DNA from: Gordonia iterans
GTDB taxonomy: Bacteria; Actinomycetota; Actinomycetes; Mycobacteriales; Mycobacteriaceae
DNA length: 64,000 nt
Reading direction: 5' to 3'
Assembly (NCBI RefSeq): GCF_002993285.1
Contig: NZ_CP027433.1
Location: forward strand, 1,364,001-1,428,000
Shown: positions 1-64,000 of the stretch, piece after piece
How the letters are laid out: the number at the start of each line of letters is the position of its first letter
Position numbering within the stretch: the first letter of the stretch is position 1
Notes under the pieces: generated by a model
The model's database searches: none
What the model was told of the DNA's origin: nothing
Seen by the model: the letters and a program-made list of their open reading frames with translations, nothing else
Made by a program: the position numbers and the translations under genes

Positions 1-338
1 CCGACAGGGGCGCCCAGTACCGAGCGATCCGCTACACCCAGCGGCTCGCTGAGGCCGACGTGGTCGCCTCGGTGGGGTCCAAGGGCGACAGTTACGACAA
101 CGCGATGGCCGAGGCGCTGAACTCGCTGTACAAGGCCGAGCTGGTCCGCGGCCCCAGGCAGCGACGCAAGGGGATGTGGCACGGCATCGATGACCTCGAG
201 ATCGCCACCGCCGAGTGGGTCGACTGGTACAACCAGCGACGGCTCCACGGCGAGCTCGGACACGTCCCGCCCGCCGAGTACGAGGCCGCCTACTGGGCCA
301 GCCTCGATCAAGCAGCCGACGACAAGAACGCCGCCTGA
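1..338 (+). CDS. IS3-family transposase OrfB, C-terminal part
   Basis: This is the C-terminal end of an rve-type (DDE) integrase-core transposase; its start is upstream of the window. The reading frame is open from base 3 and begins with DRGAQY, the block after the second catalytic Asp of IS3 OrfB proteins. It continues with SVGSKGDSYDNAMAE, which carries the catalytic Glu in the conserved GDSYDNA-AE motif. It ends with the typical WVDWYNQRRLHGELGH-P tail and a TGA at 336-338. The protein would catalyse IS transposition, usually after a -1 frameshift from OrfA. The visible part is intact. Confidence 0.9.
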   Translation, partial: DRGAQYRAIRYTQRLAEADVVASVGSKGDSYDNAMAEALNSLYKAELVRGPRQRRKGMWHGIDDLEIATAEWVDWYNQRRLHGELGHVPPAEYEAAYWASLDQAADDKNAA

Positions 339-433
339 CACGGCCACTGCAGGCCGATCACACGTCCAGGCCAACTCGGCTCTGGCAACCAAGGAAACCA
401 ACTAAATCAGTCTCCAAGAAACCCGGGGCTGAC
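1..433 (+). mobile_element. IS3-family insertion sequence, 3' end only
   Basis: The window opens inside an insertion sequence. It holds the 3' part of an IS3-type transposase followed by about 95 bp of non-coding DNA. A likely terminal inverted repeat lies near 404-433, where CCCGGGGCTGACA follows a GTCTCC block, as is common at IS3 ends. The left end lies outside the window, so the exact boundary and target duplication cannot be confirmed. DNA after about 434 is clearly less GC-rich and reads as the tail of another gene. Confidence 0.6.
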
Positions 434-559
434 ACGTTGGAAGTTGCTTTCGATCGGGGTGCAAATATCAGGATCGTTCCCAACAATGAGGGCTACGATT
501 CCTGGAGTGTCACTTATCCTCCGGATCGCATCCTCATAGGAAACCCAGAATTCGCATAG
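434..559 (+). pseudogene. C-terminal fragment of a DUF6188-like gene cut by the IS element
   Basis: Directly after the IS end an open frame reads LEVAFDRGANIRIVPNN, then YDSWSVTYP and a short tail, stopping at TAG 557-559. The pattern (beta strands, a Y-x-x-W motif, a final glycine/proline turn) resembles the C-terminus of small DUF6188-type proteins. There is no start codon or ribosome-binding site of its own. Its lower GC and AT-rich codons differ from the downstream core genes. I read it as the tail of a gene interrupted by the IS3 insertion. The family assignment is tentative. Confidence 0.45.
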
Positions 560-739
560 TTCTTGTTTGAGAGGTCCGGGAGTCCCGCGGGCGACCTCGC
601 AGAACGCCGTGTGTGCGGTCGGCCAGGGCGCCCCGAAACATAGCTGGACCTATTGGAGGGGATGTCCGCCGGCCGTATTGTGTCGAGCGCGGGCTGCAGG
701 CTGGCAGTCGGCGCTGGCCGGCCGTTCTGGCACCTGTGC
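560..739. other. non-coding gap before the TetR gene
   Basis: About 180 bp lies between the broken fragment and the 3' end of the TetR gene. I see no convincing gene, RNA or terminator in it. Confidence 0.5.
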
Positions 740-1378
740 TCAGCGTCGTGCGTGGGCCGGAACCCGAGCGAGGGCCATGCAGTACTCGGTGCACGCCTCG
801 GCGAGTTCGGCGGCGGTGACGTCCGGCTCGGCGAGCCAGCCTGCGAGCAGATGGTTGACGCCGCCGACCATGAAGCGGGCTCGCCGCCGGGCCTCGGGTC
901 CGTTCGGCGGAGCGACGCCCTCGGCTTCGGCGCCGTACTGGACCATCAGATCGGCGATCACGTCCAGGGTGTCGTGCTCCCAGGTCTCCAGTCCCGCGAC
1001 GCCGGCGACGTCGGTGGTCATGATGCGGTGGAACTCCGGGTCGTCGGAGAACGCCTGAAGGAACGCGGTCAACGCCGCCCGGAAGCGCTGGTCGGCGGGG
1101 CCGCCGGCGGCGTCGCTGGTCTCCAGCAGGATCTGCACCAGTTGTTCGCGGACCTGGCCGGCGACCGCCACCAGCAACTCGTCACGATTCGCGAACTGCT
1201 CGTAGAAGTAGCGGTGCGTCAGACCCGACGCGGCGCACACGCCGCGGACGCTCACCGCGTCCAGCCCGGCACCGCCCCAGAGCGTTCGGGCGGCGTCGAT
1301 CAGCCGGCGACGGCGCTCGTCGCGCCGCTGCTGTGCACTCAGTCCGCCGTAGTCGCGGACGGCCGCCTCGCGTCCCAT
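740..1378 (-). CDS. TetR-family transcriptional regulator
   Basis: This 212-residue one-component repressor has an N-terminal TetR helix-turn-helix (about residues 14-60: RRDERRRRLIDAARTLW, then the turn and GLTHRYFYEQF recognition helix). A ligand-binding C-terminal domain follows. I chose the ATG at 1378 rather than an upstream start at 1429 because the longer form would run through the palindromic operator. It is divergent from the oxygenase at 1462, with only 83 bp between starts and a palindrome in that gap. It therefore probably represses both itself and the oxygenase. In Gordonia polyisoprenivorans a TetR protein (LcpR) controls an Lcp-family rubber oxygenase; whether this pair is analogous is inference. 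Confidence 0.88.
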   Translation of the reverse strand: MGREAAVRDYGGLSAQQRRDERRRRLIDAARTLWGGAGLDAVSVRGVCAASGLTHRYFYEQFANRDELLVAVAGQVREQLVQILLETSDAAGGPADQRFRAALTAFLQAFSDDPEFHRIMTTDVAGVAGLETWEHDTLDVIADLMVQYGAEAEGVAPPNGPEARRRARFMVGGVNHLLAGWLAEPDVTAAELAEACTEYCMALARVPAHARR

Positions 1379-1407
1379 TGACAGCACTATAGCCGCGGTC
1401 GTACGTT

Positions 1408-1429
1408 TTGGAACACAGCCGTGTTCCAA
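1408..1429. promoter_or_regulatory. palindromic operator between TetR regulator and oxygenase
   Basis: A perfect 9-bp inverted repeat, TTGGAACAC and GTGTTCCAA, is separated by AGCC. It sits centrally in the 83-bp divergent intergenic region. Size, symmetry and position are those of a TetR-family operator controlling both flanking genes. Confidence 0.8.
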
Positions 1430-1461
1430 TATCGCCCGACAGCCCTGGAAGGGACCGAGCC

Positions 1462-2706
1462 ATGACTCAGCCCGTCGATGCAGACTCCCGCCCGCTGCCC
1501 GCTCGGTTTCCCCGCAAGCCCGTCCCGGTGGCGGCAGGCATGCGGGTGATCGGCCGGCTTCTCGGCGTGCCGCCGGTGCCCGGCGATGCCGAGTTCGCCC
1601 GGCTGGGAGAGCTCCTCTACGCCGGTGACCAGGAGATGGACGCGCTGGTGGACTGGATGTTCGAGAAGGGCGTCGCCGAGACCAAGCCGCTGTTCCGGCA
1701 AGCGCTGTCCGAGGGGATCGCCGCGGTGCCCGACGCGCCGCCGCAACTGCGCACCTTCTTCGAGACCTACGAGGCCGTTCCCGACTGGGTCGACGAGGAC
1801 AAGCTCCGCCTCGCCGCGGCGGTGATGCGCAGCGGCGGGGCCGACGGCCTCTACCTCGCCCGCGACGTCGCCCTGATCGGCGGCTACCAGTACTCCGGCT
1901 TCAACCAGACACTGCTGCGCACCGGCGCGCTGGAGAAGGGGTCGAACGCCCGCTTCGCCGAAACCACCCAGTGGGCGCTGGACGTGATTACGCCCGACGG
2001 GCTGCGCCCCGGCGGCGTGGGCTACCAGTCCACCCTGCACGTGCGGTTCATCCACTCGATGGTGCGTCGGCACGTCGAGGCGATGCCCGACTGGGACGAC
2101 CGGAAATGGGGCCTGCCGATCAACCAGACCGACATGGCCGCCACCCTGGTCGGCTCGCTGATCGCCCCGAGCGTGGGCGGCATCGGCATGGGCCTGATCA
2201 ACCGTCCGCGCGAGTACGAGGCGATCGCCCACCTGACCCGCTACGTCGGCTGGCTGATCGGAGTCCGCGACGAGCTGCTGCCGCGGGACTTCCGGGACTC
2301 GGTGCGACTGCTCATCCATACTTCGGCCGCACTGGCCATCCCGGACGAGACCTCGAAGCTGCTCGCCCGGCCGATGGCCGGAGACCCCGACCAATGGCAC
2401 TACGACACCGCGCCGCGACTGCGCCGCCGGATCGCCCGCAGCCAGCACCTGTCGATCACCGAAGGCTTCCTCGGCCCCCAGGCCATGCGGAACCTCGGGC
2501 TGAATCCCGTGGTGCTGCCCTGGTATCCGGTGTTGCGCACCCCGGTGAACCTGCTCCGTTCCGCCGCCAAACTGCGGTCCGGCGGACTCGAGCGGGCGTC
2601 TCGGCGCGGCGACCGGGAGACCAAGGCGTTCCTGCGCACCATGGCCGGTGACGACGTCCGTATCGGCGACTCCGCGCACGTCGCCTCCCGCGCAGCCGCG
2701 GCCTAG
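1462..2706 (+). CDS. oxygenase MpaB / latex-clearing-protein (Lcp)-like family (DUF2236)
   Basis: This 414-residue protein belongs to the DUF2236 family, which includes the b-type haem rubber oxygenase Lcp and fungal MpaB. Diagnostic stretches are the aromatic ETYEAVPDWVDEDKL block, YSGFNQTLLRTGALEKG and a His-containing helix LHVRFIHSMVRRHV, which carries the likely haem ligand and basic residues. These are followed by the INQTDMAATLVG segment. There is no clear Sec or Tat signal, unlike secreted Lcp, so a cytoplasmic oxidoreductase is likelier than a true polyisoprene oxygenase. The ATG at 1462 has a GGAAGGGA-like ribosome-binding site. It is divergent from, and probably controlled by, the TetR gene at 740-1378. 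The substrate is unknown. Confidence 0.82.
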   Translation: MTQPVDADSRPLPARFPRKPVPVAAGMRVIGRLLGVPPVPGDAEFARLGELLYAGDQEMDALVDWMFEKGVAETKPLFRQALSEGIAAVPDAPPQLRTFFETYEAVPDWVDEDKLRLAAAVMRSGGADGLYLARDVALIGGYQYSGFNQTLLRTGALEKGSNARFAETTQWALDVITPDGLRPGGVGYQSTLHVRFIHSMVRRHVEAMPDWDDRKWGLPINQTDMAATLVGSLIAPSVGGIGMGLINRPREYEAIAHLTRYVGWLIGVRDELLPRDFRDSVRLLIHTSAALAIPDETSKLLARPMAGDPDQWHYDTAPRLRRRIARSQHLSITEGFLGPQAMRNLGLNPVVLPWYPVLRTPVNLLRSAAKLRSGGLERASRRGDRETKAFLRTMAGDDVRIGDSAHVASRAAAA

Positions 2707-2742
2707 GGTCAGGTCGCGGCGTGGGGGGGCCGCGGGAACGGG

Positions 2743-3057
2743 CTACAGCGGCTTGACGACCGGGCCGGAGACAGTGGTGACCCCGCCGTCGGCGAAGTTC
2801 GCCACGTCGGCCAGCGCGGCCTGCCCGGCCGGTGAGCCGAGTGCGGCCGCCATCGCCTCGGCGGATGGGAAGGTCAGTGCGGCGATCAGGTAGTAGGGCG
2901 GCTGATTGCCCTCGGGGTCGGGAGCGGCCTTCATGATCTCCACCGACAGCAGGTCGGGGATCTGCGTGGCGATCGGGGCGTGGGTGCCCTCGTAGTAGGC
3001 GTCGAACGCGGCGGGGTCGGACGGGTGTCCGTACATCACATGAAGGCGATAAGTCAT
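2743..3057 (-). CDS. EthD-domain protein
   Basis: This 104-residue single-domain protein is of the EthD dimeric alpha/beta-barrel type. It begins [22 protein letters not shown] and has the family's HAP-IATQIP segment and the [21 protein letters not shown] helix near the C-terminus. EthD proteins are small ferredoxin-fold dimers linked to degradation pathways; most have no known chemistry. It is convergent with the oxygenase and 75 bp from the next gene on the same strand. Nothing indicates a specific substrate. Confidence 0.8.
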
Positions 3058-3132
3058 GATCGCGACGCTAGCGGTCGATCGGCCTGGGCGGCACGCGCTC
3101 GGACGAAACCGTCCGGAATCAGGACACCCGCG

Positions 3133-3669
3133 TCAGGACGCCGGGACCGTCGCGGTGATCGTCAGGTGGACGTCGTCGGCCACCTTGACGGTGCCCATCA
3201 TGAGCGAGAACGGTTTGACCTTGAAGTCGGTCTGGGTCACGACGGTCTCGCACGAGAAGACGTCGCCGTCGGCGGTCACGGTCAGCGGATGCTGCCGGGT
3301 GACGCCGTGGACGGTGAGCTCGCCCTCGACGGCGTACGCGTCGCCGTCGCGCACGACCGCACTGGAGCGGTAGGTGATGTCCGGGAACTTCTTCGCATCG
3401 AGCGACTTGAGGGCGTTGCCGCGGGCGACGCCCGCCTCTGCGCCGGTCCACGGCGCGAGGCCGCCTTCGCCCTTGAGAACCTCCAGCGAGTCGACCTCGA
3501 CGGTCAGCTGCACGGAGGTGGGGTGGCCGTCGTCGTCGAACGTCGTCTCCGCCGTCCACTGATTCATCCGGATCGTCAGCTTGTGCCCGGTGCGGGCGGC
3601 TCGCCCGGCGGTGCCGGTGTACAGGAGCAGTTCGCCGTCGGCGGCGGTCACGGTGCGGGTGTCGCTCAT
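3133..3669 (-). CDS. YceI-family protein
   Basis: This is a YceI-like lipocalin-fold protein of 178 residues, a family that binds isoprenoid-type lipids. Family marks are the strand-rich layout, [19 protein letters not shown], the [14 protein letters not shown] motif (matching the F-x-x-I/A-x-F/Y-S signature), [16 protein letters not shown] and a final [16 protein letters not shown]. No signal peptide is visible, so it is probably cytoplasmic. The ATG at 3669 is preferred over an upstream start because the extra 11 residues do not resemble the family. In M. tuberculosis, ESX-4 genes occupy this position upstream of rplM; here they are absent. Confidence 0.85.
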
Positions 3670-3720
3670 GGCGTCCACCCTGTCAGGCCCGCGAGGAGGC
3701 ATCCAGGGACTTCGGTCATT

Positions 3721-3750
3721 TTGACCGGGGCGACGGCCCCGGCGTACTCT
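3721..3750 (+). promoter_or_regulatory. predicted sigma-A-type promoter for rplM-rpsI
   Basis: TTGACC at 3721 and TACTCT at 3745 are separated by 18 bp and point at rplM. This leaves a leader of roughly 125 nt before the GTG start, long enough for leader-based control, though I could not define a specific structure. Confidence 0.5.
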
Positions 3751-3879
3751 GGATCGCTGGTGCCTGGCCCACGTCCCGTCTCCGGGAGGTGGCGCTCAGC
3801 CCCGGGTCCCCACCGGTCGCCGGGAACACGCTGTGCCAGTGCATCCGACCGGCAGAAGAGAACAACAGTGAGGACTACT

Positions 3880-4323
3880 GTGCCTACCTACACCCCGAAG
3901 GCCGGTGACATCACCCGCGAGTGGTACGTCATCGACGCCACCGACGTGGTGCTCGGCCGCCTCTCCGTGCAGGCTGCGAACCTGCTGCGCGGAAAGCACA
4001 AGCCGACCTACGCCCCGCACATGGACGGCGGCGACTACGTCATCATCATCAACGCCGACAAGATCGCGCTCAGCGGCAACAAGGCCGACGACAAGAAGAT
4101 CTACCACCACTCGGGTCACCCGGGCGGCCTGAAGTCCCGCACCATGGGCGAGGTTCTGGCGACCCGTCCGGACCGTCTCGTGGAGAAGGCCATCAAGGGC
4201 ATGATCCCCAAGAACAAGCTCGGCGACCAGATCGCATCGAAGCTGAAGGTCTACGCCGGCCCGAACCACCCGCACGCCGCTCAGCGCCCCGTTCCCTTCG
4301 AGATCAAGCAGGTGTCCCAGTGA
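3880..4323 (+). CDS. rplM: 50S ribosomal protein L13
   Basis: This is large-subunit protein L13, which binds 23S rRNA early in 50S assembly. The 147-residue product ([21 protein letters not shown]...) carries the core signatures [45 protein letters not shown] and GMIPKNKLG. With the GTG at 3880 its length equals the M. tuberculosis protein. A GTGAGG ribosome-binding site lies 6 nt upstream. An in-frame GTG at 3868 is possible but adds four non-conserved residues. It is co-transcribed with rpsI, whose GTG start overlaps this stop. Confidence 0.97.
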
Positions 4324-4838
4324 CCAACGAGAACGTGAACAACGACGTCGAGGTCGTTGACGAAGAGGTCGTGCTGGAAGACGGCGCGTACACCACCGAG
4401 TCGGCCGACGCCCCGGCCGACGAGGTCGTCTCGCGCGGACCGGTCGTCATCGACCGTCCGATCCAGACCGTCGGCCGCCGCAAGGAGGCCGTCGTCCGCG
4501 TCCGCCTGCTGCCGGGCACCGGCGAGTTCACGCTCAACGGCCGCGCCCTCGAGGACTATTTCCCGAACAAGGTGCACCAGCAGCTGATCAAGGCTCCGCT
4601 GGTCACCGTCGAGCGTCCGGACGTGTTCGACGTCCACGCCAAGCTGGTCGGTGGCGGCCCCTCGGGCCAGGCCGGCGCACTGCGCCTGGCGATCGCCCGC
4701 GCCCTGATCGAGGTCAGCCCCGAGGACCGTCCGGCCCTCAAGAAGGCCGGCTTCCTCACGCGCGACCCGCGTGCCGTCGAGCGCAAGAAGTACGGCCTGA
4801 AGAAGGCCCGCAAGGCTTCGCAGTACAGCAAGCGCTAA
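4320..4838 (+). CDS. rpsI: 30S ribosomal protein S9
   Basis: Small-subunit protein S9, 172 residues. An acidic N-terminal extension of about 45 residues, usual in mycolic-acid actinobacteria, precedes the conserved core [20 protein letters not shown]. Further core blocks are [16 protein letters not shown] and [19 protein letters not shown], with the basic C-terminal tail [17 protein letters not shown] that reaches the decoding centre. GTG 4320 overlaps the rplM TGA, indicating translational coupling. glmM starts immediately after the stop, with no gap. Confidence 0.97.
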
Positions 4839-6176
4839 GTGGCACGTCTTTTCGGCACCGACGGCGTCCGGGGCCGGGCCAACGACCAGCTCACCGCAGA
4901 GCTGGCGCTGGGCCTGGCCTCGGCCGCCGTTTGCGTTCTCGGTGCAGACGCTCTCGACTCCGGCACCCGCCCCCGAGTGGTGGTCGGACGTGACCCGCGC
5001 GCATCGGGCGAACTCTTGGAAGCCGCGCTGTGCGCCGGTCTGGCCGCCGCAGGCGCCGACGCGATCCGGGTCGGCGTGGTGCCGACCCCGGCCGTGGCCT
5101 TCCTGACCGCCGACTACGCGGCGGACTTCGGCGTGATGATCTCCGCCTCCCACAATCCCATGCCGGACAACGGCATCAAGCTCTTCGGCGCCGGTGGGCA
5201 CAAGCTCGCCGACGACGTCGAAGACGCGATCGAAGCGGCGATGGGCGGGACCTGGCCCCGCCCGGTCGGTGCGGACGTCGGCCGGCTGGTCGACGCCCCC
5301 GACGCGGTGCACCGCTACCTCGACCATCTCGTCGCCAGCGGCGGCAGTCATCTCGACGGCCTGACGATCGTCGTCGACTGCGCCAACGGCGCCGCCTCGC
5401 ACATCGGGCCGCAGGCCTACGCCGCCGCCGGTGCGCAGGTGATCCCCATCCACGCCGAACCCGACGGCCTCAACATCAACGACGGCTGCGGCTCCACGCA
5501 CCTCGGCAACCTCCAGGCCGCCGTGCTCGAGCACGGCGCCGACCTCGGCCTGGCACACGACGGCGACGCCGATCGCTGCCTGGCCGTCGACTCCACCGGC
5601 GCCGTCGTCGACGGCGATCAGATCATGGCCATCCTGGCGCTGGCCATGCATGAGCGCGGCGCGTTGACCGACGACGTCCTGGTGGCGACCGTGATGAGCA
5701 ATCTCGGACTGCATCTGGCGATGAAGGAGGCCGGCATCGAGGTCCGCGTGACCGGCGTCGGCGACCGCTACGTGCTCGAAGAACTGCGCTCGGGCGGCTA
5801 TGCGCTCGGCGGCGAGCAGTCCGGGCACATCGTGATTCCGTCGGCGGGCACCACCGGCGACGGTGTCCTCACCGGTCTGCTGCTGGCCCGCCGCGTCGCC
5901 GAGACCCGCACCCGGCTGGCGGACCTGGCCGCGGTGATGTCGGTGCTGCCGCAGGAGCTGATCAACGTCTCGGTGACCGACAAGCACGCCGTGGCTGCCG
6001 CCGACAGTGTGCAGCAAGCCGTCGCCGCGGCACAGGCGCAGCTCGACGGCACCGGCCGGATCCTGTTGCGCCCCTCCGGAACCGAGCAACTCGTCCGCGT
6101 CATGGTCGAGGCGACGACTGCCGACGACGCGCGCGAGATCGCGCAGCGGGTCGCCCAGGTCGTCGCCGGCGTATGA
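4839..6176 (+). CDS. glmM: phosphoglucosamine mutase
   Basis: Converts glucosamine-6-phosphate to glucosamine-1-phosphate, the step after GlmS towards UDP-GlcNAc and peptidoglycan. The 445-residue enzyme has all four mutase signatures: [12 protein letters not shown] at the start; the phospho-serine loop ISASHNP with the catalytic Ser at residue 104; the metal loop DGDADR at 241-246; and the C-terminal phosphate-binding [14 protein letters not shown]. The GTG start abuts the rpsI stop, so it is likely translated from the ribosomal-protein transcript, the same arrangement as in mycobacteria. Confidence 0.96.
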
Positions 6177-6290
6177 GCCCGGGGGCGGTGCATCACTGCT
6201 CCGTCGCTCGCGAGCCGGTCCGCGTCGCCTGATCCGGACTCTTCGGCGTGTCGAGGGAACCGGACGGCGGTCTGCTGCGTCTAAATCGGT

Positions 6291-6596
6291 ATGAACGATG
6301 GATTGCGGCTCGACGCCGCTGCTCTGGAACTGCTCGTCAACAGGCAGAACGCCGTCGCCGCGGCGCTGGAAGGGTCGGCGCACCGGCTCGCGGCCGGCCA
6401 CGACTGGGCGCGGACCCCGACCCAGCGTGAAGCGGCTGCGGCGCTACGCGGCCGGCTGGAGCTGATCGCTCAGCGGCTCACTGCATGCGGTGCGGGTGTC
6501 GACGAGCTGGCCGCCCGGGTCGGCGCTCATATGGCTGCGGTGGCCGAAGCGGACCGGACGGCGGTCGGGGGCGTCGACCGTACGGTGCCGCGATGA
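6291..6596 (+). CDS. small helical protein, possibly type VII secretion-related
   Basis: A 101-residue, almost entirely helical protein, rich in Ala, Arg and Leu (LDAAALELLVNRQNAVAAAL, then RGRLELIAQRLTACGAGVDELAARVGAHMAAV). No enzyme motif is visible. It overlaps the next gene by an ATGA junction, and that gene carries a W-x-G motif. Size, helicity and pairing fit an ESAT-6/WXG100-like partner or an ESX secretion-associated protein. That is inference from layout, since this protein has no clear W-x-G itself. Confidence 0.6.
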   Translation: MNDGLRLDAAALELLVNRQNAVAAALEGSAHRLAAGHDWARTPTQREAAAALRGRLELIAQRLTACGAGVDELAARVGAHMAAVAEADRTAVGGVDRTVPR

Positions 6597-7153
6597 ACCC
6601 GATCGACGCCTTCTTGGTCTTGCTGCGCAGCTGGCGGAACTGCAGCGGCTTCGCGTTCGACGACGACGAGGTGAGTGCTCCGCACGCCGCCGTGACGGCA
6701 TTCGACCTGGAGGGGTTCGGGTCGGTGGCCCGATCGTTGCGGGCCGACGCCGCGTCGGTCGGCGAGACGCTGAGCCTGCTGGAGTCGGTGCAGACCGACC
6801 TCCCGCAGAGCTGGACCGGCGCGGGCGCCGACGCGCTGGCCGTGGCGTCGGCCACCTTGTCGGGACAGCTGGCCCCCGCTGCCGCAGACCTGGGAACGCA
6901 GGCCCGGACGGCGACGGCGGCGCACGAGATCCTCGGCGAGGTGATCGCCGACTACCGGGCTGTGATGGCCGGCGCGGCGCAGCCGCTCGCAGCCGGCATC
7001 GGGCCCGCCGAGGCGCGCGAGGAACTCAGCGCCCGGCTCGACCTGGTGCGGGCCGCCGGGCTCGCCGCCTCCCGGGCGGTGGACGACGGAATCGGTGCGC
7101 TGCACGACGACTGGCGCTCACCCGGCGAACTCGTGCTGGCGGGCGATCGGTGA
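6593..7153 (+). CDS. WXG100-like helical protein
   Basis: A 186-residue helical protein whose middle carries LPQSWTGAGADALAVA, a W-x-G turn between two predicted helices as in WXG100/ESX substrates. A second helical stretch (AHEILGEVIADYRAVMAG) follows. It is longer than a typical 100-residue ESX substrate and has an N-terminal extension (MNPIDAFLVLLRSWRNCSGF). ATG 6593 overlaps the previous stop, and its own stop overlaps the next GTG, so the three genes are translationally coupled. The role is probably in or near type VII secretion, but no export system is in the window. Confidence 0.65.
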   Translation: MNPIDAFLVLLRSWRNCSGFAFDDDEVSAPHAAVTAFDLEGFGSVARSLRADAASVGETLSLLESVQTDLPQSWTGAGADALAVASATLSGQLAPAAADLGTQARTATAAHEILGEVIADYRAVMAGAAQPLAAGIGPAEAREELSARLDLVRAAGLAASRAVDDGIGALHDDWRSPGELVLAGDR

Positions 7154-7383
7154 GCACGCTGGCGCGCCTGGAGGCGATCGGCGCACGAGCGCGGGCCGAC
7201 CTGGCCGCGGCGCGTCGTACCTACGAGGGCCGACGGGACTGGATCCGCGCCGAGCCCGGCCGCACCGCTGCGGTGGACCGCGCCGAGACCGAAGTCCTGC
7301 CCCGGCTGATGGCGCCGGTGAGCTTCGGTGCGGCGCGTTTACGCACTGGGCCGCGTTCGCGCCCGGACGCGGCGATAGGGTAG
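7150..7383 (+). CDS. hypothetical small basic protein, coupled to the WXG-like gene
   Basis: A 77-residue Arg/Ala-rich protein starting with GTG 7150, which overlaps the preceding stop. The sequence (LARLEAIGARARADLAAARR, then WIRAEPGRTAAVDRAETEVL) is predicted helical with no recognised domain. Coupling to two upstream small genes is the main evidence that it is real. I assign no function. Confidence 0.5.
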   Translation: MSTLARLEAIGARARADLAAARRTYEGRRDWIRAEPGRTAAVDRAETEVLPRLMAPVSFGAARLRTGPRSRPDAAIG

Positions 7384-7387
7384 AGCC

Positions 7388-8341
7388 GTGTTCGGGATCA
7401 AGAAGGACGTACCGCCGCCTCCACCGGAGAAGCTGATGAAGCAGCTGGCGCGTCGCGGACCACACAAAGTGGATCGCGGCGACCTCGGCATCGTCGGGCT
7501 GTCCGGACAGGTCTTCGCGCCGCGAACCGGCAAAGATCTGCCTGCCCTCGCCTTCGGCCACGCCTGGCTGCGCGGCAGCAGGGCCTATCGCGATCTGATG
7601 TTCCATCTCGCGTCCTGGGGGATCGTGGTCGCCGCGCCCGACTCCGAACAGGGGCCGCTGGCCTCCGACATCGAACTCGGCACCGACCTGCGGGCGGCGC
7701 TGACCGTCGTGCAGTCGGTGCAGCTGGGCACCGCAGGCGCCATCACTGTGAACCCCGAACGCGTCGGTCTGGCCGGACACGGCTTCGGCGCGGCGGCCGC
7801 CGTGCGCGCGGCCTCCGTCGAGGCGCTCCTGGGCCGGCCGCAGATCCCGGTGAAGGCACTGGTCACGTTGTTTCCGGCGCCGACGACGTCGAGCCTGCTG
7901 CCTGCTGCGCAGACCGTCACCGCGCCCGCGCTGATCGTGGCCGGCGCCGATGAGATCGACTCCATGACCGGCAACGCGCTGGCCCTGGCTCACGCCCTCG
8001 GCGGTGAGGTGGTGCTGCGCACGCTGCTCGGAGCCGATGCGCGCGGCCTGCTGGAGAAGCCGACGCTCACGTCGCTGATCGGCTTCAACGGGGCCGAACG
8101 GAAGATCCACGCCGCGGTCCGTGCGCAGGTCACCGGCTATGTGCTGCACCGGTTGACCGACAACCCGGCCTATGCCGCCTTCGCCGATCCGGACGCGGCG
8201 ATGGGCGATCTCGTCGCCGTCGACCCGGCGACGCAGCGGCCGGCCGACGTCGACCACTTCTCCCAACTGCTGGGCGTGGCACCGTTCAAACCCGACGCCG
8301 ACGAGGATCCGCGCGCGCAGCGGAGTCTGCGCTCCGCCTGA
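7388..8341 (+). CDS. alpha/beta-hydrolase-fold protein lacking the nucleophilic serine
   Basis: A 317-residue protein with the core alpha/beta-hydrolase layout: the oxyanion strand PALAFGHAWLRGS, then WGIVVAAPDSEQG. A nucleophile-elbow position follows, and strand ALIVAGADEID normally carries the acid residue. At the elbow the usual G-x-S-x-G reads GHGFG (residues 130-134), so the nucleophile Ser is Gly. Either it is non-catalytic (scaffold, carrier or sensor) or it uses another residue. The nearest recognisable relatives are dienelactone-hydrolase/PET-hydrolase-like proteins. It begins at GTG 7388, four bases after the previous stop, and lies 28 bp before glmS. Confidence 0.7.
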   Translation: MFGIKKDVPPPPPEKLMKQLARRGPHKVDRGDLGIVGLSGQVFAPRTGKDLPALAFGHAWLRGSRAYRDLMFHLASWGIVVAAPDSEQGPLASDIELGTDLRAALTVVQSVQLGTAGAITVNPERVGLAGHGFGAAAAVRAASVEALLGRPQIPVKALVTLFPAPTTSSLLPAAQTVTAPALIVAGADEIDSMTGNALALAHALGGEVVLRTLLGADARGLLEKPTLTSLIGFNGAERKIHAAVRAQVTGYVLHRLTDNPAYAAFADPDAAMGDLVAVDPATQRPADVDHFSQLLGVAPFKPDADEDPRAQRSLRSA

Positions 8342-8369
8342 CGATTCTCCGCGGGTAAACTCGACGACC

Positions 8370-10232
8370 ATGTGCGGAATCATCGGGTACGTGGGGCACC
8401 GCCCGGCCCTTCCCATCGTCATCGAGGCCCTGCGGCGCATGGAGTACCGCGGCTACGACTCCGCCGGCGTCGCCATCGCCGACGGCGACGGCGCCATCCG
8501 CGTGGAGAAGAAGGCCGGCCGGCTGGAGAACCTGGAGAAGGCGATCGCCGAGGTCGGGGCGGAGAACCTGTCGGGCACCACCGGCACCGGACACACCCGC
8601 TGGGCCACGCACGGTCAGCCGACCGACCGCAACGCACATCCCCACCAGGACCGCGCAGAGGACTTCTCGGTGGTGCACAACGGGATCATCGAGAACTACG
8701 CGCCCCTGCGCGCCGAGCTGGAGGATCTCGGCGTCGAGTTCGATTCGGACACCGACACCGAGACCGCGGTGCACCTGCTGGCTCGCGAATACCGGCATGG
8801 CGTGCACGCGGGCGACTTCGTGGCCAGCGCGTATGCGACGCTGCGGCGGCTGGAGGGCGCGTTCACCGTCGTGTTCATGTCGGCCGAACACCCCGGCACC
8901 ATCGTCGCCGCCCGCCGCTCCACCCCGCTGGTGGTCGGCGTCGGGCAGGACGAGATGTTCGTCGCGTCCGACGTGACCGCGTTCATCGAGCACACCCGCG
9001 ACGCGATCGAACTCGGCCAGGACGAGGTGGTGGTGATCACCGCGGACTCCTTCGACATCACCGACTTCGACGGCAACCCCACCGGCGGAAAGCCCTTCCA
9101 CATCGACTGGGACCTGGCGGCTGCGGAGAAGGGCGGCTACGAGTACTTCATGCTCAAAGAGATCGCCGAGCAGCCCGAGGCGCTGGCGAACACCCTCCTC
9201 GGGCACCTCGAGGGCGGCCGCATCGTGCTCGACGAACAGCGCCTGTCCGACCAGGACCTCCGCGACGTCGACAAGGTCTTCGTCGTCGCCTGCGGCACCG
9301 CCTACCACGCCGGGATGATCGCCAAGTACGCGATCGAGCACTGGACCCGCCTGCCCGTCGAGGTGGAGCTGGCCAGCGAGTTCCGCTACCGCGACCCGGT
9401 GCTGGACCGGTCGACGCTGGTGGTCGCGATCAGCCAGTCCGGCGAGACCGCCGACACCCTGGAGGCAGTGCGCCACGCCAAGGATCAGAAGGCCCGGGTC
9501 CTGGCCATCTGCAACACCAACGGCGCCCAGATCCCGCGCGAGTCCGACGCCGTCCTCTACACGCACGCGGGCCCGGAGATCGGCGTCGCCTCCACCAAAT
9601 GCTTCCTGGCACAGATCGCCGCCGCCTACATGGTGGGCCTGGCGCTGGCGCAAGCCGTGGGCACCAAGTACCCCGACGAGGTGGTCAGCGAGTTCCGTGC
9701 GCTGGAAGCCATCCCGGCCGCAGTGGAAGAAGTCCTCGAGCAGATGGAGCCGGTGCGCGAGCTGGCACGCGGGTACGCCGGGAGCGACACGGTCCTGTTC
9801 CTCGGCAGGCACGTCGGCTATCCGGTCGCGCTCGAGGGAGCGCTCAAGCTCAAAGAACTCGCCTACATCCACGCCGAGGGCTTCGCGGCCGGGGAACTCA
9901 AGCACGGCCCGATCGCCCTGATCGAGGACGGTCTGCCGGTGATCATCGTGATGCCGTCGCCGGAGGGCCGCGCCGTGCTGCATTCCAAGATGATCAGCAA
10001 CATCCGCGAGATCCAGGCCCGTGGGGCACGCACCATCGTCATCGCCGAGCCCGGTGACGACGCCGCCGCCGCAGTGGCCGACCACCTGATCCCCATCCCG
10101 CACACGCCGACGCTGCTGCAGCCGCTGGTGTCGACCGTGCCCCTGCAGGTGTTCGCCGCCACCGTCGCGCAGGAGCGGGGGTACGACGTCGACAAGCCGC
10201 GTAACCTCGCGAAATCGGTGACGGTCGAGTAG
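8370..10232 (+). CDS. glmS: glutamine-fructose-6-phosphate aminotransferase (isomerizing)
   Basis: Makes glucosamine-6-phosphate from fructose-6-phosphate and glutamine, the entry step to amino sugars and substrate supply for GlmM. The 620-residue protein starts MCGIIGYVGHRPA, so the catalytic Cys becomes N-terminal after Met removal. The glutaminase domain includes GHTRWATHGQPTD and VVHNGIIENY. Two SIS isomerase domains follow (FVVACGTAYHAG, ISQSGETADTL; then FLGRHVGYPVALEGALKLKE). It ends with the family's KPRNLAKSVTVE tail. The ATG at 8370 is fixed by the required Met-Cys start. I see no glmS ribozyme upstream. Confidence 0.97.
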   Translation: MCGIIGYVGHRPALPIVIEALRRMEYRGYDSAGVAIADGDGAIRVEKKAGRLENLEKAIAEVGAENLSGTTGTGHTRWATHGQPTDRNAHPHQDRAEDFSVVHNGIIENYAPLRAELEDLGVEFDSDTDTETAVHLLAREYRHGVHAGDFVASAYATLRRLEGAFTVVFMSAEHPGTIVAARRSTPLVVGVGQDEMFVASDVTAFIEHTRDAIELGQDEVVVITADSFDITDFDGNPTGGKPFHIDWDLAAAEKGGYEYFMLKEIAEQPEALANTLLGHLEGGRIVLDEQRLSDQDLRDVDKVFVVACGTAYHAGMIAKYAIEHWTRLPVEVELASEFRYRDPVLDRSTLVVAISQSGETADTLEAVRHAKDQKARVLAICNTNGAQIPRESDAVLYTHAGPEIGVASTKCFLAQIAAAYMVGLALAQAVGTKYPDEVVSEFRALEAIPAAVEEVLEQMEPVRELARGYAGSDTVLFLGRHVGYPVALEGALKLKELAYIHAEGFAAGELKHGPIALIEDGLPVIIVMPSPEGRAVLHSKMISNIREIQARGARTIVIAEPGDDAAAAVADHLIPIPHTPTLLQPLVSTVPLQVFAATVAQERGYDVDKPRNLAKSVTVE

Positions 10233-10234
10233 CC

Positions 10235-11665
10235 GTGATCGGCTACTACACCGCGGACCGGATCCGTGCCGCGGAAGAAGCGACCGGCGATCTGCTCACC
10301 GGGGGTGTGCTGATGGCACGCGCCGCGGCCGGCGTCGCGCGGGTGACCGCCGCCGAACTCGCGGCCCGGTGCGGCGGCGTGTACGGGCGACGCGCCGGAC
10401 TGGTGGTGGGAGCCGGCAACAACGGCGGCGACGCCCTGTACGCCGGGGCGCTGCTGCGTCGTCGCGGAGTCGCCGTGGACGCCGTGCTGCTGGCACCCGA
10501 TTCCGCGCACCCCGGCGGGCTCGCCGCGTTTCGGCGCGCGGGTGGGCGGATCGTCGAACGACTCGCGGCCGACACCGATGTCGTGATCGACGCCGTCGTC
10601 GGTCTCGGCGGGCGCGGCCCGCTCCGACCGGCCGCGGCGGAGTTGTTCGCGTCGACCGCCGCTCCCGTCCTCGCGGTGGACCTCCCGTCGGGGGTCGACC
10701 CGGACACCGGCGTGGTGCACGACCCCGCAGTGCGGGCCGAGGTCTGCGTCACCTTCGGTGAGCGTCGGCTGGCGCACCTGCTCGCCGCTCCCTCGTGCGG
10801 GCGCGTCGAAGTGGTCGACATCGGTCTGGACCTCACCGCGAGCGGTGCGCAGGACGTGGCGAGCCTGACCGACCGGGAGGTGGCGCTGCTGTGGCCGCGG
10901 CCCGGTCCGCAGGACGACAAGTACACCCAGGGCGTGGTCGGCATCGTCGCCGGTTCGGCCCGGTATCCCGGAGCCGCCGTGCTCAGCACGGCCGGTTCCG
11001 TGGCGGCGACCTCGGGTATGACCCGCTACGTCGGCGCGGCTGCCCCGCAGGTGGTGACGCACCGTCCGGAGGTAGTGGCGGTCACCGGCCTCGCCGACGC
11101 CGGCACCGTGCAGGCGTGGGTCGTCGGGCCCGGCATCGGCACCGACGGTGACGCCGAGACGCTGGTGGAGCAGGTCCTGGCCACCGAACTTCCGGTTCTG
11201 GTCGACGCCGACGGCCTCACGGTGGTCGCCCGTCGGCCCGAACTGCTCGAGCGGGCCGCGCCGACGCTGCTGACGCCGCACGCCGGAGAGTTCGAACGGC
11301 TGGCGGGCGCGCCCGTGGGGGACGACCGCCTGTCCGCGGTCCGCGCACTCGCCGCGCGGTCGGGGAGCACCGTCCTGCTCAAGGGTCGGATCACCCTGGT
11401 GGCCGCACCGGACGGCCGCGTGCTCGGCAACGACGCCGGCGGCTCGGCTGCCGCGACGGCGGGCGCCGGTGACGTCCTGTCCGGCATCGCCGGTGCCCTG
11501 CTGGCCGCCGGGACGCCGCCGCAACTCGCCGGAGCGGCCGCCGCGCGGGCGCATGCCGTGGCCGCGCGGCTGGCGAGCCACGACGGTGCCATCCCGATCG
11601 GGGCGTCCGCGCTGGCCGCGGCATTGCCCGACGCGCTCCGCGAGATCGGGGAGGCCGGCCGATGA
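10235..11665 (+). CDS. nnr: bifunctional NAD(P)HX epimerase / ADP-dependent dehydratase
   Basis: A fusion that repairs hydrated NAD(P)H. The N-terminal YjeF_N domain (to about residue 210; VVGAGNNGGDALYAG, DLPSGVDPDTG) epimerises R- and S-NAD(P)HX. The C-terminal carbohydrate-kinase-like YjeF_C domain (DDKYTQGVVGIVAGSARYPGA, LVDADGLTVV, TPHAGEFERLAG, GSAAATAGAGDVLSGIAGAL) dehydrates S-NAD(P)HX using ADP. The total of 476 residues is normal. It starts at GTG 10235, two bases after glmS, and its stop overlaps alr. The same neighbourhood occurs in M. tuberculosis (Rv3433c). Confidence 0.93.
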   Translation: MIGYYTADRIRAAEEATGDLLTGGVLMARAAAGVARVTAAELAARCGGVYGRRAGLVVGAGNNGGDALYAGALLRRRGVAVDAVLLAPDSAHPGGLAAFRRAGGRIVERLAADTDVVIDAVVGLGGRGPLRPAAAELFASTAAPVLAVDLPSGVDPDTGVVHDPAVRAEVCVTFGERRLAHLLAAPSCGRVEVVDIGLDLTASGAQDVASLTDREVALLWPRPGPQDDKYTQGVVGIVAGSARYPGAAVLSTAGSVAATSGMTRYVGAAAPQVVTHRPEVVAVTGLADAGTVQAWVVGPGIGTDGDAETLVEQVLATELPVLVDADGLTVVARRPELLERAAPTLLTPHAGEFERLAGAPVGDDRLSAVRALAARSGSTVLLKGRITLVAAPDGRVLGNDAGGSAAATAGAGDVLSGIAGALLAAGTPPQLAGAAAARAHAVAARLASHDGAIPIGASALAAALPDALREIGEAGR

Positions 11666-12837
11666 CCGTGTCGACCTCCACCGCACCGCTCACCGCGACC
11701 GTCGACCTGTCGGCGATCGCGCACAACGTCGGGGTGATCACCGAATGCGCCGGGACGTCGGTCATCGCCGTGGTCAAGGCCAACGGCTACGGTCACGGCG
11801 CCGTGCCGGTGGCCCGTGCGGCGCTCCGCGCCGGAGCGGCCGAGCTCGGCACCGCGCATCTCGCCGAGGCGCTGGCGCTGCGCGCCGCCGGGATCGACGC
11901 GCACATCACCTCCTGGCTGCACGCACCCGGCGCGGACTTCGACGCCGCGATCACCGCGGACATCGATATCGCGATCTCCTCACCGCGTCAGCTCGCGGCC
12001 GTCGTGGCGGCGGCCCGGCGCACCGGAACCACCGCCACCGTCACCGCCAAAGTCGACACCGGTCTGGGTCGCAGCGGCATCGCCCTCGACGAGTGGCCGC
12101 AGACGGCCCACGACCTGGCACAGGCACAGGCCGAGGGCGCTGTGCGACTGCGCGCGATGATGTGTCACCTGGCCTGTGGCGACGAGCCGGACAACCCGCT
12201 GAACACCGAGCAGGCGCAGCGTCTGGATGCCGCCGCCGACGACCTGCGCCGCCTGGGCGTGGTGCCGGAGCTGACGCACATCGCGAACTCCCCGGCCGCG
12301 CTGACCCGCCCGGACCTGGCTCGCGACCTGGTGCGCCCGGGCCTGGCGGTCTACGGCTGCTCGCCGATCCCGGAGCAGGGCGATTTCGGGCTGATCCCGG
12401 CGATGACGCTCACCGCCGAGGTCGCACTGATCAAACGCATCCCGGCCGGGCAGGGCGTCTCGTACGGCCACCGGTGGATCGCGCCGCGCGACACGGTCGT
12501 CGCGGTGCTGCCCGCCGGATACGCCGACGGGGTGCCGCGGTTGCTGTCCGGGCGGTTCGACGCCGTGGTCGGCGACCGCCGGTTCCCCGGGGTGGGCCGC
12601 ATCTGCATGGACCAGCTGGTGATCGATCTGGGTCCCGACGGCGGCGGCGTGCGCGAAGGGGACCGGGCGGTGCTGTTCGGCCCCACCCCGGCCGGTCGCC
12701 CGCGCGTTCCCACCGCCGCGGACTGGGCGGCGGCGATCGGCACCATCGACTACGAGATCGTCAGCGGCGTCCGCGGCCGTGCCGTGCGGCGCTACGTCGG
12801 CGACGGCGCCGACGAGGCGGAAGGGACGGCGTCGTGA
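11662..12837 (+). CDS. alr: alanine racemase
   Basis: PLP-dependent interconversion of L- and D-alanine for peptidoglycan. The 391-residue protein carries the PLP-lysine motif AVVKANGYGHGAV with Lys at residue 39. The catalytic tyrosine from the partner subunit lies in GVSYGHRWIA, Tyr 268. LPAGYADGVPRLLSG and CMDQLVIDLG, typical of the C-terminal beta domain, are also present. The ATG overlaps the upstream stop (ATGA), and the next gene's GTG overlaps its own stop, so it sits inside a tightly coupled operon. Confidence 0.96.
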   Translation: MTVSTSTAPLTATVDLSAIAHNVGVITECAGTSVIAVVKANGYGHGAVPVARAALRAGAAELGTAHLAEALALRAAGIDAHITSWLHAPGADFDAAITADIDIAISSPRQLAAVVAAARRTGTTATVTAKVDTGLGRSGIALDEWPQTAHDLAQAQAEGAVRLRAMMCHLACGDEPDNPLNTEQAQRLDAAADDLRRLGVVPELTHIANSPAALTRPDLARDLVRPGLAVYGCSPIPEQGDFGLIPAMTLTAEVALIKRIPAGQGVSYGHRWIAPRDTVVAVLPAGYADGVPRLLSGRFDAVVGDRRFPGVGRICMDQLVIDLGPDGGGVREGDRAVLFGPTPAGRPRVPTAADWAAAIGTIDYEIVSGVRGRAVRRYVGDGADEAEGTAS

Positions 12838-13982
12838 CCGAGCCCGAGCAGCGCCGGCCGGTCGCGTGGTCGTCGGGCCTGAAAGACGTCGGTTCGCTGG
12901 GTGCCACCGTCGGCGGCAACGTGCTGCGCCGGCGACGTCGCAAGAAGCAGGGCGCGGCGGTCGACCCGCATGCCGACGTCGACTTCACCGCGATCTACAG
13001 TGACGAGTCCTCGACGGTGATCCTCGACGACGGCGTCGGGATTTCTGTGCGCACCGTCCTCACCGGCGGCGGCCTCGAGGCGCAGGCCGCGCCGTCGAAG
13101 CCCGAGGCGACCGTGATCTTTGTTCACGGCTTCACTCTGCGGATGGCCTCGTGGCACTTCCAGCGTTACGGACTGGCTCAGCGATGGGCCGACCGCCGCA
13201 TCAAGATGGTCTTCTACGACCAGCGCGGTCACGGCCGCAGCGACCCCGCACCCACGGCGAGCTGCTCGATCCCGCAGCTGGGCGACGACCTCGCCGCGGT
13301 GATCCGCGCAGTCGCGCCCACCGGCCCGGTCGTCCTGATCGGGCACTCGATGGGCGGGATGACGATCATGGCAATGGCGCGCAGCAACCCGGAGATGTTC
13401 GGCTACAAGGGGCGGGTCAGCGGCGTCGGACTGATCTCGACGGCCGCGCGCGGCATCACCGAAGCCGGGCTGGGCGAGGGCCTCAACAACCCGGTCGTCG
13501 ACGCCCTGCGCCTGTCCGTCCGGTACTTCCCGCGCCTGGTGCAGGCCGGGCGCGGCATCACCCGGCAGGCCGTCCAGCCGGTGCTGGTGGCCGCCAGTTT
13601 CGGCCCCGAGTACTACAGCCCGGCGACCGAGCGGGCCGTGGAGAAGATGATTCAGAACACCTCCATCTCGACGATGGTCAACTTTCTGCATGCGCTGGAG
13701 AGTCACGACGAGTCGACCGCGCTACCGGTGCTCGCGCAGGTCCCGTCGGTGGTGATGTGCGGCGACGTCGACCGGCTGACCCCGCTGCCGCTCTCGGTCC
13801 GGATGTTCTCCGAGCTCGGCGACGACTCCCGACTGGTGATCGGCGAAGGCTGCGGGCACATGCTGCCGATGGAGTATCCGGATCTGGTGAACGACGCGAT
13901 CGACAATCTGGTGCAGCGGGAGCGGCCCGCCCGCGGGCGGCCGCGGATGCGGTGGTATTGGGGGCGCGATGAGCGGGCTTGA
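12834..13982 (+). CDS. alpha/beta hydrolase
   Basis: A 382-residue serine hydrolase with an unusual basic N-terminal stretch (LRRRRRKKQ, about residues 31-39). The hydrolase core follows: oxyanion motif VIFVHGFTLRM, YDQRGHGRS, and nucleophile elbow GHSMGG with Ser 172. The acid residue is probably in VMCGDVDRLTP and the histidine in GEGCGHMLPME. The complete triad contrasts with the hydrolase at 7388. It overlaps alr upstream and tsaE downstream, a position also held by a hydrolase in related genera. The substrate is unknown. The basic N-terminus may bind membrane or nucleic acid. Confidence 0.88.
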   Translation: MTEPEQRRPVAWSSGLKDVGSLGATVGGNVLRRRRRKKQGAAVDPHADVDFTAIYSDESSTVILDDGVGISVRTVLTGGGLEAQAAPSKPEATVIFVHGFTLRMASWHFQRYGLAQRWADRRIKMVFYDQRGHGRSDPAPTASCSIPQLGDDLAAVIRAVAPTGPVVLIGHSMGGMTIMAMARSNPEMFGYKGRVSGVGLISTAARGITEAGLGEGLNNPVVDALRLSVRYFPRLVQAGRGITRQAVQPVLVAASFGPEYYSPATERAVEKMIQNTSISTMVNFLHALESHDESTALPVLAQVPSVVMCGDVDRLTPLPLSVRMFSELGDDSRLVIGEGCGHMLPMEYPDLVNDAIDNLVQRERPARGRPRMRWYWGRDERA

Positions 13983-14430
13983 GCGTGGCGTTGCGGGCAC
14001 GCGGGAACTGCCCGAACCGGCCGACACCGAGGCGTTCGGCGCCGAGCTGGCGTCGATGCTGCGCGCCGGCGACCTGGTGATCCTGGACGGGCCGCTCGGA
14101 GCGGGCAAGACGGCCCTGACCCGGGGGATCGCCGCCGGCCTGGGCGTCACCGGACGGGTGTCGTCGCCGACCTTCATCATCGCGCGGCAGCACGCCGCGG
14201 GTGCCCCGGACCGGCCGGGGCTGATTCACGTCGACGCCTACCGGCTCGACGGGCTCGACGATCTCGACGCGCTCGATCTGGACACCGACCTGGCCGACTC
14301 GGTGGTGGTGGTCGAATGGGGCGAGGGCGTCGCCGAGCGACTGGTCGACGACTATCTGCTGGTGCGCCTGCGCCGCGACGACGACTCCGAGGTCCGGCAC
14401 GCGCACTGGAAATGGGTGAGCAATGAGTGA
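13969..14430 (+). CDS. tsaE: tRNA t6A biosynthesis ATPase TsaE
   Basis: The P-loop ATPase of the complex that makes threonylcarbamoyl-adenosine at position 37 of ANN-reading tRNAs, working with TsaB and TsaD. The 153-residue protein has a Walker A GPLGAGKT at residues 41-48, SSPTFIIARQH (switch I), IHVDAYRLDG and VVVEWGEG. It starts 14 bp inside the previous gene and its end overlaps tsaB, so tsaE-tsaB-rimI-tsaD form one unit. TsaC is not in the window. Confidence 0.94.
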   Translation: MSGLERGVAGTRELPEPADTEAFGAELASMLRAGDLVILDGPLGAGKTALTRGIAAGLGVTGRVSSPTFIIARQHAAGAPDRPGLIHVDAYRLDGLDDLDALDLDTDLADSVVVVEWGEGVAERLVDDYLLVRLRRDDDSEVRHAHWKWVSNE

Positions 14431-15163
14431 GACCCGAGTGCCGGATCGGCTGATCCTGGCGCTGGACACCGCGACGCCGTCGGTCGTGGCCGGCGTGGTC
14501 CGGCTGACCGCGGACGGGCAGCGGCAGACTCCGGCGCAGCGAGTGATCGACGATCACCGGCGGCATGCGGAGGTGCTCACCACCCTGATCCGTGAGGTGC
14601 TGGCCGACGCCGGGGCGACCGGCGCCGACCTCGACGCCGTCGTGGTGGGATGCGGGCCCGGCCCGTTCACCGGGCTCCGGGTGGGCATGGCCACCGCCGC
14701 CGCGTACGCCGACGCGCTCGACCTGCCCGTCCACGGCGTGTGCTCGCTGGACGCGATCGCCGCGGCGGTGACCGAGTCCTCCGAGGTGCTCGTGGTGACC
14801 GACGCCCGCCGGCGCGAGGCGTACTGGGCGCGCTATTCGGGCGGCGAGCGCGTCGCCGGACCGGAAGTCAGCGCACCCGGCGACGTCGACCCGGGCGGGG
14901 CGGCCGTCGTCGCCGGTACACCCGGCTTCACCGATCGCTACGGTCTTCCGGTGGCGGCGGCCACCGTTCCGACCCCGGCGTCGCTGGTGGCTGCGTACCT
15001 TTCGACAAGCTCAAGGGGCGATCTGGCGAGGGCAAGGGGCGATCTGGCGAGGGCAAGGGGCGATCTGGCGAGGGCAAGGGGCGACGCACCGCTGGTGCCG
15101 CTGTATCTGCGCCGGCCGGACGCCGTGGAGCTGAAGGACCAGCGGCGCAAGTCGCTGCTGTAG
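14423..15163 (+). CDS. tsaB: tRNA t6A biosynthesis protein TsaB, with in-frame repeat insertion
   Basis: An ASKHA-fold, inactive paralogue of TsaD that scaffolds t6A synthesis. Recognisable parts are ILALDTATPSVVAGVV, HAEVLTTLIREVL, VVVGCGPGPFTGLRVG and VTDARRREAYWARY. Near the C-terminus (about residues 194-222) the sequence departs from the family. A block STSSRGDLARARGD is encoded by a 21-bp unit repeated three times plus a partial copy (15013-15084), just after TTCGACAAGCTCAA at 15002. The frame is kept and the normal ending (LYLRRPDAVELK) follows. At 246 residues the protein is longer than usual because of this insert. Confidence 0.92.
   Translation: MSETRVPDRLILALDTATPSVVAGVVRLTADGQRQTPAQRVIDDHRRHAEVLTTLIREVLADAGATGADLDAVVVGCGPGPFTGLRVGMATAAAYADALDLPVHGVCSLDAIAAAVTESSEVLVVTDARRREAYWARYSGGERVAGPEVSAPGDVDPGGAAVVAGTPGFTDRYGLPVAAATVPTPASLVAAYLSTSSRGDLARARGDLARARGDLARARGDAPLVPLYLRRPDAVELKDQRRKSLL
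15013..15084 (+). repeat. 21-bp tandem repeat, 3.4 copies, inside tsaB
   Basis: The unit begins AAGGGGCGATCTGG at 15013, 15034 and 15055, with a 9-bp partial copy at 15076. The full copies are identical, indicating recent slippage expansion. Each unit adds seven residues (RGDLARA) without breaking the frame. Confidence 0.9.
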
Positions 15164-15171
15164 TGCGCGCG

Positions 15172-15648
15172 ATGATCGTCGATGCGTTGACCCCGCGTGA
15201 TCTGCCGCGTTGCGCGGAACTGGAGGCCGAGCTGTTCGCCGGGGACTCGCCGTGGCCGTTGACCGGATTCGTCAGCGAGCTCGCGGCCGCGCACAATCGC
15301 TACTTCGCGCTGCGCGACGAGGCCGGGGCTCCGGTGACCGGATACGCGGGCATCAGCGTGCTCGGCCCGCCCGGCGGCCACGAGTGCGAGGTGCACACCA
15401 TCGCCGTCGAGCCGGGACACCAGGGGACCGGCGGCGGTCGCGCGCTGATGGACGCGATGCTGGCTGTTGCCGACGCGCACGCCGCACCGGTATTCCTGGA
15501 GGTGCGCACCGACAACGCGCCGGCGATCGCCCTGTACGAGAACTCGGGGTTCGCCGTGGCCGGCGTGCGCCGCAACTACTATCAGCCGTCCGGCGCCGAT
15601 GCCTTCACCATGGTGCGGCCCGTGCGGGAGGAGGCCGGCAACCCGTGA
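15172..15648 (+). CDS. rimI: ribosomal protein S18 alanine N-acetyltransferase (GNAT)
   Basis: A 158-residue GNAT acetyltransferase, the same length as M. tuberculosis RimI. The acetyl-CoA loop is [19 protein letters not shown]. The catalytic/C-terminal region [27 protein letters not shown] is characteristic of RimI. It would acetylate the N-terminus of S18 and possibly other proteins. Its place between tsaB and tsaD is conserved across actinobacteria. A GTG at 15163, overlapping the tsaB stop, is an alternative start adding three residues. The end overlaps the tsaD start. Confidence 0.9.
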
Positions 15649-16673
15649 TCGTGATGGGGATCGAGAGCTCGTGCGACGAGACCGGCGTGGGGATCGTGTC
15701 GTGGGACGGTGAGTCGGCGACGCTGCTGGCCGACGAGGTGGCCAGCAGCCAGGACGAGCATGCGCGGTACGGCGGTGTGGTGCCCGAGGTGGCCTCGCGG
15801 GCGCACCTGGAGGCCATGGTGCCGACGATGCGGCGGGCGCGCGAGGCCGCCGGGATCGATCGGCCGGACGCCATCGCGGTGACGATCGGTCCGGGCTTGG
15901 CCGGGGCGCTGCTGGTCGGCGTCGCCGCGGCCAAGGCCTATGCGCTGGCGTGGGACGTTCCGCTGTACGCGGTGAACCACCTCGGTGGGCACGTCGCCGT
16001 CGACACCCTGGAGCACGGTCCGATGCCGTCGGCGGTGGCGCTGCTGGTCTCCGGCGGGCATACGCACCTGCTCGGGATCGACGATCTGGCACATCCCCTC
16101 GACGAACTCGGCACCACCATCGACGACGCGGCAGGCGAGGCCTTCGACAAGGTGGCGCGACTGCTCGACCTCGGCTATCCGGGCGGGCCGGCGATCGATG
16201 CGATGGCCCGCGACGGCGACCCGGCGGCGATCCCCTTCCCGCGGGGCCTCACCGGGCCGCGCGATGCCCCGTACGACTTCTCCTTCAGCGGCCTCAAGAC
16301 GGCGGTCGCCCGGTACGTCGAGGGGGAGGTGCGCGCCGGTCGCGAGGTCCGCGTCCCGGACGTGGCGGCGTCGTTCCAGGAGGCGGTGGCCGACGTCCTG
16401 ACGGCGAAGGCGATGCGCGCGTGCGCCGAGCGCGGCGTCGACACGCTGGTGCTCGGCGGCGGGGCCACGGCCAACAGCCGGATCCGGGAACTGGCCGCCG
16501 AGCGCGCCGACGCCGCGGGCGTGGACCTGCGCGTGCCCAAGCCGCGGCTGTGCACCGACAACGGGGTCATGGTGGCCACGCTGGGCGCGCATGTCATCGG
16601 CGGGGGAGCTCCGCCGTCACCGCTGACGGTGGCGACCGATCCGGGCATGTCGGTGCAGATCAGCAAGCTCTAG
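15645..16673 (+). CDS. tsaD: tRNA N6-adenosine threonylcarbamoyltransferase
   Basis: The catalytic subunit transferring threonylcarbamoyl to A37 of tRNA (Kae1/YgjD family). The 342-residue protein opens [15 protein letters not shown] and carries the metal-binding pair His112 and His116 (NHLGGH). It also has [11 protein letters not shown], the SFSGLKTAV motif and Asp305 in CTDNGVMVA, all catalytic-site elements. The GTG at 15645 overlaps the rimI stop; an ATG three codons on is also possible. Its TAG stop is the first three bases of a short inverted-repeat element (16671-16835), so the native 3' end may have been altered. Confidence 0.95.
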
Positions 16674-16835
16674 TGTCCCGTGTCGGAAGTTTCTCGATGG
16701 TTGCCGGGAGTCCGATGGGCGGCCGGCAAGGCGGACGAGGGAGGGATACCGGCAGGTATCCTGACCGAGGACAACGCCGCCAGACGTTCATCGGGCCCCG
16801 GCATACCGCGAAAGAACTTTCGACACGGGACACTA
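16671..16835. mobile_element. MITE-like element with 21-bp terminal inverted repeats
   Basis: The left arm starts TAGTGTCCCGTGTCGGAAG (16671-16691). The right arm (16815-16835) is its reverse complement with one mismatch. The 165-bp interior has no credible gene but contains an internal hairpin, GGATACC and GGTATCC around GGCA (16746-16763). Both outer ends are TA, consistent with a TA target duplication as made by IS630/Tc1-type transposases. It lies exactly between the tsaD and esterase coding regions and could also act as a bidirectional terminator-like structure. Confidence 0.7.
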
Positions 16836-16840
16836 GACAC

Positions 16841-18061
16841 TCAGTTCTCGCTCAGGTCCCGCCACAGCAGGTGCGCCCACCACGGCAGGTCGTGGCCGCC
16901 GGCGTACCGGGTCGACCGCACCGGCAGGCCCGCAGCTGCCAGCTCGTCGGCGAGCGCTTCGACCGGCTCGACCAGCAGGTCTTCGTAGTCGCCCACCGCC
17001 ACGTGCACCGGCGCCCGAGCGCCGTGGTCGTCGCCGGCCGCCGCGAGTTCGTCGGCGATCCAGCTGCGCTCGCCGGTGAAGTCGGCCGGGCGGGCGGTCA
17101 GACCGGGCCGCCACCACATCGACGGCGAGTACGCGAGGACCTCGTCGACGGCGTCCGGGAACCAGGCCGCCGCGGCGAGGGCGGACAGTCCGCCGAGGCT
17201 CTGGCCGGCCCACACAGCCGGGCACCGGTCCCAGCCGAGCCGCCGCCGTGCCCGATCCAGCAGCTCGGCGACGGCCCGCAGGACGTCGCGGTTCGCGCCG
17301 AGCAGCCGCAACCGGGAGGCGGGCTGCGCGGGGGCGTCGATTCCAAGCAGGGCGACCGGTCGCCGCAGCCGGGATCGCGCCAGGACGCCCGGCAAGTCGC
17401 AGCGGTCGAACCACACCCCGGCGTCGAACAGCACCACCAGACGCGGCGGGCCGGGGGCGTCGCGGCCGATCGGCTCGGTGAGGCGCCACCGGACCGGGTC
17501 GCCGGAATCCGGATCGGCGTCGAGCGGGCCGGCGGCGGCGAGGGCGATCGCGGGCCGGCCGGTGCGGCGCCAGCGGGACAGATCCGGTGCCCCGTCGGTG
17601 CGCAGCACCGAGCCGAACGGCGAGGCCACGGAGTCGGCATTCGCGGGATCGTTCACCGCGCCGCGGGCCACTGCGCGCGAGAAGTGCACGCGGCCGTCGA
17701 CGAAGGCGGGGTCGTCGTCGGCACAGACGTAGAAGCGATACGACGCCATGGCGCCCCGCGGAACGCGGAACTCGGTGGACCAGCGGCCCGACCGGTCCCG
17801 GCGCATCTGTCCGTCGGCGGCACGGGGGCCTTCGGTGATCCGGTTGACCCAGGCGAAGACCCCGGCGGCGTCCGGGGCGCCGTCGTAGGCGAGCGTGACA
17901 CGCTGGTGCGACGGGTCGTCGGGATCGTCGTCGAGCGCCGGAGTCAGTTGAGGTGGCGGGGGTTCGATGAGAGCCAGGTTAGCCGTCCGACCGAACTGGC
18001 GGCCCCAAGGGTTGAGTGCTGGCACTCGCGTGGGTAGAGTGCTAGGCGGCTGACGGATCAC
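16841..18061 (-). CDS. enterochelin-esterase-like (Fes family) hydrolase
   Basis: An esterase resembling Fes/IroD-type siderophore esterases. An N-terminal beta-sandwich ([20 protein letters not shown] to [10 protein letters not shown]) precedes the catalytic domain. That domain has [14 protein letters not shown], the nucleophile elbow [19 protein letters not shown], and the His motif [13 protein letters not shown]. The fold is cytoplasmic with no signal peptide. The start is uncertain. The ATG at 18061 gives 406 residues but puts the 5' end across the groES promoter and CIRCE on the other strand. A GTG at 18025, or a later start, is plausible. No siderophore genes are adjacent, so the real substrate is open. 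Confidence 0.78.
18012..18045 (+). promoter_or_regulatory. groES promoter with CIRCE (HrcA) operator
   Basis: CTGGCACTC and GAGTGCTAG separated by 9 bp (18019-18045) match the CIRCE consensus TTAGCACTC-N9-GAGTGCTAA apart from end positions. TTGAGT at 18012 and TAGAGT at 18035 give a 17-bp-spaced promoter overlapping it. HrcA binding here would repress groES until heat or folding stress. Confidence 0.85.
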
Positions 18062-18145
18062 CGCCGCGGCACCCGCGACGACGCGGCACCCGAACCCCAG
18101 CCGACAACTCTGAACGAATCACACGAAACGAGAAGGACTGACATC

Positions 18146-18445
18146 GTGGCAGGCGTGAACATCAAGCCGCTTGAGGACAAGATCCTTGTGCAGGCCATCG
18201 AGGCCGAGACGACCACCGCTTCCGGTCTGGTCATCCCGGATTCGGCCAAGGAGAAGCCCCAGGAGGGCAAGGTCATCGCCGTCGGCCCCGGCCGCTGGGA
18301 TGACGAGGGCGAGAACCGTATCCCGGTCGACGTCGCCGAGGGCGACACCGTCATCTACAGCAAGTACGGCGGCACCGAAATCAACTACGACGGTCAGGCC
18401 TACCTGATCCTGTCGGCGCGCGACATCCTCGCCGTCGTCGGCTGA
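18146..18445 (+). CDS. groES: co-chaperonin GroES
   Basis: The 10-kDa heptameric cap of the GroEL folding chamber. The 99-residue protein has [18 protein letters not shown], the mobile-loop region [18 protein letters not shown] (the IVL-type GroEL contact is here LVI), and [17 protein letters not shown]. It starts at GTG 18146 behind an AGAAGGA ribosome-binding site. It is controlled by the CIRCE element upstream and closed by a strong terminator directly after. No groEL follows, unlike M. tuberculosis, where groEL1 is the next gene. Confidence 0.96.
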
Positions 18446-18465
18446 TCACCGCCAGACCGCACACA

Positions 18466-18500
18466 GAACCGCCCCGGCAGGAATCCTGCCGGGGCGGTTC
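18466..18500 (+). terminator. strong hairpin terminator after groES
   Basis: A perfect GC-rich inverted repeat, GAACCGCCCCGGCAGG and CCTGCCGGGGCGGTTC around a tiny loop, starts 20 bp after the groES stop. There is no long U tract, as is usual in high-GC actinobacteria. It isolates groES as a single-gene unit. Confidence 0.85.
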
Positions 18501-18572
18501 TGTCGTTCGGTGGTCGAGCCTGTCGTTCGGTGGTCGAGCCTGTCTTCGGTGGTCGAGCGGAGTCGAGACCCC
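18501..18572. repeat. 20-bp tandem repeat of the GGTGGTCGAGC type
   Basis: TGTCGTTCGGTGGTCGAGCC occurs at 18501 and 18521, with a third shortened copy at 18541 that runs into GGAGTCGAGACCCCC. The GGTGGTCGAGCGGAGTCGAGACC core looks like a dispersed intergenic palindromic repeat known in several high-GC actinobacteria. It lies between the groES terminator and the 3' end of whiB. Confidence 0.7.
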
Positions 18573-18574
18573 CG

Positions 18575-18874
18575 TCAGGATGCCAGCGAGTGCGCGGGGC
18601 GCCGGCGCCGGAGCAGATGCCGGTCGTGCTCGGTCAGGCCGCCCCAGATTCCGTACACTTCGTCGACGGCGAGCGCGTGCGAGCGGCACTGCTCGATCAC
18701 CGGGCACGATGCGCAGATCTGCTTGGCGCGGCGCTCACGCTGCATGCGGGCGTGGCCGCGTTCCCCCTCGGGGTGGAAGAACACCGAGGAGTCCAGCCCG
18801 CGGCAGTCGCCCAGGCGCTGCCAGTCCCAGAAGTCGGCGTTCGGCCCGGGCAGTCGGTCTGCGGTGATGGTCAC
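18575..18874 (-). CDS. whiB3: WhiB-family iron-sulphur regulator, WhiB3-like
   Basis: A 99-residue WhiB protein that binds a redox-sensitive 4Fe-4S cluster through four cysteines: one in DCRGLD, two in CASC and one in EQCRSH. A G-[VI]-W-G-G turn (YGIWGGLTEHDR) and a basic tail for DNA and sigma-factor contact follow. The LPGPNADFWDWQ start and FFHPEGERG match M. tuberculosis WhiB3, which occupies the same position near groES. I chose GTG 18874 with AGGGAG upstream; an ATG at 18932-18934 would add 20 non-conserved residues. It is transcribed toward groES. Confidence 0.9.
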   Translation of the reverse strand: MTITADRLPGPNADFWDWQRLGDCRGLDSSVFFHPEGERGHARMQRERRAKQICASCPVIEQCRSHALAVDEVYGIWGGLTEHDRHLLRRRRPAHSLAS

Positions 18875-19147
18875 GGCGCACTCCCTATTCTCAGTGGTTC
18901 TCCAGTGGTCCTCAGGTGATCCGCTGGCTTGCATCGCTCACGCTAGGGTGTGCAAATCTGACGAGTCAAACAGCCTCTGCAAGGGTTCTGAGCAGCAATT
19001 TTTCCGCAAGGTTAACGGACGGAACTGCTCCTGCGGTTTCGCCGGAGCCGCGTAACGCGGAGTAAACATGTCGGTGACGCACAGGCATCGGCGACGGCTG
19101 GATGTCACCGAGTGTTACGCCCCGCGAAATCCGATGAGATGAGGATC

Positions 19148-19966
19148 ATGATCGATGCGCCGACCGGCCGGCACCACTGGGAGCGGGCTGTGGAGTTCGG
19201 AGCCCACGGACGGGTCGCCGCCGCGCGCACGGTGCTCGACGAGGTCGCCGCGGCCGCCGGTACCTCCGCGGCGGTGACCTCTCTCGCGGCCAGCACCCGA
19301 GGTTCGCTGATCCGGCAGGCGGGCGGGCACCGGGCCGCGCGGGCCGCCGACGGGCGGGCCTGTGGGCTGGCCTCGGCTGCGGCGACCGGGCAGGGCGGCC
19401 CTTGGCTCGCGGCGGCCTGGGTGGACGGGCTCGTCGGGCTCGCCGCCGACGGGCTGGGCGTCGCCGACTTCGCCGGGTCGCGCGCGCTTCTGGACCGGGC
19501 CGACCGATTCCTCGGCGAGCACTTCCCGCCGGGGCCGGACGAGGCCGGCGAGGAGCTGGAGTGGTGCACCGTGCCGCGTGTCCGGTTGCGCGTGTCGTGG
19601 GTGCGCACCGAGTGGGGGCTGTACTCCGGCGACCTCGACACCGCCCGGTCCGCGTCGGCCGCCTCTCAGATCCTCGCCGAACGGCTGCCCTCGCCGCGGC
19701 ACCGACTCAAGACCGAACTCATCGCCGCGGCGGTGGCGGCGGCGGCCGGTGACACGCCCGGGGCGCGGCGCGCCGCCCGGGAGGTCTTCGACCGCACCGG
19801 GGAACTGGGGCTGGCGCCGCTGCGCTGGGCGGCGGCGACGCTGCTGACCGGGGTGACGCCCGGGGGCGGAGAGTATCCGGCGGAGGCCGACCGCCTGCGT
19901 GCGATCCTGGCCCGTCGGGGCATGCCGATCGCGCCCCTGACCCTCGGGGAGCGGCACGGTCGATAA
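19148..19966 (+). CDS. hypothetical protein of the Rv3415c position, helical-repeat type
   Basis: A 272-residue Ala-rich helical protein with TPR-like paired helices (for example HWERAVEFGAHGRVAAARTV and LYSGDLDTARSASAASQIL). It also has the ending GMPIAPLTLGERHGR. No catalytic motif is seen. It lies between whiB3 and sigD exactly as Rv3415c does in M. tuberculosis, suggesting a conserved but uncharacterised role tied to SigD or WhiB regulation. In-frame ATGs at 19139 and 19112 are alternative starts; 19148 follows a GAGATGAGG stretch. The 273 bp upstream contains the divergent promoters. Confidence 0.72.
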   Translation: MIDAPTGRHHWERAVEFGAHGRVAAARTVLDEVAAAAGTSAAVTSLAASTRGSLIRQAGGHRAARAADGRACGLASAAATGQGGPWLAAAWVDGLVGLAADGLGVADFAGSRALLDRADRFLGEHFPPGPDEAGEELEWCTVPRVRLRVSWVRTEWGLYSGDLDTARSASAASQILAERLPSPRHRLKTELIAAAVAAAAGDTPGARRAAREVFDRTGELGLAPLRWAAATLLTGVTPGGGEYPAEADRLRAILARRGMPIAPLTLGERHGR

Positions 19967-20018
19967 GCTCGTGCGAACGGAACCAGAGGCGATGTAACAC
20001 TTCGAGCACAGCGAGACG

Positions 20019-20591
20019 ATGAAACTGACAGGTGAGGCGCTGGACCAGAAGGTCCGGGAAGCGGCACGCGGGGACCGCGCAGCGCTGAGCTCAGTGCTCG
20101 AGAGTGTGCGAGAACCCGTTCTCCGCTACTGCCGGGCACGGATGGGTGCCGGCGAACGGCACCTGTTCTCGGCCGACGATGTGGCGCAGGAGGTGTTGAT
20201 GGCGGTGATGACGGCGGTGCCCCGGTACCAAGACCAGGGGCGCCCGTTCATGGCGTTCGTCTACGGCATCGCCTCGCACAAGGTCGCCGATGCCATGCGC
20301 TCGGCGGCCCGCGTGAAGGCCGATCCGGTCGACGCCGTGCCCGAATCCATCGACACGTCCACCGGGCCCGAGCAGCGCGCGCTCGACAGCGACGCCAGCC
20401 GCCGGATGGCCCGGCTGCTGGAGAACCTGCCGGAGAAACAGCGCGAGATCCTCGTATTGCGCCTGGTGGTCGGCATGTCGGCAGAGGAGACCGCCGAAGT
20501 GGTCGGGAGCAGCGCCGGAGCGGTCCGCGTCGCGCAGCACCGGGCGCTGGCGAAACTGAAGAAGCTCATGACCCAGGGAGGTGAACGGTGA
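20019..20591 (+). CDS. sigD: ECF RNA polymerase sigma factor SigD
   Basis: A 190-residue alternative sigma factor. The sigma-2 region is SADDVAQEVLMAVMTAVPRY with RPFMAFVYGIASHKVADAMR. The sigma-4 helix-turn-helix is LPEKQREILVLRLVVGMSAEETAEVVGSSAGAVRVAQHRALAKLK. It is held inactive by the membrane anti-sigma factor encoded next, whose GTG overlaps this stop. In mycobacteria SigD supports ribosomal and stationary-phase expression. Gene order and length match. Confidence 0.94.
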   Translation: MKLTGEALDQKVREAARGDRAALSSVLESVREPVLRYCRARMGAGERHLFSADDVAQEVLMAVMTAVPRYQDQGRPFMAFVYGIASHKVADAMRSAARVKADPVDAVPESIDTSTGPEQRALDSDASRRMARLLENLPEKQREILVLRLVVGMSAEETAEVVGSSAGAVRVAQHRALAKLKKLMTQGGER

Positions 20592-21436
20592 CTGACGACC
20601 AGATCCGCGCGGCGGGCGGACCGAACGACGACACCGTGTCCGTCGACCTGAACGCCGTCCGGCACGACGACGAGTTCCTCGATGCTCTGATCGTCGGCAG
20701 CGCACTGCCGCTGTCCGACGCGGCGGAGCGCGAGCTGGGCGGACTGCTGTTCGCCTGGCGCACCGAGTCACTGGCCGCGCCGGCACCGGTGCAGCCGACG
20801 CTCGCCGACGTCGAGAAGGCGATCGCCGCGCAGGAGACGACGGCCAAGCGACGCGCAGCCACGCGCCACCTGCGGCTGATCTCCGGTGCCGCCGCGATCA
20901 CCGCCGTCGCCGCGGCTGGCCTGCTGGTTCTCTCGGAGAACTCACAGCCCGGCGATCCGCTGTGGAACGTCAAGAAGGTCGTCTTCGCCGAGGAGGCGAC
21001 GCAGACTCAGGCGACCGTCGACGTGCAGAACAATCTCGAGCGCGCCGAAGAGGCGCTGGCGGCCGGCGACACGGGCAAGGCCGTCGAGCTGGTCGATCGC
21101 GCCGAGCGTGACCTGCGTCCGGTCAGCGACCCGGCGACCCGCGAACGCATGCAGCAGTGGATCAAGCGGTTGCGCGACGACGACGGCCAGCCGGACGATC
21201 CGCTGTCCGCCGCCCGGAGTTCGGACGCGGCGTCGCTGCCGACCGATGTCACCAGCGACTCCGAAGCGCCGACGTCGGTGACCGTGACGGTGACGCCCAG
21301 CGGGCCCTCGTCGCAGCCGTCGTCACCTCCGCCGTCGTCGTCGACGCCGTCCTCGCCGTCGTCGTCGGTTCCGCAGTCGTCCGGGTCGCCGTCTCGTCCG
21401 GCTTCAGAGCAGGTCTCACCGGTTCCCAGCCGCTGA
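20588..21436 (+). CDS. rsdA: anti-sigma-D factor RsdA
   Basis: A 282-residue single-pass membrane anti-sigma factor. The cytoplasmic N-terminus contains VSVDLNAVRHDDEFLDAL, the SigD-binding stretch seen in RsdA. A transmembrane helix lies at about residues 98-116 (ISGAAAITAVAAAGLLVL). The extracytoplasmic part has a DUF-type LERAEEALAAGDTGKAVELV segment and a long Ser/Pro-rich tail from about residue 237. The tail is low complexity and may cross the wall. Release of SigD probably needs proteolysis of this protein. Confidence 0.9.
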   Translation: MTDDQIRAAGGPNDDTVSVDLNAVRHDDEFLDALIVGSALPLSDAAERELGGLLFAWRTESLAAPAPVQPTLADVEKAIAAQETTAKRRAATRHLRLISGAAAITAVAAAGLLVLSENSQPGDPLWNVKKVVFAEEATQTQATVDVQNNLERAEEALAAGDTGKAVELVDRAERDLRPVSDPATRERMQQWIKRLRDDDGQPDDPLSAARSSDAASLPTDVTSDSEAPTSVTVTVTPSGPSSQPSSPPPSSSTPSSPSSSVPQSSGSPSRPASEQVSPVPSR

Positions 21437-21467
21437 CCGGCAGGAGAACGGCCCGTGCGGCCGGAGT

Positions 21468-21857
21468 TCAGCGCCGGTCGCGGAACAAGGCGTGCGCGTC
21501 GGCGAAGCCCCGGCAGTAGTCCCAGGTCACATAGTCTTCCGGACGCGGATCCAGGGCCGGCTCGTGCGGGCGCACCGAACCGTCGGCCAGCAGCTGAAGC
21601 AGGCTGGCGCGCAGCATGTCCCAGTCGTGGAAGTGATCTTCGCGACAGTCCTCACACACGACGACGAGTCCACGGATGCCGCGAGGGGCGAGAAGTCGCT
21701 GATACACCTCGAGATCGGCGAGATCTTCGGTGACCGCCTCGCGCTCCTGATCGTCCAGCGGCACACCGGGTTCCAGCGCGTCGAGGGCTGCGGCGGGATC
21801 GCTCGGATCGTCGGCGAACGGATCCGGCGGCATGCCGGGAGGAAAGTGGTCGTGCAC
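21468..21857 (-). CDS. DUF5319 family protein
   Basis: A 129-residue acidic protein with no signal or membrane segment. It starts [18 protein letters not shown] (GTG 21857) and contains [20 protein letters not shown], a Cys-x-x-Cys followed by His residues that may bind metal. It ends [20 protein letters not shown]. It is conserved between rsdA and guaB in mycolic-acid actinobacteria (Rv3412 position). The function is unknown. It is convergent with rsdA and divergent from guaB, so it shares the 64-bp promoter region with guaB. Confidence 0.85.
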
Positions 21858-21870
21858 GGTTCCACCGTAG

Positions 21871-23433
<1,563 letters not shown>

Positions 23434-23455
23434 ACCAGAGAAAGGCGCGATCCTC

Positions 23456-24622
23456 GTGCGTGACCTCGTCGAATTCGGGATGGGCCGGACCGCCCGCCGG
23501 ACCTATGAACTCGAAGACATCTCGATCGTGCCGTCCCGGCGGACCCGATCGTCGAAGCACACCTCGACCGCCTGGCAGATCGACGCCTACCGGTTCGAGA
23601 TGCCGTTCCTGAATCACCCCACCGATGCTCTCGGCTCGCCCGAGTCGGTGATCGCGCTTGGCCGGCTCGGGTCGCTCGGCGTCCTCAACGGCGAGGGCCT
23701 GTGGGCCCGGCACGACGACGTCGAGGCCAAGATCGGCGAGTTGATCGACATCGCCGAGAACGACCCGGATCCGGCCGCGGCGGTTCGCCGGCTGCAGCAG
23801 CTGCACGCCGCGCCGATCCGCTCCGACCTGCTCGCTGCCGCGGTCTCGACGGTGCGCGAGGCCGGGGTGACCACCGCGGTCCGGGTCAGCCCGCAGCACG
23901 CGCCGGAGCTGACGCCCGCGCTGCTGGAGGCGGGACTGGAGATCCTCGTCGTGCACGGCACGATCATCTCCGCCGAGCACGTGACACTGGTCGACACCGG
24001 CAGCGAGGACGGGCTCCTCGCCGAACCGCTGAACCTGAAGACGTTCATCTCCGATCTGGACATCCCGGTGATCGCCGGCGGCGTGCACGACCACCGCACA
24101 GCTCTGCACCTGATGCGAACCGGGGCCGCCGGTGTGATCGTCGGCTACGGCTCCGCAGAGGGGGCGACGACGACCAACGAGGTGCTGGGCATCGGCGTGC
24201 CGATGGCGACCGCGATCGCCGACGCCGCTGCGGCGCGGCGCGACTACCTGGACGAGACCGGTGGCCGCTACGTGCACGTGATCGCCGACGGCGACCTGCA
24301 CACCTCCGGCGACGTCGCGAAGGCGATCGCCTGCGGCGCCGACGCGGTGTCGCTGGGCACCCTGCTGGCTGCGTCGGAGGAGGCGCCGGGACGGGGCTGG
24401 TACTGGCCGTCGGCCGCCGCGCACCCGGACACACCGCGCGGCGCGCTCCTTCAGGTGGCGCCCGCGGAGGGCCGCGCGAGCCTGCAGCGGGTGCTGACCG
24501 GACCGTCGGACGATCCGGACGGACTCCTCAACGTGGTCGGCGCGCTGCGCCGATCGATGGCCAAGGCGGGCTACGCCGATCTCAAGGAGTTCCAGAAGGT
24601 CGGTCTGTCGGTGCGCGGATGA
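23456..24622 (+). CDS. guaB3: GuaB3-family IMP dehydrogenase-related protein
   Basis: A 388-residue TIM-barrel protein of the GuaB3 family, without a CBS module. Seen are VEFGMGRTARRTYELEDISIVPSRRTR (cut here from two stretches), VIVGYGSAEGATTTNEVLGI and a C-terminal RRSMAKAGYADLKEFQKV. The Cys-loop of classical IMPDH is not recognisable; the equivalent loop has no SICTT. Activity on IMP or GMP is therefore not certain, although the family sits beside guaB throughout actinobacteria. It starts with GTG 23456 after an AGAAAGG site and is probably co-transcribed with guaB. Confidence 0.9.
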   Translation: MRDLVEFGMGRTARRTYELEDISIVPSRRTRSSKHTSTAWQIDAYRFEMPFLNHPTDALGSPESVIALGRLGSLGVLNGEGLWARHDDVEAKIGELIDIAENDPDPAAAVRRLQQLHAAPIRSDLLAAAVSTVREAGVTTAVRVSPQHAPELTPALLEAGLEILVVHGTIISAEHVTLVDTGSEDGLLAEPLNLKTFISDLDIPVIAGGVHDHRTALHLMRTGAAGVIVGYGSAEGATTTNEVLGIGVPMATAIADAAAARRDYLDETGGRYVHVIADGDLHTSGDVAKAIACGADAVSLGTLLAASEEAPGRGWYWPSAAAHPDTPRGALLQVAPAEGRASLQRVLTGPSDDPDGLLNVVGALRRSMAKAGYADLKEFQKVGLSVRG

Positions 24623-24637
24623 CCGTACGCTGAGGTC

Positions 24638-25033
24638 GTGGAGTCGATGGAGGACGTCTTCAGCTGGGTCGCCGTCGCCTTCGAGGCGCTCGGCGCGACG
24701 TCGATGGTGGTCGGATTCCTGATCGCCATCGTGCTGGGCGGTCGAGCGCTGCTGCGCGGTCAGGACGGCGGTGCCGCCTTCCAGACGGTGCGCCGGACCC
24801 TGGCCGGTGCGATCATGCTCGGTCTGGAGATCCTGGTCGCGGCCGATCTGATCCGGACCATCACGTCGAACCCGTCGCTCGAGGAGGCCGCGATCCTGGG
24901 GCTGATCGTGCTGATCCGGACCGTGCTGTCGCTCTCCATCCAGATCGAGATCGAGGGCGTGCTGCCGTGGAAGCGCGCGCTGCTGACCAGCGGTGCGAGC
25001 GTCGTCGCCGACGAGGTCACGCGCGCCAAGTAA
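24638..25033 (+). CDS. DUF1622 membrane protein
   Basis: A 131-residue integral membrane protein with three predicted helices: ALGATSMVVGFLIAIVLGG, LAGAIMLGLEILVAADLI and ILGLIVLIRTVLSLSIQI. This is the DUF1622 pattern. The EILVAADLIRTI segment and a short basic C-terminus are typical of the family. No transport or enzyme motif is evident. It starts with GTG 24638, 15 bp after guaB3; an in-frame ATG lies two codons on. Confidence 0.85.
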   Translation: MESMEDVFSWVAVAFEALGATSMVVGFLIAIVLGGRALLRGQDGGAAFQTVRRTLAGAIMLGLEILVAADLIRTITSNPSLEEAAILGLIVLIRTVLSLSIQIEIEGVLPWKRALLTSGASVVADEVTRAK

Positions 25034-25050
25034 GGGCGGGCTTCCTATCC

Positions 25051-25068
25051 TGATTGTGACAACAATCA
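25051..25068. promoter_or_regulatory. palindrome upstream of choD
   Basis: TGATTGT and ACAATCA are separated by GACA, a perfect 7-bp dyad 16 bp before the choD start and next to a TAGTAT that may be a -10 element. It does not resemble the KstR cholesterol-regulon motif, so another regulator would be expected. Confidence 0.55.
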
Positions 25069-25083
25069 TTAGTATCTTTCACT

Positions 25084-26916
25084 ATGGCGAGCACTGACTT
25101 CGACGTCCTCATCATCGGATCCGGTTTCGGCGGCAGCGTGAGCGCGTTGCGGCTGGTGGAGAAGGGGTACCGGGTCGGCGTGATCGAAGCCGGCCGCCGC
25201 TTCGAGGACCACCAGTTCGCCAAGACCAGCTGGCGGCTCAACAAGTTCGTCTGGGCACCCAAGCTCGGGTTGATGGGGATCCAGCGCATCCATGTCCTCA
25301 AGGACGTGATGATCCTGGCCGGTGCAGGCGTCGGGGGCGGATCGCTCAACTACGCCAACACCCTGTACAAGCCGCCGACCCCGTTCTTCACCGACCCCCA
25401 GTGGAATCACATCACCGACTGGGAGGACGAGCTGACCCCGCACTACGAGCAGGCGCGGCGGATGCTCGGGGTGGTGACCAATCCGACGTTCACCAACTCC
25501 GATCGCATCATGAAGGAGGTCGCCGAGGAGATGGGGGCCGGCGAGACCTTCGGACCCACCCCGGTCGGCGTCTTCTTCGGCGCGAAAACCGGCGGGGAGG
25601 GCACGCCCGGCCAGACCGTCGACGATCCGTACTTCGGGGGCGCGGGTCCGCGCCGCACCGCGTGCACCGAGTGCGGCGCGTGTATGACCGGCTGTCGGGT
25701 CGGGGCCAAGAACACGCTGATGAAGAACTACCTCGGGATGGCCGAGGCCAACGGCGCGACGATCATCGACCGCACCACCGTCGACCGTCTCGAGCAGCGC
25801 TCGGACGGTACCTGGGTGGTCGGGACGCACGGGTCGTCGTCGTGGGGACCGCTGGGAGCGCGACGACGCCAGTTCACCGCGGACAACGTGATCGTCGCGG
25901 CCGGCACGTTCAACACGCAGCGCCTCCTGCACCATGCCAAGTACTCGACGCTGCCGAAGCTGTCGGACGCGATGGGCGAGCTGACCCGCACCAACTCCGA
26001 GTCGATTCTGGGCGCGCAGTCCGCCAAGTACGATCCGGCCGACGACTTCTCCGAGGGCGTGGCGATCACGTCGTCGTTCCATCCGGCATCGAACACGCAC
26101 ATCGAACCGGTCCGCTACGGCAAGGGCAGCAACGCCATGGCCTACCTGCAGACGCTGCTCACCGACGGCGGCACCCGGCGACACCGCTTCGGGCAGTTCC
26201 TCAGGGCGGTGCTGAAGAACCCGTTCCTGCTGGTGCGGCTCCTGATGGTCCGCAAGTGGAGTCAGCGGACGGTGATCGCGCTGGTGATGCAGAACAACAA
26301 CAACTCCCTGACCACCTTTGTGCGCAAGCGCGGACCGCTGAAGTACGTGACCAGCAAGCAGGGCAAGGGCGAGCCGAACCCGACGTGGATCCCGGAGGGC
26401 AACGAGGCCACGCGCCGGATCGCCGACAAGCTGCCCGGCGGCATTGCCGGCGGCACCTGGGGCGACATCGTCAACATGCCGATGACCGCGCACTACCTCG
26501 GCGGCTGCGTGATCTCCGACGATCCGTCGACCGGCGTGATCGACCCGTACCTGCGCGTGTGGAATTACCCGTCGCTGTACGTGACCGACGGCGCGGCGAT
26601 CTCGGCGAACCTGGGCGTGAACCCGTCGCTGTCGATCTGCGCGCAGGCCGAACGCGCCGCATCGCTGTGGCCGAACAAGGGGGAGACCGACCCGCGCCCG
26701 GCGCAGAGCGAAGGCTATCGGCGCATCACTCCGGTGCCGCCGGTGAAGCCGGTCGTGCCCGAGGGCGCGCCCGGTGCGTTGCGCTTGCCGATCACCCCGG
26801 TGTCGTCCACTGCAGCGTCGTCCACTGGGGCGTCGTCCACTGTGGTCCGCGAGGCCGCGTCGAAGCCGCGCGCGGCAGAGGACGTCGTCGCCGAGCAGAG
26901 CGGGGCCGACTCCTGA
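25084..26916 (+). CDS. choD: GMC-family flavoprotein, cholesterol oxidase ChoD-like
   Basis: An FAD-dependent GMC oxidoreductase of 610 residues in the M. tuberculosis ChoD position and family; direct cholesterol oxidation by this group is disputed. The dinucleotide-binding motif IIGSGFGGS is at residues 10-18. VGGGSLNYANTL and the C-terminal active-site segment TAHYLGGCVISDDPSTGV also fit. Residues 194-204 hold C-x2-C-x2-C-x3-C, a ferredoxin-like cluster motif inside a flavoprotein. The last 80 residues are Pro/Ser/Thr-rich and contain a tripled SST-type repeat (26803-26847), so the tail is probably disordered. Confidence 0.88.
   Translation: MASTDFDVLIIGSGFGGSVSALRLVEKGYRVGVIEAGRRFEDHQFAKTSWRLNKFVWAPKLGLMGIQRIHVLKDVMILAGAGVGGGSLNYANTLYKPPTPFFTDPQWNHITDWEDELTPHYEQARRMLGVVTNPTFTNSDRIMKEVAEEMGAGETFGPTPVGVFFGAKTGGEGTPGQTVDDPYFGGAGPRRTACTECGACMTGCRVGAKNTLMKNYLGMAEANGATIIDRTTVDRLEQRSDGTWVVGTHGSSSWGPLGARRRQFTADNVIVAAGTFNTQRLLHHAKYSTLPKLSDAMGELTRTNSESILGAQSAKYDPADDFSEGVAITSSFHPASNTHIEPVRYGKGSNAMAYLQTLLTDGGTRRHRFGQFLRAVLKNPFLLVRLLMVRKWSQRTVIALVMQNNNNSLTTFVRKRGPLKYVTSKQGKGEPNPTWIPEGNEATRRIADKLPGGIAGGTWGDIVNMPMTAHYLGGCVISDDPSTGVIDPYLRVWNYPSLYVTDGAAISANLGVNPSLSICAQAERAASLWPNKGETDPRPAQSEGYRRITPVPPVKPVVPEGAPGALRLPITPVSSTAASSTGASSTVVREAASKPRAAEDVVAEQSGADS
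26803..26847 (+). repeat. 15-bp tandem repeat in the 3' tail of choD
   Basis: TCGTCCACTG begins each of three consecutive 15-bp units (26803, 26818, 26833), differing at a few bases, and encodes an SST-containing tail. Confidence 0.8.
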
Positions 26917-26922
26917 GGGGCT

Positions 26923-28267
26923 TCATGCGGTGGTGACGAAGTCCTTCTGCCGGATCAGCAGAAGCGCGGCGACACCTCCGGCCAGCGCGACGCAGCCGCT
27001 GATGACGAAAAGGTGGTTCATGCCGTCGGCGAACGCAGTGCCGATCGCCTGGGCGACGTCGGCGCGGTAGCCGGGCGGGACGTGTACCAGCATCCGCGCC
27101 TGTTCACCCGAACTGACGGCGCCAGAGATCGCGTGGACGTCGACGGCGGGGGCGTCGTCCAGTCGCTGTTGCAGGCCGCGGGAGATCGCCGAGGAGAAGG
27201 GAGTGCCGTAGACGGCGATCCCGACGGCGATGCCGATCTGACGGAAGGTGTTGTTGACGCCGGAGGCCATGCCCGAGCGGTCGACGGTCACCACACCCAC
27301 GGCGGTCGAGGCGAGCGGTGGATTCACCAGGCCGGCGCCGACGCCGGCGATGACGAATCCAGCGATCAGGTGGGTCCACGAGCTGTCGGCGTCCAGGCCG
27401 AGCATGGTGAACAGGCCGACGCCGACCAGCATCAGGCCGGGCCCGATCATCCAGCGTGCGGGGACCTTGTCGGTGAGCCGGCCGGCGACGGTCGCGACCA
27501 CCATGGTGACCCCGGAGAACACCAGAAGCCGTAAGCCGGCCTGGAAAGCGCTGTAGCCGAGCTGATTCTGCAGGTACAGCACGAAGTACACAGAGGACCG
27601 TGGTGTCGGTCCACGAGGTGTCGCCCGCTTCGGTGAAGGCGTAGACCAGTGCGAAGAGTCCGCCGGTGAACGTGAGCATCCCGGCCCAGTCGATTCGGCG
27701 GGCCTGCGGCGCCTTGGATTCGCGCATCACGAGGAAGGTCAGGAGCAGAGCGAGGGCGCCGACCGGCACGTTGACGTAGAAGATGCCCCGCCAGCTGAAG
27801 CCGGTCGTGATCGCTCCGCCGAGGATCGGGCCCACCGCGGTGGCGATGCCGGTGACCGCTCCCCAGACGCCGAATGCGATGCCGCGTTCGCGGCCGGTGA
27901 AGGTGGCGGCGAGGATCGCGAGCGACGTCGCGAACAGCATGGCGCCGCCGACGCCCTGGGCCGCGCGCGAACCGATCAGCATCTCCGGGCTCACCGCCGC
28001 GCCGCAGAGTGCGGAGCCCGCGGTGAACACCACCAGGCCGAGTCCGAAGACCAGTCGCCGGCCGAAGCGGTCGGAGAGCGATCCCGCGGTCAGCAGCAGC
28101 GCGGCGAGGGAGAGCGCGTAGGCGTCGGTGACCCATTCGAGCTGGGTGAACGAGGCACCCAACTCGCGTTCCATGTCGGGCAGCGCGACCATCACGATGG
28201 TGACGTCGAGCAGCAGCATGAACGTCCCGAGACAGACGACCACCAGGGTCCACCATCTGCGCGCCAC
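26923..28267 (-). pseudogene. DHA2/EmrB-type MFS transporter, broken by internal deletion
   Basis: The 5' half (GTG 28267, ribosome-binding site GGAGGGG) encodes about 225 residues of a 14-helix drug:H+ antiporter. It includes LDVTIVMVALPDMERELG, DRFGRRLVF, and GPILGGAITTGFSWRGIFYVNVPVG (motif C region, from two stretches). At about 27590 the reading switches frame. The 3' half, YFVLYLQNQLGYSAFQAG to RQKDFVTTA, continues in another frame. Compared with the family, the segment spanning helices 7-8 (roughly 50-60 codons) is missing at the join. A deletion with a one-base frame change is the simplest explanation. Function as an exporter is probably lost. Confidence 0.85.
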
Positions 28268-28380
28268 GAGATTCCCCTCCGCCGGATCCCGACCCGGACC
28301 GTCGTGGCGCGCCAGGGCTAGTGAATCATGCGGCGGCGCATCGGGGAGCGGATCGGTGCAGGGCTCCGTAGGAGCAGAGT

Positions 28381-29007
28381 TCAGATGTAGAGTGCCGGCT
28401 CCGCGTACGGGTCGACGGCCTCGGCGCCGGGCCGGGTCTTGGCGGCGACGCCCACAGCCACATACCCGGCCGGGACGTCGTGCACGACGACGGCGTTGGC
28501 GCCGACCTTCGCGTCGTCGCCGAGGGTGATCGGGCCGAGCACCTTGGCGCCGGCGCCGATCAGGACCCGGTCGCCGACCGTCGGGTGCCGCTTTCCCGTG
28601 GACATGCTGGTGCCGCCGAGGGTGGAGCCGTGGAACATGAGGACGTCCTCGCCGATCTCGGCCGTCTCCCCGATCACCACGCCCATGCCGTGGTCGATGA
28701 AGAACCGGCGGCCGATCGTGGCGCCCGGATGGATCTCGATTCCGGTGAGGAACCGGGCGACCTGGGAGAGCAGTCGTGCCGGGAGCCGCAGGGGCAGGGA
28801 ACTGGTCCACATCCGGTGGGCCACGCGGTGGAACCACAGGGCGTGCACCCCGGGATAGGCCAGCGCCACGACCAGGCGGGACCGGGCCGCCGGGTCGCGA
28901 TCGCAGGCCGCTTGCAGATCCTCGCGCAAAGTGCGCAGCAGCGGTCTGTGCGCCAGCGGACTCGGCGGCCGCGGACTCGGCGGCCGCGGACTCTGCGGGT
29001 CGGACAT
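28381..29007 (-). CDS. cysE: serine O-acetyltransferase
   Basis: Makes O-acetylserine from serine and acetyl-CoA for cysteine synthesis. The 208-residue protein has a helical N-terminal domain and a left-handed beta-helix of hexapeptide repeats ([60 protein letters not shown]). Active-site residues include the DHGMG and HPTVGD loops. The N-terminus carries a Ser-Pro-Arg-Pro repeat coded by a tripled 15-bp unit. It follows cysK on the same strand with no gap, so the two form a cysteine operon. Confidence 0.93.
28956..29000 (-). repeat. 15-bp tandem repeat at the 5' end of cysE
   Basis: Two identical units starting GCGGACTCGGCGGCC (28956, 28971, + strand reading) are followed by a diverged third at 28986. 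In the gene's frame they encode the repeated Pro-Ser-Pro-Arg segment of the N-terminus. Confidence 0.8.
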
Positions 29008-29946
29008 CTAGTCCACGAGCCCTTCGAAGAGCGGGGTCGACAGGTAGCGTTCGCCGAAGTCGGGCAGCACCACGACGATGGTCTTGCCGTCGAACTCCGG
29101 ACGCTGGGCGACCTGCACGGCCGCCGCCAGGGCGGCACCGGAGGAGATGCCCACCAGCAGGCCCTCCTCGGTGGCGGCGCGGCGGGCCCACTCGATGGCG
29201 GTGCCGGCGTTGACGTCGATCACCTCGTCGTACACGCTGCGGTCGAGCACCTCGGGCACGAAGTTCGCACCGAGACCCTGGATCTTGTGCGGTCCGGGCT
29301 CGCCGCCGTTGAGGATCGGCGATTCCTCGGGTTCGACGGCGAACACCTTGACGTCGGGGTTCTGTTCCTTGAGGTAGTTGCCGGCGCCGGACACGGTGCC
29401 GCCGGTGCCGATGCCGGACACCAGCGCGGCCACCTGTCCGTCGGTGTCGGTCCAGATCTCCGGACCGGTGGTGGCGTGGTGGATGGCGGCGTTGGCCGGG
29501 TTGGCGAACTGGCGGGCCAGTACGGCCCCGGGGCGCTCGGCGGCGATCTCCTCGGAGCGGCGGACGGCGCCCGCCATCCCCTCGGCGCCCGGGGTCAGGA
29601 TCAGTTCGGCGCCGAACGCGCGGAGCAGGGCACGACGCTCCTTGGACATGGTCTCGGGCATCGCCAGCACCACCCGGTAGCCGCGGGCGGCGCCGACCAT
29701 GGCCAGGGCGATGCCGGTGTTGCCGCTGGTGGCCTCGACGATGGTGCCGCCCGGCGGCAGCGTGCCGTCGGCCTCGGCGGCGTTCACGATGGCGACCGCG
29801 AGGCGGTCCTTGACCGAGTTCGCCGGGTTGTAGAACTCGAGCTTGGCGAGCACAGTGGCACCGGCGCCGTCGGTGATCCGGTTGAGGCGGACGAGCGGGG
29901 TGCGACCCACAACGGTGGTCACATCGTCGAAGACATTCGAAGACAC
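29008..29946 (-). CDS. cysK: cysteine synthase A (O-acetylserine sulfhydrylase)
   Basis: A PLP enzyme that forms L-cysteine from O-acetylserine and sulphide. The 312-residue protein has the PLP-lysine motif [15 protein letters not shown], the substrate loop [34 protein letters not shown] and [15 protein letters not shown]. It starts at ATG 29946 and its stop touches the cysE start. CysE and CysK normally also form the regulatory cysteine synthase complex. The 44-bp upstream gap to bioN's end leaves room only for a compact promoter. Confidence 0.95.
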
Positions 29947-29990
29947 GGTTGATCCTTTGACTCAGGTGGTCGTTTACGTCTGATTCGAGC

Positions 29991-30593
29991 CTAGTCGAGG
30001 CCGCGTGCGGCCAGGGTGTCTGCGAAGCCGTCCGCGGTCTCCAGGGCGGCCAGCACCGCGGGCACGAACAGCACCCGCGGTCCCCAGCGCAGCCCCCGGG
30101 CACGTCGTGCCTGGTCCACCTGGGTGAAGACTTCCGCGATGAGCGGGATGGAGCGGATTGTCAAGGCTAGAGCCATCGCGATTAAATCTGTGCGGACTCC
30201 GAATCGCTCCAGGGGCCGGAGCGCTCGCACGACGGTGTCCAGCAGGTCGGTGGTGCGGGTGGTCAGGGTGATCACCGCCGCCAGGCCGATCGAGGCGAGG
30301 AGGATGCCGCCGATCACCGCGGCCTTGCGCCAGTCGACCAGCACCCACTGCAGCGCGACGATGACCGCCACCATGAACATGGCGCCGCGCATCAGGGGCC
30401 ACGCCCGTACGGGCCCGATGCCTGCGAGCGCGAACACGCCCAGCACCGATCCCAGCGCGACCGCTGCACCCGTCGGAGTGGTCACGACGATGCTGATCGC
30501 CACGATCGCTGCGACGAGAGCGACCAGCTTGAACCCCGCGGGCAGGCGGTGGATCGGCGAGGCCCCGGGCACATAGGTGCCGAGCATGGTCAT
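29991..30593 (-). CDS. bioN: ECF transporter transmembrane subunit (EcfT / BioN)
   Basis: The energy-coupling membrane component that links the S-subunit to the ATPases. The 200-residue protein has four to six hydrophobic helices. The conserved C-terminal coupling motif is in VDQARRARGLRWGP, corresponding to the A-R-G signature that contacts the ATPase, and a second Ala-Arg-Gly ends the protein (TLAARGLD). With bioM and bioY on the same strand it forms a biotin importer, although a VOC gene separates it from bioM. Confidence 0.85.
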   Translation of the reverse strand: MTMLGTYVPGASPIHRLPAGFKLVALVAAIVAISIVVTTPTGAAVALGSVLGVFALAGIGPVRAWPLMRGAMFMVAVIVALQWVLVDWRKAAVIGGILLASIGLAAVITLTTRTTDLLDTVVRALRPLERFGVRTDLIAMALALTIRSIPLIAEVFTQVDQARRARGLRWGPRVLFVPAVLAALETADGFADTLAARGLD

Positions 30594-30600
30594 CGAAGGG

Positions 30601-31014
30601 TCACTCCGGCGCCTGGTCGACGTCGATCATCCACGGGACGCCGAAGCGGTCGGTGCACATGCCGAAGCCCTCCGACCAGAAGGTCTTGGCGATCGGCATC
30701 TGCGCCTCGCCGCCGTCGGCGAGCTGCTCGTAGACGCGTTCGGCGGCCGCCAGGTCCGGTGCCGTGTAGGACACCGAGAAGCCGACCTTGCGGCCGTCGT
30801 CGCCGGTGGGATCGTCCGAGCCCATGAGGAGGGCGTTCTCGCCGAGGCGCAGGGACGCGTGCATCACCGACTCGTCCGGTGTTCCCGGCATCCGGTCTTC
30901 GGCCGGGACGTCGCCGTTGCGCATCACGGTGACCTCGCCGCCGAAGATCTCACCGTAGCGTTCGAATGCTGCGGCGCAGTCGCCGCTGAAGAAGAGGTAT
31001 GCGTGGAAGGACAT
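30601..31014 (-). CDS. VOC-fold protein (PhnB / glyoxalase-like)
   Basis: A 137-residue vicinal-oxygen-chelate protein of the PhnB type: MSFHAYLFFSGDCAAAFERY, EIFGGEVTVMRNGDVP, then ERVYEQLADGGEAQMPIAKT, FWSEGFGMCTDRFGVPWMID. The ending G-x-x-x-D-x-F/G-x-x-W matches bacterial PhnB-like proteins of unknown chemistry. ATG 31014 follows GGTGAG; GTG 31023 is an alternative start. It sits between bioM and bioN with 7 bp to bioN, so it is likely co-transcribed with the biotin importer. No known link to biotin exists. Confidence 0.82.
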   Translation of the reverse strand: MSFHAYLFFSGDCAAAFERYGEIFGGEVTVMRNGDVPAEDRMPGTPDESVMHASLRLGENALLMGSDDPTGDDGRKVGFSVSYTAPDLAAAERVYEQLADGGEAQMPIAKTFWSEGFGMCTDRFGVPWMIDVDQAPE

Positions 31015-31067
31015 TGTGCTCACCGCCGTTCTGCGTTGGGGAGGTGCCTGTTCAGTATGCGCCGCGG

Positions 31068-31748
31068 TTACGACATGAGGCGGCGGTAGAAGGAGATCGC
31101 CGGGGCGGGTTCGTCGTCGGCGACGACGCGGCCGTCGTCGAGGACCAGCACGCGATCGTAGGCGGCCAGCATGTCGAGGTGGTGGGTCAGGACGACGAGC
31201 TGTTCGTCGAGGCCGGCGAGGACGTCGCGCAGCATGGTCGCGTTCCGCAGATCGAGCATGGTGGTGGGCTCGTCGGCGATCAGGATCGACGGTCCGAGAA
31301 TCATGATCGAGGCGAGTGCGAGCAACTGCTTCTGGCCGCCGGACAGGGTGTGCGCGGGCTGGTCGGCGTGATCCGACAGCCCGAACCCGGCGAGCGCGTC
31401 GAGGGCGCGTCGTCGTCGTTCGGTTCTGTCGGACACTGTGCGGGTGAGGGAGAGCTCGATGTCCTCGACGACGGTGGGCATGATGATCTGCCGGTCCGGG
31501 TCGGAGAAGATGAAGCCGACCTGCCGGCGTACCTTGCGCTTGTTCTTCGCGACGTTCAGGCCGTTGACGGTGACCGTTCCGGCATCGGGGAGGACCAGGC
31601 CGTTGATCATCCGGGCCAGGGTCGACTTGCCGCTGCCGTTGGCGCCGATGATCCCGATCCGGTGCTGGGTGAGCTCGAGCGTCACGTCCTTCAGGACCTC
31701 CCGGTCACCGAAGGAATGCGAGACGGCGTCGAACTCGACCGTGGTCAT
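31068..31748 (-). CDS. bioM: ECF transporter ATP-binding subunit (BioM)
   Basis: The ABC ATPase of the biotin ECF importer, 226 residues. Walker A is GANGSGKST. The Q-loop region GFIFSDPDRQIIMPTV is typical of EcfA proteins. The signature is LSGGQKQLLALA, Walker B LIADEPTTMLD and the switch His in VVLTHHLDM. The start ATG overlaps the bioY stop by four bases, giving bioY-bioM coupling. Confidence 0.92.
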   Translation of the reverse strand: MTTVEFDAVSHSFGDREVLKDVTLELTQHRIGIIGANGSGKSTLARMINGLVLPDAGTVTVNGLNVAKNKRKVRRQVGFIFSDPDRQIIMPTVVEDIELSLTRTVSDRTERRRRALDALAGFGLSDHADQPAHTLSGGQKQLLALASIMILGPSILIADEPTTMLDLRNATMLRDVLAGLDEQLVVLTHHLDMLAAYDRVLVLDDGRVVADDEPAPAISFYRRLMS

Positions 31749-32353
31749 GCGGGGTCGGCGTGCCGGCTGAACTGGTTGCGGCGCAGCCGCAGGGGAGCGA
31801 TCAGGCCGGGCCGTCCGCGATGGATGCCTGCCGCGACCAGAGCCGCGATGACCGCCTTGATCACGTCGCCGGTCAGGTAGGGGGTCATGTACCCCATCAC
31901 GACGGAGAAAGGCAGGTCGGCGGCCACCATGTAGTAGGGGATCCCGCACAGGTAGATGACGACGACGCCGCCGAGGAAGTTCGCGATCACACCGAGCCAG
32001 ATCCGGTACCTGGGCATCATGAACGCCGTCAGCACGCCGATGACGAAGGCGCCCGGGAGGAAGCCCAGAAAGAAGCCGCCGCGTCCCGGGGTGGCCAGTG
32101 AAGTCATGCCGTTGATCCAGCCGGCGAGGATCGGCAGACCGACCAGGGCGAGGACCATGAAGATGACCACGGCGAGGGTGCCCTTGCGCGGCCCGAGGAC
32201 CGCGCCGGCGAGCATCACCCCGAGCGTCTGCAGGGTGATCGGGATACCGCTGGCGAGATTGAACGCTCCTGGGATGCCGAGCACCACGATCAGGGCGGCG
32301 AAGACCGCGGCCTGAGTGAGGTCGCTGACGGAGAACTTGAGAAAGCCTGGCAC
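31745..32353 (-). CDS. bioY: biotin transporter S-component BioY
   Basis: The substrate-binding membrane subunit for biotin, 202 residues with about six helices. BioY signatures are AALIVVLGIPGAFNLASGIP, ITLQTLGVMLAGAVLGPRKG, the glycine-rich GLPILAGWINGMTSL with PGRGGFFLGFLPGAFVIG, and ends with a basic tail. First gene of the unit bioY-bioM-VOC-bioN. No BirA or BioQ site that I recognise lies in the short upstream region. Confidence 0.93.
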   Translation of the reverse strand: MPGFLKFSVSDLTQAAVFAALIVVLGIPGAFNLASGIPITLQTLGVMLAGAVLGPRKGTLAVVIFMVLALVGLPILAGWINGMTSLATPGRGGFFLGFLPGAFVIGVLTAFMMPRYRIWLGVIANFLGGVVVIYLCGIPYYMVAADLPFSVVMGYMTPYLTGDVIKAVIAALVAAGIHRGRPGLIAPLRLRRNQFSRHADPA

Positions 32354-32411
32354 ACGACAAGGTTAGGTCGCCCTGAGCGCTGGGGTGGTCGGCGGGGCCG
32401 ACACGGGACTG

Positions 32412-32873
32412 TCAGCGCGGGTCGGCGAACTCCGTGAGCGCGGCGACCACGGACTCCGCATCGACCTCGACGTCCGCCAGGGCCGCGCGGAGGCCGTCGT
32501 CCAGTGCCGCGAGCTCAGCGGTCATCTCGGCATGCACCGACCGCCCCAGGTCGCTGAGGTGCACGTGCACTTTGCGCCGATCGACCAGACTGGGGCTTCG
32601 GTAGACCAGGGATCGGGTGACCAGCCGGTCGACGGCGCGCGTCAGCGACGCACCCGAGGAGAGACTCCGTGCGGACACCTCGGACATGAACAGACCCTCG
32701 CCGGCGCTCAGCGCATCCAGGATCAGCCACTCGTCGGCGGTGAGTCCGAACGCGCCGCCGACCGCCGAGGCGGCGACCTGCAGGCGGTGGCCGTGCAAGA
32801 GCAACGCCTTGAGAACGACGGGGGACGCGGGCGACGTGATCGTCGCGCCGCGGTCGTCGTGGACGTCGCTCAT
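32412..32873 (-). CDS. MarR-family transcriptional regulator
   Basis: A 153-residue winged-helix repressor/activator. The DNA-binding part runs GLTADEWLILDALSAGEGLF, SEVSARSLSSGASLTRAVDR, LVTRSLVYRSPSLVDRRKVH and VHLSDLGR, the MarR recognition helix and wing. The C-terminal helix would dimerise. It diverges from the remnant locus at 32986. A CTATT-GA-AATAG dyad in front of it may be its operator. The original target may have been the amide-utilisation genes that are now broken next door. Confidence 0.87.
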   Translation of the reverse strand: MSDVHDDRGATITSPASPVVLKALLLHGHRLQVAASAVGGAFGLTADEWLILDALSAGEGLFMSEVSARSLSSGASLTRAVDRLVTRSLVYRSPSLVDRRKVHVHLSDLGRSVHAEMTAELAALDDGLRAALADVEVDAESVVAALTEFADPR

Positions 32874-32904
32874 GACTCGCTCCCGTACGGCCTAGAAATA
32901 TCGA

Positions 32905-32916
32905 CTATTGAAATAG
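32905..32916. promoter_or_regulatory. short dyad upstream of the MarR gene
   Basis: CTATT and AATAG flank GA in an AT-rich patch 32 bp before the MarR start, a plausible autoregulatory operator. Confidence 0.4.
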
Positions 32917-32985
32917 AATCATCTGAAAGCATACCCTGCGTGAGCGCGCTGTCATCGGTGAGCGGGATCGCCGTTCCCCGCAGAC

Positions 32986-33110
32986 GTGACCGGAAGTGCA
33001 GTGACGGAGGTGGCCACGGTGCCGGAGAGTTCGGCAGCGGGCGCGGACGCGTTCCGGATCGGGATGGTGATTCCGCTGCAGGGTCCCGGTGGGATCTTCG
33101 GACCGTCGTG
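32986..33110 (+). pseudogene. N-terminal fragment of an amide/urea-type ABC binding protein
   Basis: The + strand reads GADAFRIGMVIPLQGPGGIF then GPSC. This is the N-terminus of periplasmic binding proteins of the branched-chain amino acid/amide/urea type (FmdD/AmiC-like). The match stops at about 33110, where an amidase fragment on the opposite strand begins. There is no signal peptide or gene body, so this is a stump left by a rearrangement. Confidence 0.6.
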
Positions 33111-33353
33111 CTTGAGCGCCATCGGCACTCCGTGGAGGGGACCGCGATACTCACCGGCGGAGATCTCCTGCTCGGCCCGCTTCGCCTCGGCCATAGCTGC
33201 GTCGTCGCGGAAGCTGACGTACGCGTTGATGACGTCGTTCTCGGCGTGGGCGTATTCGAGGAGTCGCTCGGTGACCTCGACAGGGGAGACCTGCCGGGTG
33301 CGGATCAATTCGCCGAGTGCGGTCGCCGACTGGTTGAGAAGCTCGTCAGCCAT
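33111..33353 (-). pseudogene. N-terminal fragment of an amidase-signature enzyme
   Basis: On the minus strand ATG 33353 opens MADELLNQSATALGELIRTR, then VEVTERLLEYAHAENDVINAYV and GPLHGVPMALK. These are the N-terminal region of GatA/amidase-signature enzymes, including the first catalytic Lys. Family members continue with the Ser-cis-Ser-Lys region. Here the match ends abruptly at 33111, where the inverted binding-protein fragment starts. About 80 of some 450-500 residues remain, so the gene is inactive. Confidence 0.7.
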
Positions 33354-33528
33354 GGTGATCGCCCCCGGGGATGTTGCGGAGCGCGATGTCCGCGTCCGCC
33401 GTGTCGACGGTGGTCAGGTCCCGCCGCAGTCCGGCGATCTGTTGCCAAGTGGATTCGATGCGGGCGAGTTCGCCGGCGTCGGGGTGGAGCCCCTTGGCGG
33501 CGAGCACGTCCTTGATGGACAGCGTCAT
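33346..33528 (-). CDS. small protein preceding the broken amidase
   Basis: A 60-residue protein, TLSIKDVLAAKGLHPDAGEL then ARIESTWQQIAGLRRDL, ending IPGGDHHG. Its stop overlaps the amidase start, the usual sign of coupling. Helical and small, it resembles the short GatC-like ORFs placed before amidases in actinobacterial amide operons. Since the amidase is truncated it is probably a relic, though its own frame is intact. Confidence 0.55.
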   Translation of the reverse strand: MTLSIKDVLAAKGLHPDAGELARIESTWQQIAGLRRDLTTVDTADADIALRNIPGGDHHG

Positions 33529-33552
33529 CGTGTTCTCCGAACGTCAATGTCA

Positions 33553-33584
33553 TTTGAAACTGTTCCAAATGGAACAGTTTCAAA
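33553..33584. promoter_or_regulatory. long palindromic operator of the amide-locus remnant
   Basis: Perfect 15-bp arms, TTTGAAACTGTTCCA and TGGAACAGTTTCAAA, are separated by AA. It lies 24 bp upstream of the small ORF, as an operator would. The TGTTCC/GGAACA core also occurs in the TetR operator at 1408-1429. Confidence 0.75.
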
Positions 33585-33701
33585 ATAGGTGAACTGGATC
33601 ACGTTGTCCGGTGAATCGCGAAACCCGGTCGTGCGCGTGGCGGCGGGGTCGTGACCGATGGGCGGTTGACGGCACCGGTGCACGGGCCTAGCGTCGGCGC
33701 G

Positions 33702-35087
33702 ATGGTGACCGAGAACGGGACGACCGCTGCGCGAGTGATGTGGTTCCGCCGGGATCTGCGGCTCGCCGATCATCCCGCGCTCACCGCGGCCGCGGACGGC
33801 GCCGACGTGGTGGGCCTCTACGTTCTCGATCCGCGACTGCTCGCCGCAGCGGGACCGCGAGCGCGACGGTTGGTCTCGTCGCTGGCCGCGTTCCAGGAGG
33901 CGACCGACGGCGCCCTGGTGATCCGGACCGGCGATCCGGAGGTGGTGGTCCCGCAGGTCGCCGCACAGGTCGGAGCCGGGCAGGTGCACATCAGTGCGGA
34001 GACGCGCCCCTACGGTCGCCGACGGGACAGCCGCGTCGGTCAGGCGCTGCGCGAGGCGGGCGTCGCACTGGTCGCGACCGGCAGTCCGTACGCCGTCACG
34101 CCCGGCCGTGTCCGAACCGCATCCGGTGATCCCTATCGGGTGTTCACGCCCTTCCTGCGGGCATGGCGCGAACACGGGTGGCGGCGGCCGCTGCCGCCTG
34201 CGACGGTCCGGTGGCGCCGGTCGGTCGAGTCCGAACGCCTGCCCGAGGTCGACGGTCTCCTCGACCGGGCAGGTGGAGCGGGCGAGGACGCGGCCCTCCG
34301 GCAGTGGGCCGGTTTCCTCCGGGGCGGCCTGCGACGATACGGGGACGAGCGTGATCGCCCCGACCTGGACTCGACCAGCCGGCTGTCGATTCCCTTGACC
34401 TACGGGGAAATCCATCCGCGTACGCTGCTCGCCGATCTCGCTGACCGCACGGACCTGTCCGGGCCGGCGGGGAGCGAATCGATCGACAAGTTCGTCACCG
34501 AGCTGGCGTGGCGCGAGTTCTACGCCGATGCGCTGTGGCATCGGCCCGAGGCGGCGTGGCACGACTATCGCGACCAGCTGCGTGCGATGGCGTACGACGA
34601 CGATCCCGAGGCGGTCCAGGCGTGGAAGGCCGGCCGCACCGGGTATCCCTTCGTCGATGCGGGTATGCGCCAGTTGCAGGCCGAGAACTGGATGCACAAC
34701 CGGGTGCGGATGGTGGTGGCCAGCTTCCTGGTCAAGGACCTGCACCAGTGGTGGCCGGTCGGTGCGCGTCACTTCCTCGACCATCTGCTCGACGGCGATC
34801 TCGCCTCGAACAATCACGGCTGGCAATGGGTCGCCGGCACCGGAACCGACGCTGCCCCGTACTTCCGTGTCTTCAATCCCGTGACGCAGGGCCGCAAGTT
34901 CGATCCCGACGGGCAGTACGTCCGCCGCTGGATCCCCGAATTGCGGCATCTGGCCGGGCCCGCCGTGCACGAGCCGTGGAAGCATCTCGACGGGTACGCG
35001 CACGGCTATCCGGCGCGGATCGTCGACCACGCCGAAGAACGAAGAGTGGCGCTCGATCGGTACGCGGCCGCACGCGGTTCGCGGTAG
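33702..35087 (+). CDS. phrB: deoxyribodipyrimidine photolyase
   Basis: A light-dependent repair enzyme for cyclobutane pyrimidine dimers, 461 residues. The N-terminal antenna-binding Rossmann domain is RVMWFRRDLRLADHPALTAA to GVALVATGSPYAV. The C-terminal FAD domain has LAWREFYADALWHRP, GRTGYPFVDAGMRQL, the conserved ENWMHNRVRMVVASFLVKDL, and DGDLASNNHGWQWVAGTGTD (N-x-x-x-W-Q-W). It ends PARIVDHAEERRVALDRY. The family is complete, so probably active. The start ATG 33702 is the first with family-like sequence. It is transcribed away from the amidase remnant. Confidence 0.94.
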   Translation: MVTENGTTAARVMWFRRDLRLADHPALTAAADGADVVGLYVLDPRLLAAAGPRARRLVSSLAAFQEATDGALVIRTGDPEVVVPQVAAQVGAGQVHISAETRPYGRRRDSRVGQALREAGVALVATGSPYAVTPGRVRTASGDPYRVFTPFLRAWREHGWRRPLPPATVRWRRSVESERLPEVDGLLDRAGGAGEDAALRQWAGFLRGGLRRYGDERDRPDLDSTSRLSIPLTYGEIHPRTLLADLADRTDLSGPAGSESIDKFVTELAWREFYADALWHRPEAAWHDYRDQLRAMAYDDDPEAVQAWKAGRTGYPFVDAGMRQLQAENWMHNRVRMVVASFLVKDLHQWWPVGARHFLDHLLDGDLASNNHGWQWVAGTGTDAAPYFRVFNPVTQGRKFDPDGQYVRRWIPELRHLAGPAVHEPWKHLDGYAHGYPARIVDHAEERRVALDRYAAARGSR

Positions 35088-35126
35088 ACGCCGACACTCA
35101 ACCTTCTTCCAGGTGTCAGACCCCAG

Positions 35127-35221
35127 CGCCGATGAAGGGAATCGAACCCCGCATTCTCAGCTTGGGAAGCTGAGTGTCGGGAAAGCCCTGGCCCTAGTCT
35201 TCCAAACTAGCAACGCGGGGA
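35127..35221 (-). other. tRNA-like remnant with two facing anticodon-like hairpins
   Basis: Read on the minus strand, the left part is the 3' half of a tRNA. It has an anticodon-type arm at 35156-35174 (CTCAGC, loop TTCCCAA, GCTGAG; anticodon CCC, glycine), a short variable segment, a T-arm with GTTCGATTCC, and an acceptor-like CATCGGC near 35128-35134. There is no matching D-arm or 5' acceptor. Instead a second hairpin with stem CTAGT/ACTAG at 35194-35210 has a 7-nt loop resembling a glycine TCC anticodon loop on the plus strand. CCCCGC (35147-35152) can pair with GCGGGG (35215-35220). It is probably an attachment-site scar or pseudo-tRNA, not a working tRNA. Confidence 0.45.
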
Positions 35222-35421
35222 TCAGTGTCGTAACCCGGTGATTGCCCGGCGTGCGATCCATTCTGCGCTGGTGGAGGGCCGTCGTCGCTGAGTCGATTCC
35301 GCGCCGAGATCTTGCGGCCGCGGAGGGGGAGTCCCACATGGCATCGCCGAGTCTGTGTCTGCTGGCTCGCTTCGCTGCCCTGCCGGCTGCGGCGCCGGCG
35401 CGGGCAGCGAAGGCGGTGACG
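35222..35421. other. gap between tRNA-like remnant and ridA
   Basis: About 200 bp with no supportable gene; codon patterns in all frames are poor. Confidence 0.4.
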
Positions 35422-35823
35422 TCACGACACGGCGGTGCCTTCGAGCTCGACCAACTGGCCGGGGACGGCCAGGCGGGCCACGCCCAGCATGGTGCTGACC
35501 GGTGCGACGCCGGCCGCACTGAGGCGTTCGGCGAGCACCCCGTAGTGCGGCAGCAGGCCGTCGACGTCGGTGGTGTAGACGTTCAGGCGCACGAGGTGGG
35601 CGAGCGTCATTCCGGCCTCGGCGAGGACCGCTTCGAGGTTCTCGACGGCCAATCCGAGTTGGGCGGCCATGTCGCCGTCGTGCATCGGCACGCCCTCGGG
35701 GCTCATCGCGGTCTGGCCGGAGAGATACAGGATCCGGCTGGCGCCGGTGACCGCCTCGCCCTGGTTGAAGCCCATCGCCAGCGACCAGGTCACCGGGTTC
35801 ACTGCTGTTCGGATTGCCGACAT
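35422..35823 (-). CDS. RidA-family protein
   Basis: A 133-residue YjgF/YER057c/UK114 trimer protein. Canonical RidA deaminates reactive enamines/imines. Marks are WSLAMGFNQGEAVTGASRIL, LSGQTAMSPEG, AQLGLAVENLEAVLAEAGMT and the RLNVYTTDVDGLLPHYGVL segment. The final catalytic-type motif is divergent: the canonical C-terminal Arg-x-x-V-x-x-x-x-L-P-x-x-x-x-x-E reads VARLAVPGQLVELEG, so the subfamily is not RidA sensu stricto. ATG 35823 with GGAGA upstream is preferred over ATG 35835. It is divergent from the WYL regulator. Confidence 0.85.
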   Translation of the reverse strand: MSAIRTAVNPVTWSLAMGFNQGEAVTGASRILYLSGQTAMSPEGVPMHDGDMAAQLGLAVENLEAVLAEAGMTLAHLVRLNVYTTDVDGLLPHYGVLAERLSAAGVAPVSTMLGVARLAVPGQLVELEGTAVS

Positions 35824-35918
35824 GTCCGTCTCCATTCGGTTCGTGAAGCACGACGCCCGGCCGTTCGGTTCCGGCCGGTGGAACGTCGTGCCGGGGAGCT
35901 TTCCGGCTAATCACGACA

Positions 35919-35931
35919 ACCTGTGTCAGGT
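35919..35931. promoter_or_regulatory. dyad between ridA-like gene and WYL regulator
   Basis: ACCTG and CAGGT separated by TGT lie 21 bp before the regulator's GTG start in the divergent region, a candidate WYL-regulator operator. Confidence 0.45.
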
Positions 35932-35951
35932 ATTTCGGCGAGAATGATCGG

Positions 35952-36917
35952 GTGCGTGCGGATCGGTTGGTCGCCATGGTGTTGCTGCTACGGCAGCGGG
36001 GCCGGATGACGGCGCGCCAGCTGGCCGACGAGCTGGAGGTCTCCGAGCGCACGGTGCTGCGTGACATCGAAGCCCTGTCCACCGCGGGGGTGCCGGTGTA
36101 CGCCGAGCGCGGCCGGCACGGAGGGTTCGCGCTGCTGCCGGGATTTCGCACCGAACTGACCGGACTGAATCACGACGAGGCCCTCGCCGTGTTCACGGCG
36201 GGAACCGGGCGAGGGGAGAAGGCTTTCGGCCTCGGATCGGCGCTGGCGGGTGCGATGCGCAAGGTCGTCGACGCGCTGCCTGCAGGGCACCGAGCCGGCC
36301 TGGACGATGCGGCACGACGACTCCTGGTCGAACCCGAGACCGACCTGCTCTCGCGGCGGCGCGAGACCGACGACGTTTCGGCCTCGGTGATGGGCGAAGT
36401 CCGCGGCGCCGTCCTGGCCGGTCGGCGGCTGCGCGTGCATTACGCTGCGCCGGAGAAGGACCCGCGCTGGCACACGGTCGACCCGATCGGGTTGGTCACC
36501 GTGCGCGAGCGGACCTACCTGCTTGCCACGAAGTCCGGGGCAGACCGCACCTTCCGGTTGTCGCGGATGGTGGCGGCCGAGGCGTTGGCCGAACCCGCAG
36601 AGCGGCCGGAACAACTGGACCTGGACCGCCTGTGGGCCGAGCGGTGCGCGCAGTTCCTGTCCGAGAGTCGTCTTCCGGTGACGGTCCGCGTGCAGCCGTC
36701 GAGGCGGGGAGAATTGCTCGACACGGCGAAGGCCGTCCGCGCCGAGAGCCCCGAACCGGACGGATGGGTGCGGCTGGACGTGACGTTCGAGGATCTGCGA
36801 CACGCGCTCTGGGCGGTGTGGCAGCTTGACACCGGAGTCGAGGTGGTTGCGCCGGACACGCTGCGGGAGGCCCTTCGTGCGCGGGCCGCCGCCCTCACTG
36901 AGTGGTACCGCGATTGA
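35952..36917 (+). CDS. HTH and WYL-domain transcriptional regulator (YafY/DeoR type)
   Basis: A 321-residue regulator with an N-terminal HTH_11/DeoR-type helix-turn-helix (RLVAMVLLLRQRGRMTARQL, ADELEVSERTVLRDIEALST). A central WYL domain (about 140-215, LRVHYAAPEKDPRWHTVDPI, LVTVRERTYLLA) and a C-terminal WCX-type extension ending DTLREALRARAAALTEWY follow. The W-Y-L triad is degenerate, reading R-T-Y-L-L. WYL domains sense nucleic-acid or nucleotide ligands in several defence and DNA-damage regulators. It starts with GTG 35952, and is likely paired with the divergent RidA-like gene. Confidence 0.88.
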   Translation: MRADRLVAMVLLLRQRGRMTARQLADELEVSERTVLRDIEALSTAGVPVYAERGRHGGFALLPGFRTELTGLNHDEALAVFTAGTGRGEKAFGLGSALAGAMRKVVDALPAGHRAGLDDAARRLLVEPETDLLSRRRETDDVSASVMGEVRGAVLAGRRLRVHYAAPEKDPRWHTVDPIGLVTVRERTYLLATKSGADRTFRLSRMVAAEALAEPAERPEQLDLDRLWAERCAQFLSESRLPVTVRVQPSRRGELLDTAKAVRAESPEPDGWVRLDVTFEDLRHALWAVWQLDTGVEVVAPDTLREALRARAAALTEWYRD

Positions 36918-36944
36918 CGTCAGTCCCGGTGCGTCCGCCGGTAC

Positions 36945-37706
36945 CTACTCCGGAGACGGTGCGGCAGCGAGCCCGGCGGCGCGGAGATCGCGAGCGATCC
37001 ACTCGGGCACCGGTCGCCCGTCGATCAGGTGTTCGTCGACGAGTCTGTCCACCTGCTCGGGCCGGACGCGCCGATACCAGGCGCCGTCCGGGTAGACCGC
37101 GACCACCGGCGCGAGGGCGCACGGGAACAGGCAGCCGGTGACGGTGGTGAGGACGTCATCGTCGTCGAGCCCACGCTCGTCCAAGGCGCGGCTGAGCGCG
37201 GCCGCGGTCTCGCGGGCGCCCTCGACGCTGCACCTGGGTCCGCGGCAGACCAGGACGTGACGGGTGAAGGCCGGCACCTGCTCCCACGCCGGGGAGACGA
37301 TCGGGGCGGTGGTGGTGCGGGCAGGCTTTCCGCCGTGCTCTATCGCGTGCTCGAGGAGGTCGGCGAAACCGTCATGCTCGGTCAGCAGCGGTGCCACGCG
37401 CACCTCGGGGGTCGAGGCGCCGGCGGGCCGCGTGCGCAGCCAATGTCCGACGATCCGCGCGATCCACGAGTCCTGCTTGGCATCGCCCAGGGTCTGGCCG
37501 CTGACCAGCAGAACCGATTGCGCCCCGGCCGCGGCGGCGTCGTCGAGCGCCTCGGTGATCGTCGTCTCCGAACCGCCGAGCACCGCGACCCTGAACTCGA
37601 CCTCCGGGCGGGAGTCGCGCAACCGTCGGATCGCCCCGGTCAGGACCCTGGACGGGGCGTCGCCGCGGTCGGTGGGGGCGGTGACGATCACCCAGTCGGC
37701 CGTCAT
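36945..37706 (-). CDS. CbiX-like and 2Fe-2S ferredoxin domain protein
   Basis: A 253-residue two-domain protein. The N-terminal half (to about 125) looks like a sirohydrochlorin/cobalt chelatase-type (CbiX) domain: ADWVIVTAPTDRG, SVLLVSGQTLGDAK, EVRVAPLLTEHDGFADLLEH. The C-terminal half is a thioredoxin-like 2Fe-2S ferredoxin with Cys154, Cys159, Cys192 and Cys196 (CRGPRC and CLFPC) and AVYPDGAWYRRV. It follows the corrinoid importer ATPase with a 4-bp overlap, so it belongs to the cobalamin-riboswitch unit. A role in corrinoid processing or reductive handling after uptake is inferred. ATG 37706 gives the best start. Confidence 0.82.
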   Translation of the reverse strand: MTADWVIVTAPTDRGDAPSRVLTGAIRRLRDSRPEVEFRVAVLGGSETTITEALDDAAAAGAQSVLLVSGQTLGDAKQDSWIARIVGHWLRTRPAGASTPEVRVAPLLTEHDGFADLLEHAIEHGGKPARTTTAPIVSPAWEQVPAFTRHVLVCRGPRCSVEGARETAAALSRALDERGLDDDDVLTTVTGCLFPCALAPVVAVYPDGAWYRRVRPEQVDRLVDEHLIDGRPVPEWIARDLRAAGLAAAPSPE

Positions 37707-38539
37707 GGAATCCTCCGATTCAGGCCGATGGTCCGCTCCGGGCCCGGGATGGTCCCGCACAGCACCACCAACGGGGCGCCGGTGCGCGGGTGCTCGGCGA
37801 TCTCGGCGTCGAGCCGGTAGACCTCGGCCAGTAGGTCGCGGGTCAGCACCTGCGCGGGCGGTCCCTCGGTGACGAACCGGCCGTGGTCGAGCACCACGAG
37901 GTGATCGCAGTACATGGCTGCGAGCTGGAGATCGTGCAGTGCGGCGACGACGGTGATCTCCAGCGACCGGAGCAGCGCCAGGACTTCCAGCGACGCAGAG
38001 GTGTCCAGGTGGTTGGTCGGCTCGTCGAGGAGCAGAACCTGCGGCCGTTGGACCAGCGCCCGCGCGATCTGCGTCTTCTGCCGCTCGCCGCCGGACAACG
38101 ATTGCCAGGTCCGCGTGCGCAGCATCTCGATGCCCATGGTGGCCAGTGCGTCGTCGACCAGCTCTCGGGTGTCGACGCGACGGAATCGGCCGCCGGCGTG
38201 CGGGATGGTGCCCAGGTCGACGATCTGCTCGACAGTCAGCTCCGTCTCGGTGCTGGAGTGCTGTTCGACGGCGGCGACGACGCGGGCGAGCTCGCGGCGC
38301 GGAAAGCTGTGCACCTCCCGCTCGCCGACGAGGACGCGGCCGGTGTCCGGGCGCGTCCAGCGGGCGACGGTCGAGAGCAGGGTGGTCTTGCCCGAGCCGT
38401 TCGGGCCGATGAGCCCGGTGAACCGTCCCGCGGGAGCGGACGCGGAGATGTCGGTCAGGAGCCGGACGTCGCCGACGGCGTAGCCGACGCCGTCGAGGCG
38501 GATCGGCGGCGGAAGCGGGGCGGGCGTCGTCGAACTCAC
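37703..38539 (-). CDS. ABC transporter ATP-binding protein, corrinoid (BtuD-like)
   Basis: A 278-residue ATPase of the FecE/BtuD family. Walker A is GPNGSGKTT, with a Q-loop at VVAAVEQHSST. The signature is LSGGERQKTQIARAL, Walker B VLLLDEPTNHLD and H-loop in VVAALHDLQLA. It starts with GTG 38539 and overlaps the permease stop. With the permease and lipoprotein upstream it makes a complete type II importer; the cobalamin riboswitch ahead of the unit points to corrinoids rather than siderophores. Confidence 0.9.
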   Translation of the reverse strand: MSSTTPAPLPPPIRLDGVGYAVGDVRLLTDISASAPAGRFTGLIGPNGSGKTTLLSTVARWTRPDTGRVLVGEREVHSFPRRELARVVAAVEQHSSTETELTVEQIVDLGTIPHAGGRFRRVDTRELVDDALATMGIEMLRTRTWQSLSGGERQKTQIARALVQRPQVLLLDEPTNHLDTSASLEVLALLRSLEITVVAALHDLQLAAMYCDHLVVLDHGRFVTEGPPAQVLTRDLLAEVYRLDAEIAEHPRTGAPLVVLCGTIPGPERTIGLNRRIP

Positions 38540-39600
38540 GCGGCGGCTCCGTGACGCCGCAGGATCCAGACGAACGCCGGTACGCCGATGATCGCGGTGA
38601 CCAGGCCGAGGGGAAGCTCCTGCTGGTGCAGGACGCTGCGAGCGAGCACGTCGGTCCAGATCAAGAGCAGAGCACCGACCAGCGCGGCGACCGGAAGCAT
38701 GCGGCGATGCAGCGGTCCGATGAGCAGCCGGGCGACGTGCGGGATCACCAGGCCGACGAAGCCGATGATCCCGGAGTTCGCGACGATCACCGCGGTGCAC
38801 AGCGAGACCACGATGTACAACGTCCAGCGCGTGGCGGTGACGGAGATGCCGAGGCTGGATGCGGCGCGGTCGCCGAACGCGAAGGCGTCGAGTGTGCGGG
38901 CGTACGACCACACGACGGCGAGAGCGGCCGCCACCGTCACGACCACGAGGACGGTCGACGGCCAGCGGGCACCTGCCACCGAGCCGAGGGTCCAGCGCAG
39001 GACGGCCGCTGCGGCGTGCGGTTCGCTGAAATAGACCATCGCCGACGAGATCGCCGCGCCGCCCTGCGCGACGGCGACGCCGGCCAGGATCAGCCGGTTG
39101 GGCATGAGGGCGCCGGTGCGGGTCGTCGCGATGGCGAAGACCAGCGCGAGGGCGCCGAGCGCTCCGAGGAACGCTGCGACGGCGACCGGACCGAGCCCGG
39201 CGCCGATGCCGACGCCCATTCCGGTGACGAGGACCAGCACCGCGCCCACGGAGGCGCCGGACGACATGCCCAGGAGATAGGGGTCGGCCAGGACGTTGCC
39301 GGTCAACGATTGGAGGACGGCGCCGGCGACGGCCAGGCCCGCTCCCGCTGCGGCCGCGGTGACCACGCGTGGCATGCGCAGGTCCACGACGATGTACTCG
39401 GTTCCCGGATCGACGCCGGTGCTCAGGCCGAGGCGCGATCCGACCGCGGACGCGACCTCGACGAGATTCAGGCCGACCGAGCCGATCACCACGCCGGCGG
39501 CGATGCTCAGCACGACGAGCGCGCAGAGCACCGCCACCAGCACCGGATAGGTGATGCGCGAACGCAGCGTGCGCTCGGGCGCATCGGCGGTGGAGGTCAG
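38536..39600 (-). CDS. ABC transporter permease, FecCD/BtuC family
   Basis: An integral membrane permease with about ten helices, 354 residues. Family signatures: VDLRMPRVVTAAAAGAGLAV, AGAVLQSLTGNVLADPYLLG, MSSGASVGAVLVLV, GFVGLVIPHVARLLIGPLHR (the ATPase coupling helix) and LPLGLVTAIIGVPAFVWIL. The start is unusual: no ATG or GTG precedes the family sequence. A CTG at 39600-39598 overlaps the upstream TGA in the manner of ATGA junctions and opens a typical N-terminus (TSTADAPERTLRS). The start is therefore CTG or further inside. Confidence 0.88.
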   Translation of the reverse strand: MTSTADAPERTLRSRITYPVLVAVLCALVVLSIAAGVVIGSVGLNLVEVASAVGSRLGLSTGVDPGTEYIVVDLRMPRVVTAAAAGAGLAVAGAVLQSLTGNVLADPYLLGMSSGASVGAVLVLVTGMGVGIGAGLGPVAVAAFLGALGALALVFAIATTRTGALMPNRLILAGVAVAQGGAAISSAMVYFSEPHAAAAVLRWTLGSVAGARWPSTVLVVVTVAAALAVVWSYARTLDAFAFGDRAASSLGISVTATRWTLYIVVSLCTAVIVANSGIIGFVGLVIPHVARLLIGPLHRRMLPVAALVGALLLIWTDVLARSVLHQQELPLGLVTAIIGVPAFVWILRRHGAAA

Positions 39601-40565
39601 CGCTTCTCCAGCGCCTCGGACAGCGTCACCGCGCCGTCGATGGTGCGTGCGCCCGGTGTCGACTCGGAGAACGGGATCACGATGTACGACTTGTTCTTCA
39701 CTGCCGTGAGACCCTGCAGGGCCGGGTCGTTCTCGATGTACTGGCGCTTGGACTCCGCCGTCGAGAAGTTCGCGTCGATCAGCACGATCACGTCGGGGTC
39801 GGCCTTGATCACCTGCTCCCAGCTGGTGTCGGCCCAGTTGCCGTCGAGGTCGCCGAAGACGTTGGTGGCGCCGACCGCATCGATGATCAGCTGCGGACCG
39901 CCGCTCTTGCCGCCGACCGAGGGCGCCTCGGTCTCGGCGTCCCACCACATGATGGTGGTGTCCTTGCCGGCCTGCTTCTCCTTCAGCTCGGCCAGGGTGT
40001 CGCGCATCTTCTGGTTCACGTCGTCGGCGGCGTCGGAGCGGCCGAACAGGGTGCCGTAGTCGGAGACCTCGTCGGCGATCGCATCCCACGACGCGGCGGG
40101 ACGGTCGGCCTTGTTCTCGCAACCGAAGGGCGAGACGTAGGTGGCGATGTCCAGGTTCGCCAGCTCGTCCCGAGTACCGATGCCGTCCTCGGCGAACGCC
40201 GATCCGTACGACGCGGCGACCAGGTCGGGCTTCTTGCTGATCACCGTCTCCAGGTCGGGGTACTTCGGAGCGATCACCGGGATCGCGTCGTAGGCCTCCT
40301 TGAACCGCGGAGCGATCTGGTCGTCGAGATAGGCCGTGCCGATCAGGTCGTCCTGGGCACCGACGGCGAGCGCCGACTCGGTGGCGCCCTGATTGACGGT
40401 GAGGGCCCGGGTGGCCGGGGCGTCCAGGGTGACGGTGCGGCCGCAGTTCTGCAGGCTGATGGCGCCGCGGTCGGCGTCGTCGTCGTTGCCGGTGCCGCAA
40501 GCGGTGAGCGTGAATGTGAGCGCGGCGGCGGTGAACGCGGCAGCGGCGGTGGTGAGGGTGCGCAA
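39597..40565 (-). CDS. substrate-binding lipoprotein, corrinoid (BtuF/FepB-like)
   Basis: A 322-residue class III periplasmic-type binding protein. The lipoprotein signal ends LTAC with Cys at residue 23, so it would be anchored outside the membrane. The Fe3+/cobalamin-type fold shows CGRTVTLDAPATRALTVNQG, YPDLETVISKKPDLVAASYG, DADRGAISLQNCG and a terminal IPFSESTPGARTIDGAVTL. The frame has no ATG or GTG near the signal peptide; TTG 40565, with AAGGCGGGT upstream, fits. It is the first gene after the cobalamin riboswitch. Confidence 0.88.
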   Translation of the reverse strand: MRTLTTAAAAFTAAALTFTLTACGTGNDDDADRGAISLQNCGRTVTLDAPATRALTVNQGATESALAVGAQDDLIGTAYLDDQIAPRFKEAYDAIPVIAPKYPDLETVISKKPDLVAASYGSAFAEDGIGTRDELANLDIATYVSPFGCENKADRPAASWDAIADEVSDYGTLFGRSDAADDVNQKMRDTLAELKEKQAGKDTTIMWWDAETEAPSVGGKSGGPQLIIDAVGATNVFGDLDGNWADTSWEQVIKADPDVIVLIDANFSTAESKRQYIENDPALQGLTAVKNKSYIVIPFSESTPGARTIDGAVTLSEALEKR

Positions 40566-40594
40566 AGCGACCCGCCTTCCATGTCTCGTGGAAT

Positions 40595-40790
40595 CGGTCC
40601 ACGTCGCGGCCGGTCTCCTGGCTACGCAGGGTCTGCCGGGGACGACACCTTCCCGGGCGCGGTGTGCGCCCAGTGGCTGGGGCGGTGCCCCGTTGTCGTG
40701 CCCGGACCTGCTCACAGTGGCGAGAACCGCGCCGGCTTTCCACCGGACTTCCCGAACACCGCGACGTCGCGAGAATGGTACCGCGGACCG
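40595..40790 (-). promoter_or_regulatory. cobalamin (B12) riboswitch
   Basis: Read on the minus strand, the leader has the conserved AdoCbl-riboswitch blocks in order: CGGGAAGTCCGGTGGAAAGC near 40761-40735, then CCACTGTGA near 40720, and finally the B12 box AGCCAGGAGACC at 40623-40612. It ends about 30 nt before the TTG of the binding protein, so ligand binding could mask the ribosome-binding site. This directly predicts that the downstream importer handles corrinoids and is shut off when cobalamin is plentiful. Confidence 0.93.
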
Positions 40791-40836
40791 GCTGGACCGA
40801 TGGCCGGGCCCGGCAGCCGGTGACACACTGGAGGGC

Positions 40837-41157
40837 ATGATCCTCATCGTCGCGAAATTCAAGGTCAAGCCCGAGCACGCCGACGACTGGCCGGAGCTGT
40901 CCCGGGAGTTCACCGAGGCCACCCGCGCCGAACCGGGGAATCTGTGGTTCGACTGGTCGCGCAGCGTCGACGATCCGCACGAGTACGTGCTGGTCGAAGC
41001 ATTCCAGGACGACGCCGCCGAGGCGCACGTCACCAGCGACCACTTCCGCAAGGCCCAGCGGGAGCTGCCGCCGCTGCTGCAGGAGACCCCGCGGGCGCGC
41101 AATGTGCAACTGGACCGCGACGAGTGGGACGCGCTCGGCGAACTGGCCGTCGAGTGA
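40837..41157 (+). CDS. antibiotic biosynthesis monooxygenase (ABM) domain protein
   Basis: A 106-residue dimeric ferredoxin-fold protein: MILIVAKFKVKPEHADDWPE, LWFDWSRSVDDPHEYVLVEA, AAEAHVTSDHFRKAQRELPP. The NLWF-W...VEAFQD-AAE-H-S-HF layout is that of the ABM/YgiN-type family, often small quinone or haem-related oxygenases. The ATG at 40837 has GAGGG upstream. It diverges from the riboswitch unit. Nothing in the context ties it to antibiotic synthesis. Confidence 0.88.
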   Translation: MILIVAKFKVKPEHADDWPELSREFTEATRAEPGNLWFDWSRSVDDPHEYVLVEAFQDDAAEAHVTSDHFRKAQRELPPLLQETPRARNVQLDRDEWDALGELAVE

Positions 41158-41467
41158 GTCGACCTGGCGGTGCGTGACCCGTCCCGACGCGGTGGGTGTC
41201 GTCCGATTCCCCACGGGCCCGGGGAGCGGCTCGCGCGGGGCGGAGATGGGCGTCATCTCACCACACGTCATCTCACAGCACGTCCCCGGCGCCGTACCGG
41301 ACGTGTGTGGCGCGAGCCGCTCGGGACCGCGAGCTGTATGGAGTTCTCAAGTAACGCACAGCGCCGGGGAGTTCCGGCACTTGTTCAGGTGGTCTCGGGG
41401 CTCGCACCGATGGCGAGAGTCGTTGTCGGACAGTGGCGTCAGGTCGTCGTGCAGGACCTACCCGTGG
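41158..41467. other. convergent intergenic region with a wide 13-bp inverted repeat
   Basis: GAGCGGCTCGCGC (41224-41236) and GCGCGAGCCGCTC (41310-41322) are perfect inverted copies 73 bp apart. A duplicated CGTCATCTCAC (41251, 41266) lies between them. No gene is supportable. It may be a bidirectional terminator or a small non-autonomous element. Confidence 0.5.
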
Positions 41468-42865
41468 TCAGGCGGCACCGGGCAGCAGAGTGAGTGTTCG
41501 TCGGCTGTTCGAGGGGATCGGTTCCGTTCTCTGTTTCGGATGGTCGGGGTCGGCGGGCGGGACGAACCAGGGGTGACGGTCGTGGCCGATGAACACCTGC
41601 CAGCCTCCGTGGTGGATCAGGGTGTGGTGCCGTCGGCAGAGCAGCACCCCATTGTCCAGACACGTCGGCCCGCCGTTCTCCCAGTGCTCGGCGTGGTGGG
41701 CGTCGCACCAGCTCGGTGGGAGTCCGCACCCCGGGAAAGCGCATCCGTGATCACGGATAGCCAGGGCTTTGCGTAGACCAGGAGGGAAGAGACGCTTCTC
41801 GCGTCCGACGTTCAGCGGGACTCCGTGCTCGTCGAGCAGCGCGAGCGCGACTGACGCGTCGCACATCACCAGCTCGGCCGTGCGCGCCGAGACCGGTCCG
41901 CTGAATCCGAGCGACGGCACCCCGGTGACATCAGCGTCGAGGTCGGCCCTCGGCAGACGGACACTCTGATCGCCCTCGGGCCGAGCGACGGCGTCGACCA
42001 GCCGTCCGTCGGCCACGACCGCGGCCGGCACAGTGAGCGTGACGTGCGGGAGCACCCCGCCGGACTCGGGCCGATCCGAGTGCGAGAGAAAGGTCCGCAC
42101 GATGTGGGTGAAGGCGTCCGCGCGCCGCCGCTTGGCTGAGCGCTTGTCTTCCGATCCGTCGGGCTCGGGAACGGGCCGGGTCAGCGGATCGAGAGCGGCA
42201 CTGAGTTCTTCGCCGGCGACCACGTCGAGGTCGACGGTCACCGCGACGCGACCGTCGTCGGTCCGGTCGAGTGTCATCGCGTTGAGGTCGTCCCGTTCGG
42301 CGACCGGCACCTGCCCGTCGTCGCCGGTCGCCGGGGCCAGGCGGATAGCCCAGGCATGTGCCTTCTCCTTCACCCGTGCGGGTGTCGTCTGCACCAGCAG
42401 CGAATGTAGGACTCTGCTTCTGTCGTCCTCGGACAGGACCGCGCGGTCGTCGACATGGTCCAAGCCCGTGACGACGGCGTCGCCCAACTCGGCCGACACC
42501 GCTCCGTCTCGCATTCCGCGGGTCACGGCGCCGACGGTGGTGTCGCCGCAGGCTCGTCCGAGGCGTGCCGCCCGATACGCGACTGCGGGGGCGGCCCCGA
42601 GTTCGGTCAGGATCCCCACCGCCGAGCGGACGTGCTTGCGCGCGGGGAGGCCGACGCGCTCGATCGTGGCAGCCCCTCGGGCGAGTGCGTGATCGACGGT
42701 GTTGCGCAGCCGCAGCAGTGCCGCGGTGACGGCGAGGAGCTCGCCGTCGTCATCGACGGGTCTGGCCGCATCGAAGAAGTCCGCCAGGTTCGGCTCGTGT
42801 GTGGCGGTCGGGGTCACGTCGTCGGCCAGCAGGTCGGCGATCGTGATGAGTGCGACTGAGTCCAT
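41468..42865 (-). CDS. HNH endonuclease with DUF222 domain (13E12-type)
   Basis: A 465-residue protein of the 13E12 repeat family of mycobacteria. A helical DUF222 domain fills the N-terminal two thirds (LLRLRNTVDHALARGAATIE to PHVTLTVPAAVVADG). A C-terminal HNH nuclease follows, GCAFPGCGLPPSWCDAHHAEHW, GGPTCLDNGVLLCRRHHTLIHHGGW, with zinc-binding cysteine pairs and the H-N-H core. The ATG at 42865 follows GGGAGGT. An SOS box lies 87 bp upstream, as reported for 13E12 genes in M. tuberculosis. The tail beyond the HNH (PADPDHPKQRTEPIPSN) is low complexity. Confidence 0.9.
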   Translation of the reverse strand: MDSVALITIADLLADDVTPTATHEPNLADFFDAARPVDDDGELLAVTAALLRLRNTVDHALARGAATIERVGLPARKHVRSAVGILTELGAAPAVAYRAARLGRACGDTTVGAVTRGMRDGAVSAELGDAVVTGLDHVDDRAVLSEDDRSRVLHSLLVQTTPARVKEKAHAWAIRLAPATGDDGQVPVAERDDLNAMTLDRTDDGRVAVTVDLDVVAGEELSAALDPLTRPVPEPDGSEDKRSAKRRRADAFTHIVRTFLSHSDRPESGGVLPHVTLTVPAAVVADGRLVDAVARPEGDQSVRLPRADLDADVTGVPSLGFSGPVSARTAELVMCDASVALALLDEHGVPLNVGREKRLFPPGLRKALAIRDHGCAFPGCGLPPSWCDAHHAEHWENGGPTCLDNGVLLCRRHHTLIHHGGWQVFIGHDRHPWFVPPADPDHPKQRTEPIPSNSRRTLTLLPGAA

Positions 42866-42951
42866 CGGAGGCACCTCCCGGGTGTGGTCGAAGGAACAAC
42901 GTTTCGGCTGGTCGAGCGTGCCTACGTCGATCGGAGACAGCCACTCAGTAT

Positions 42952-42967
42952 TCGAACTTATGTTCGT
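42952..42967 (-). promoter_or_regulatory. LexA (SOS) box upstream of the HNH endonuclease
   Basis: TCGAAC-TTAT-GTTCGT differs from the mycobacterial SOS consensus TCGAAC-N4-GTTCGA by one base. It is embedded in a larger dyad, ACTCAGTA and TACTGAGT. Position and orientation fit LexA repression of the DUF222-HNH gene. Confidence 0.85.
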
Positions 42968-43032
42968 ACTGAGTAATGTACGGCACCCCTCCGACAAATC
43001 CGGATCAGGAGAGGGCGCCGACAAAACGCGAA

Positions 43033-43072
43033 CGGCTGCGCCGGCGATCGAAAGGATCGGCCGGCGCAGCCG
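43033..43072 (-). terminator. hairpin terminator after the HdeD-like gene
   Basis: CGGCTGCGCCGGC and GCCGGCGCAGCCG form a 13-bp stem around a 14-nt loop containing GATCGAAAGGATCG, 17 bp past the hdeD-like stop. It could serve both strands. Confidence 0.8.
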
Positions 43073-43089
43073 TCGGTGCGGTGTGGGCG

Positions 43090-43674
43090 TCAGCTGGTCG
43101 GCGCCGAGCTCTTGAGGGTGAAGGCGTCGATCACCTCGACGACGCCGACGACGATCAACAGGATGCCGGTGACCAGGGCGAGCGTCGCGATCGACGTGAC
43201 CGGGCTGACGATCAGGATCACGCCCGCGACCACCGTGACGATCGACAGGAGGATGCCCGCCGCGCGTCCGGGCAGCCCGGCTGAGCCGACGTAGAGCGAG
43301 AAGCCGGCGATGCCGCGGAAGATCCAGCTGATACCGATCCAGATCGCGAGCAGGATCAGCGACTCGCCGATGTTCCGCAGCGCGAAGATGCCGAGGATGA
43401 ACGAGAGTGCACCCGACACGAACGTGAGGAAGCGCCACCAGCCGCTCGCATCCGGGGCGCCGAAGGTCGCGATCACCTGGAAGATGCCGGAGATCACGAG
43501 GTAGATGCCGAACAGGATCGCGACGACGGCCAGGGTCTTGCCCGGCCAGACCAGCACGATGATGCCCAGAATGATCGACACGATGCCGATGCCGAGCAAG
43601 CTCTTCCAGGTGCGGTCGACGATGTGATCCACGCCGTCGAGCAGTGTGCTGCCCAATGAATTGCCGGATGTCAT
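43090..43674 (-). CDS. HdeD-family (DUF308) membrane protein
   Basis: A 194-residue protein with six hydrophobic helices arranged as three DUF308 repeats. The first is LLGIGIVSIILGIIVLVWPG; the others begin RFLTFVSGALSFILGIFAL and GILLSIVTVVAGVILIVSPV. Each ends in the W-P-G or S-P type turn. HdeD in E. coli is linked to acid resistance at high density; here the role is unknown. ATG 43674 with AGGGGAGAGA upstream is preferred. It is divergent from the beta-lactamase-like gene. Confidence 0.88.
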   Translation of the reverse strand: MTSGNSLGSTLLDGVDHIVDRTWKSLLGIGIVSIILGIIVLVWPGKTLAVVAILFGIYLVISGIFQVIATFGAPDASGWWRFLTFVSGALSFILGIFALRNIGESLILLAIWIGISWIFRGIAGFSLYVGSAGLPGRAAGILLSIVTVVAGVILIVSPVTSIATLALVTGILLIVVGVVEVIDAFTLKSSAPTS

Positions 43675-43811
43675 TCTCTCCCCTTGGTTTTGGTGTCTCC
43701 GAACGCACCGCGCACCCGGAGTTGTGCTGACCATACCGCTCGGCGGGCGGCCTCACGAGAGTTCGAATCAGGCGTCGCGCGAACCTGCGAGCACAGGGTT
43801 ACCGTGGTGGT

Positions 43812-44768
43812 ATGTCCGGAATCGGCGCCTTCGAGGTGGCGGGGGGTCCGGGCCGGGACCGACGTCGGTACCTGGCGGCGCTGTTCGTCGTTCTGCTGCT
43901 CGTGAGTATGCCCGCCTGCCTGGTGAAGGTCGTGCACGACGGCGGGTCGGCGGCGCCGGCCGTGCGAAGCCTGGTGGCCGAGGCCGGAGAACGCTTGGAC
44001 GCTGTGCAGGCGTGGGCCCAGGCACGACGAGCCCGCGTCTCGCTGGTGCTCGTCGATCGTGCGACCGGTGAACGTGTCGGTCTCGATGAGAACGAGCAAC
44101 TGCTGACCGCGTCGGTGGCGAAGCTCTTCATCGCATCTCGGGCGGCGTTTCTGGCCGCCACGGGCGAACGGGCCGTCACCGTGGACGACGACGCACTGCT
44201 CGGGCCGATGCTGTCGGCGTCCGACGGCGTCGCCGCCACCGTGCTCTGGGGCCGACTGGGCGGGCCTGCGCTGGTCGGGGCAGTCGCACATCGGTTCGGG
44301 CTGACCAGCACGGCCGCGTCGCCGGACGGGCGGTGGCCGCACACGCGCACCACCGCGTCCGACCTCGCCGGCTTCTACGCGCATCTGCTCGGCGAACGGG
44401 ACTCGTGGACGGACCGGATCCTTGGTCACCTCGAAGCCTGGACCGACGTGGGCGCCGACGGCTACGACCAGCGGTTCGGACTCGCGGCGGTGCTCGGTCG
44501 TGCGGAATTGGCCGCGCTGAAGCAGGGCTGGATGTGCTGTGTCGCGGATCGGTGGATCCATCTGACGACGGGTGCGTTCGGTCCCGATGGCCGCTACGTC
44601 CTCGCGGTGCACGTCGCCGAGGACGTGCAGTACACAGACGGCACCGTCGAGCTTCCGCAGACTTCCGAGGGCATCGACTCTGATGACGAGAGCGCGGCAC
44701 ATGCGCGCGATACCGTAACGGGTGTTGTCGCTCGATTGTTCGCGGACGGGAACCGGACCTGGACGTAG
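43812..44768 (+). CDS. class A beta-lactamase-like serine hydrolase
   Basis: A 318-residue exported hydrolase. The N-terminal membrane segment at about residues 20-36 (YLAALFVVLLLVSMPACLV) may act as a signal or anchor, with a possible lipobox ending in Cys. The penicillin-binding fold has the S-x-x-K nucleophile Ser101-Val-Ala-Lys104 (LLTASVAKLF). A second motif Ser137-Asp138-Gly139 occupies the usual S-D-N position, and Lys237-Gln-Gly239 the K-T-G position. The altered second and third motifs suggest a serine hydrolase or peptidase rather than a proven beta-lactamase. Confidence 0.82.
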   Translation: MSGIGAFEVAGGPGRDRRRYLAALFVVLLLVSMPACLVKVVHDGGSAAPAVRSLVAEAGERLDAVQAWAQARRARVSLVLVDRATGERVGLDENEQLLTASVAKLFIASRAAFLAATGERAVTVDDDALLGPMLSASDGVAATVLWGRLGGPALVGAVAHRFGLTSTAASPDGRWPHTRTTASDLAGFYAHLLGERDSWTDRILGHLEAWTDVGADGYDQRFGLAAVLGRAELAALKQGWMCCVADRWIHLTTGAFGPDGRYVLAVHVAEDVQYTDGTVELPQTSEGIDSDDESAAHARDTVTGVVARLFADGNRTWT

Positions 44769-45082
44769 TGAGAAGCGGTCGCGGCGCTGACACGTCCACC
44801 CGGGGTAGATTCGTACATGCGGTCGCTTCGTTGAGGTTAGTGAATGTTCGTCGCCACCGCAGCGGTGGATGTGTGTCCGGCGTCCTGGACGCCAGCTTCG
44901 ACTGAGTGCGTGGGCCTTCGGGGTCCACGCACTCCAGCGAAATATTTGTAGTAGTGAATTTTGGTAATACCGCAAGAACTGCGATTCATATGTTCGGATG
45001 ACATCGCGATTGAGTCGACGCTGCTAGTGTGGCTTACATCACCGAACGTATCTCGACCCACTGACAACCCTGGGAGACCGCC
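44769..45082 (+). other. AT-richer promoter region of the CRISPR-cas operon
   Basis: No gene is evident in these 314 bp. Composition changes to AT-rich (AAATATTTGTAGTAGTG near 44940), marking the left edge of the CRISPR-Cas island. A candidate promoter is listed separately. Confidence 0.6.
45010..45039 (+). promoter_or_regulatory. candidate promoter of the cas operon
   Basis: TTGAGT at 45010 and TTACAT at 45034 are 18 bp apart and lie 44 bp before cas7. Both boxes are imperfect, so this is a weak call. Confidence 0.35.
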
Positions 45083-46285
45083 ATGGCAAGGCTTGAACTG
45101 GACACACTTCTCGCGGCATGCAGGCAAGGGGGCGCCGCAACCCTCACGTCTGTCACCGAACTGGCGCCAGCGGAGGGCGAGCACGGTGGAGTGGCTCCCG
45201 CACGCTTCGTGAACAGGGGTGGCGCGACGTATGCCTTCGAGAAGCGGTACGTCGACGGCGTAGCTGTCCACGTAGTCCTCATCGACTCGAAGGGATCGCA
45301 GCTCAATCGGGTAGAGCAAGAGATCGCGTGGGCGATCGCGGACGGCGTCGAGCCTCTTGCGTCCACGCCACGGGTGGCGGTCGAATACAAGGAAGGGCAC
45401 CCGACGGAGTACGACTACACCCTTCCGCACAGACTGTTTGACGGGCATATCCGGGCAGGTAGCATCGACGGAGTTCCGGTCACGCAGAACGCCGCGTATG
45501 TCGCTGCGCGCAATGCGACCACCGCTGATGCCCGCCCGATCCTCGAATTGGGGCCGACCGCTCTGGTCTTCGGTGGATGGGATTCAACGCGAAAGTCGCG
45601 GCAGGGCCGGTACCGAAGCGTGCTCACTGGTGAGATCATCGGAGTGTTGGCAGATCAGGGGGCCACGGCGACTGAGGTCCCGAAACGCGGCGGAGCCCGC
45701 GTCGACCCGGTGGCAGCAAGCGTCCGGCTGTCGGGCGCGCAGCTCAAGGAGTTGCTCGCAGATCAGGAAGCCGAGCTTTCGCCGAAGTTGATCGACAAGA
45801 TCCAGGCGGAGATCAAGGCGGCGAAGTCGGGGACGGTCTCTGCGTCGACGCTGGGTCTCGGTGCGATCCCGCCGAACCTCAACGGCCTCGGGTTGGTCGC
45901 GTGCAGCAAGATCATCCGGTCGCACGTCGTATCGTTCAGCGCGCTGCGTCAGTTGCGATTCGGAGCCGGGCCGGCCGGCGATGCCGCATGCCGAGCCCTC
46001 CTCGCGGCATACGCGCTAGCCGGGCTCGCTCGTGCCGACGCCGCTCTCGATCTGCGTGCCAACTGCAATCTGCGCGAAGCCGGGCCGACACGGGTGTCCA
46101 TCGACGGGCGTCACGGTACGAGCATCGAACTCGAACCACTGTCGATCGACGACGCTGATGGACTTCTGACCGCAGCCATCGCTGAAGCCCGTCGCACTGC
46201 TGGAATCGCGTGGGACGGCAAGGTGTTCACGGTGGTCGGCAACGACATCGTCGTCAATCACGCTGACGCCGACGCCGAGGACTGA
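45083..46285 (+). CDS. csb1: type I-G CRISPR backbone protein Cas7 (Csb1, GSU0053 family)
   Basis: The 400-residue Cas7g that polymerises along the crRNA to form the Cascade backbone. Csb1-family stretches are PARFVNRGGATYAFEKRYVD, KGSQLNRVEQEIAWAI, PHRLFDGHIRAGSIDGVPV, LVFGGWDSTRKSRQGRYRSV and ACSKIIRSHVVSFSALRQLR. It is the first gene of the cas operon, with an ATG preceded by a GGGAG site, and is separated by one base from csb2. Multiple copies per complex would be supplied by its promoter-proximal position. Confidence 0.93.
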   Translation: MARLELDTLLAACRQGGAATLTSVTELAPAEGEHGGVAPARFVNRGGATYAFEKRYVDGVAVHVVLIDSKGSQLNRVEQEIAWAIADGVEPLASTPRVAVEYKEGHPTEYDYTLPHRLFDGHIRAGSIDGVPVTQNAAYVAARNATTADARPILELGPTALVFGGWDSTRKSRQGRYRSVLTGEIIGVLADQGATATEVPKRGGARVDPVAASVRLSGAQLKELLADQEAELSPKLIDKIQAEIKAAKSGTVSASTLGLGAIPPNLNGLGLVACSKIIRSHVVSFSALRQLRFGAGPAGDAACRALLAAYALAGLARADAALDLRANCNLREAGPTRVSIDGRHGTSIELEPLSIDDADGLLTAAIAEARRTAGIAWDGKVFTVVGNDIVVNHADADAED

Positions 46286-46286
46286 C

Positions 46287-47849
46287 ATGGCTGTTGTGGG
46301 AATACGCGCGAGCTTCCCGCTGGGCGTGTACCGAGGCCATACCGCGGGCGAACGACATGATCTGCTGCCATCTCCTCTGCGACTCCATTCCGCTCTCGTG
46401 GCGGCCGCGGGCAATGGTTCTTCTGCGGTGCCGAAGTCGGGTGGATTGCGTCGTGTCGAGTCGTCCGAACGTGCACTCCAATGGCTGGAGGACAATCCAC
46501 CGGAGTATGTCGAGCTCCCGGACTGGGAGACTGGTGTCTCGACAGATCGGCCGTACGCCTACATGGATGAGGGTGTGGTCGAGAATGTCAACACGGACCC
46601 GTCAAGGCGGAAGTCGACTCGGTTCGTCGCGGACTCGACGGCGCTCGCCGGTCCGATCGGTTGGGGTTGGGATTCAATTCCCGAAGAGATTGCCTCCTCC
46701 CTCGACGAACTGTGCGCCGACGTGCCGTGCCTCGGGGAGACGGAGTCTCCGGTCGTGCTCGAGGTCCGTGAGATCGAACCGACGCATCGCCGTTCGCGGT
46801 CGGAGAGCCCGTTCGCTTCGGTCGCCATCAGGCTGAGCGTTCCCTCGGCCGGTCGGACCGACGAACTCGACTCGCTGTACGAACGCGCGCAGCCAGCACG
46901 GACGCCGTCGGTGTCGGGGGACAAGTGGAAAAGCACAGAGAAGCCGCTTGCGCCCCGGATCACGCACGATTGCGCGATTCACCTCGGCTATGACCGGCTC
47001 GATGACGATCCGCAGGACCAGGAAGCTCCGGCACCGTGGGAACACCTCGTCCACATTGCCGTCGACAAGCACATCGAGGCGCCTCACCGAGTGCAATGGG
47101 CAGTCGCGATGCATCGTGCGCTCGTCGCCGCTCTGGGGACGGAGGCCAACTCGGCGGTCACCGGACGCTACCCGGAGGGCGCGCGACGGCCCGCGAATCG
47201 TGTGGCGATCCAATACGTCGACGAGACGTCGATGCAGTTGTCCAGCCACGCCGAACTCGGGCCAGGGTTCGCGTTGCTGGTCTCGGACGACGCGCTAGCC
47301 GAGGTCGCTCCCATTGTCGACCTGGTGCGTCGTCTCTATCGCGGTGGCGTGGGCGAGATCCGGCTCGGACATCGAACGCTTCTGGAGGCGAGCACGTTCT
47401 GGGAGACTCCAGCCGAGGGCGCCCGCAGATTGTGGTGCTCGGCGGCGGTAGTTCCCGAGACACGTCGACAGAAGGCGGTCGAGGGACGGAAATGGACACT
47501 CGGCGATTCCGCGCTGCTGTCCGTCGGGTTCGTGTATCGAGACCGACTCGGAAAACCGTCGCAAGGTCCCGCAGGCGCGCGGTATAGAGAGATCGTCGAT
47601 CGCGTCCAAGCGACGGGAGCGGCGGTGATTCAGGCGTCGCCGATCCCGGACTCGAACGTGGGCCGGTATGCCCACAAGGTGCCTGAAGGGGTCGTCGTGC
47701 AGCCGTACCAGCTGATTCTCGCGCCAGGGTCTCTTGTCGACGAGAGGGGACTCGTCGCGCTCGGGCAGAGTCGGCATCTCGGTGGCGGACTTCTCGTACC
47801 GATGGACGTGGAGCCCGCGGTCGCCGACATTCTCGGAGCAGGACGATGA
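46287..47849 (+). CDS. csb2: type I-G Cas5-Cas6 fusion (Csb2)
   Basis: A 520-residue fusion characteristic of type I-G. The N-terminal part (IRASFPLGVYRGHTAGERHD, LLPSPLRLHSALVAAAG) is the Cas5-like RAMP that caps the crRNA 5' handle. The C-terminal part is Cas6-like, with a glycine-rich loop SRHLGGGLLVPMDVEP near residues 495-510. It is expected to cleave the repeat RNA. Its natural target here is the 9-bp hairpin in each repeat. Its end overlaps cas3 by four bases. Confidence 0.92.
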   Translation: MAVVGIRASFPLGVYRGHTAGERHDLLPSPLRLHSALVAAAGNGSSAVPKSGGLRRVESSERALQWLEDNPPEYVELPDWETGVSTDRPYAYMDEGVVENVNTDPSRRKSTRFVADSTALAGPIGWGWDSIPEEIASSLDELCADVPCLGETESPVVLEVREIEPTHRRSRSESPFASVAIRLSVPSAGRTDELDSLYERAQPARTPSVSGDKWKSTEKPLAPRITHDCAIHLGYDRLDDDPQDQEAPAPWEHLVHIAVDKHIEAPHRVQWAVAMHRALVAALGTEANSAVTGRYPEGARRPANRVAIQYVDETSMQLSSHAELGPGFALLVSDDALAEVAPIVDLVRRLYRGGVGEIRLGHRTLLEASTFWETPAEGARRLWCSAAVVPETRRQKAVEGRKWTLGDSALLSVGFVYRDRLGKPSQGPAGARYREIVDRVQATGAAVIQASPIPDSNVGRYAHKVPEGVVVQPYQLILAPGSLVDERGLVALGQSRHLGGGLLVPMDVEPAVADILGAGR

Positions 47850-50566
47850 GCGAACTCAGTCTGGACGACTTCCCGGCATTCTTCTCCGAAGTCAACGGTT
47901 TTCCCCCGTTCCAGTGGCAATCGCGACTTTGCCGGTACATCGTCGAGAACGGTCGCTGGCCGGACGCGATCAACGCTCCGACCGGATCTGGGAAGTCGAG
48001 CGTCGTCGACGTCCACCTGTTCGTCAACGCGCTGGACGGCGTTGGTGTCGGACCTCGAGTTCCTCGCCGCCTGGCAGTGGTAGTCGGTAGGCGAGCGATC
48101 GTCGATTCCCACTACGGACATGCCTCGGAGACTGTCCTGACGTCGTTGAGGACGGCGCCTCCGGAATCGATTACTGAGCGTGTTTCGGCTGGACTCCAGG
48201 CGTTGAGTACCGTGGCGGACGTCGCGAAACCGTTTCAGTCGAGCATCCTGCGCGGCGGTATGCCGAGGGATTCCAACTGGATCGATGACCCCGCGGCCTG
48301 CGCCGTGATCTGCGCGACTCCGGACATGTTCGGCAGTCGTCTGCTCTTCGGCGGGTACGGCTCGTCGCGGAATGCTTGGCCTCGCGAGGCAGGAGCCCTC
48401 GCGCGCGACACCGTCATGGTGCTCGACGAGGCGCACCTGAACGAACAACTGCTGATCTCCACACGCCGAGTTCGCGACCTGCAGTCGGCCGACGGCATCG
48501 CGATTCCGGCGGTCCAGGTCGTGGCGACCACTGCGACACCGACGGCAGAAGAACAAGAGGTGGTCGGCGTCACACCTGACGACCTTCTTATCGATACGGT
48601 TCTTCGTGATCGGCTGCAGAAGCCCAAGCCGGTACAACTGGTTGCGAGTGAGCACTGGCCGGGAGCCCGGAGACCGTCGCGAAACTACGCGAAGCAGATC
48701 GCTGGTCTCGTCAGGAAGCAGGTCGCGGAGCGCGATGGTGATGGAACTGTGGGGTGCATAGTCAACTCGGTGTTCACGGCTCGCGAAGTCGCACGTGCGC
48801 TCGGGGCCGAACTCGGTCCGGAAGCAGTCATTCTGTGGGTGGGTCCCATGCGCCCTCTTGACTTGCGCGAACAGCAAGAGCGTCATCCCAGGGCGTTCAC
48901 CGTCGATGGAGACCCCGATGTTCGCGTAATCGTGGCGACACAGACACTCGAAGTCGGAGTGGATGTGGATCTCGCGGCCCTGGTCACCGAACTCGCTCCT
49001 GGCTCCGCCATCGCCCAGCGAGCGGGCCGGGTTAACCGACTCGGCCGGCGTGATTCCGGGCCGTGTGTCGTCGTCGTGCCGGAGGTCGCGCCGACGGCGG
49101 GCAGCGGACCCTATGAACAGGATGAACTCACCGAATCGTTCGAATGGCTGCAGCGCAGAGCTGATGACCCCAGCGGCCTGGCACCCGTGCAGATCCAGAT
49201 CGATTCGGCACCTCAGGGAGCTCGATGTCGTGCCGTGCTCTCCCGGATCGAACTCGGAGACGTGCAGGCGTTCAGCTCGACGTCGGAGGAGCAGATCGCT
49301 GCCGTCGACCTTGATCGCTGGATACGGGACGACCTCTCGGCTGAGCCGGCCGGCGTCGGTCTGGTGCGGCGTGGGCCGCTGCCTATCGACGACCTCGACG
49401 CCCTCGCGCTTCTACGCGCCACTCCGGTGTCTCCCGACGAGGTGTATCCGGTTGGTATCGGAACGGCCCGAGAGGTGGTCGATCAGGTGATTCGGCGCGC
49501 GAAGGCACCGTACGCGCGCGTGTTCCTGCGTCGGGCCGGGCAACTCGACGTCGTGGACCTCAGCGATGATCAGATCGACATTCGACCCGGGGATGTCCTC
49601 ATTGTCGACGCCTCACATCCCATCGTCGACAACCGGCTGATCGTGGCGAAGGACGGCGAGTCATCGGACGCCACGGTCTGGGGCCCACCGGAGAGCGTAG
49701 AGGTCTATGTCGACGGTCATGATCCCGATTGGGTCGTCTTACGTGATCTGACGTCGGCTGTCAGGGATGCGATTGAAGATCGACCTGACGGGGAGACCGA
49801 GGAACAGGCGACACAGCGTGCTATGGATGCTTTCGTCGAGGATCTTGGTGAGGCGGGGGAGCTACGCGTCTCAGCGGCGCGTCTGAAGGTGACCGCTCCG
49901 CCGCTGCCGGAGGACGCCGGTCAGCGGTTGGCGTGGGTGGTGATCGCCGATGCGGATCCGGACCGGTCGGACGACGAGTCGCGCCAGTCGTGGACCGGCA
50001 CCGCGGTCCTCCTGTCGTCGCACCAAGAGGATGTCGCTGCCAGAGCGAGGGAGTTGGGCAACCGGCTCGGACTGTCTTCGTATCTCGTCGATGCCCTGGA
50101 ACGGGCTGGCAGGTTCCACGACGAAGGCAAGCGACACTCCGGATTCCAGGAGATTCTTGGCGGCGACTCAAACCGCGTTCTTGCGAAGAGCGCAGGTCGG
50201 GACGCCGGTGAGCCGAAGCGGCGACGATCACGCGTGAACTTGGCGCGGGGATGGCGACATGAGCAGTTGTCGGTCGTATATGCGTCTGCTGAGCTCGAAT
50301 CGGACGATCCGGAGTTCAGGGATCTGGTGCTGAGGTTGATCGGTTCGAGTCATGGGCGCGGCCGATCGGGATTCGTGCACTCCGCTGACGAAGTCCTGTC
50401 CGGTGAAACGCCGGAACTCATGTCAGTTGCGCGCGGATTGTTCGACGAAGGGGGCTGGGAAGAACTCATGGACCTGACTGAACGCCGATGGGGAACGTGG
50501 GAGTGCGCCTACTTGGAAGCTATTCTGAGGGCTGCGGACTGCATGGTCTCGAAGGAGGGGGCATGA
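47846..50566 (+). CDS. cas3: type I-G Cas3 helicase-nuclease with C-terminal HD domain
   Basis: The 906-residue effector that unwinds and degrades target DNA. The SF2 helicase comes first: Walker A APTGSGKS with Lys50, motif II D194-E-A-H197, motif III-type VATTATPTAE, and motif VI-like SAIAQRAGRVNRLGRR. The HD phosphohydrolase is C-terminal, with His758-Asp759 in RAGRFHDEGKRHSGFQ and further His residues downstream. Helicase-then-HD order is a hallmark of type I-G, opposite to most Cas3 proteins. It overlaps csb2 and cas8 at ATGA-type junctions. Confidence 0.94.
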   Translation: MSELSLDDFPAFFSEVNGFPPFQWQSRLCRYIVENGRWPDAINAPTGSGKSSVVDVHLFVNALDGVGVGPRVPRRLAVVVGRRAIVDSHYGHASETVLTSLRTAPPESITERVSAGLQALSTVADVAKPFQSSILRGGMPRDSNWIDDPAACAVICATPDMFGSRLLFGGYGSSRNAWPREAGALARDTVMVLDEAHLNEQLLISTRRVRDLQSADGIAIPAVQVVATTATPTAEEQEVVGVTPDDLLIDTVLRDRLQKPKPVQLVASEHWPGARRPSRNYAKQIAGLVRKQVAERDGDGTVGCIVNSVFTAREVARALGAELGPEAVILWVGPMRPLDLREQQERHPRAFTVDGDPDVRVIVATQTLEVGVDVDLAALVTELAPGSAIAQRAGRVNRLGRRDSGPCVVVVPEVAPTAGSGPYEQDELTESFEWLQRRADDPSGLAPVQIQIDSAPQGARCRAVLSRIELGDVQAFSSTSEEQIAAVDLDRWIRDDLSAEPAGVGLVRRGPLPIDDLDALALLRATPVSPDEVYPVGIGTAREVVDQVIRRAKAPYARVFLRRAGQLDVVDLSDDQIDIRPGDVLIVDASHPIVDNRLIVAKDGESSDATVWGPPESVEVYVDGHDPDWVVLRDLTSAVRDAIEDRPDGETEEQATQRAMDAFVEDLGEAGELRVSAARLKVTAPPLPEDAGQRLAWVVIADADPDRSDDESRQSWTGTAVLLSSHQEDVAARARELGNRLGLSSYLVDALERAGRFHDEGKRHSGFQEILGGDSNRVLAKSAGRDAGEPKRRRSRVNLARGWRHEQLSVVYASAELESDDPEFRDLVLRLIGSSHGRGRSGFVHSADEVLSGETPELMSVARGLFDEGGWEELMDLTERRWGTWECAYLEAILRAADCMVSKEGA

Positions 50567-51588
50567 CCGAGATCGTGATCGGAGGGTCGCATACCTCGGC
50601 CCTAACACACTTCGCAAGCTTCGGTATTATCGCGATTCTCGAGGAGGCTGGGCACCGGAGTCTGCGTCTACGCTGGCGTGACGAATCGAACCCAGCGCCG
50701 ACGGTGTCTGGGCCAACGGTGGACATGGACGTGCTGGCTCAGTCGGTGGTGGCGCACGCTAGCCGTCACGCAGCGCCGGATTCATGGGTGCAAGCTAGAA
50801 CGTTCATCCAGAAGGGTTCGAAGAAGTCTGAGATCGGACTGTTCAGTCCCCGGATTGCTGCTCCGGAGAGCCTCGAGGCTTGGGCAGCGCTATTCGACCA
50901 ACGTCGATCAGTCATTGACGCGAACTCGGATTTTACCTGGCTTGACGGCCAGATGCTCCAGGCGTTGGGCGAGCCGGGATACTGGCAGGCTGGTGAGAAG
51001 GACGCGTTGCCGGACCAAGGTGCGTCGCGGTGGGAGATGAAGACGCGGAACCGTGGTGAGGACTTCACTCGGAATCGCCTCGCGCCGATGGCGATCGAGC
51101 TATCCGGACGCGACGCGAGCGCGGTGGCAAGTTCTTTGGCCGGTGACATCGTCCAGGATTCGGCGGGCAAGCTCGACTCCCGGACCGGCACCGGGCTAGT
51201 GCCTCCGCAACCAGTCGATGATGCAGTTGCCTGGTGCGCGTTGTGGGGAATCAGCGCATTTCGCTTGTATCCGCGTCTCGATGGCGTAGCAGTGACGCCT
51301 GGAGCATGGCCGACGAATATCACTCATCCGCGCCTGATGGCTGTGCCGATGTCGACAACTCCGATTTCGTTGGCGAAGATCCGTCGGATTGTCAGATCGA
51401 AGTCGTTCTCTGACGCGGTATTCGGCGAACGAACAACGGACGGAGCTTGGAGCATTCTCCTGTCCGCCGCCCGGTACGAGCTTCGGCGTTCGGGGCTGCG
51501 CGGCGCCGTCGTTTTTCCGATCAGGAAGGGTGGCAGCAGTTCGGCACCCGAAAGGCAAGTTCTCACCGGCGTCTTCGAGCCCTTCTAA
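50563..51588 (+). CDS. type I-G small Cas8-like subunit (Csb3/Cas8g-like)
   Basis: A 341-residue protein in the position of the large subunit: EIVIGGSHTSALTHFASFGI, ILEEAGHRSLRLRWRDESNP, NRLAPMAIELSG, WCALWGISAFRLYPRLDG. It is shorter than Csx17 (roughly 700 residues) and fits the Csb3/Cas8u2 size class. It should contact the PAM and recruit Cas3; no zinc-finger cysteines are visible. ATG 50563 overlaps the cas3 stop. The assignment rests on position, length and weak motif resemblance. Confidence 0.8.
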   Translation: MTEIVIGGSHTSALTHFASFGIIAILEEAGHRSLRLRWRDESNPAPTVSGPTVDMDVLAQSVVAHASRHAAPDSWVQARTFIQKGSKKSEIGLFSPRIAAPESLEAWAALFDQRRSVIDANSDFTWLDGQMLQALGEPGYWQAGEKDALPDQGASRWEMKTRNRGEDFTRNRLAPMAIELSGRDASAVASSLAGDIVQDSAGKLDSRTGTGLVPPQPVDDAVAWCALWGISAFRLYPRLDGVAVTPGAWPTNITHPRLMAVPMSTTPISLAKIRRIVRSKSFSDAVFGERTTDGAWSILLSAARYELRRSGLRGAVVFPIRKGGSSSAPERQVLTGVFEPF

Positions 51589-51596
51589 AGGTGAAC

Positions 51597-51614
51597 ATGG
51601 ACGGCGAGAACTGA
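51597..51614 (+). other. five-codon mini-ORF before cas4-cas1
   Basis: ATG-GAC-GGC-GAG-AAC-TGA sits directly in front of the fusion start, and CATGGACGGCG recurs 25 bp later at the real start. It is either a slipped duplication of the start region or a tiny leader that affects re-initiation. Confidence 0.3.
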
Positions 51615-51615
51615 G

Positions 51616-53232
51616 ATGGACATGGACGGCGGGAATCGAACGGAACTGCCGATCAGCCTCGTCGTGCACACGGTGTTCTGTGAGCGTCGTGCCTGGCTGG
51701 AAGCGGTCGGGGAGCGGGTCGACAGCGCGCAGATCGAGGCTGGCCTCGTTGCTCATGCTCGAGTCGATTCGCCGCGTGTGTCCCCGATCGAGTCCACATC
51801 GATGGATATTGATCACTCTGACCTGGGCATCGTGGGCAAGTGTGACGTAGTAAGGCACTTACCCGGTCGGGTTTCGATCGTCGAGTACAAGGCGACGCCG
51901 ACTCGTCGTGTTCCGGAAGTAACGGCATCCAACATCGTTCAGTTGGCCCTCCAGCGATTGTGTCTGGAGTCCGGCGGAGTCGTCATCGAGTCGCAGGAGG
52001 TGTATTTCACGAATCATCGCCGGAGCGTGTCCGTTGATCTCACAGAGTCCGACTTCGACGAGGCGCGGAAGTGGGTCGATATGACTCGTGAGATCGTCGA
52101 CCGTCAGACCGCTCCACCGCCGCTGGTTGACGATCCGCGTTGTCGCTTTTGTTCTCACGTGAGCGTGTGCCTGCCCGATGAACACCATCGAAACGAGCTC
52201 AATCATGTTCGGCGTGTAGCGGTCAGCAACCCCGGTGGTGAGGTTCTGCATTTGACCACCGCTGGGAGTCGGGCGTCGCTGAAGTCGGGGCGTGTAGTGA
52301 TTCAGAAGGCTCGTGAGGAAGTCGCCTCACTACCGGTCGAACGGGTCGTCGGACTGGTAGTGCATGGGAACGTCGACGTCTCGTCGGCGCTGATTCGTGA
52401 AATGCTGTGGCGCGGTTACGGGATCGTGTGGTGCTCGTCCAACGGTAGGGTCGTCGGACACGCGCGATCCGCGCGGACCCCCAATGGTCTGCCGCGTCTG
52501 CAGCAACATGTACGTTCCTCCGTCGGAGACATTTTCATTGCCAGGGAGATGATCGCGCCAAAGGTTGCAAATCAGGCGACACAGCTCAGGAGGTCTTCGC
52601 GTGCTGACGTTATCGAGATAGTTCGGAAGATGCGAGAAATAAGCCGGAATATAGACCAGGCGCAGAGCGTCTCCCAAATCGTTGGGTTGGAGGGTGAGGC
52701 TGCGGCATTGTATTTCCGAGAATTCGGAAGCTGTATCGCGAACGGGGCTGATCCGCTGTTCGTCGACGGCTTCGATGGTCGTGCCGGGCGAAGAGCACGT
52801 GATCCGCTGAACGCAGCTTTCAACTACGCCTACGGGTTGCTGGCCGCCGAGTGTGTCCGAGCTCTGCATGCGTGCGGTCTCGACCCTCACGCGGGCTTTG
52901 TTCACTCGGCAGTGCGGAACAAACCAGCGCTGGCTCTCGACCTCATGGAGCAGTTCCGGCCGATCATCGCCGACTCTGTAGTTCTCTCGGTGATCAATAA
53001 CGGGCAACTGACGACAGTCGACTTTCATTCGCTTCTCGGCGCGATGCGCTTGTCGACTACCGGGCGAAAGGCGATCACAAAAGAGTACGAGCGCCGAGTT
53101 TCACAGGAATTCACTCACCCTGTGTACAAGTACAAGGTGAGCTGGCGTCGTGCGATCGAGGTGCAGGCACGGATGCTGCTTGGTGTTCTCGACGGCACCG
53201 GCCACCACTACGTGGGCATCCGGACCCGATGA
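51616..53232 (+). CDS. cas4-cas1: Cas4-Cas1 fusion (adaptation nuclease-integrase)
   Basis: A 538-residue fusion typical of type I-G that selects, trims and integrates new spacers with Cas2. Cas4 part (about 1-190): cluster cysteines Cys22, Cys176, Cys179 and Cys185 and the nuclease segment GKCDVVRHLPGRVSIVEYKA (D and E-x-K). Cas1 part: metal residues Glu359 in GLEGEAAALYF, His430 in GFVHSA and Glu445 in LDLMEQFRP. All catalytic residues are present, so adaptation is probably functional. Alternative in-frame ATG is at 51622. It overlaps cas2. Confidence 0.95.
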   Translation: MDMDGGNRTELPISLVVHTVFCERRAWLEAVGERVDSAQIEAGLVAHARVDSPRVSPIESTSMDIDHSDLGIVGKCDVVRHLPGRVSIVEYKATPTRRVPEVTASNIVQLALQRLCLESGGVVIESQEVYFTNHRRSVSVDLTESDFDEARKWVDMTREIVDRQTAPPPLVDDPRCRFCSHVSVCLPDEHHRNELNHVRRVAVSNPGGEVLHLTTAGSRASLKSGRVVIQKAREEVASLPVERVVGLVVHGNVDVSSALIREMLWRGYGIVWCSSNGRVVGHARSARTPNGLPRLQQHVRSSVGDIFIAREMIAPKVANQATQLRRSSRADVIEIVRKMREISRNIDQAQSVSQIVGLEGEAAALYFREFGSCIANGADPLFVDGFDGRAGRRARDPLNAAFNYAYGLLAAECVRALHACGLDPHAGFVHSAVRNKPALALDLMEQFRPIIADSVVLSVINNGQLTTVDFHSLLGAMRLSTTGRKAITKEYERRVSQEFTHPVYKYKVSWRRAIEVQARMLLGVLDGTGHHYVGIRTR

Positions 53233-53528
53233 CTGCTCGGCTGTCACGGTTATTGGTCGCTTACGATATCGTCGACGACCGGAGGCGGACGCGACTTGCT
53301 AATATCCTTCAGTCCTTTGGTGATCGGATCCAGTTCAGTGTGTTCCTGGTTGATGTTACCGATGCACAAGAAGTCAGGATGCGTGCCAAGGTGAATGCAG
53401 AAATTGATGGCCGAGTTGATTCGGTTCTGTTCTGCAGACTTGGACCCACGGCGACGACAGGAAGCACGTCCATCACTTACTTGGGCTGTCGCCGGACTAC
53501 TACCGACGACACAGACTTCGTCGTATAA
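53229..53528 (+). CDS. cas2: Cas2
   Basis: The 99-residue structural partner of Cas1, forming the dimer that bridges two Cas1 dimers. Features are the N-terminal strand RLLVAYDIVDDRRRTRLANI with the conserved Asp, and FGDRIQFSVFLVDVTDAQEV. The ATG overlaps the Cas4-Cas1 stop. The C-terminus is normal length. The array follows after only 75 bp. Confidence 0.93.
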   Translation: MTARLSRLLVAYDIVDDRRRTRLANILQSFGDRIQFSVFLVDVTDAQEVRMRAKVNAEIDGRVDSVLFCRLGPTATTGSTSITYLGCRRTTTDDTDFVV

Positions 53529-53603
53529 TTTCCGGCTTCGGATGGGGAGTCAGGTCAGCGCTCCGGCAAGGTCGTGGCGCTGGGCTTGACCTACTCCTGT
53601 CGC
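53529..53603 (+). promoter_or_regulatory. CRISPR leader
   Basis: The 75 bp between cas2 and the first repeat should hold the array promoter and integration signals. It is short and not strongly AT-rich. Orientation with cas genes upstream and perfect repeats at this end support new spacers entering here. Confidence 0.7.
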
Positions 53604-54517
53604 GCCTCAACGAAGGTCGACGACCGAAGTCGTCGACGGGACCCGACGATCTAGAAGCTGGCACCCTGGCGTGGGGCAAGCCTCAACGAAGGTCGACGAC
53701 CGAAGTCGTCGACGGCACCAGCCGACATAGCGCGCTTCACAAGGCGCACCGTAAGCCTCAACGAAGGTCGACGACCGAAGTCGTCGACGGCCCACGTCTC
53801 CCCCACCACAGGTTTTTCGCTAAAGGGAGGCCTCAACGAAGGTCGACGACCGAAGTCGTCGACGGGACGCCATCAGATCGGAGACGTCCTCCCACGAGGC
53901 CTCAACGAAGGTCGACGACCGAAGTCGTCGACGGTCCTCGTACTTGCGTTTCCGCTCGGCCTGCAACTTCTCGCCTCAACGAAGGTCGACGACCGAAGTC
54001 GTCGACGGGCGCTGGAAAGTCCGCAGCGTGACGCCCTCCTCGAAGCCTCAACGAAGGTCGACGACCGAAGTCGTCGACGGGTCGGTGCAGCCGGCGATCT
54101 CGCATGCCTTCTGCGGCCCGCCTCAACGAAGGTCGACGACCGAAGTCGTCGACGGATGATTGGCACGTCTCGCCGCAGTACGTACGTCAGGCCTCAACGA
54201 AGGTCGACGACCGAAGTCGTCGACGGCTTCCGGAGGAGCCGTACACCATCAGGTTGAGGGCCTCAACGAAGGTCGACGACCGAAGTCGTCGACGGGAGGT
54301 GCCGCGCAGGGTGGCGACCAGCCGGCCCGTATCCGCCTCAACGAAGGTCGACGACCGAAGTCGTCGACGGACAGGCCGGAAGGAGTCATCCGCGGCACGC
54401 TCCGCCTCGCCTCAACGAAGGTCGACGACCGAAGTCGTCGACGGGCGCGAAGTTGTCGTGCGCTGTGAGGTGGATGTTCTGGCCTCAACGAAGGTCGACG
54501 ACCGAAGTCGTCGACGG

Positions 54518-54559
54518 ACGGAAATGCCCACCCGTAGGCGCAGACGGCATATAGCGGGC
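54518..54559 (+). repeat. duplicated spacer, first copy (42 bp)
   Basis: This spacer, starting ACGGAAATGCCCACCCG, is identical over all 42 bp to the next spacer at 54596-54637. At 42 bp they are the longest spacers I measured. Confidence 0.95.
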
Positions 54560-54595
54560 GCCTCAACGAAGGTCGACGACCGAAGTCGTCGACGG

Positions 54596-54637
54596 ACGGA
54601 AATGCCCACCCGTAGGCGCAGACGGCATATAGCGGGC
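54596..54637 (+). repeat. duplicated spacer, second copy (42 bp)
   Basis: Exact copy of 54518-54559, separated by one repeat. A repeat-spacer unit duplication by recombination or slippage is the simplest cause; independent capture of the same 42 bp is less likely. Confidence 0.95.
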
Positions 54638-57600
54638 GCCTCAACGAAGGTCGACGACCGAAGTCGTCGACGGATGACGGGGCGTTCACGCTTAGGCGCT
54701 TTCGCCTGGCCTCAACGAAGGTCGACGACCGAAGTCGTCGACGGGGCACCACACAGCTATCGCACGCCCCGACTCAGCCGTGCCTCAACGAAGGTCGACG
54801 ACCGAAGTCGTCGACGGCAGGCCGCTAGTGGTGCGCTAGTGTGGGTATTACCAAGCCTCAACGAAGGTCGACGACCGAAGTCGTCGACGGAAGCTCTGCC
54901 AATGTCTCCGCAGTAAGCGGCATACGGCCTCAACGAAGGTCGACGACCGAAGTCGTCGACGGCCTCCCCTGCACTGAACCGGATCGGCTCAGTGCCGCCC
55001 GCCTCAACGAAGGTCGACGACCGAAGTCGTCGACGGACGACGAGGACTCGTGCGGCCTGCTCCTCGGAGACGAGCCTCAACGAAGGTCGACGACCGAAGT
55101 CGTCGACGGCTGTCGGACGCCCGCGACGACGAGACCGGTGCCCGGCCTCAACGAAGGTCGACGACCGAAGTCGTCGACGGGTAAGCGGCGTACGGTATCC
55201 GCTGATCGAGTAATCGCCTCAACGAAGGTCGACGACCGAAGTCGTCGACGGCTGGGCTACGCGATATGCCTGGCAAGCGGTCCCCTACTTGCCTCAACGA
55301 AGGTCGACGACCGAAGTCGTCGACGGCCTCCAACGCCCGCCGAGTCTCATCATGGACCAGCCCGCCTCAACTAAGGTCGACGACCGAAGTCGTCGACGGA
55401 CCCGCGATGAGCACGGCACGGTGATCATGGAGACCTTGCCTCAACGAAGGTCGACGACCGAAGTCGTCGACGGCGCCGAATTGCTTGGCGTGCCGCACAG
55501 TGAAATTGCCGAGCCTCAACGAAGGTCGACGACCGAAGTCGTCGACGGCCGCACCTCATGGTGGGCGTATCCGTGCTCACCCTCCAGGCCTCAACGAAGG
55601 TCGACGACCGAAGTCGTCGACGGTACTACGTAAGTAATGACCTTGCGTACGACGTTATGCCTCAACGAAGGTCGACGACCGAAGTCGTCGACGGGCGTAG
55701 TCTTCCAAGAATCGGGCGACCGGTACCTCATGGCCTCAACGAAGGTCGACGACCGAAGTCGTCGACGGGCGAATGTGGGGAGCGGGCCGATGAACGAGTT
55801 CGGCCTCAACGAAGGTCGACGACCGAAGTCGTCGACGGACCTACGGCGATGACGTTCTAGGAATGGACCTTACCGGAGCCTCAACGAAGGTCGACGACCG
55901 AAGTCGTCGACGGTTGACCAGTCCTGGTGTCAGGTCGGGATACTTTTGGCCTCAACGAAGGTCGACGACCGAAGTCGTCGACGGCGGCCTGAGATTGTCC
56001 TGAAAGCACGTGAGACTCAATGACGCCTCAACGAAGGTCGACGACCGAAGTCGTCGACGGCACCCACACCTACCGACTCACCCCCGGCGAGTACGGGCCT
56101 CAACGAAGGTCGACGACCGAAGTCGTCGACGGCCTGTACACCACGGGGCCGAGACTATGAACCCCGCCCCTGCCTCAACGAAGGTCGACGACCGAAGTCG
56201 TCGACGGTCACGACGTCATCGGACGGCGAGACGGTGTGGTTCCCGGCCTCAACGAAGGTCGACGACCGAAGTCGTCGACGGGAGCAGTTCGCGGCGTCGG
56301 TTGAGTTTGGAGGGTTCACGCCTCAACGAAGGTCGACGACCGAAGTCGTCGACGGCTGGAAGCCGAGGCGGGTGAGACCCGATGAGCATTCGCCTCAACG
56401 AAGGTCGACGACCGAAGTCGTCGACGGGGTAGGCTACCGGCCGCCGGAGCTTCGCGGACAGGAGCGCCTCAACGAAGGTCGACGACCGAAGTCGTCGACG
56501 GACCACCCCGTCCGCGTCATCCCCCTCGCGTGTTTCGCCTCAACGAAGGTCGACGACCGAAGTCGTCGACGGCGCTATCGGAGTGCTCACGGTTACCCCG
56601 CGAGGTGAGAGCCTCAACGAAGGTCGACGACCGAAGTCGTCGACGGTCGAATGCGTCCGGGCAGATGGGCGGCGTTTTTCTGCTGCCTCAACGAAGGTCG
56701 ACGACCGAAGTCGTCGACGGTCAGCGCTATCGTAGACGCGTACGATCAGTGGGCGGGGGAGCCTCAACGAAGGTCGACGACCGAAGTCGTCGACGGTGAG
56801 CCGCATGGGACGGCTGTATGACGACACGTTCATGCCTCAACGAAGGTCGACGACCGAAGTCGTCGACGGCGCTCACGCCACCGATTCCGGAGCCGAGTCA
56901 TCCGGTCGCCTCAACGAAGGTCGACGACCGAAGTCGTCGACGGCGGATGGCTCACCGACGACGGCCACATCTGCCCCGTCTGGCCTCAACGAAGGTCGAC
57001 GACCGAAGTCGTCGACGGGGGTGTTGAAGCCGGGCGGCCATATGGCCGTGTTCGCCGGGCCTCAACGAAGGTCGACGACCGAAGTCGTCGACGGGGCTTC
57101 CGTAATTGATCTGACGACCGCTCCATATCAAGCCTCAACGAAGGTCGACGACCGAAGTCGTCGACGGCACCCAGCGCGCCGCAATCTGGGCTGACACCGG
57201 TCTCGGCCTCAACGAAGGTCGACGACCGAAGTCGTCGACGGCCTTGTCAACGATCTAATCGGGATCATTGAGACGCCTCAACGAAGGTCGACGACCGAAG
57301 TCGTCGACGGTTCCGTCGGCGGCGCTAGCAGGTTCTTCCCGGTGTTCAAGCCTCAACGAAGGTCGACGACCGAAGTCGTCGACGGCGGGTGCGGCCCCGA
57401 GAAGCGTCTCGCGATCAGCGGATGCCTCAACGAAGGTCGACGACCGAAGTCGTCGACGGACACTCTGCCTTCGCCCTCGACGAGCTCGATGTCGCCTCAA
57501 CGAAGGTCGACGACCGAAGTCGTCGACGGGCTCCAAACGCTCCGGCTCCATACCGGCCTGTTGGCCTCAACGAAGGTCGACGACCGAAGTCGTCGACGGT

Positions 57601-60600
57601 GGATGCTGCTGCGACGTCGGCGGGTGACGCGGCGGCGGCGCCTCAACGAAGGTCGACGACCGAAGTCGTCGACGGCACGCTGGAACTGGAGCGGGAGCTG
57701 CGCACCGTGCCTCAACGAAGGTCGACGACCGAAGTCGTCGACGGCCCAACGCATTCAGCGCCGCCGGGTCAAGGGATGGCGCCTCAACGAAGGTCGACGA
57801 CCGAAGTCGTCGACGGCGCCCTCGGTGTTGCCTGGCGGTGTTGCCTACAGCCGATTGCCTCAACGAAGGTCGACGACCGAAGTCGTCGACGGGGCGTCGC
57901 CAGGGGCCTCAGCACGCTCTCGGCTTTCAGGCCTCAACGAAGGTCGACGACCGAAGTCGTCGACGGGCGGGGCGATCTCCGATGAGCGTGCGTGTCGACC
58001 GGCCTCAACGAAGGTCGACGACCGAAGTCGTCGACGGCCGGCGAGCCGTTCGCGCTCGTCTCCGGCCTCGCCGTCCCGCCTCAACGAAGGTCGACGACCG
58101 AAGTCGTCGACGGCGGGCCGGTCGACCCGACCCTGCGGTGGCCGCACCCGATGCCTCAACGAAGGTCGACGACCGAAGTCGTCGACGGCCACACCGACAC
58201 GGTCACCGACCGCCGGGATCGCGCCTCAACGAAGGTCGACGACCGAAGTCGTCGACGGAGAGCGCCGCGCAAGGGGGAGGCCCCAGTGCGAGCGCGCCTC
58301 AACGAAGGTCGACGACCGAAGTCGTCGACGGCAGCGCGTTCATCGCCAAGGATGGAGCGTTGTTGTAGGCGCCTCAACGAAGGTCGACGACCGAAGTCGT
58401 CGACGGAGGCATGGCCGACAGTGCGGTGCGTAGTTTCCGTGTGCCTCAACGAAGGTCGACGACCGAAGTCGTCGACGGGTGCGCACCGAGGCGCAGGAGT
58501 CCCTGCCCCCGAACGAGCCTCAACGAAGGTCGACGACCGAAGTCGTCGACGGACCACCACCCTTGACGTGCGTTACGCCGAACCGCTCGAAGCCTCAACG
58601 AAGGTCGACGACCGAAGTCGTCGACGGAGCGACATCACTGAACTGGTCGCGATCACCCTAGCCGTGCCTCAACGAAGGTCGACGACCGAAGTCGTCGACG
58701 GGTGTGCTTGCTGCGGCCTGCGCTGTCGATGGTCCAGGTGCCTCAACGAAGGTCGACGACCGAAGTCGTCGACGGTCCCGCATCGCCTTCACGATCTGGC
58801 GGGCCGCCGACGTGCCTCAACGAAGGTCGACGACCGAAGTCGTCGACGGGGGGCGTTCGACAGGTCCCGGTCGTTGGAGCTGTACTGGCCTCAACGAAGG
58901 TCGACGACCGAAGTCGTCGACGGCCTCCGGCTCGGCCCCGCGGCCGATGAAGAATGCGGCGGCCTCAACGAAGGTCGACGACCGAAGTCGTCGACGGATC
59001 GGCTGGGCCGGGAACGAGGACGTGTCGACCTCGGGGCCTCAACGAAGGTCGACGACCGAAGTCGTCGACGGCCCAATCCGTCTTCGGGGTGAGCTTGATC
59101 TGCTTGTCCAGGCCTCAACGAAGGTCGACGACCGAAGTCGTCGACGGCTCAAGCACCTCGACCAGGACCGGTTGACGAAGGCCGCGCCTCAACGAAGGTC
59201 GACGACCGAAGTCGTCGACGGTCTGCGAAAGAAGCTCACCCTCGGGGCAGGCTATCTCGCCTCAACGAAGGTCGACGACCGAAGTCGTCGACGGTTCGCC
59301 GCCGAAACAGCAGTACCCGCCGCCGACACCGCCGCCTCAACGAAGGTCGACGACCGAAGTCGTCGACGGCAGACACGGTGCGAGCAGGTTGCACCGCACT
59401 ATCAGCCGCCTCAACGAAGGTCGACGACCGAAGTCGTCGACGGCAGTATGAATCTGCCCTGGCCAACGGGTGTGACATCTGCCTCAACGAAGGTCGACGA
59501 CCGAAGTCGTCGACGGTGCTGGATCCATGCGGAGACGGCATGCTCGGTGATCGCCTCAACGAAGGTCGACGACCGAAGTCGTCGACGGATCTGCGTCGTC
59601 GTCGCCGAGAGACCGACCCGCGCACTGCGCCTCAACGAAGGTCGACGACCGAAGTCGTCGACGGTTTAAGGGTGGTAAGCAGCAATCCCTGGATGGTCGC
59701 CTCAACGAAGGTCGACGACCGAAGTCGTCGACGGCGGATTGACTGGAACGTCGCCGCGTTCAAGGCGATCAGGCCTCAACGAAGGTCGACGACCGAAGTC
59801 GTCGACGGATGTACGCCACCGAGCACGTCGCCCAGTTGCCCGTCTGGCCTCAACGAAGGTCGACGACCGAAGTCGTCGACGGTAGTGCCGGTAATGAAGA
59901 TCCTCGAAGACTCGTTCTCGCCTCAACGAAGGTCGACGACCGAAGTCGTCGACGGCACGGCCACATGAGTCCGCAGGCCACGCACTGGGTCTGGCCTCAA
60001 CGAAGGTCGACGACCGAAGTCGTCGACGGGATCAGCCACGGCTCGCCATTCGTCACGCCGAAGCGGCCTCAACGAAGGTCGACGACCGAAGTCGTCGACG
60101 GCCTTGCCGAGGTCTGGTTCGTCGGCGAGCGACGAGTGGACGCCTCAACGAAGGTCGACGACCGAAGTCGTCGACGGTCGCGTGATCAGCGGCAGCGAGC
60201 ACTGTTGGGGGGCCTGCCTCAACGAAGGTCGACGACCGAAGTCGTCGACGGTCCGGGTACGCCGGTGACACCCGAGACGCAATCGCGCCTCAACGAAGGT
60301 CGACGACCGAAGTCGTCGACGGTTGTGGCGACCGGTGCATGGCGATTCGGTGTCGGCGGCCAGCCTCAACGAAGGTCGACGACCGAAGTCGTCGACGGGT
60401 GCGTCGAAGAACGACAACGGGAACTACATCGAGGAGCCTCAACGAAGGTCGACGACCGAAGTCGTCGACGGGTGCCGTCCTCGTTGTCCTCGATCTCGGG
60501 TTCAACGCCTCAACGAAGGTCGACGACCGAAGTCGTCGACGGGGGTCAACATCCGTTCGTGGTGTCGGGGTTCGCGCCTCAACGAAGGTCGACGACCGAA

Positions 60601-61553
60601 GTCGTCGACGGCCTCGACCAGACGGAGGCTCGCTCGGTCACTTCCCCTGAGCCTCAACGAAGGTCGACGACCGAAGTCGTCGACGGCTGCTGACCTGCCT
60701 GATCTCGGGCGGATCCCAGAGGCCTCAACGAAGGTCGACGACCGAAGTCGTCGACGGATCCCGTGCCGCCTGCGCCTGAGCCACCACCGCCGGGTCGCCT
60801 CAACGAAGGTCGACGACCGAAGTCGTCGACGGTTGCCTCGCTTCAATTCTGGTGGCGAGTTGGACGGCCTCAACGAAGGTCGACGACCGAAGTCGTCGAC
60901 GGGCCGCCGGAACCCGCCTGTCCAGGACGCGCTCCAGCAGTCGCCTCAACGAAGGTCGACGACCGAAGTCGTCGACGGTTCGGTGCTGGTCATACTGCGT
61001 TCTCTCTCAGCCTCAACGAAGGTCGACGACCGAAGTCGTCGACGGCTTGCTGGCGAGGTGCCCGAGGTCGGCGGCGATGCCTCAACGAAGGTCGACGACC
61101 GAAGTCGTCGACGGTCTAGCTTGGCTTGCAGCTGCTCGACGTGCCGGGCCGTGCCTCAACGAAGGTCGACGACCGAAGTCGTCGACGGGCTTTCCGTGCT
61201 TGGTGATGATGGTCCGCTCCCCCTTGCCTCAACGAAGGTCGACGACCGAAGTCGTCGACGGGCCCGCGATCCCCGTCGTCATCACCGGCTTGGCGCTGCC
61301 TCAACGAAGGTCGACGACCGAAGTCGTCGACGGGCCCGTACGTCGTCTATCTGGACGGTGACCTCACGGGGGCCTCAACGAAGGTCGACGACCGAAGTCG
61401 TCGACGGAGGCGTGCACCTTGACCGGCCAACGCTCGGATGATGTGGCCTCAACGAAGGTCGACGACCGAAGTCGTCGACGGGCGAGGTACCCCCAGGGAT
61501 TGTGCATGCGGTGAAAGGCCTCAACGAAGGTCGACGACCGAAGTCGTCGACGG

Positions 61554-61609
61554 AGCCCCTCGATTCTATACTCCGTGACCTGCGGAGACCACGTTGACTG
61601 CGAGGGGCT
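61554..61609 (+). terminator. structured flank after the last repeat
   Basis: AGCCCCTCG (61554-61562) and CGAGGGGCT (61601-61609) pair across 38 nt that include a small CTCCG/CGGAG hairpin (61571-61587). Its position directly after the last repeat suggests termination of the crRNA precursor. Confidence 0.5.
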
Positions 61610-62036
61610 TCCTCGACACACTGAGCGGTGCGGCCCTCTGGCGGACTGGTCAATCTCTGCGGAGCTCTCATCAGTGCAGATGTGCCGCGAGACGTGGCCC
61701 GGTTGGGGTGGGTGTGGTGACCTCTCGCGTCGTGTCGAGAGCTGCGCAGTCTTTCAACACCGTTCAGTCATTGACTGAGACCGGTGTAGCTCGGCGGTCC
61801 GGATCGCTGGTGCCAGATGGCGTGGTTGGCTCGCTCGCGTGCCTCTTGGTGTACTTGCGTTCGACGACACGCGGCATGCTCCGGGTGCGTCTGCGCGGGT
61901 TGAGACGGGCAGCGAGGTGACGGAGAACGGTGTGCCAGCTGCGCTCGCAGGCTTCAGGGAGTTGTCAGGCACGAAGTCGCCCTAGCTGGTTCGAGGCGCA
62001 GCGTCGCGTCGAGAGGGTGCAGAATGCATGCATCGT
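61610..62036. other. non-coding stretch between CRISPR flank and toxin-antitoxin pair
   Basis: Some 430 bp without a convincing gene. An open frame at 61594-61920 has poor codon use and no homology that I recognise. A palindromic ATGCATGCAT lies at 62024-62033, just before the antitoxin operator. Confidence 0.5.
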
Positions 62037-62049
62037 GGCTATTCTAGCC
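62037..62049. promoter_or_regulatory. antitoxin operator / -10 overlap
   Basis: GGCTA and TAGCC flank TTC three bases before the antitoxin start. TATTCT inside it can act as -10, so antitoxin binding would block RNA polymerase. The very short leader is consistent with a nearly leaderless transcript. Confidence 0.55.
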
Positions 62050-62051
62050 GT

Positions 62052-62294
62052 ATGAGCAGGGTGATCCAGGTTCGCGGGCTTGCGGACGAGACGCACGACG
62101 CGCTGGTGCGCGCGGCGGGGGCGCGGGGAATGTCGCTCTCGCAGTACTTGCGGGGTGAGCTCGAGGCCATCGCCCGGCGAGCGGAGGTGAGCAGACGCAA
62201 CCTCGAGGTGGTGCGAGTAACCCAGTCCGCGGTCGGAACCACGGTCAGTCGCGACGACATCTTGTCCGCTCTGACAGCAGGCCGGCGCGAGTGA
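62052..62294 (+). CDS. vapB: FitA/VapB-type ribbon-helix-helix antitoxin
   Basis: An 80-residue antitoxin with an N-terminal Arc-like RHH (SRVIQVRGLADETHDALVRA, GMSLSQYLRGELEAIA). A C-terminal tail (RDDILSALTAGRRE) would wrap the toxin active site. The ATG at 62052 is preferred over a start at 62028, which lies upstream of the operator. It overlaps the toxin's GTG start by four bases, the usual antitoxin-first coupling. Confidence 0.88.
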   Translation: MSRVIQVRGLADETHDALVRAAGARGMSLSQYLRGELEAIARRAEVSRRNLEVVRVTQSAVGTTVSRDDILSALTAGRRE

Positions 62295-62671
62295 AGGTCG
62301 TCGATGCAGGCGTCATTGTCGAATTGCTCCTGGGCGGCCTTTCCCCGGATGCCCTCGGAATCAACGAACTCGCCGTTCCGCACCTGATCGACTGCGAGGT
62401 GCTCAGCGTGCTGCGGACGTTGGAGCGTCGGCAACGGATCACTGCGCTACAGGCCGACTATGCCGAACGCGGATTCACAGCGATGTCGCTGACGAGGTAT
62501 CCGATGGACTGGTTGCGGTCACGAATCTGGGAACTACGTCACAATCTGTCTGCGTACGATGCCGCTTACGTGGCCCTGGCAGAGTTTCTCGATGCAGGGT
62601 CGCTGCTGACGACCGACGCGCGGCTCGCACGTGCTCCAGGCGTTCGGTGTGGTGTCGAGCTCCTGTCGTGA
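62291..62671 (+). CDS. vapC: VapC-family PIN-domain toxin ribonuclease
   Basis: A 126-residue PIN nuclease. Acidic residues for Mg2+ are Asp5 (VVDAGVIVELL), Glu36 (IDCEVLSVLR), Asp90 (SAYDAAYVALA) and Asp109 (LLTTDARL). VapC toxins cleave tRNA or rRNA when released from VapB. It starts with GTG 62291. The pair sits 0.7 kb past the CRISPR array, where it may stabilise the island; that link is inference. Confidence 0.9.
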   Translation: MKVVDAGVIVELLLGGLSPDALGINELAVPHLIDCEVLSVLRTLERRQRITALQADYAERGFTAMSLTRYPMDWLRSRIWELRHNLSAYDAAYVALAEFLDAGSLLTTDARLARAPGVRCGVELLS

Positions 62672-62722
62672 CATCGTCGCTTGCGTGGGGCGGTGCGGGG
62701 TGCAGTGCGGGCGGGGACGACG

Positions 62723-64000
62723 ATGACTGGCAGCGAACCGGTGCGAGGCGTGCTTGCCTGCGACGGTGCGCACGTACAGTGCCACGAGTGCGGCGACTGG
62801 TACCGGTCGCTGACCACTCACATCCGGCTCGCGCACGGCATGTCCGACGACGAGTACCGCTACGAGTGGGATCTTCCGGCGGCGACCAGGCTCGCCAGCG
62901 ACGACGTCCGGAACACGGCTCGGGCCAACGCGATGCAGCGTGTCGATCGGGCTGGCCCGCTGGCGGTCCCGCGCTTCCTTCCCGGCACCTACGTCGAGGG
63001 CGGGGCGGTGGCCGCCGAGTACGATGACCGGGCGCGGAGGCTCTGGACGGAGCGGCTGCAAGCTGCCGGGTGGGCGTCGTGGGAGGCGGCGGTGGACTGG
63101 GCGGTGGAGCACGACAAGACGTGGTCCGACATCGCCGCGAGACTGGGCATCACCCATCAGCAGGCGAGGACGGTGGGCATGGCCCACGGCGTGGTGCTTC
63201 CCCCGTTGTGGCAGCGGATGGTCGTCGTCGCACGGGACCATGTCGACAGGTACGGCACGCTGCTGAATACGACGGGGCGGTTGTCGGCGTGGCTGAGCCG
63301 GACGCGGCACGAGTCGAAGACCAAACGCTTGCCACGGCGTGCGGTAGCTGCGCTCGACCGGCTCGACCCCGACTGGCGGCTCGATCGCGAAGCGCGTCGT
63401 GGGGCGATGCGGCGACGCAAGGTCGCCAACGGACACCAGGTGTCCTCGTTCCGCACGTTCGACGCTCAGGTGCGCGCAGCGGGCTTCGAGGGGGCGGCCG
63501 GGCTGTTGCGGCACGGCATCGTCGAGCATCTGGGGCCGTCGGAGCTCGGCGACCTGGTCGGGGTGCGCGGCGATTCGTTGCTGAAACGCATGACCGTCGG
63601 TAATCCGGAGAACCCGTTCGATGCGACAGAAGAACTGTGCAGCAGCGTCTTCGGCATGCTCGACGACGACGGCTCGCGTGTGCAGTGCCATGAGTGCGGG
63701 CTGTGGTTCGGGGTGCTCTATCGCCACCTGACCTGGCACACCGGCGACGACGGCGGTCCGCTGAGCGCGGAGGCGTACCGGAAGCGACACGGTCTGCCGG
63801 CGGATCTGCCGCTGCGGAGCGACGGCGCCCCCGAGACGCTGTCCGGCCAATGGGATGCGCACCTGCAGGAGGCGGGGTTCGCGTCGTGGGAGGACGCCCT
63901 CGCGGCGATGGCGCAGGACCATCTCGGTCTTTCCGAACTGGGCGAGCGGCTCGGTGTGCGCGGTGACGCGCTGCCCGCCGTGCTCGCGAGAGAGGCGCCC
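62723..64000 (+). CDS. modular DNA-binding protein with two MucR-like zinc fingers (partial)
   Basis: At least 426 residues, open to the window edge. Zinc finger 1: Cys20-x2-Cys23-x9-His33-x4-His38, followed by GMSDDEYRYEWDLP, matching the MucR/Ros finger plus its downstream helix. Zinc finger 2: Cys322-x2-Cys325-x9-His335-x3-His339, then AYRKRHGLP. Between them are helix-turn-helix-like blocks (WASWEAAVDWAVEHDKTWSD, IAARLGI; then LGPSELGDLVGVRGDSLLK) and a helicase-associated-like segment, GRLSAWLSRTRHESKTKRLP then RRAVAALDRLDPDW. A further block repeats the first (FASWEDALAAMAQDHLGLSE). I know no family with this order. ATG 62723 follows a GGGGACGAC stretch. Confidence 0.75.
   Translation, partial: MTGSEPVRGVLACDGAHVQCHECGDWYRSLTTHIRLAHGMSDDEYRYEWDLPAATRLASDDVRNTARANAMQRVDRAGPLAVPRFLPGTYVEGGAVAAEYDDRARRLWTERLQAAGWASWEAAVDWAVEHDKTWSDIAARLGITHQQARTVGMAHGVVLPPLWQRMVVVARDHVDRYGTLLNTTGRLSAWLSRTRHESKTKRLPRRAVAALDRLDPDWRLDREARRGAMRRRKVANGHQVSSFRTFDAQVRAAGFEGAAGLLRHGIVEHLGPSELGDLVGVRGDSLLKRMTVGNPENPFDATEELCSSVFGMLDDDGSRVQCHECGLWFGVLYRHLTWHTGDDGGPLSAEAYRKRHGLPADLPLRSDGAPETLSGQWDAHLQEAGFASWEDALAAMAQDHLGLSELGERLGVRGDALPAVLAREAP

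Follow-up and report, generated by a model that had tools for sequence, protein, structure and literature searches.

Ros/MucR proteins are small, with a single zinc finger and an N-terminal oligomerisation domain. One paper fits a small one-finger protein of this layout (PMC7283297), and two others describe members from alpha-proteobacteria (PMC11662661, PMC6250670). The gene analysed here lies in Gordonia iterans, at the end of a 64,000-nucleotide stretch (the window; positions 1364001-1428000 in a 4.0-Mb genome assembled as one contig). Its fingers resemble Ros (PDB 2jsp) in the CxxC-x9-H-x3-H arrangement followed in register by LTxExYRxRHGL (E 8.5e-5), and are of the Ros-type C2H2 class with a C-terminal YRxxWGL-like extension, while the strands plus two helices predicted for the finger protein correspond to the Ros/MucR-type fold. 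Unlike Ros/MucR proteins, however, the Gordonia array has three to six fingers alternating with HTH blocks, and its intact homologues, at 640 and 755 residues, depart from the small one-finger format. Gordonia phage Finkle gp29, too, has a single finger of the Ros/MucR type (38% identity over 89 residues), whereas its ORF is without the HTH+finger tandem array. A near-identical, single-finger copy of the gp29 frame resides in the chromosome of G036, a genome of the genus (L020 8726-10018; L016 3689-4981), which suggests a related prophage.

A literature search on Ros/MucR, tandem zinc fingers and HTH together with Gordonia, Tsukamurella and Actinobacteria returned no such array in titles and abstract openings, most subscription journals lying outside the search. 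The best reading is that the protein is a variation on a known finger type whose architecture has no published description that we found. The window holds the 5' portion of a broken gene, and we consider it an even prospect that this gene is for an accessory modular DNA-binding regulator. Intact homologues encode a long modular chain built chiefly by tandem duplication of a cassette of about 132 residues (one HTH and one Ros/MucR-type finger); towards the N-terminus there is a further finger, a further HTH block and a three-helix segment of helicase-associated-like type. Its domains would lie along DNA and jointly recognise a long composite site, and the protein would regulate or silence accessory DNA through sequence-dependent binding; zinc binding, DNA binding and the regulatory role are what we infer from the module types. 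If the protein does bind DNA, it would be a bacterial equivalent of the multi-finger DNA-binding proteins, made from Ros/MucR-type fingers. The interest lies in the architecture, the finger gene mattering less for the Gordonia iterans genome because it is broken there.

Domain layout of the multi-finger protein

Features of the multi-finger gene and its upstream neighbours (window positions)
Feature	Position	Strand	Basis or detail
Type I-G CRISPR-Cas	45083-61560		Cas7g 45083-46282, Cas8g 50488-51585, Cas4-Cas1 fusion 51616-53229
RHH antitoxin-like gene (neighbour, outside finger gene)	62028-62294	+	PF22513 below cut-off
PIN toxin-like gene (neighbour, outside finger gene)	62291-62671	+	PIN E 2.5e-6
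5' part of multi-finger gene	62723..64000	+	ATG start, MTGSEPVRG...
Finger 1, Ros/MucR type	62744..62896	+	First Cys residue 20; profile match; AlphaFold2 model of G. alkaliphila homologue
HTH block T1 (LWTERLQAAGWASWEAAVDWA...IAARLGIT)	63041..63193	+	Helices 93-152 in AlphaFold2 model of G. alkaliphila homologue
HA-like segment (PF03457, below cut-off)	63209..63367	+	Three helices 160-212 in AlphaFold2 model of G. alkaliphila homologue
HTH block T2, opens first ~132-residue HTH+finger repeat	63458..63595	+	Predicted fold of sister unit
Finger 2	63647..63820	+	First Cys residue 322; predicted fold of sister unit
HTH block T3, opens next repeat; finger 3 outside window	63848..64000	+	Sequence comparison

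The sequence-only reading of the window had placed two MucR-like fingers and repeated HTH-like blocks in one chain of over 426 residues, and both observations hold. The plus-strand frame is open over 62723-64000 up to the window edge, ROS_MUCR (PF05443) matches its 498-residue ORF at E 3.1e-16 (60 bits against a cut-off of 25.4), CxxC...H...H fingers within the window begin at residues 20 and 322, and the part inside the window contains three HTH-type blocks. The helicase-associated-like segment named in the same reading stands as a resemblance that is weak by sequence. Residues 163-215 align with positions 5-63 of 64 of the Helicase associated (HA) profile PF03457 (E 3.3e-4), and three helices are predicted for them as in that domain, but the 21.3 bits obtained fall under the Pfam cut-off of 28.4 and no helicase domain was found in the finger protein. 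The same segment in G. alkaliphila is also below 28.4 (E 7.8e-4, 20.1 bits), and Pfam lists no HA match at E up to 0.1 for the G. effusa homologue.

Including the part beyond the window, fingers begin at residues 20, 322 and 453 of the first frame part, and three more lie in the second. The module order ahead of the break is finger 1, T1, HA-like segment, T2-finger 2 and T3-finger 3, followed behind the break by three T-finger repeats; after finger 1, the spacing between fingers is 131-132 residues within each frame part. Structure prediction, by AlphaFold2 for the G. alkaliphila homologue and separately for a sister HTH+finger unit, gave finger, putative HTH and three-helix-bundle folds, in keeping with the zinc-finger and HTH-like modules originally proposed. 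Foldseek returned no match for the whole model at E up to 0.001. The designed protein 8vd6, top PDB match of an HTH-only profile (E 5.1e-11), was put aside as a designed helical repeat. No model from Pfam, NCBIfam, PHROGs or PADLOC spans the length of the protein, and the earlier description of the architecture as undescribed is borne out to that extent.

Across 12 of the 13 Gordonia fingers (the pattern skipped one that has an additional residue), both Cys, the first His and the residues H, E, G and W of CHECGxW never change, while helix positions x1, x2 and x3 and the residue ahead of the His are variable (entropy 2.0-2.6 bits). Net charge is negative in 10 of these 12 fingers, and the Gordonia proteins as a whole range from neutral to slightly acidic, a charge that does not appear to favour H-NS-like oligomeric binding and bridging of AT-rich DNA as in Ros/MucR. 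These same properties would suit a protein-protein scaffold or adaptor, in which fingers and HTH blocks keep their folds but bind protein partners: besides the acidic tendency, a fixed CHECGxW framework with variable helix positions is equally fitting for a protein-binding repeat, and HTH block and finger are predicted as a single compact unit (pTM 0.84, sister unit). However, we regard a scaffold as unlikely, given that the module types resemble DNA-binding folds, that basic charge peaks in the HA-like segment (+12 over residues 155-250), and that, of four short Tsukamurella proteins tabulated, three carry a net positive charge on fingers 1 and 2. Within the DNA-binding reading, each HTH+finger cassette could read its own short DNA word, with cassettes gained or lost and finger-helix positions varying on the fixed zinc framework, such that the length and sequence of the array would specify an extended target that can evolve, a parallel to eukaryotic polydactyl zinc-finger proteins; we think this elaboration distinctly improbable.

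Reading frame and its break

The frame runs from the ATG at 62723 to a stop at genome position 1428219, encoding 498 residues. Antisense frames are likewise open across 62723-64000; open antisense frames are common at 68% G+C. The plus-strand frame is supported by its 59-60% amino-acid identity to G. alkaliphila and a pN/pS of 0.50. Past the stop, homology resumes in another frame and continues to a stop at genome position 1429444 (window-equivalent 65444), and the full gene, which extends beyond what the sequence-only reading could see, is broken. Because the module of about 132 residues recurs on both sides of the break and the four-finger G. alkaliphila homologue is intact, both frame parts look like one ancestral gene. 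As read from the two frames, the window copy is broken within the third finger module, and the whole finger protein is probably not made in the Gordonia iterans genome. Constraint is alike ahead of the break (pN/pS 0.50) and behind it (0.41 and 0.53), which suggests a recent break, although pS is high (0.52-0.55) and the figures are rough. Promoter and terminator scans were uninformative.

An assembly error was weighed, the break being seen in a single assembly; real decay is likelier because a near-identical contig is also damaged. This contig (L119; C256 of G042) is 98.8% identical to the window genome over 2.5 kb, from the finger-gene tail into guaA, and may be a contaminant of G042, which has another guaA. 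On it, a beta-lactamase-like gene that is 95% identical to window 44208-44750 sits directly ahead of a collapsed finger-gene remnant with most modules gone and the frame lost, and the window stretch 44750-62734, comprising CRISPR-Cas and the toxin-antitoxin pair, is missing at that place. Given that the block is missing and the gene collapsed there, comparison of the two contigs indicates that the CRISPR/toxin-antitoxin neighbourhood of the finger gene is unstable, and the gene appears to be decaying in the window lineage.

Relatives and repeat number

The first frame part was matched in 7 of 59 genomes of the genus. Three of these hold the array (the window genome, G. alkaliphila (G002, L059) and G. 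effusa (G012, L060)), and four encode single-finger proteins. The intact G. alkaliphila homologue is a 640-residue ORF with four fingers, at 30, 331, 463 and 595; that of G. effusa, also intact, has 755 residues, three fingers at 274, 580 and 709, and an N-terminal extension of about 250 residues ahead of the array. No Pfam family was found in this extension at E up to 0.01, and the N-terminal segment (L060 2541-3300) seems to resemble an EspR/XRE-type HTH. A 41% identical stretch is encoded on a Gordonia plasmid (NZ_CP123383.1).

HTH+finger repeats number two in G. effusa, three in G. alkaliphila and five in the broken window copy. Units 1-3 of the window genome show positional orthology to those of G. 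alkaliphila (56, 62 and 48% identity, respectively), while the G. alkaliphila unit nearest to each of window units 4-6 is the final one (57, 47 and 53%), so that, judged by unit identities, repeat number has changed through duplication or loss inside the gene. The HTH+finger profile, at E up to 1e-8, was found in 5 of 397 sampled genomes of the order (the window genome, two Tsukamurella, and two over the finger only) and in 3 of 396 of the phylum (the window genome and two partial), these sets being even samples and no census. Within the class, PF05443 is itself uncommon: at E up to 1e-5 it occurs in 3 of 296 genomes, one of them the window genome. Separately, two Gordonia genomes contain identical 778-residue ORFs (L022 7656-9992 and L021 1315-3651) with one C-terminal Ros/MucR-type finger, ahead of which stand two repeats that we presume to resemble AbiEi.

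Of 16 Tsukamurella genomes, 9 carry a relative and 7 lack it. This protein (WP_068739039.1 and orthologues) has three fingers alternating with HTH-type blocks in a similar repeat logic, but is only about 400 residues long, is without an HA match in Pfam, and is annotated as hypothetical; one Tsukamurella genome has an 873-residue paralogue nearby. Eight sequences (of the nine genes, one missed by a motif filter) are under purifying selection with a dN/dS of 0.14-0.42, and their zinc ligands are invariant. The uvrC start lies in the flank of the gene at six of eight loci checked.

The oxidoreductase-guaA interval

In Gordonia, guaA is preceded by a conserved block that includes a GMC-type oxidoreductase of about 600 residues and two genes that we take to be guaB and its paralogue. 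From the GMC-type oxidoreductase gene at 26916 to guaA (window-equivalent 66766), the window interval covers about 40 kb and contains type I-G Cas genes, a long CRISPR array (repeats of about 36 bases, ending near 61560), the RHH-PIN pair (62028-62671), the finger gene and a NADAR-domain gene (L004 10442-10903; genome 1429441-1429902) overlapping the broken finger gene end by 4 bases. A DarT partner for NADAR (PF14487) was not found in the window genome. Regions from 14 of the 58 other genomes of the genus, some ending at contig ends, were compared. The gap is near-empty in G009 and G. effusa and otherwise filled variously. Wadjet-type genes (DUF3375, DUF4194/MksE and SMC-like) adjoin the finger gene in G. 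alkaliphila, where genes nearer guaA match type IIG, helicase and Druantia models; Druantia, type IIG and defence-helicase models are matched in the interval of G044, and G014 has clustered Wadjet-gene homologues without the finger gene. This variation points to the interval as a site of defence-gene turnover in Gordonia.

Such surroundings could be read as marking an anti-phage or anti-plasmid defence component that recognises invading DNA by its modules. However, no effector domain was found in the protein, PADLOC models matched none of five finger-array family proteins at E up to 0.01, and the gene has no conserved partner. NADAR, present in 6 of 59 genomes of the genus, is located no more than about 30 kb upstream of guaA in G016, G022 and G052, all without the finger gene, as well as in the window genome and G042 (in G036, NADAR and guaA are on different contigs); Wadjet homologues occur without the finger gene in G014, toxin-antitoxin and CRISPR are missing beside the gene in L119, and the Tsukamurella relative adjoins uvrC at six of eight loci. 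We therefore regard a defence function as unlikely. The sequence-only reading was right that the gene sits beside a toxin-antitoxin pair and CRISPR. The link it drew to them is not upheld, as L119 lacks the block, G. alkaliphila has Wadjet at that place and the G. effusa gene is on a separate contig (59% G+C); toxin-antitoxin, CRISPR and NADAR are not kept with the finger gene in other genomes, and locus comparison does not support a functional link to any of them. The possible role in defence or island maintenance suggested with it would then derive from the gene's location, in two species, within an interval rich in defence genes.

The accessory DNA-binding regulator is also preferred to a mobile-element protein (for excision, partition or element-gene regulation) left in the interval and now decaying, an improbable origin to which the frame break, the collapse on L119, single-finger relatives in phage Finkle and on plasmids, and the G. 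effusa contig with its PAPS-reductase-like, DUF3846 and HTH_31-like genes, types frequent on mobile elements, would lend themselves, but against which stand the intact G. alkaliphila copy, the constrained Tsukamurella relatives and the lack of any integrase or relaxase family among the six other G. effusa contig proteins scanned.

A phage origin of the finger gene is likewise unsupported. In the phage collection a single phage matched, in two records, and the viral contigs gave three weak matches to the protein, two of them in one-finger ORFs and the third in no assignable long ORF; the repeat unit had no match among the viral contigs, and none of 28 pattern matches was confirmed. In proteins encoded on two viral contigs (L062 7926-8891 and L063 7905-8720), repeats that presumably resemble homing-endonuclease-associated repeats come after an N-terminal finger of the Ros/MucR type.
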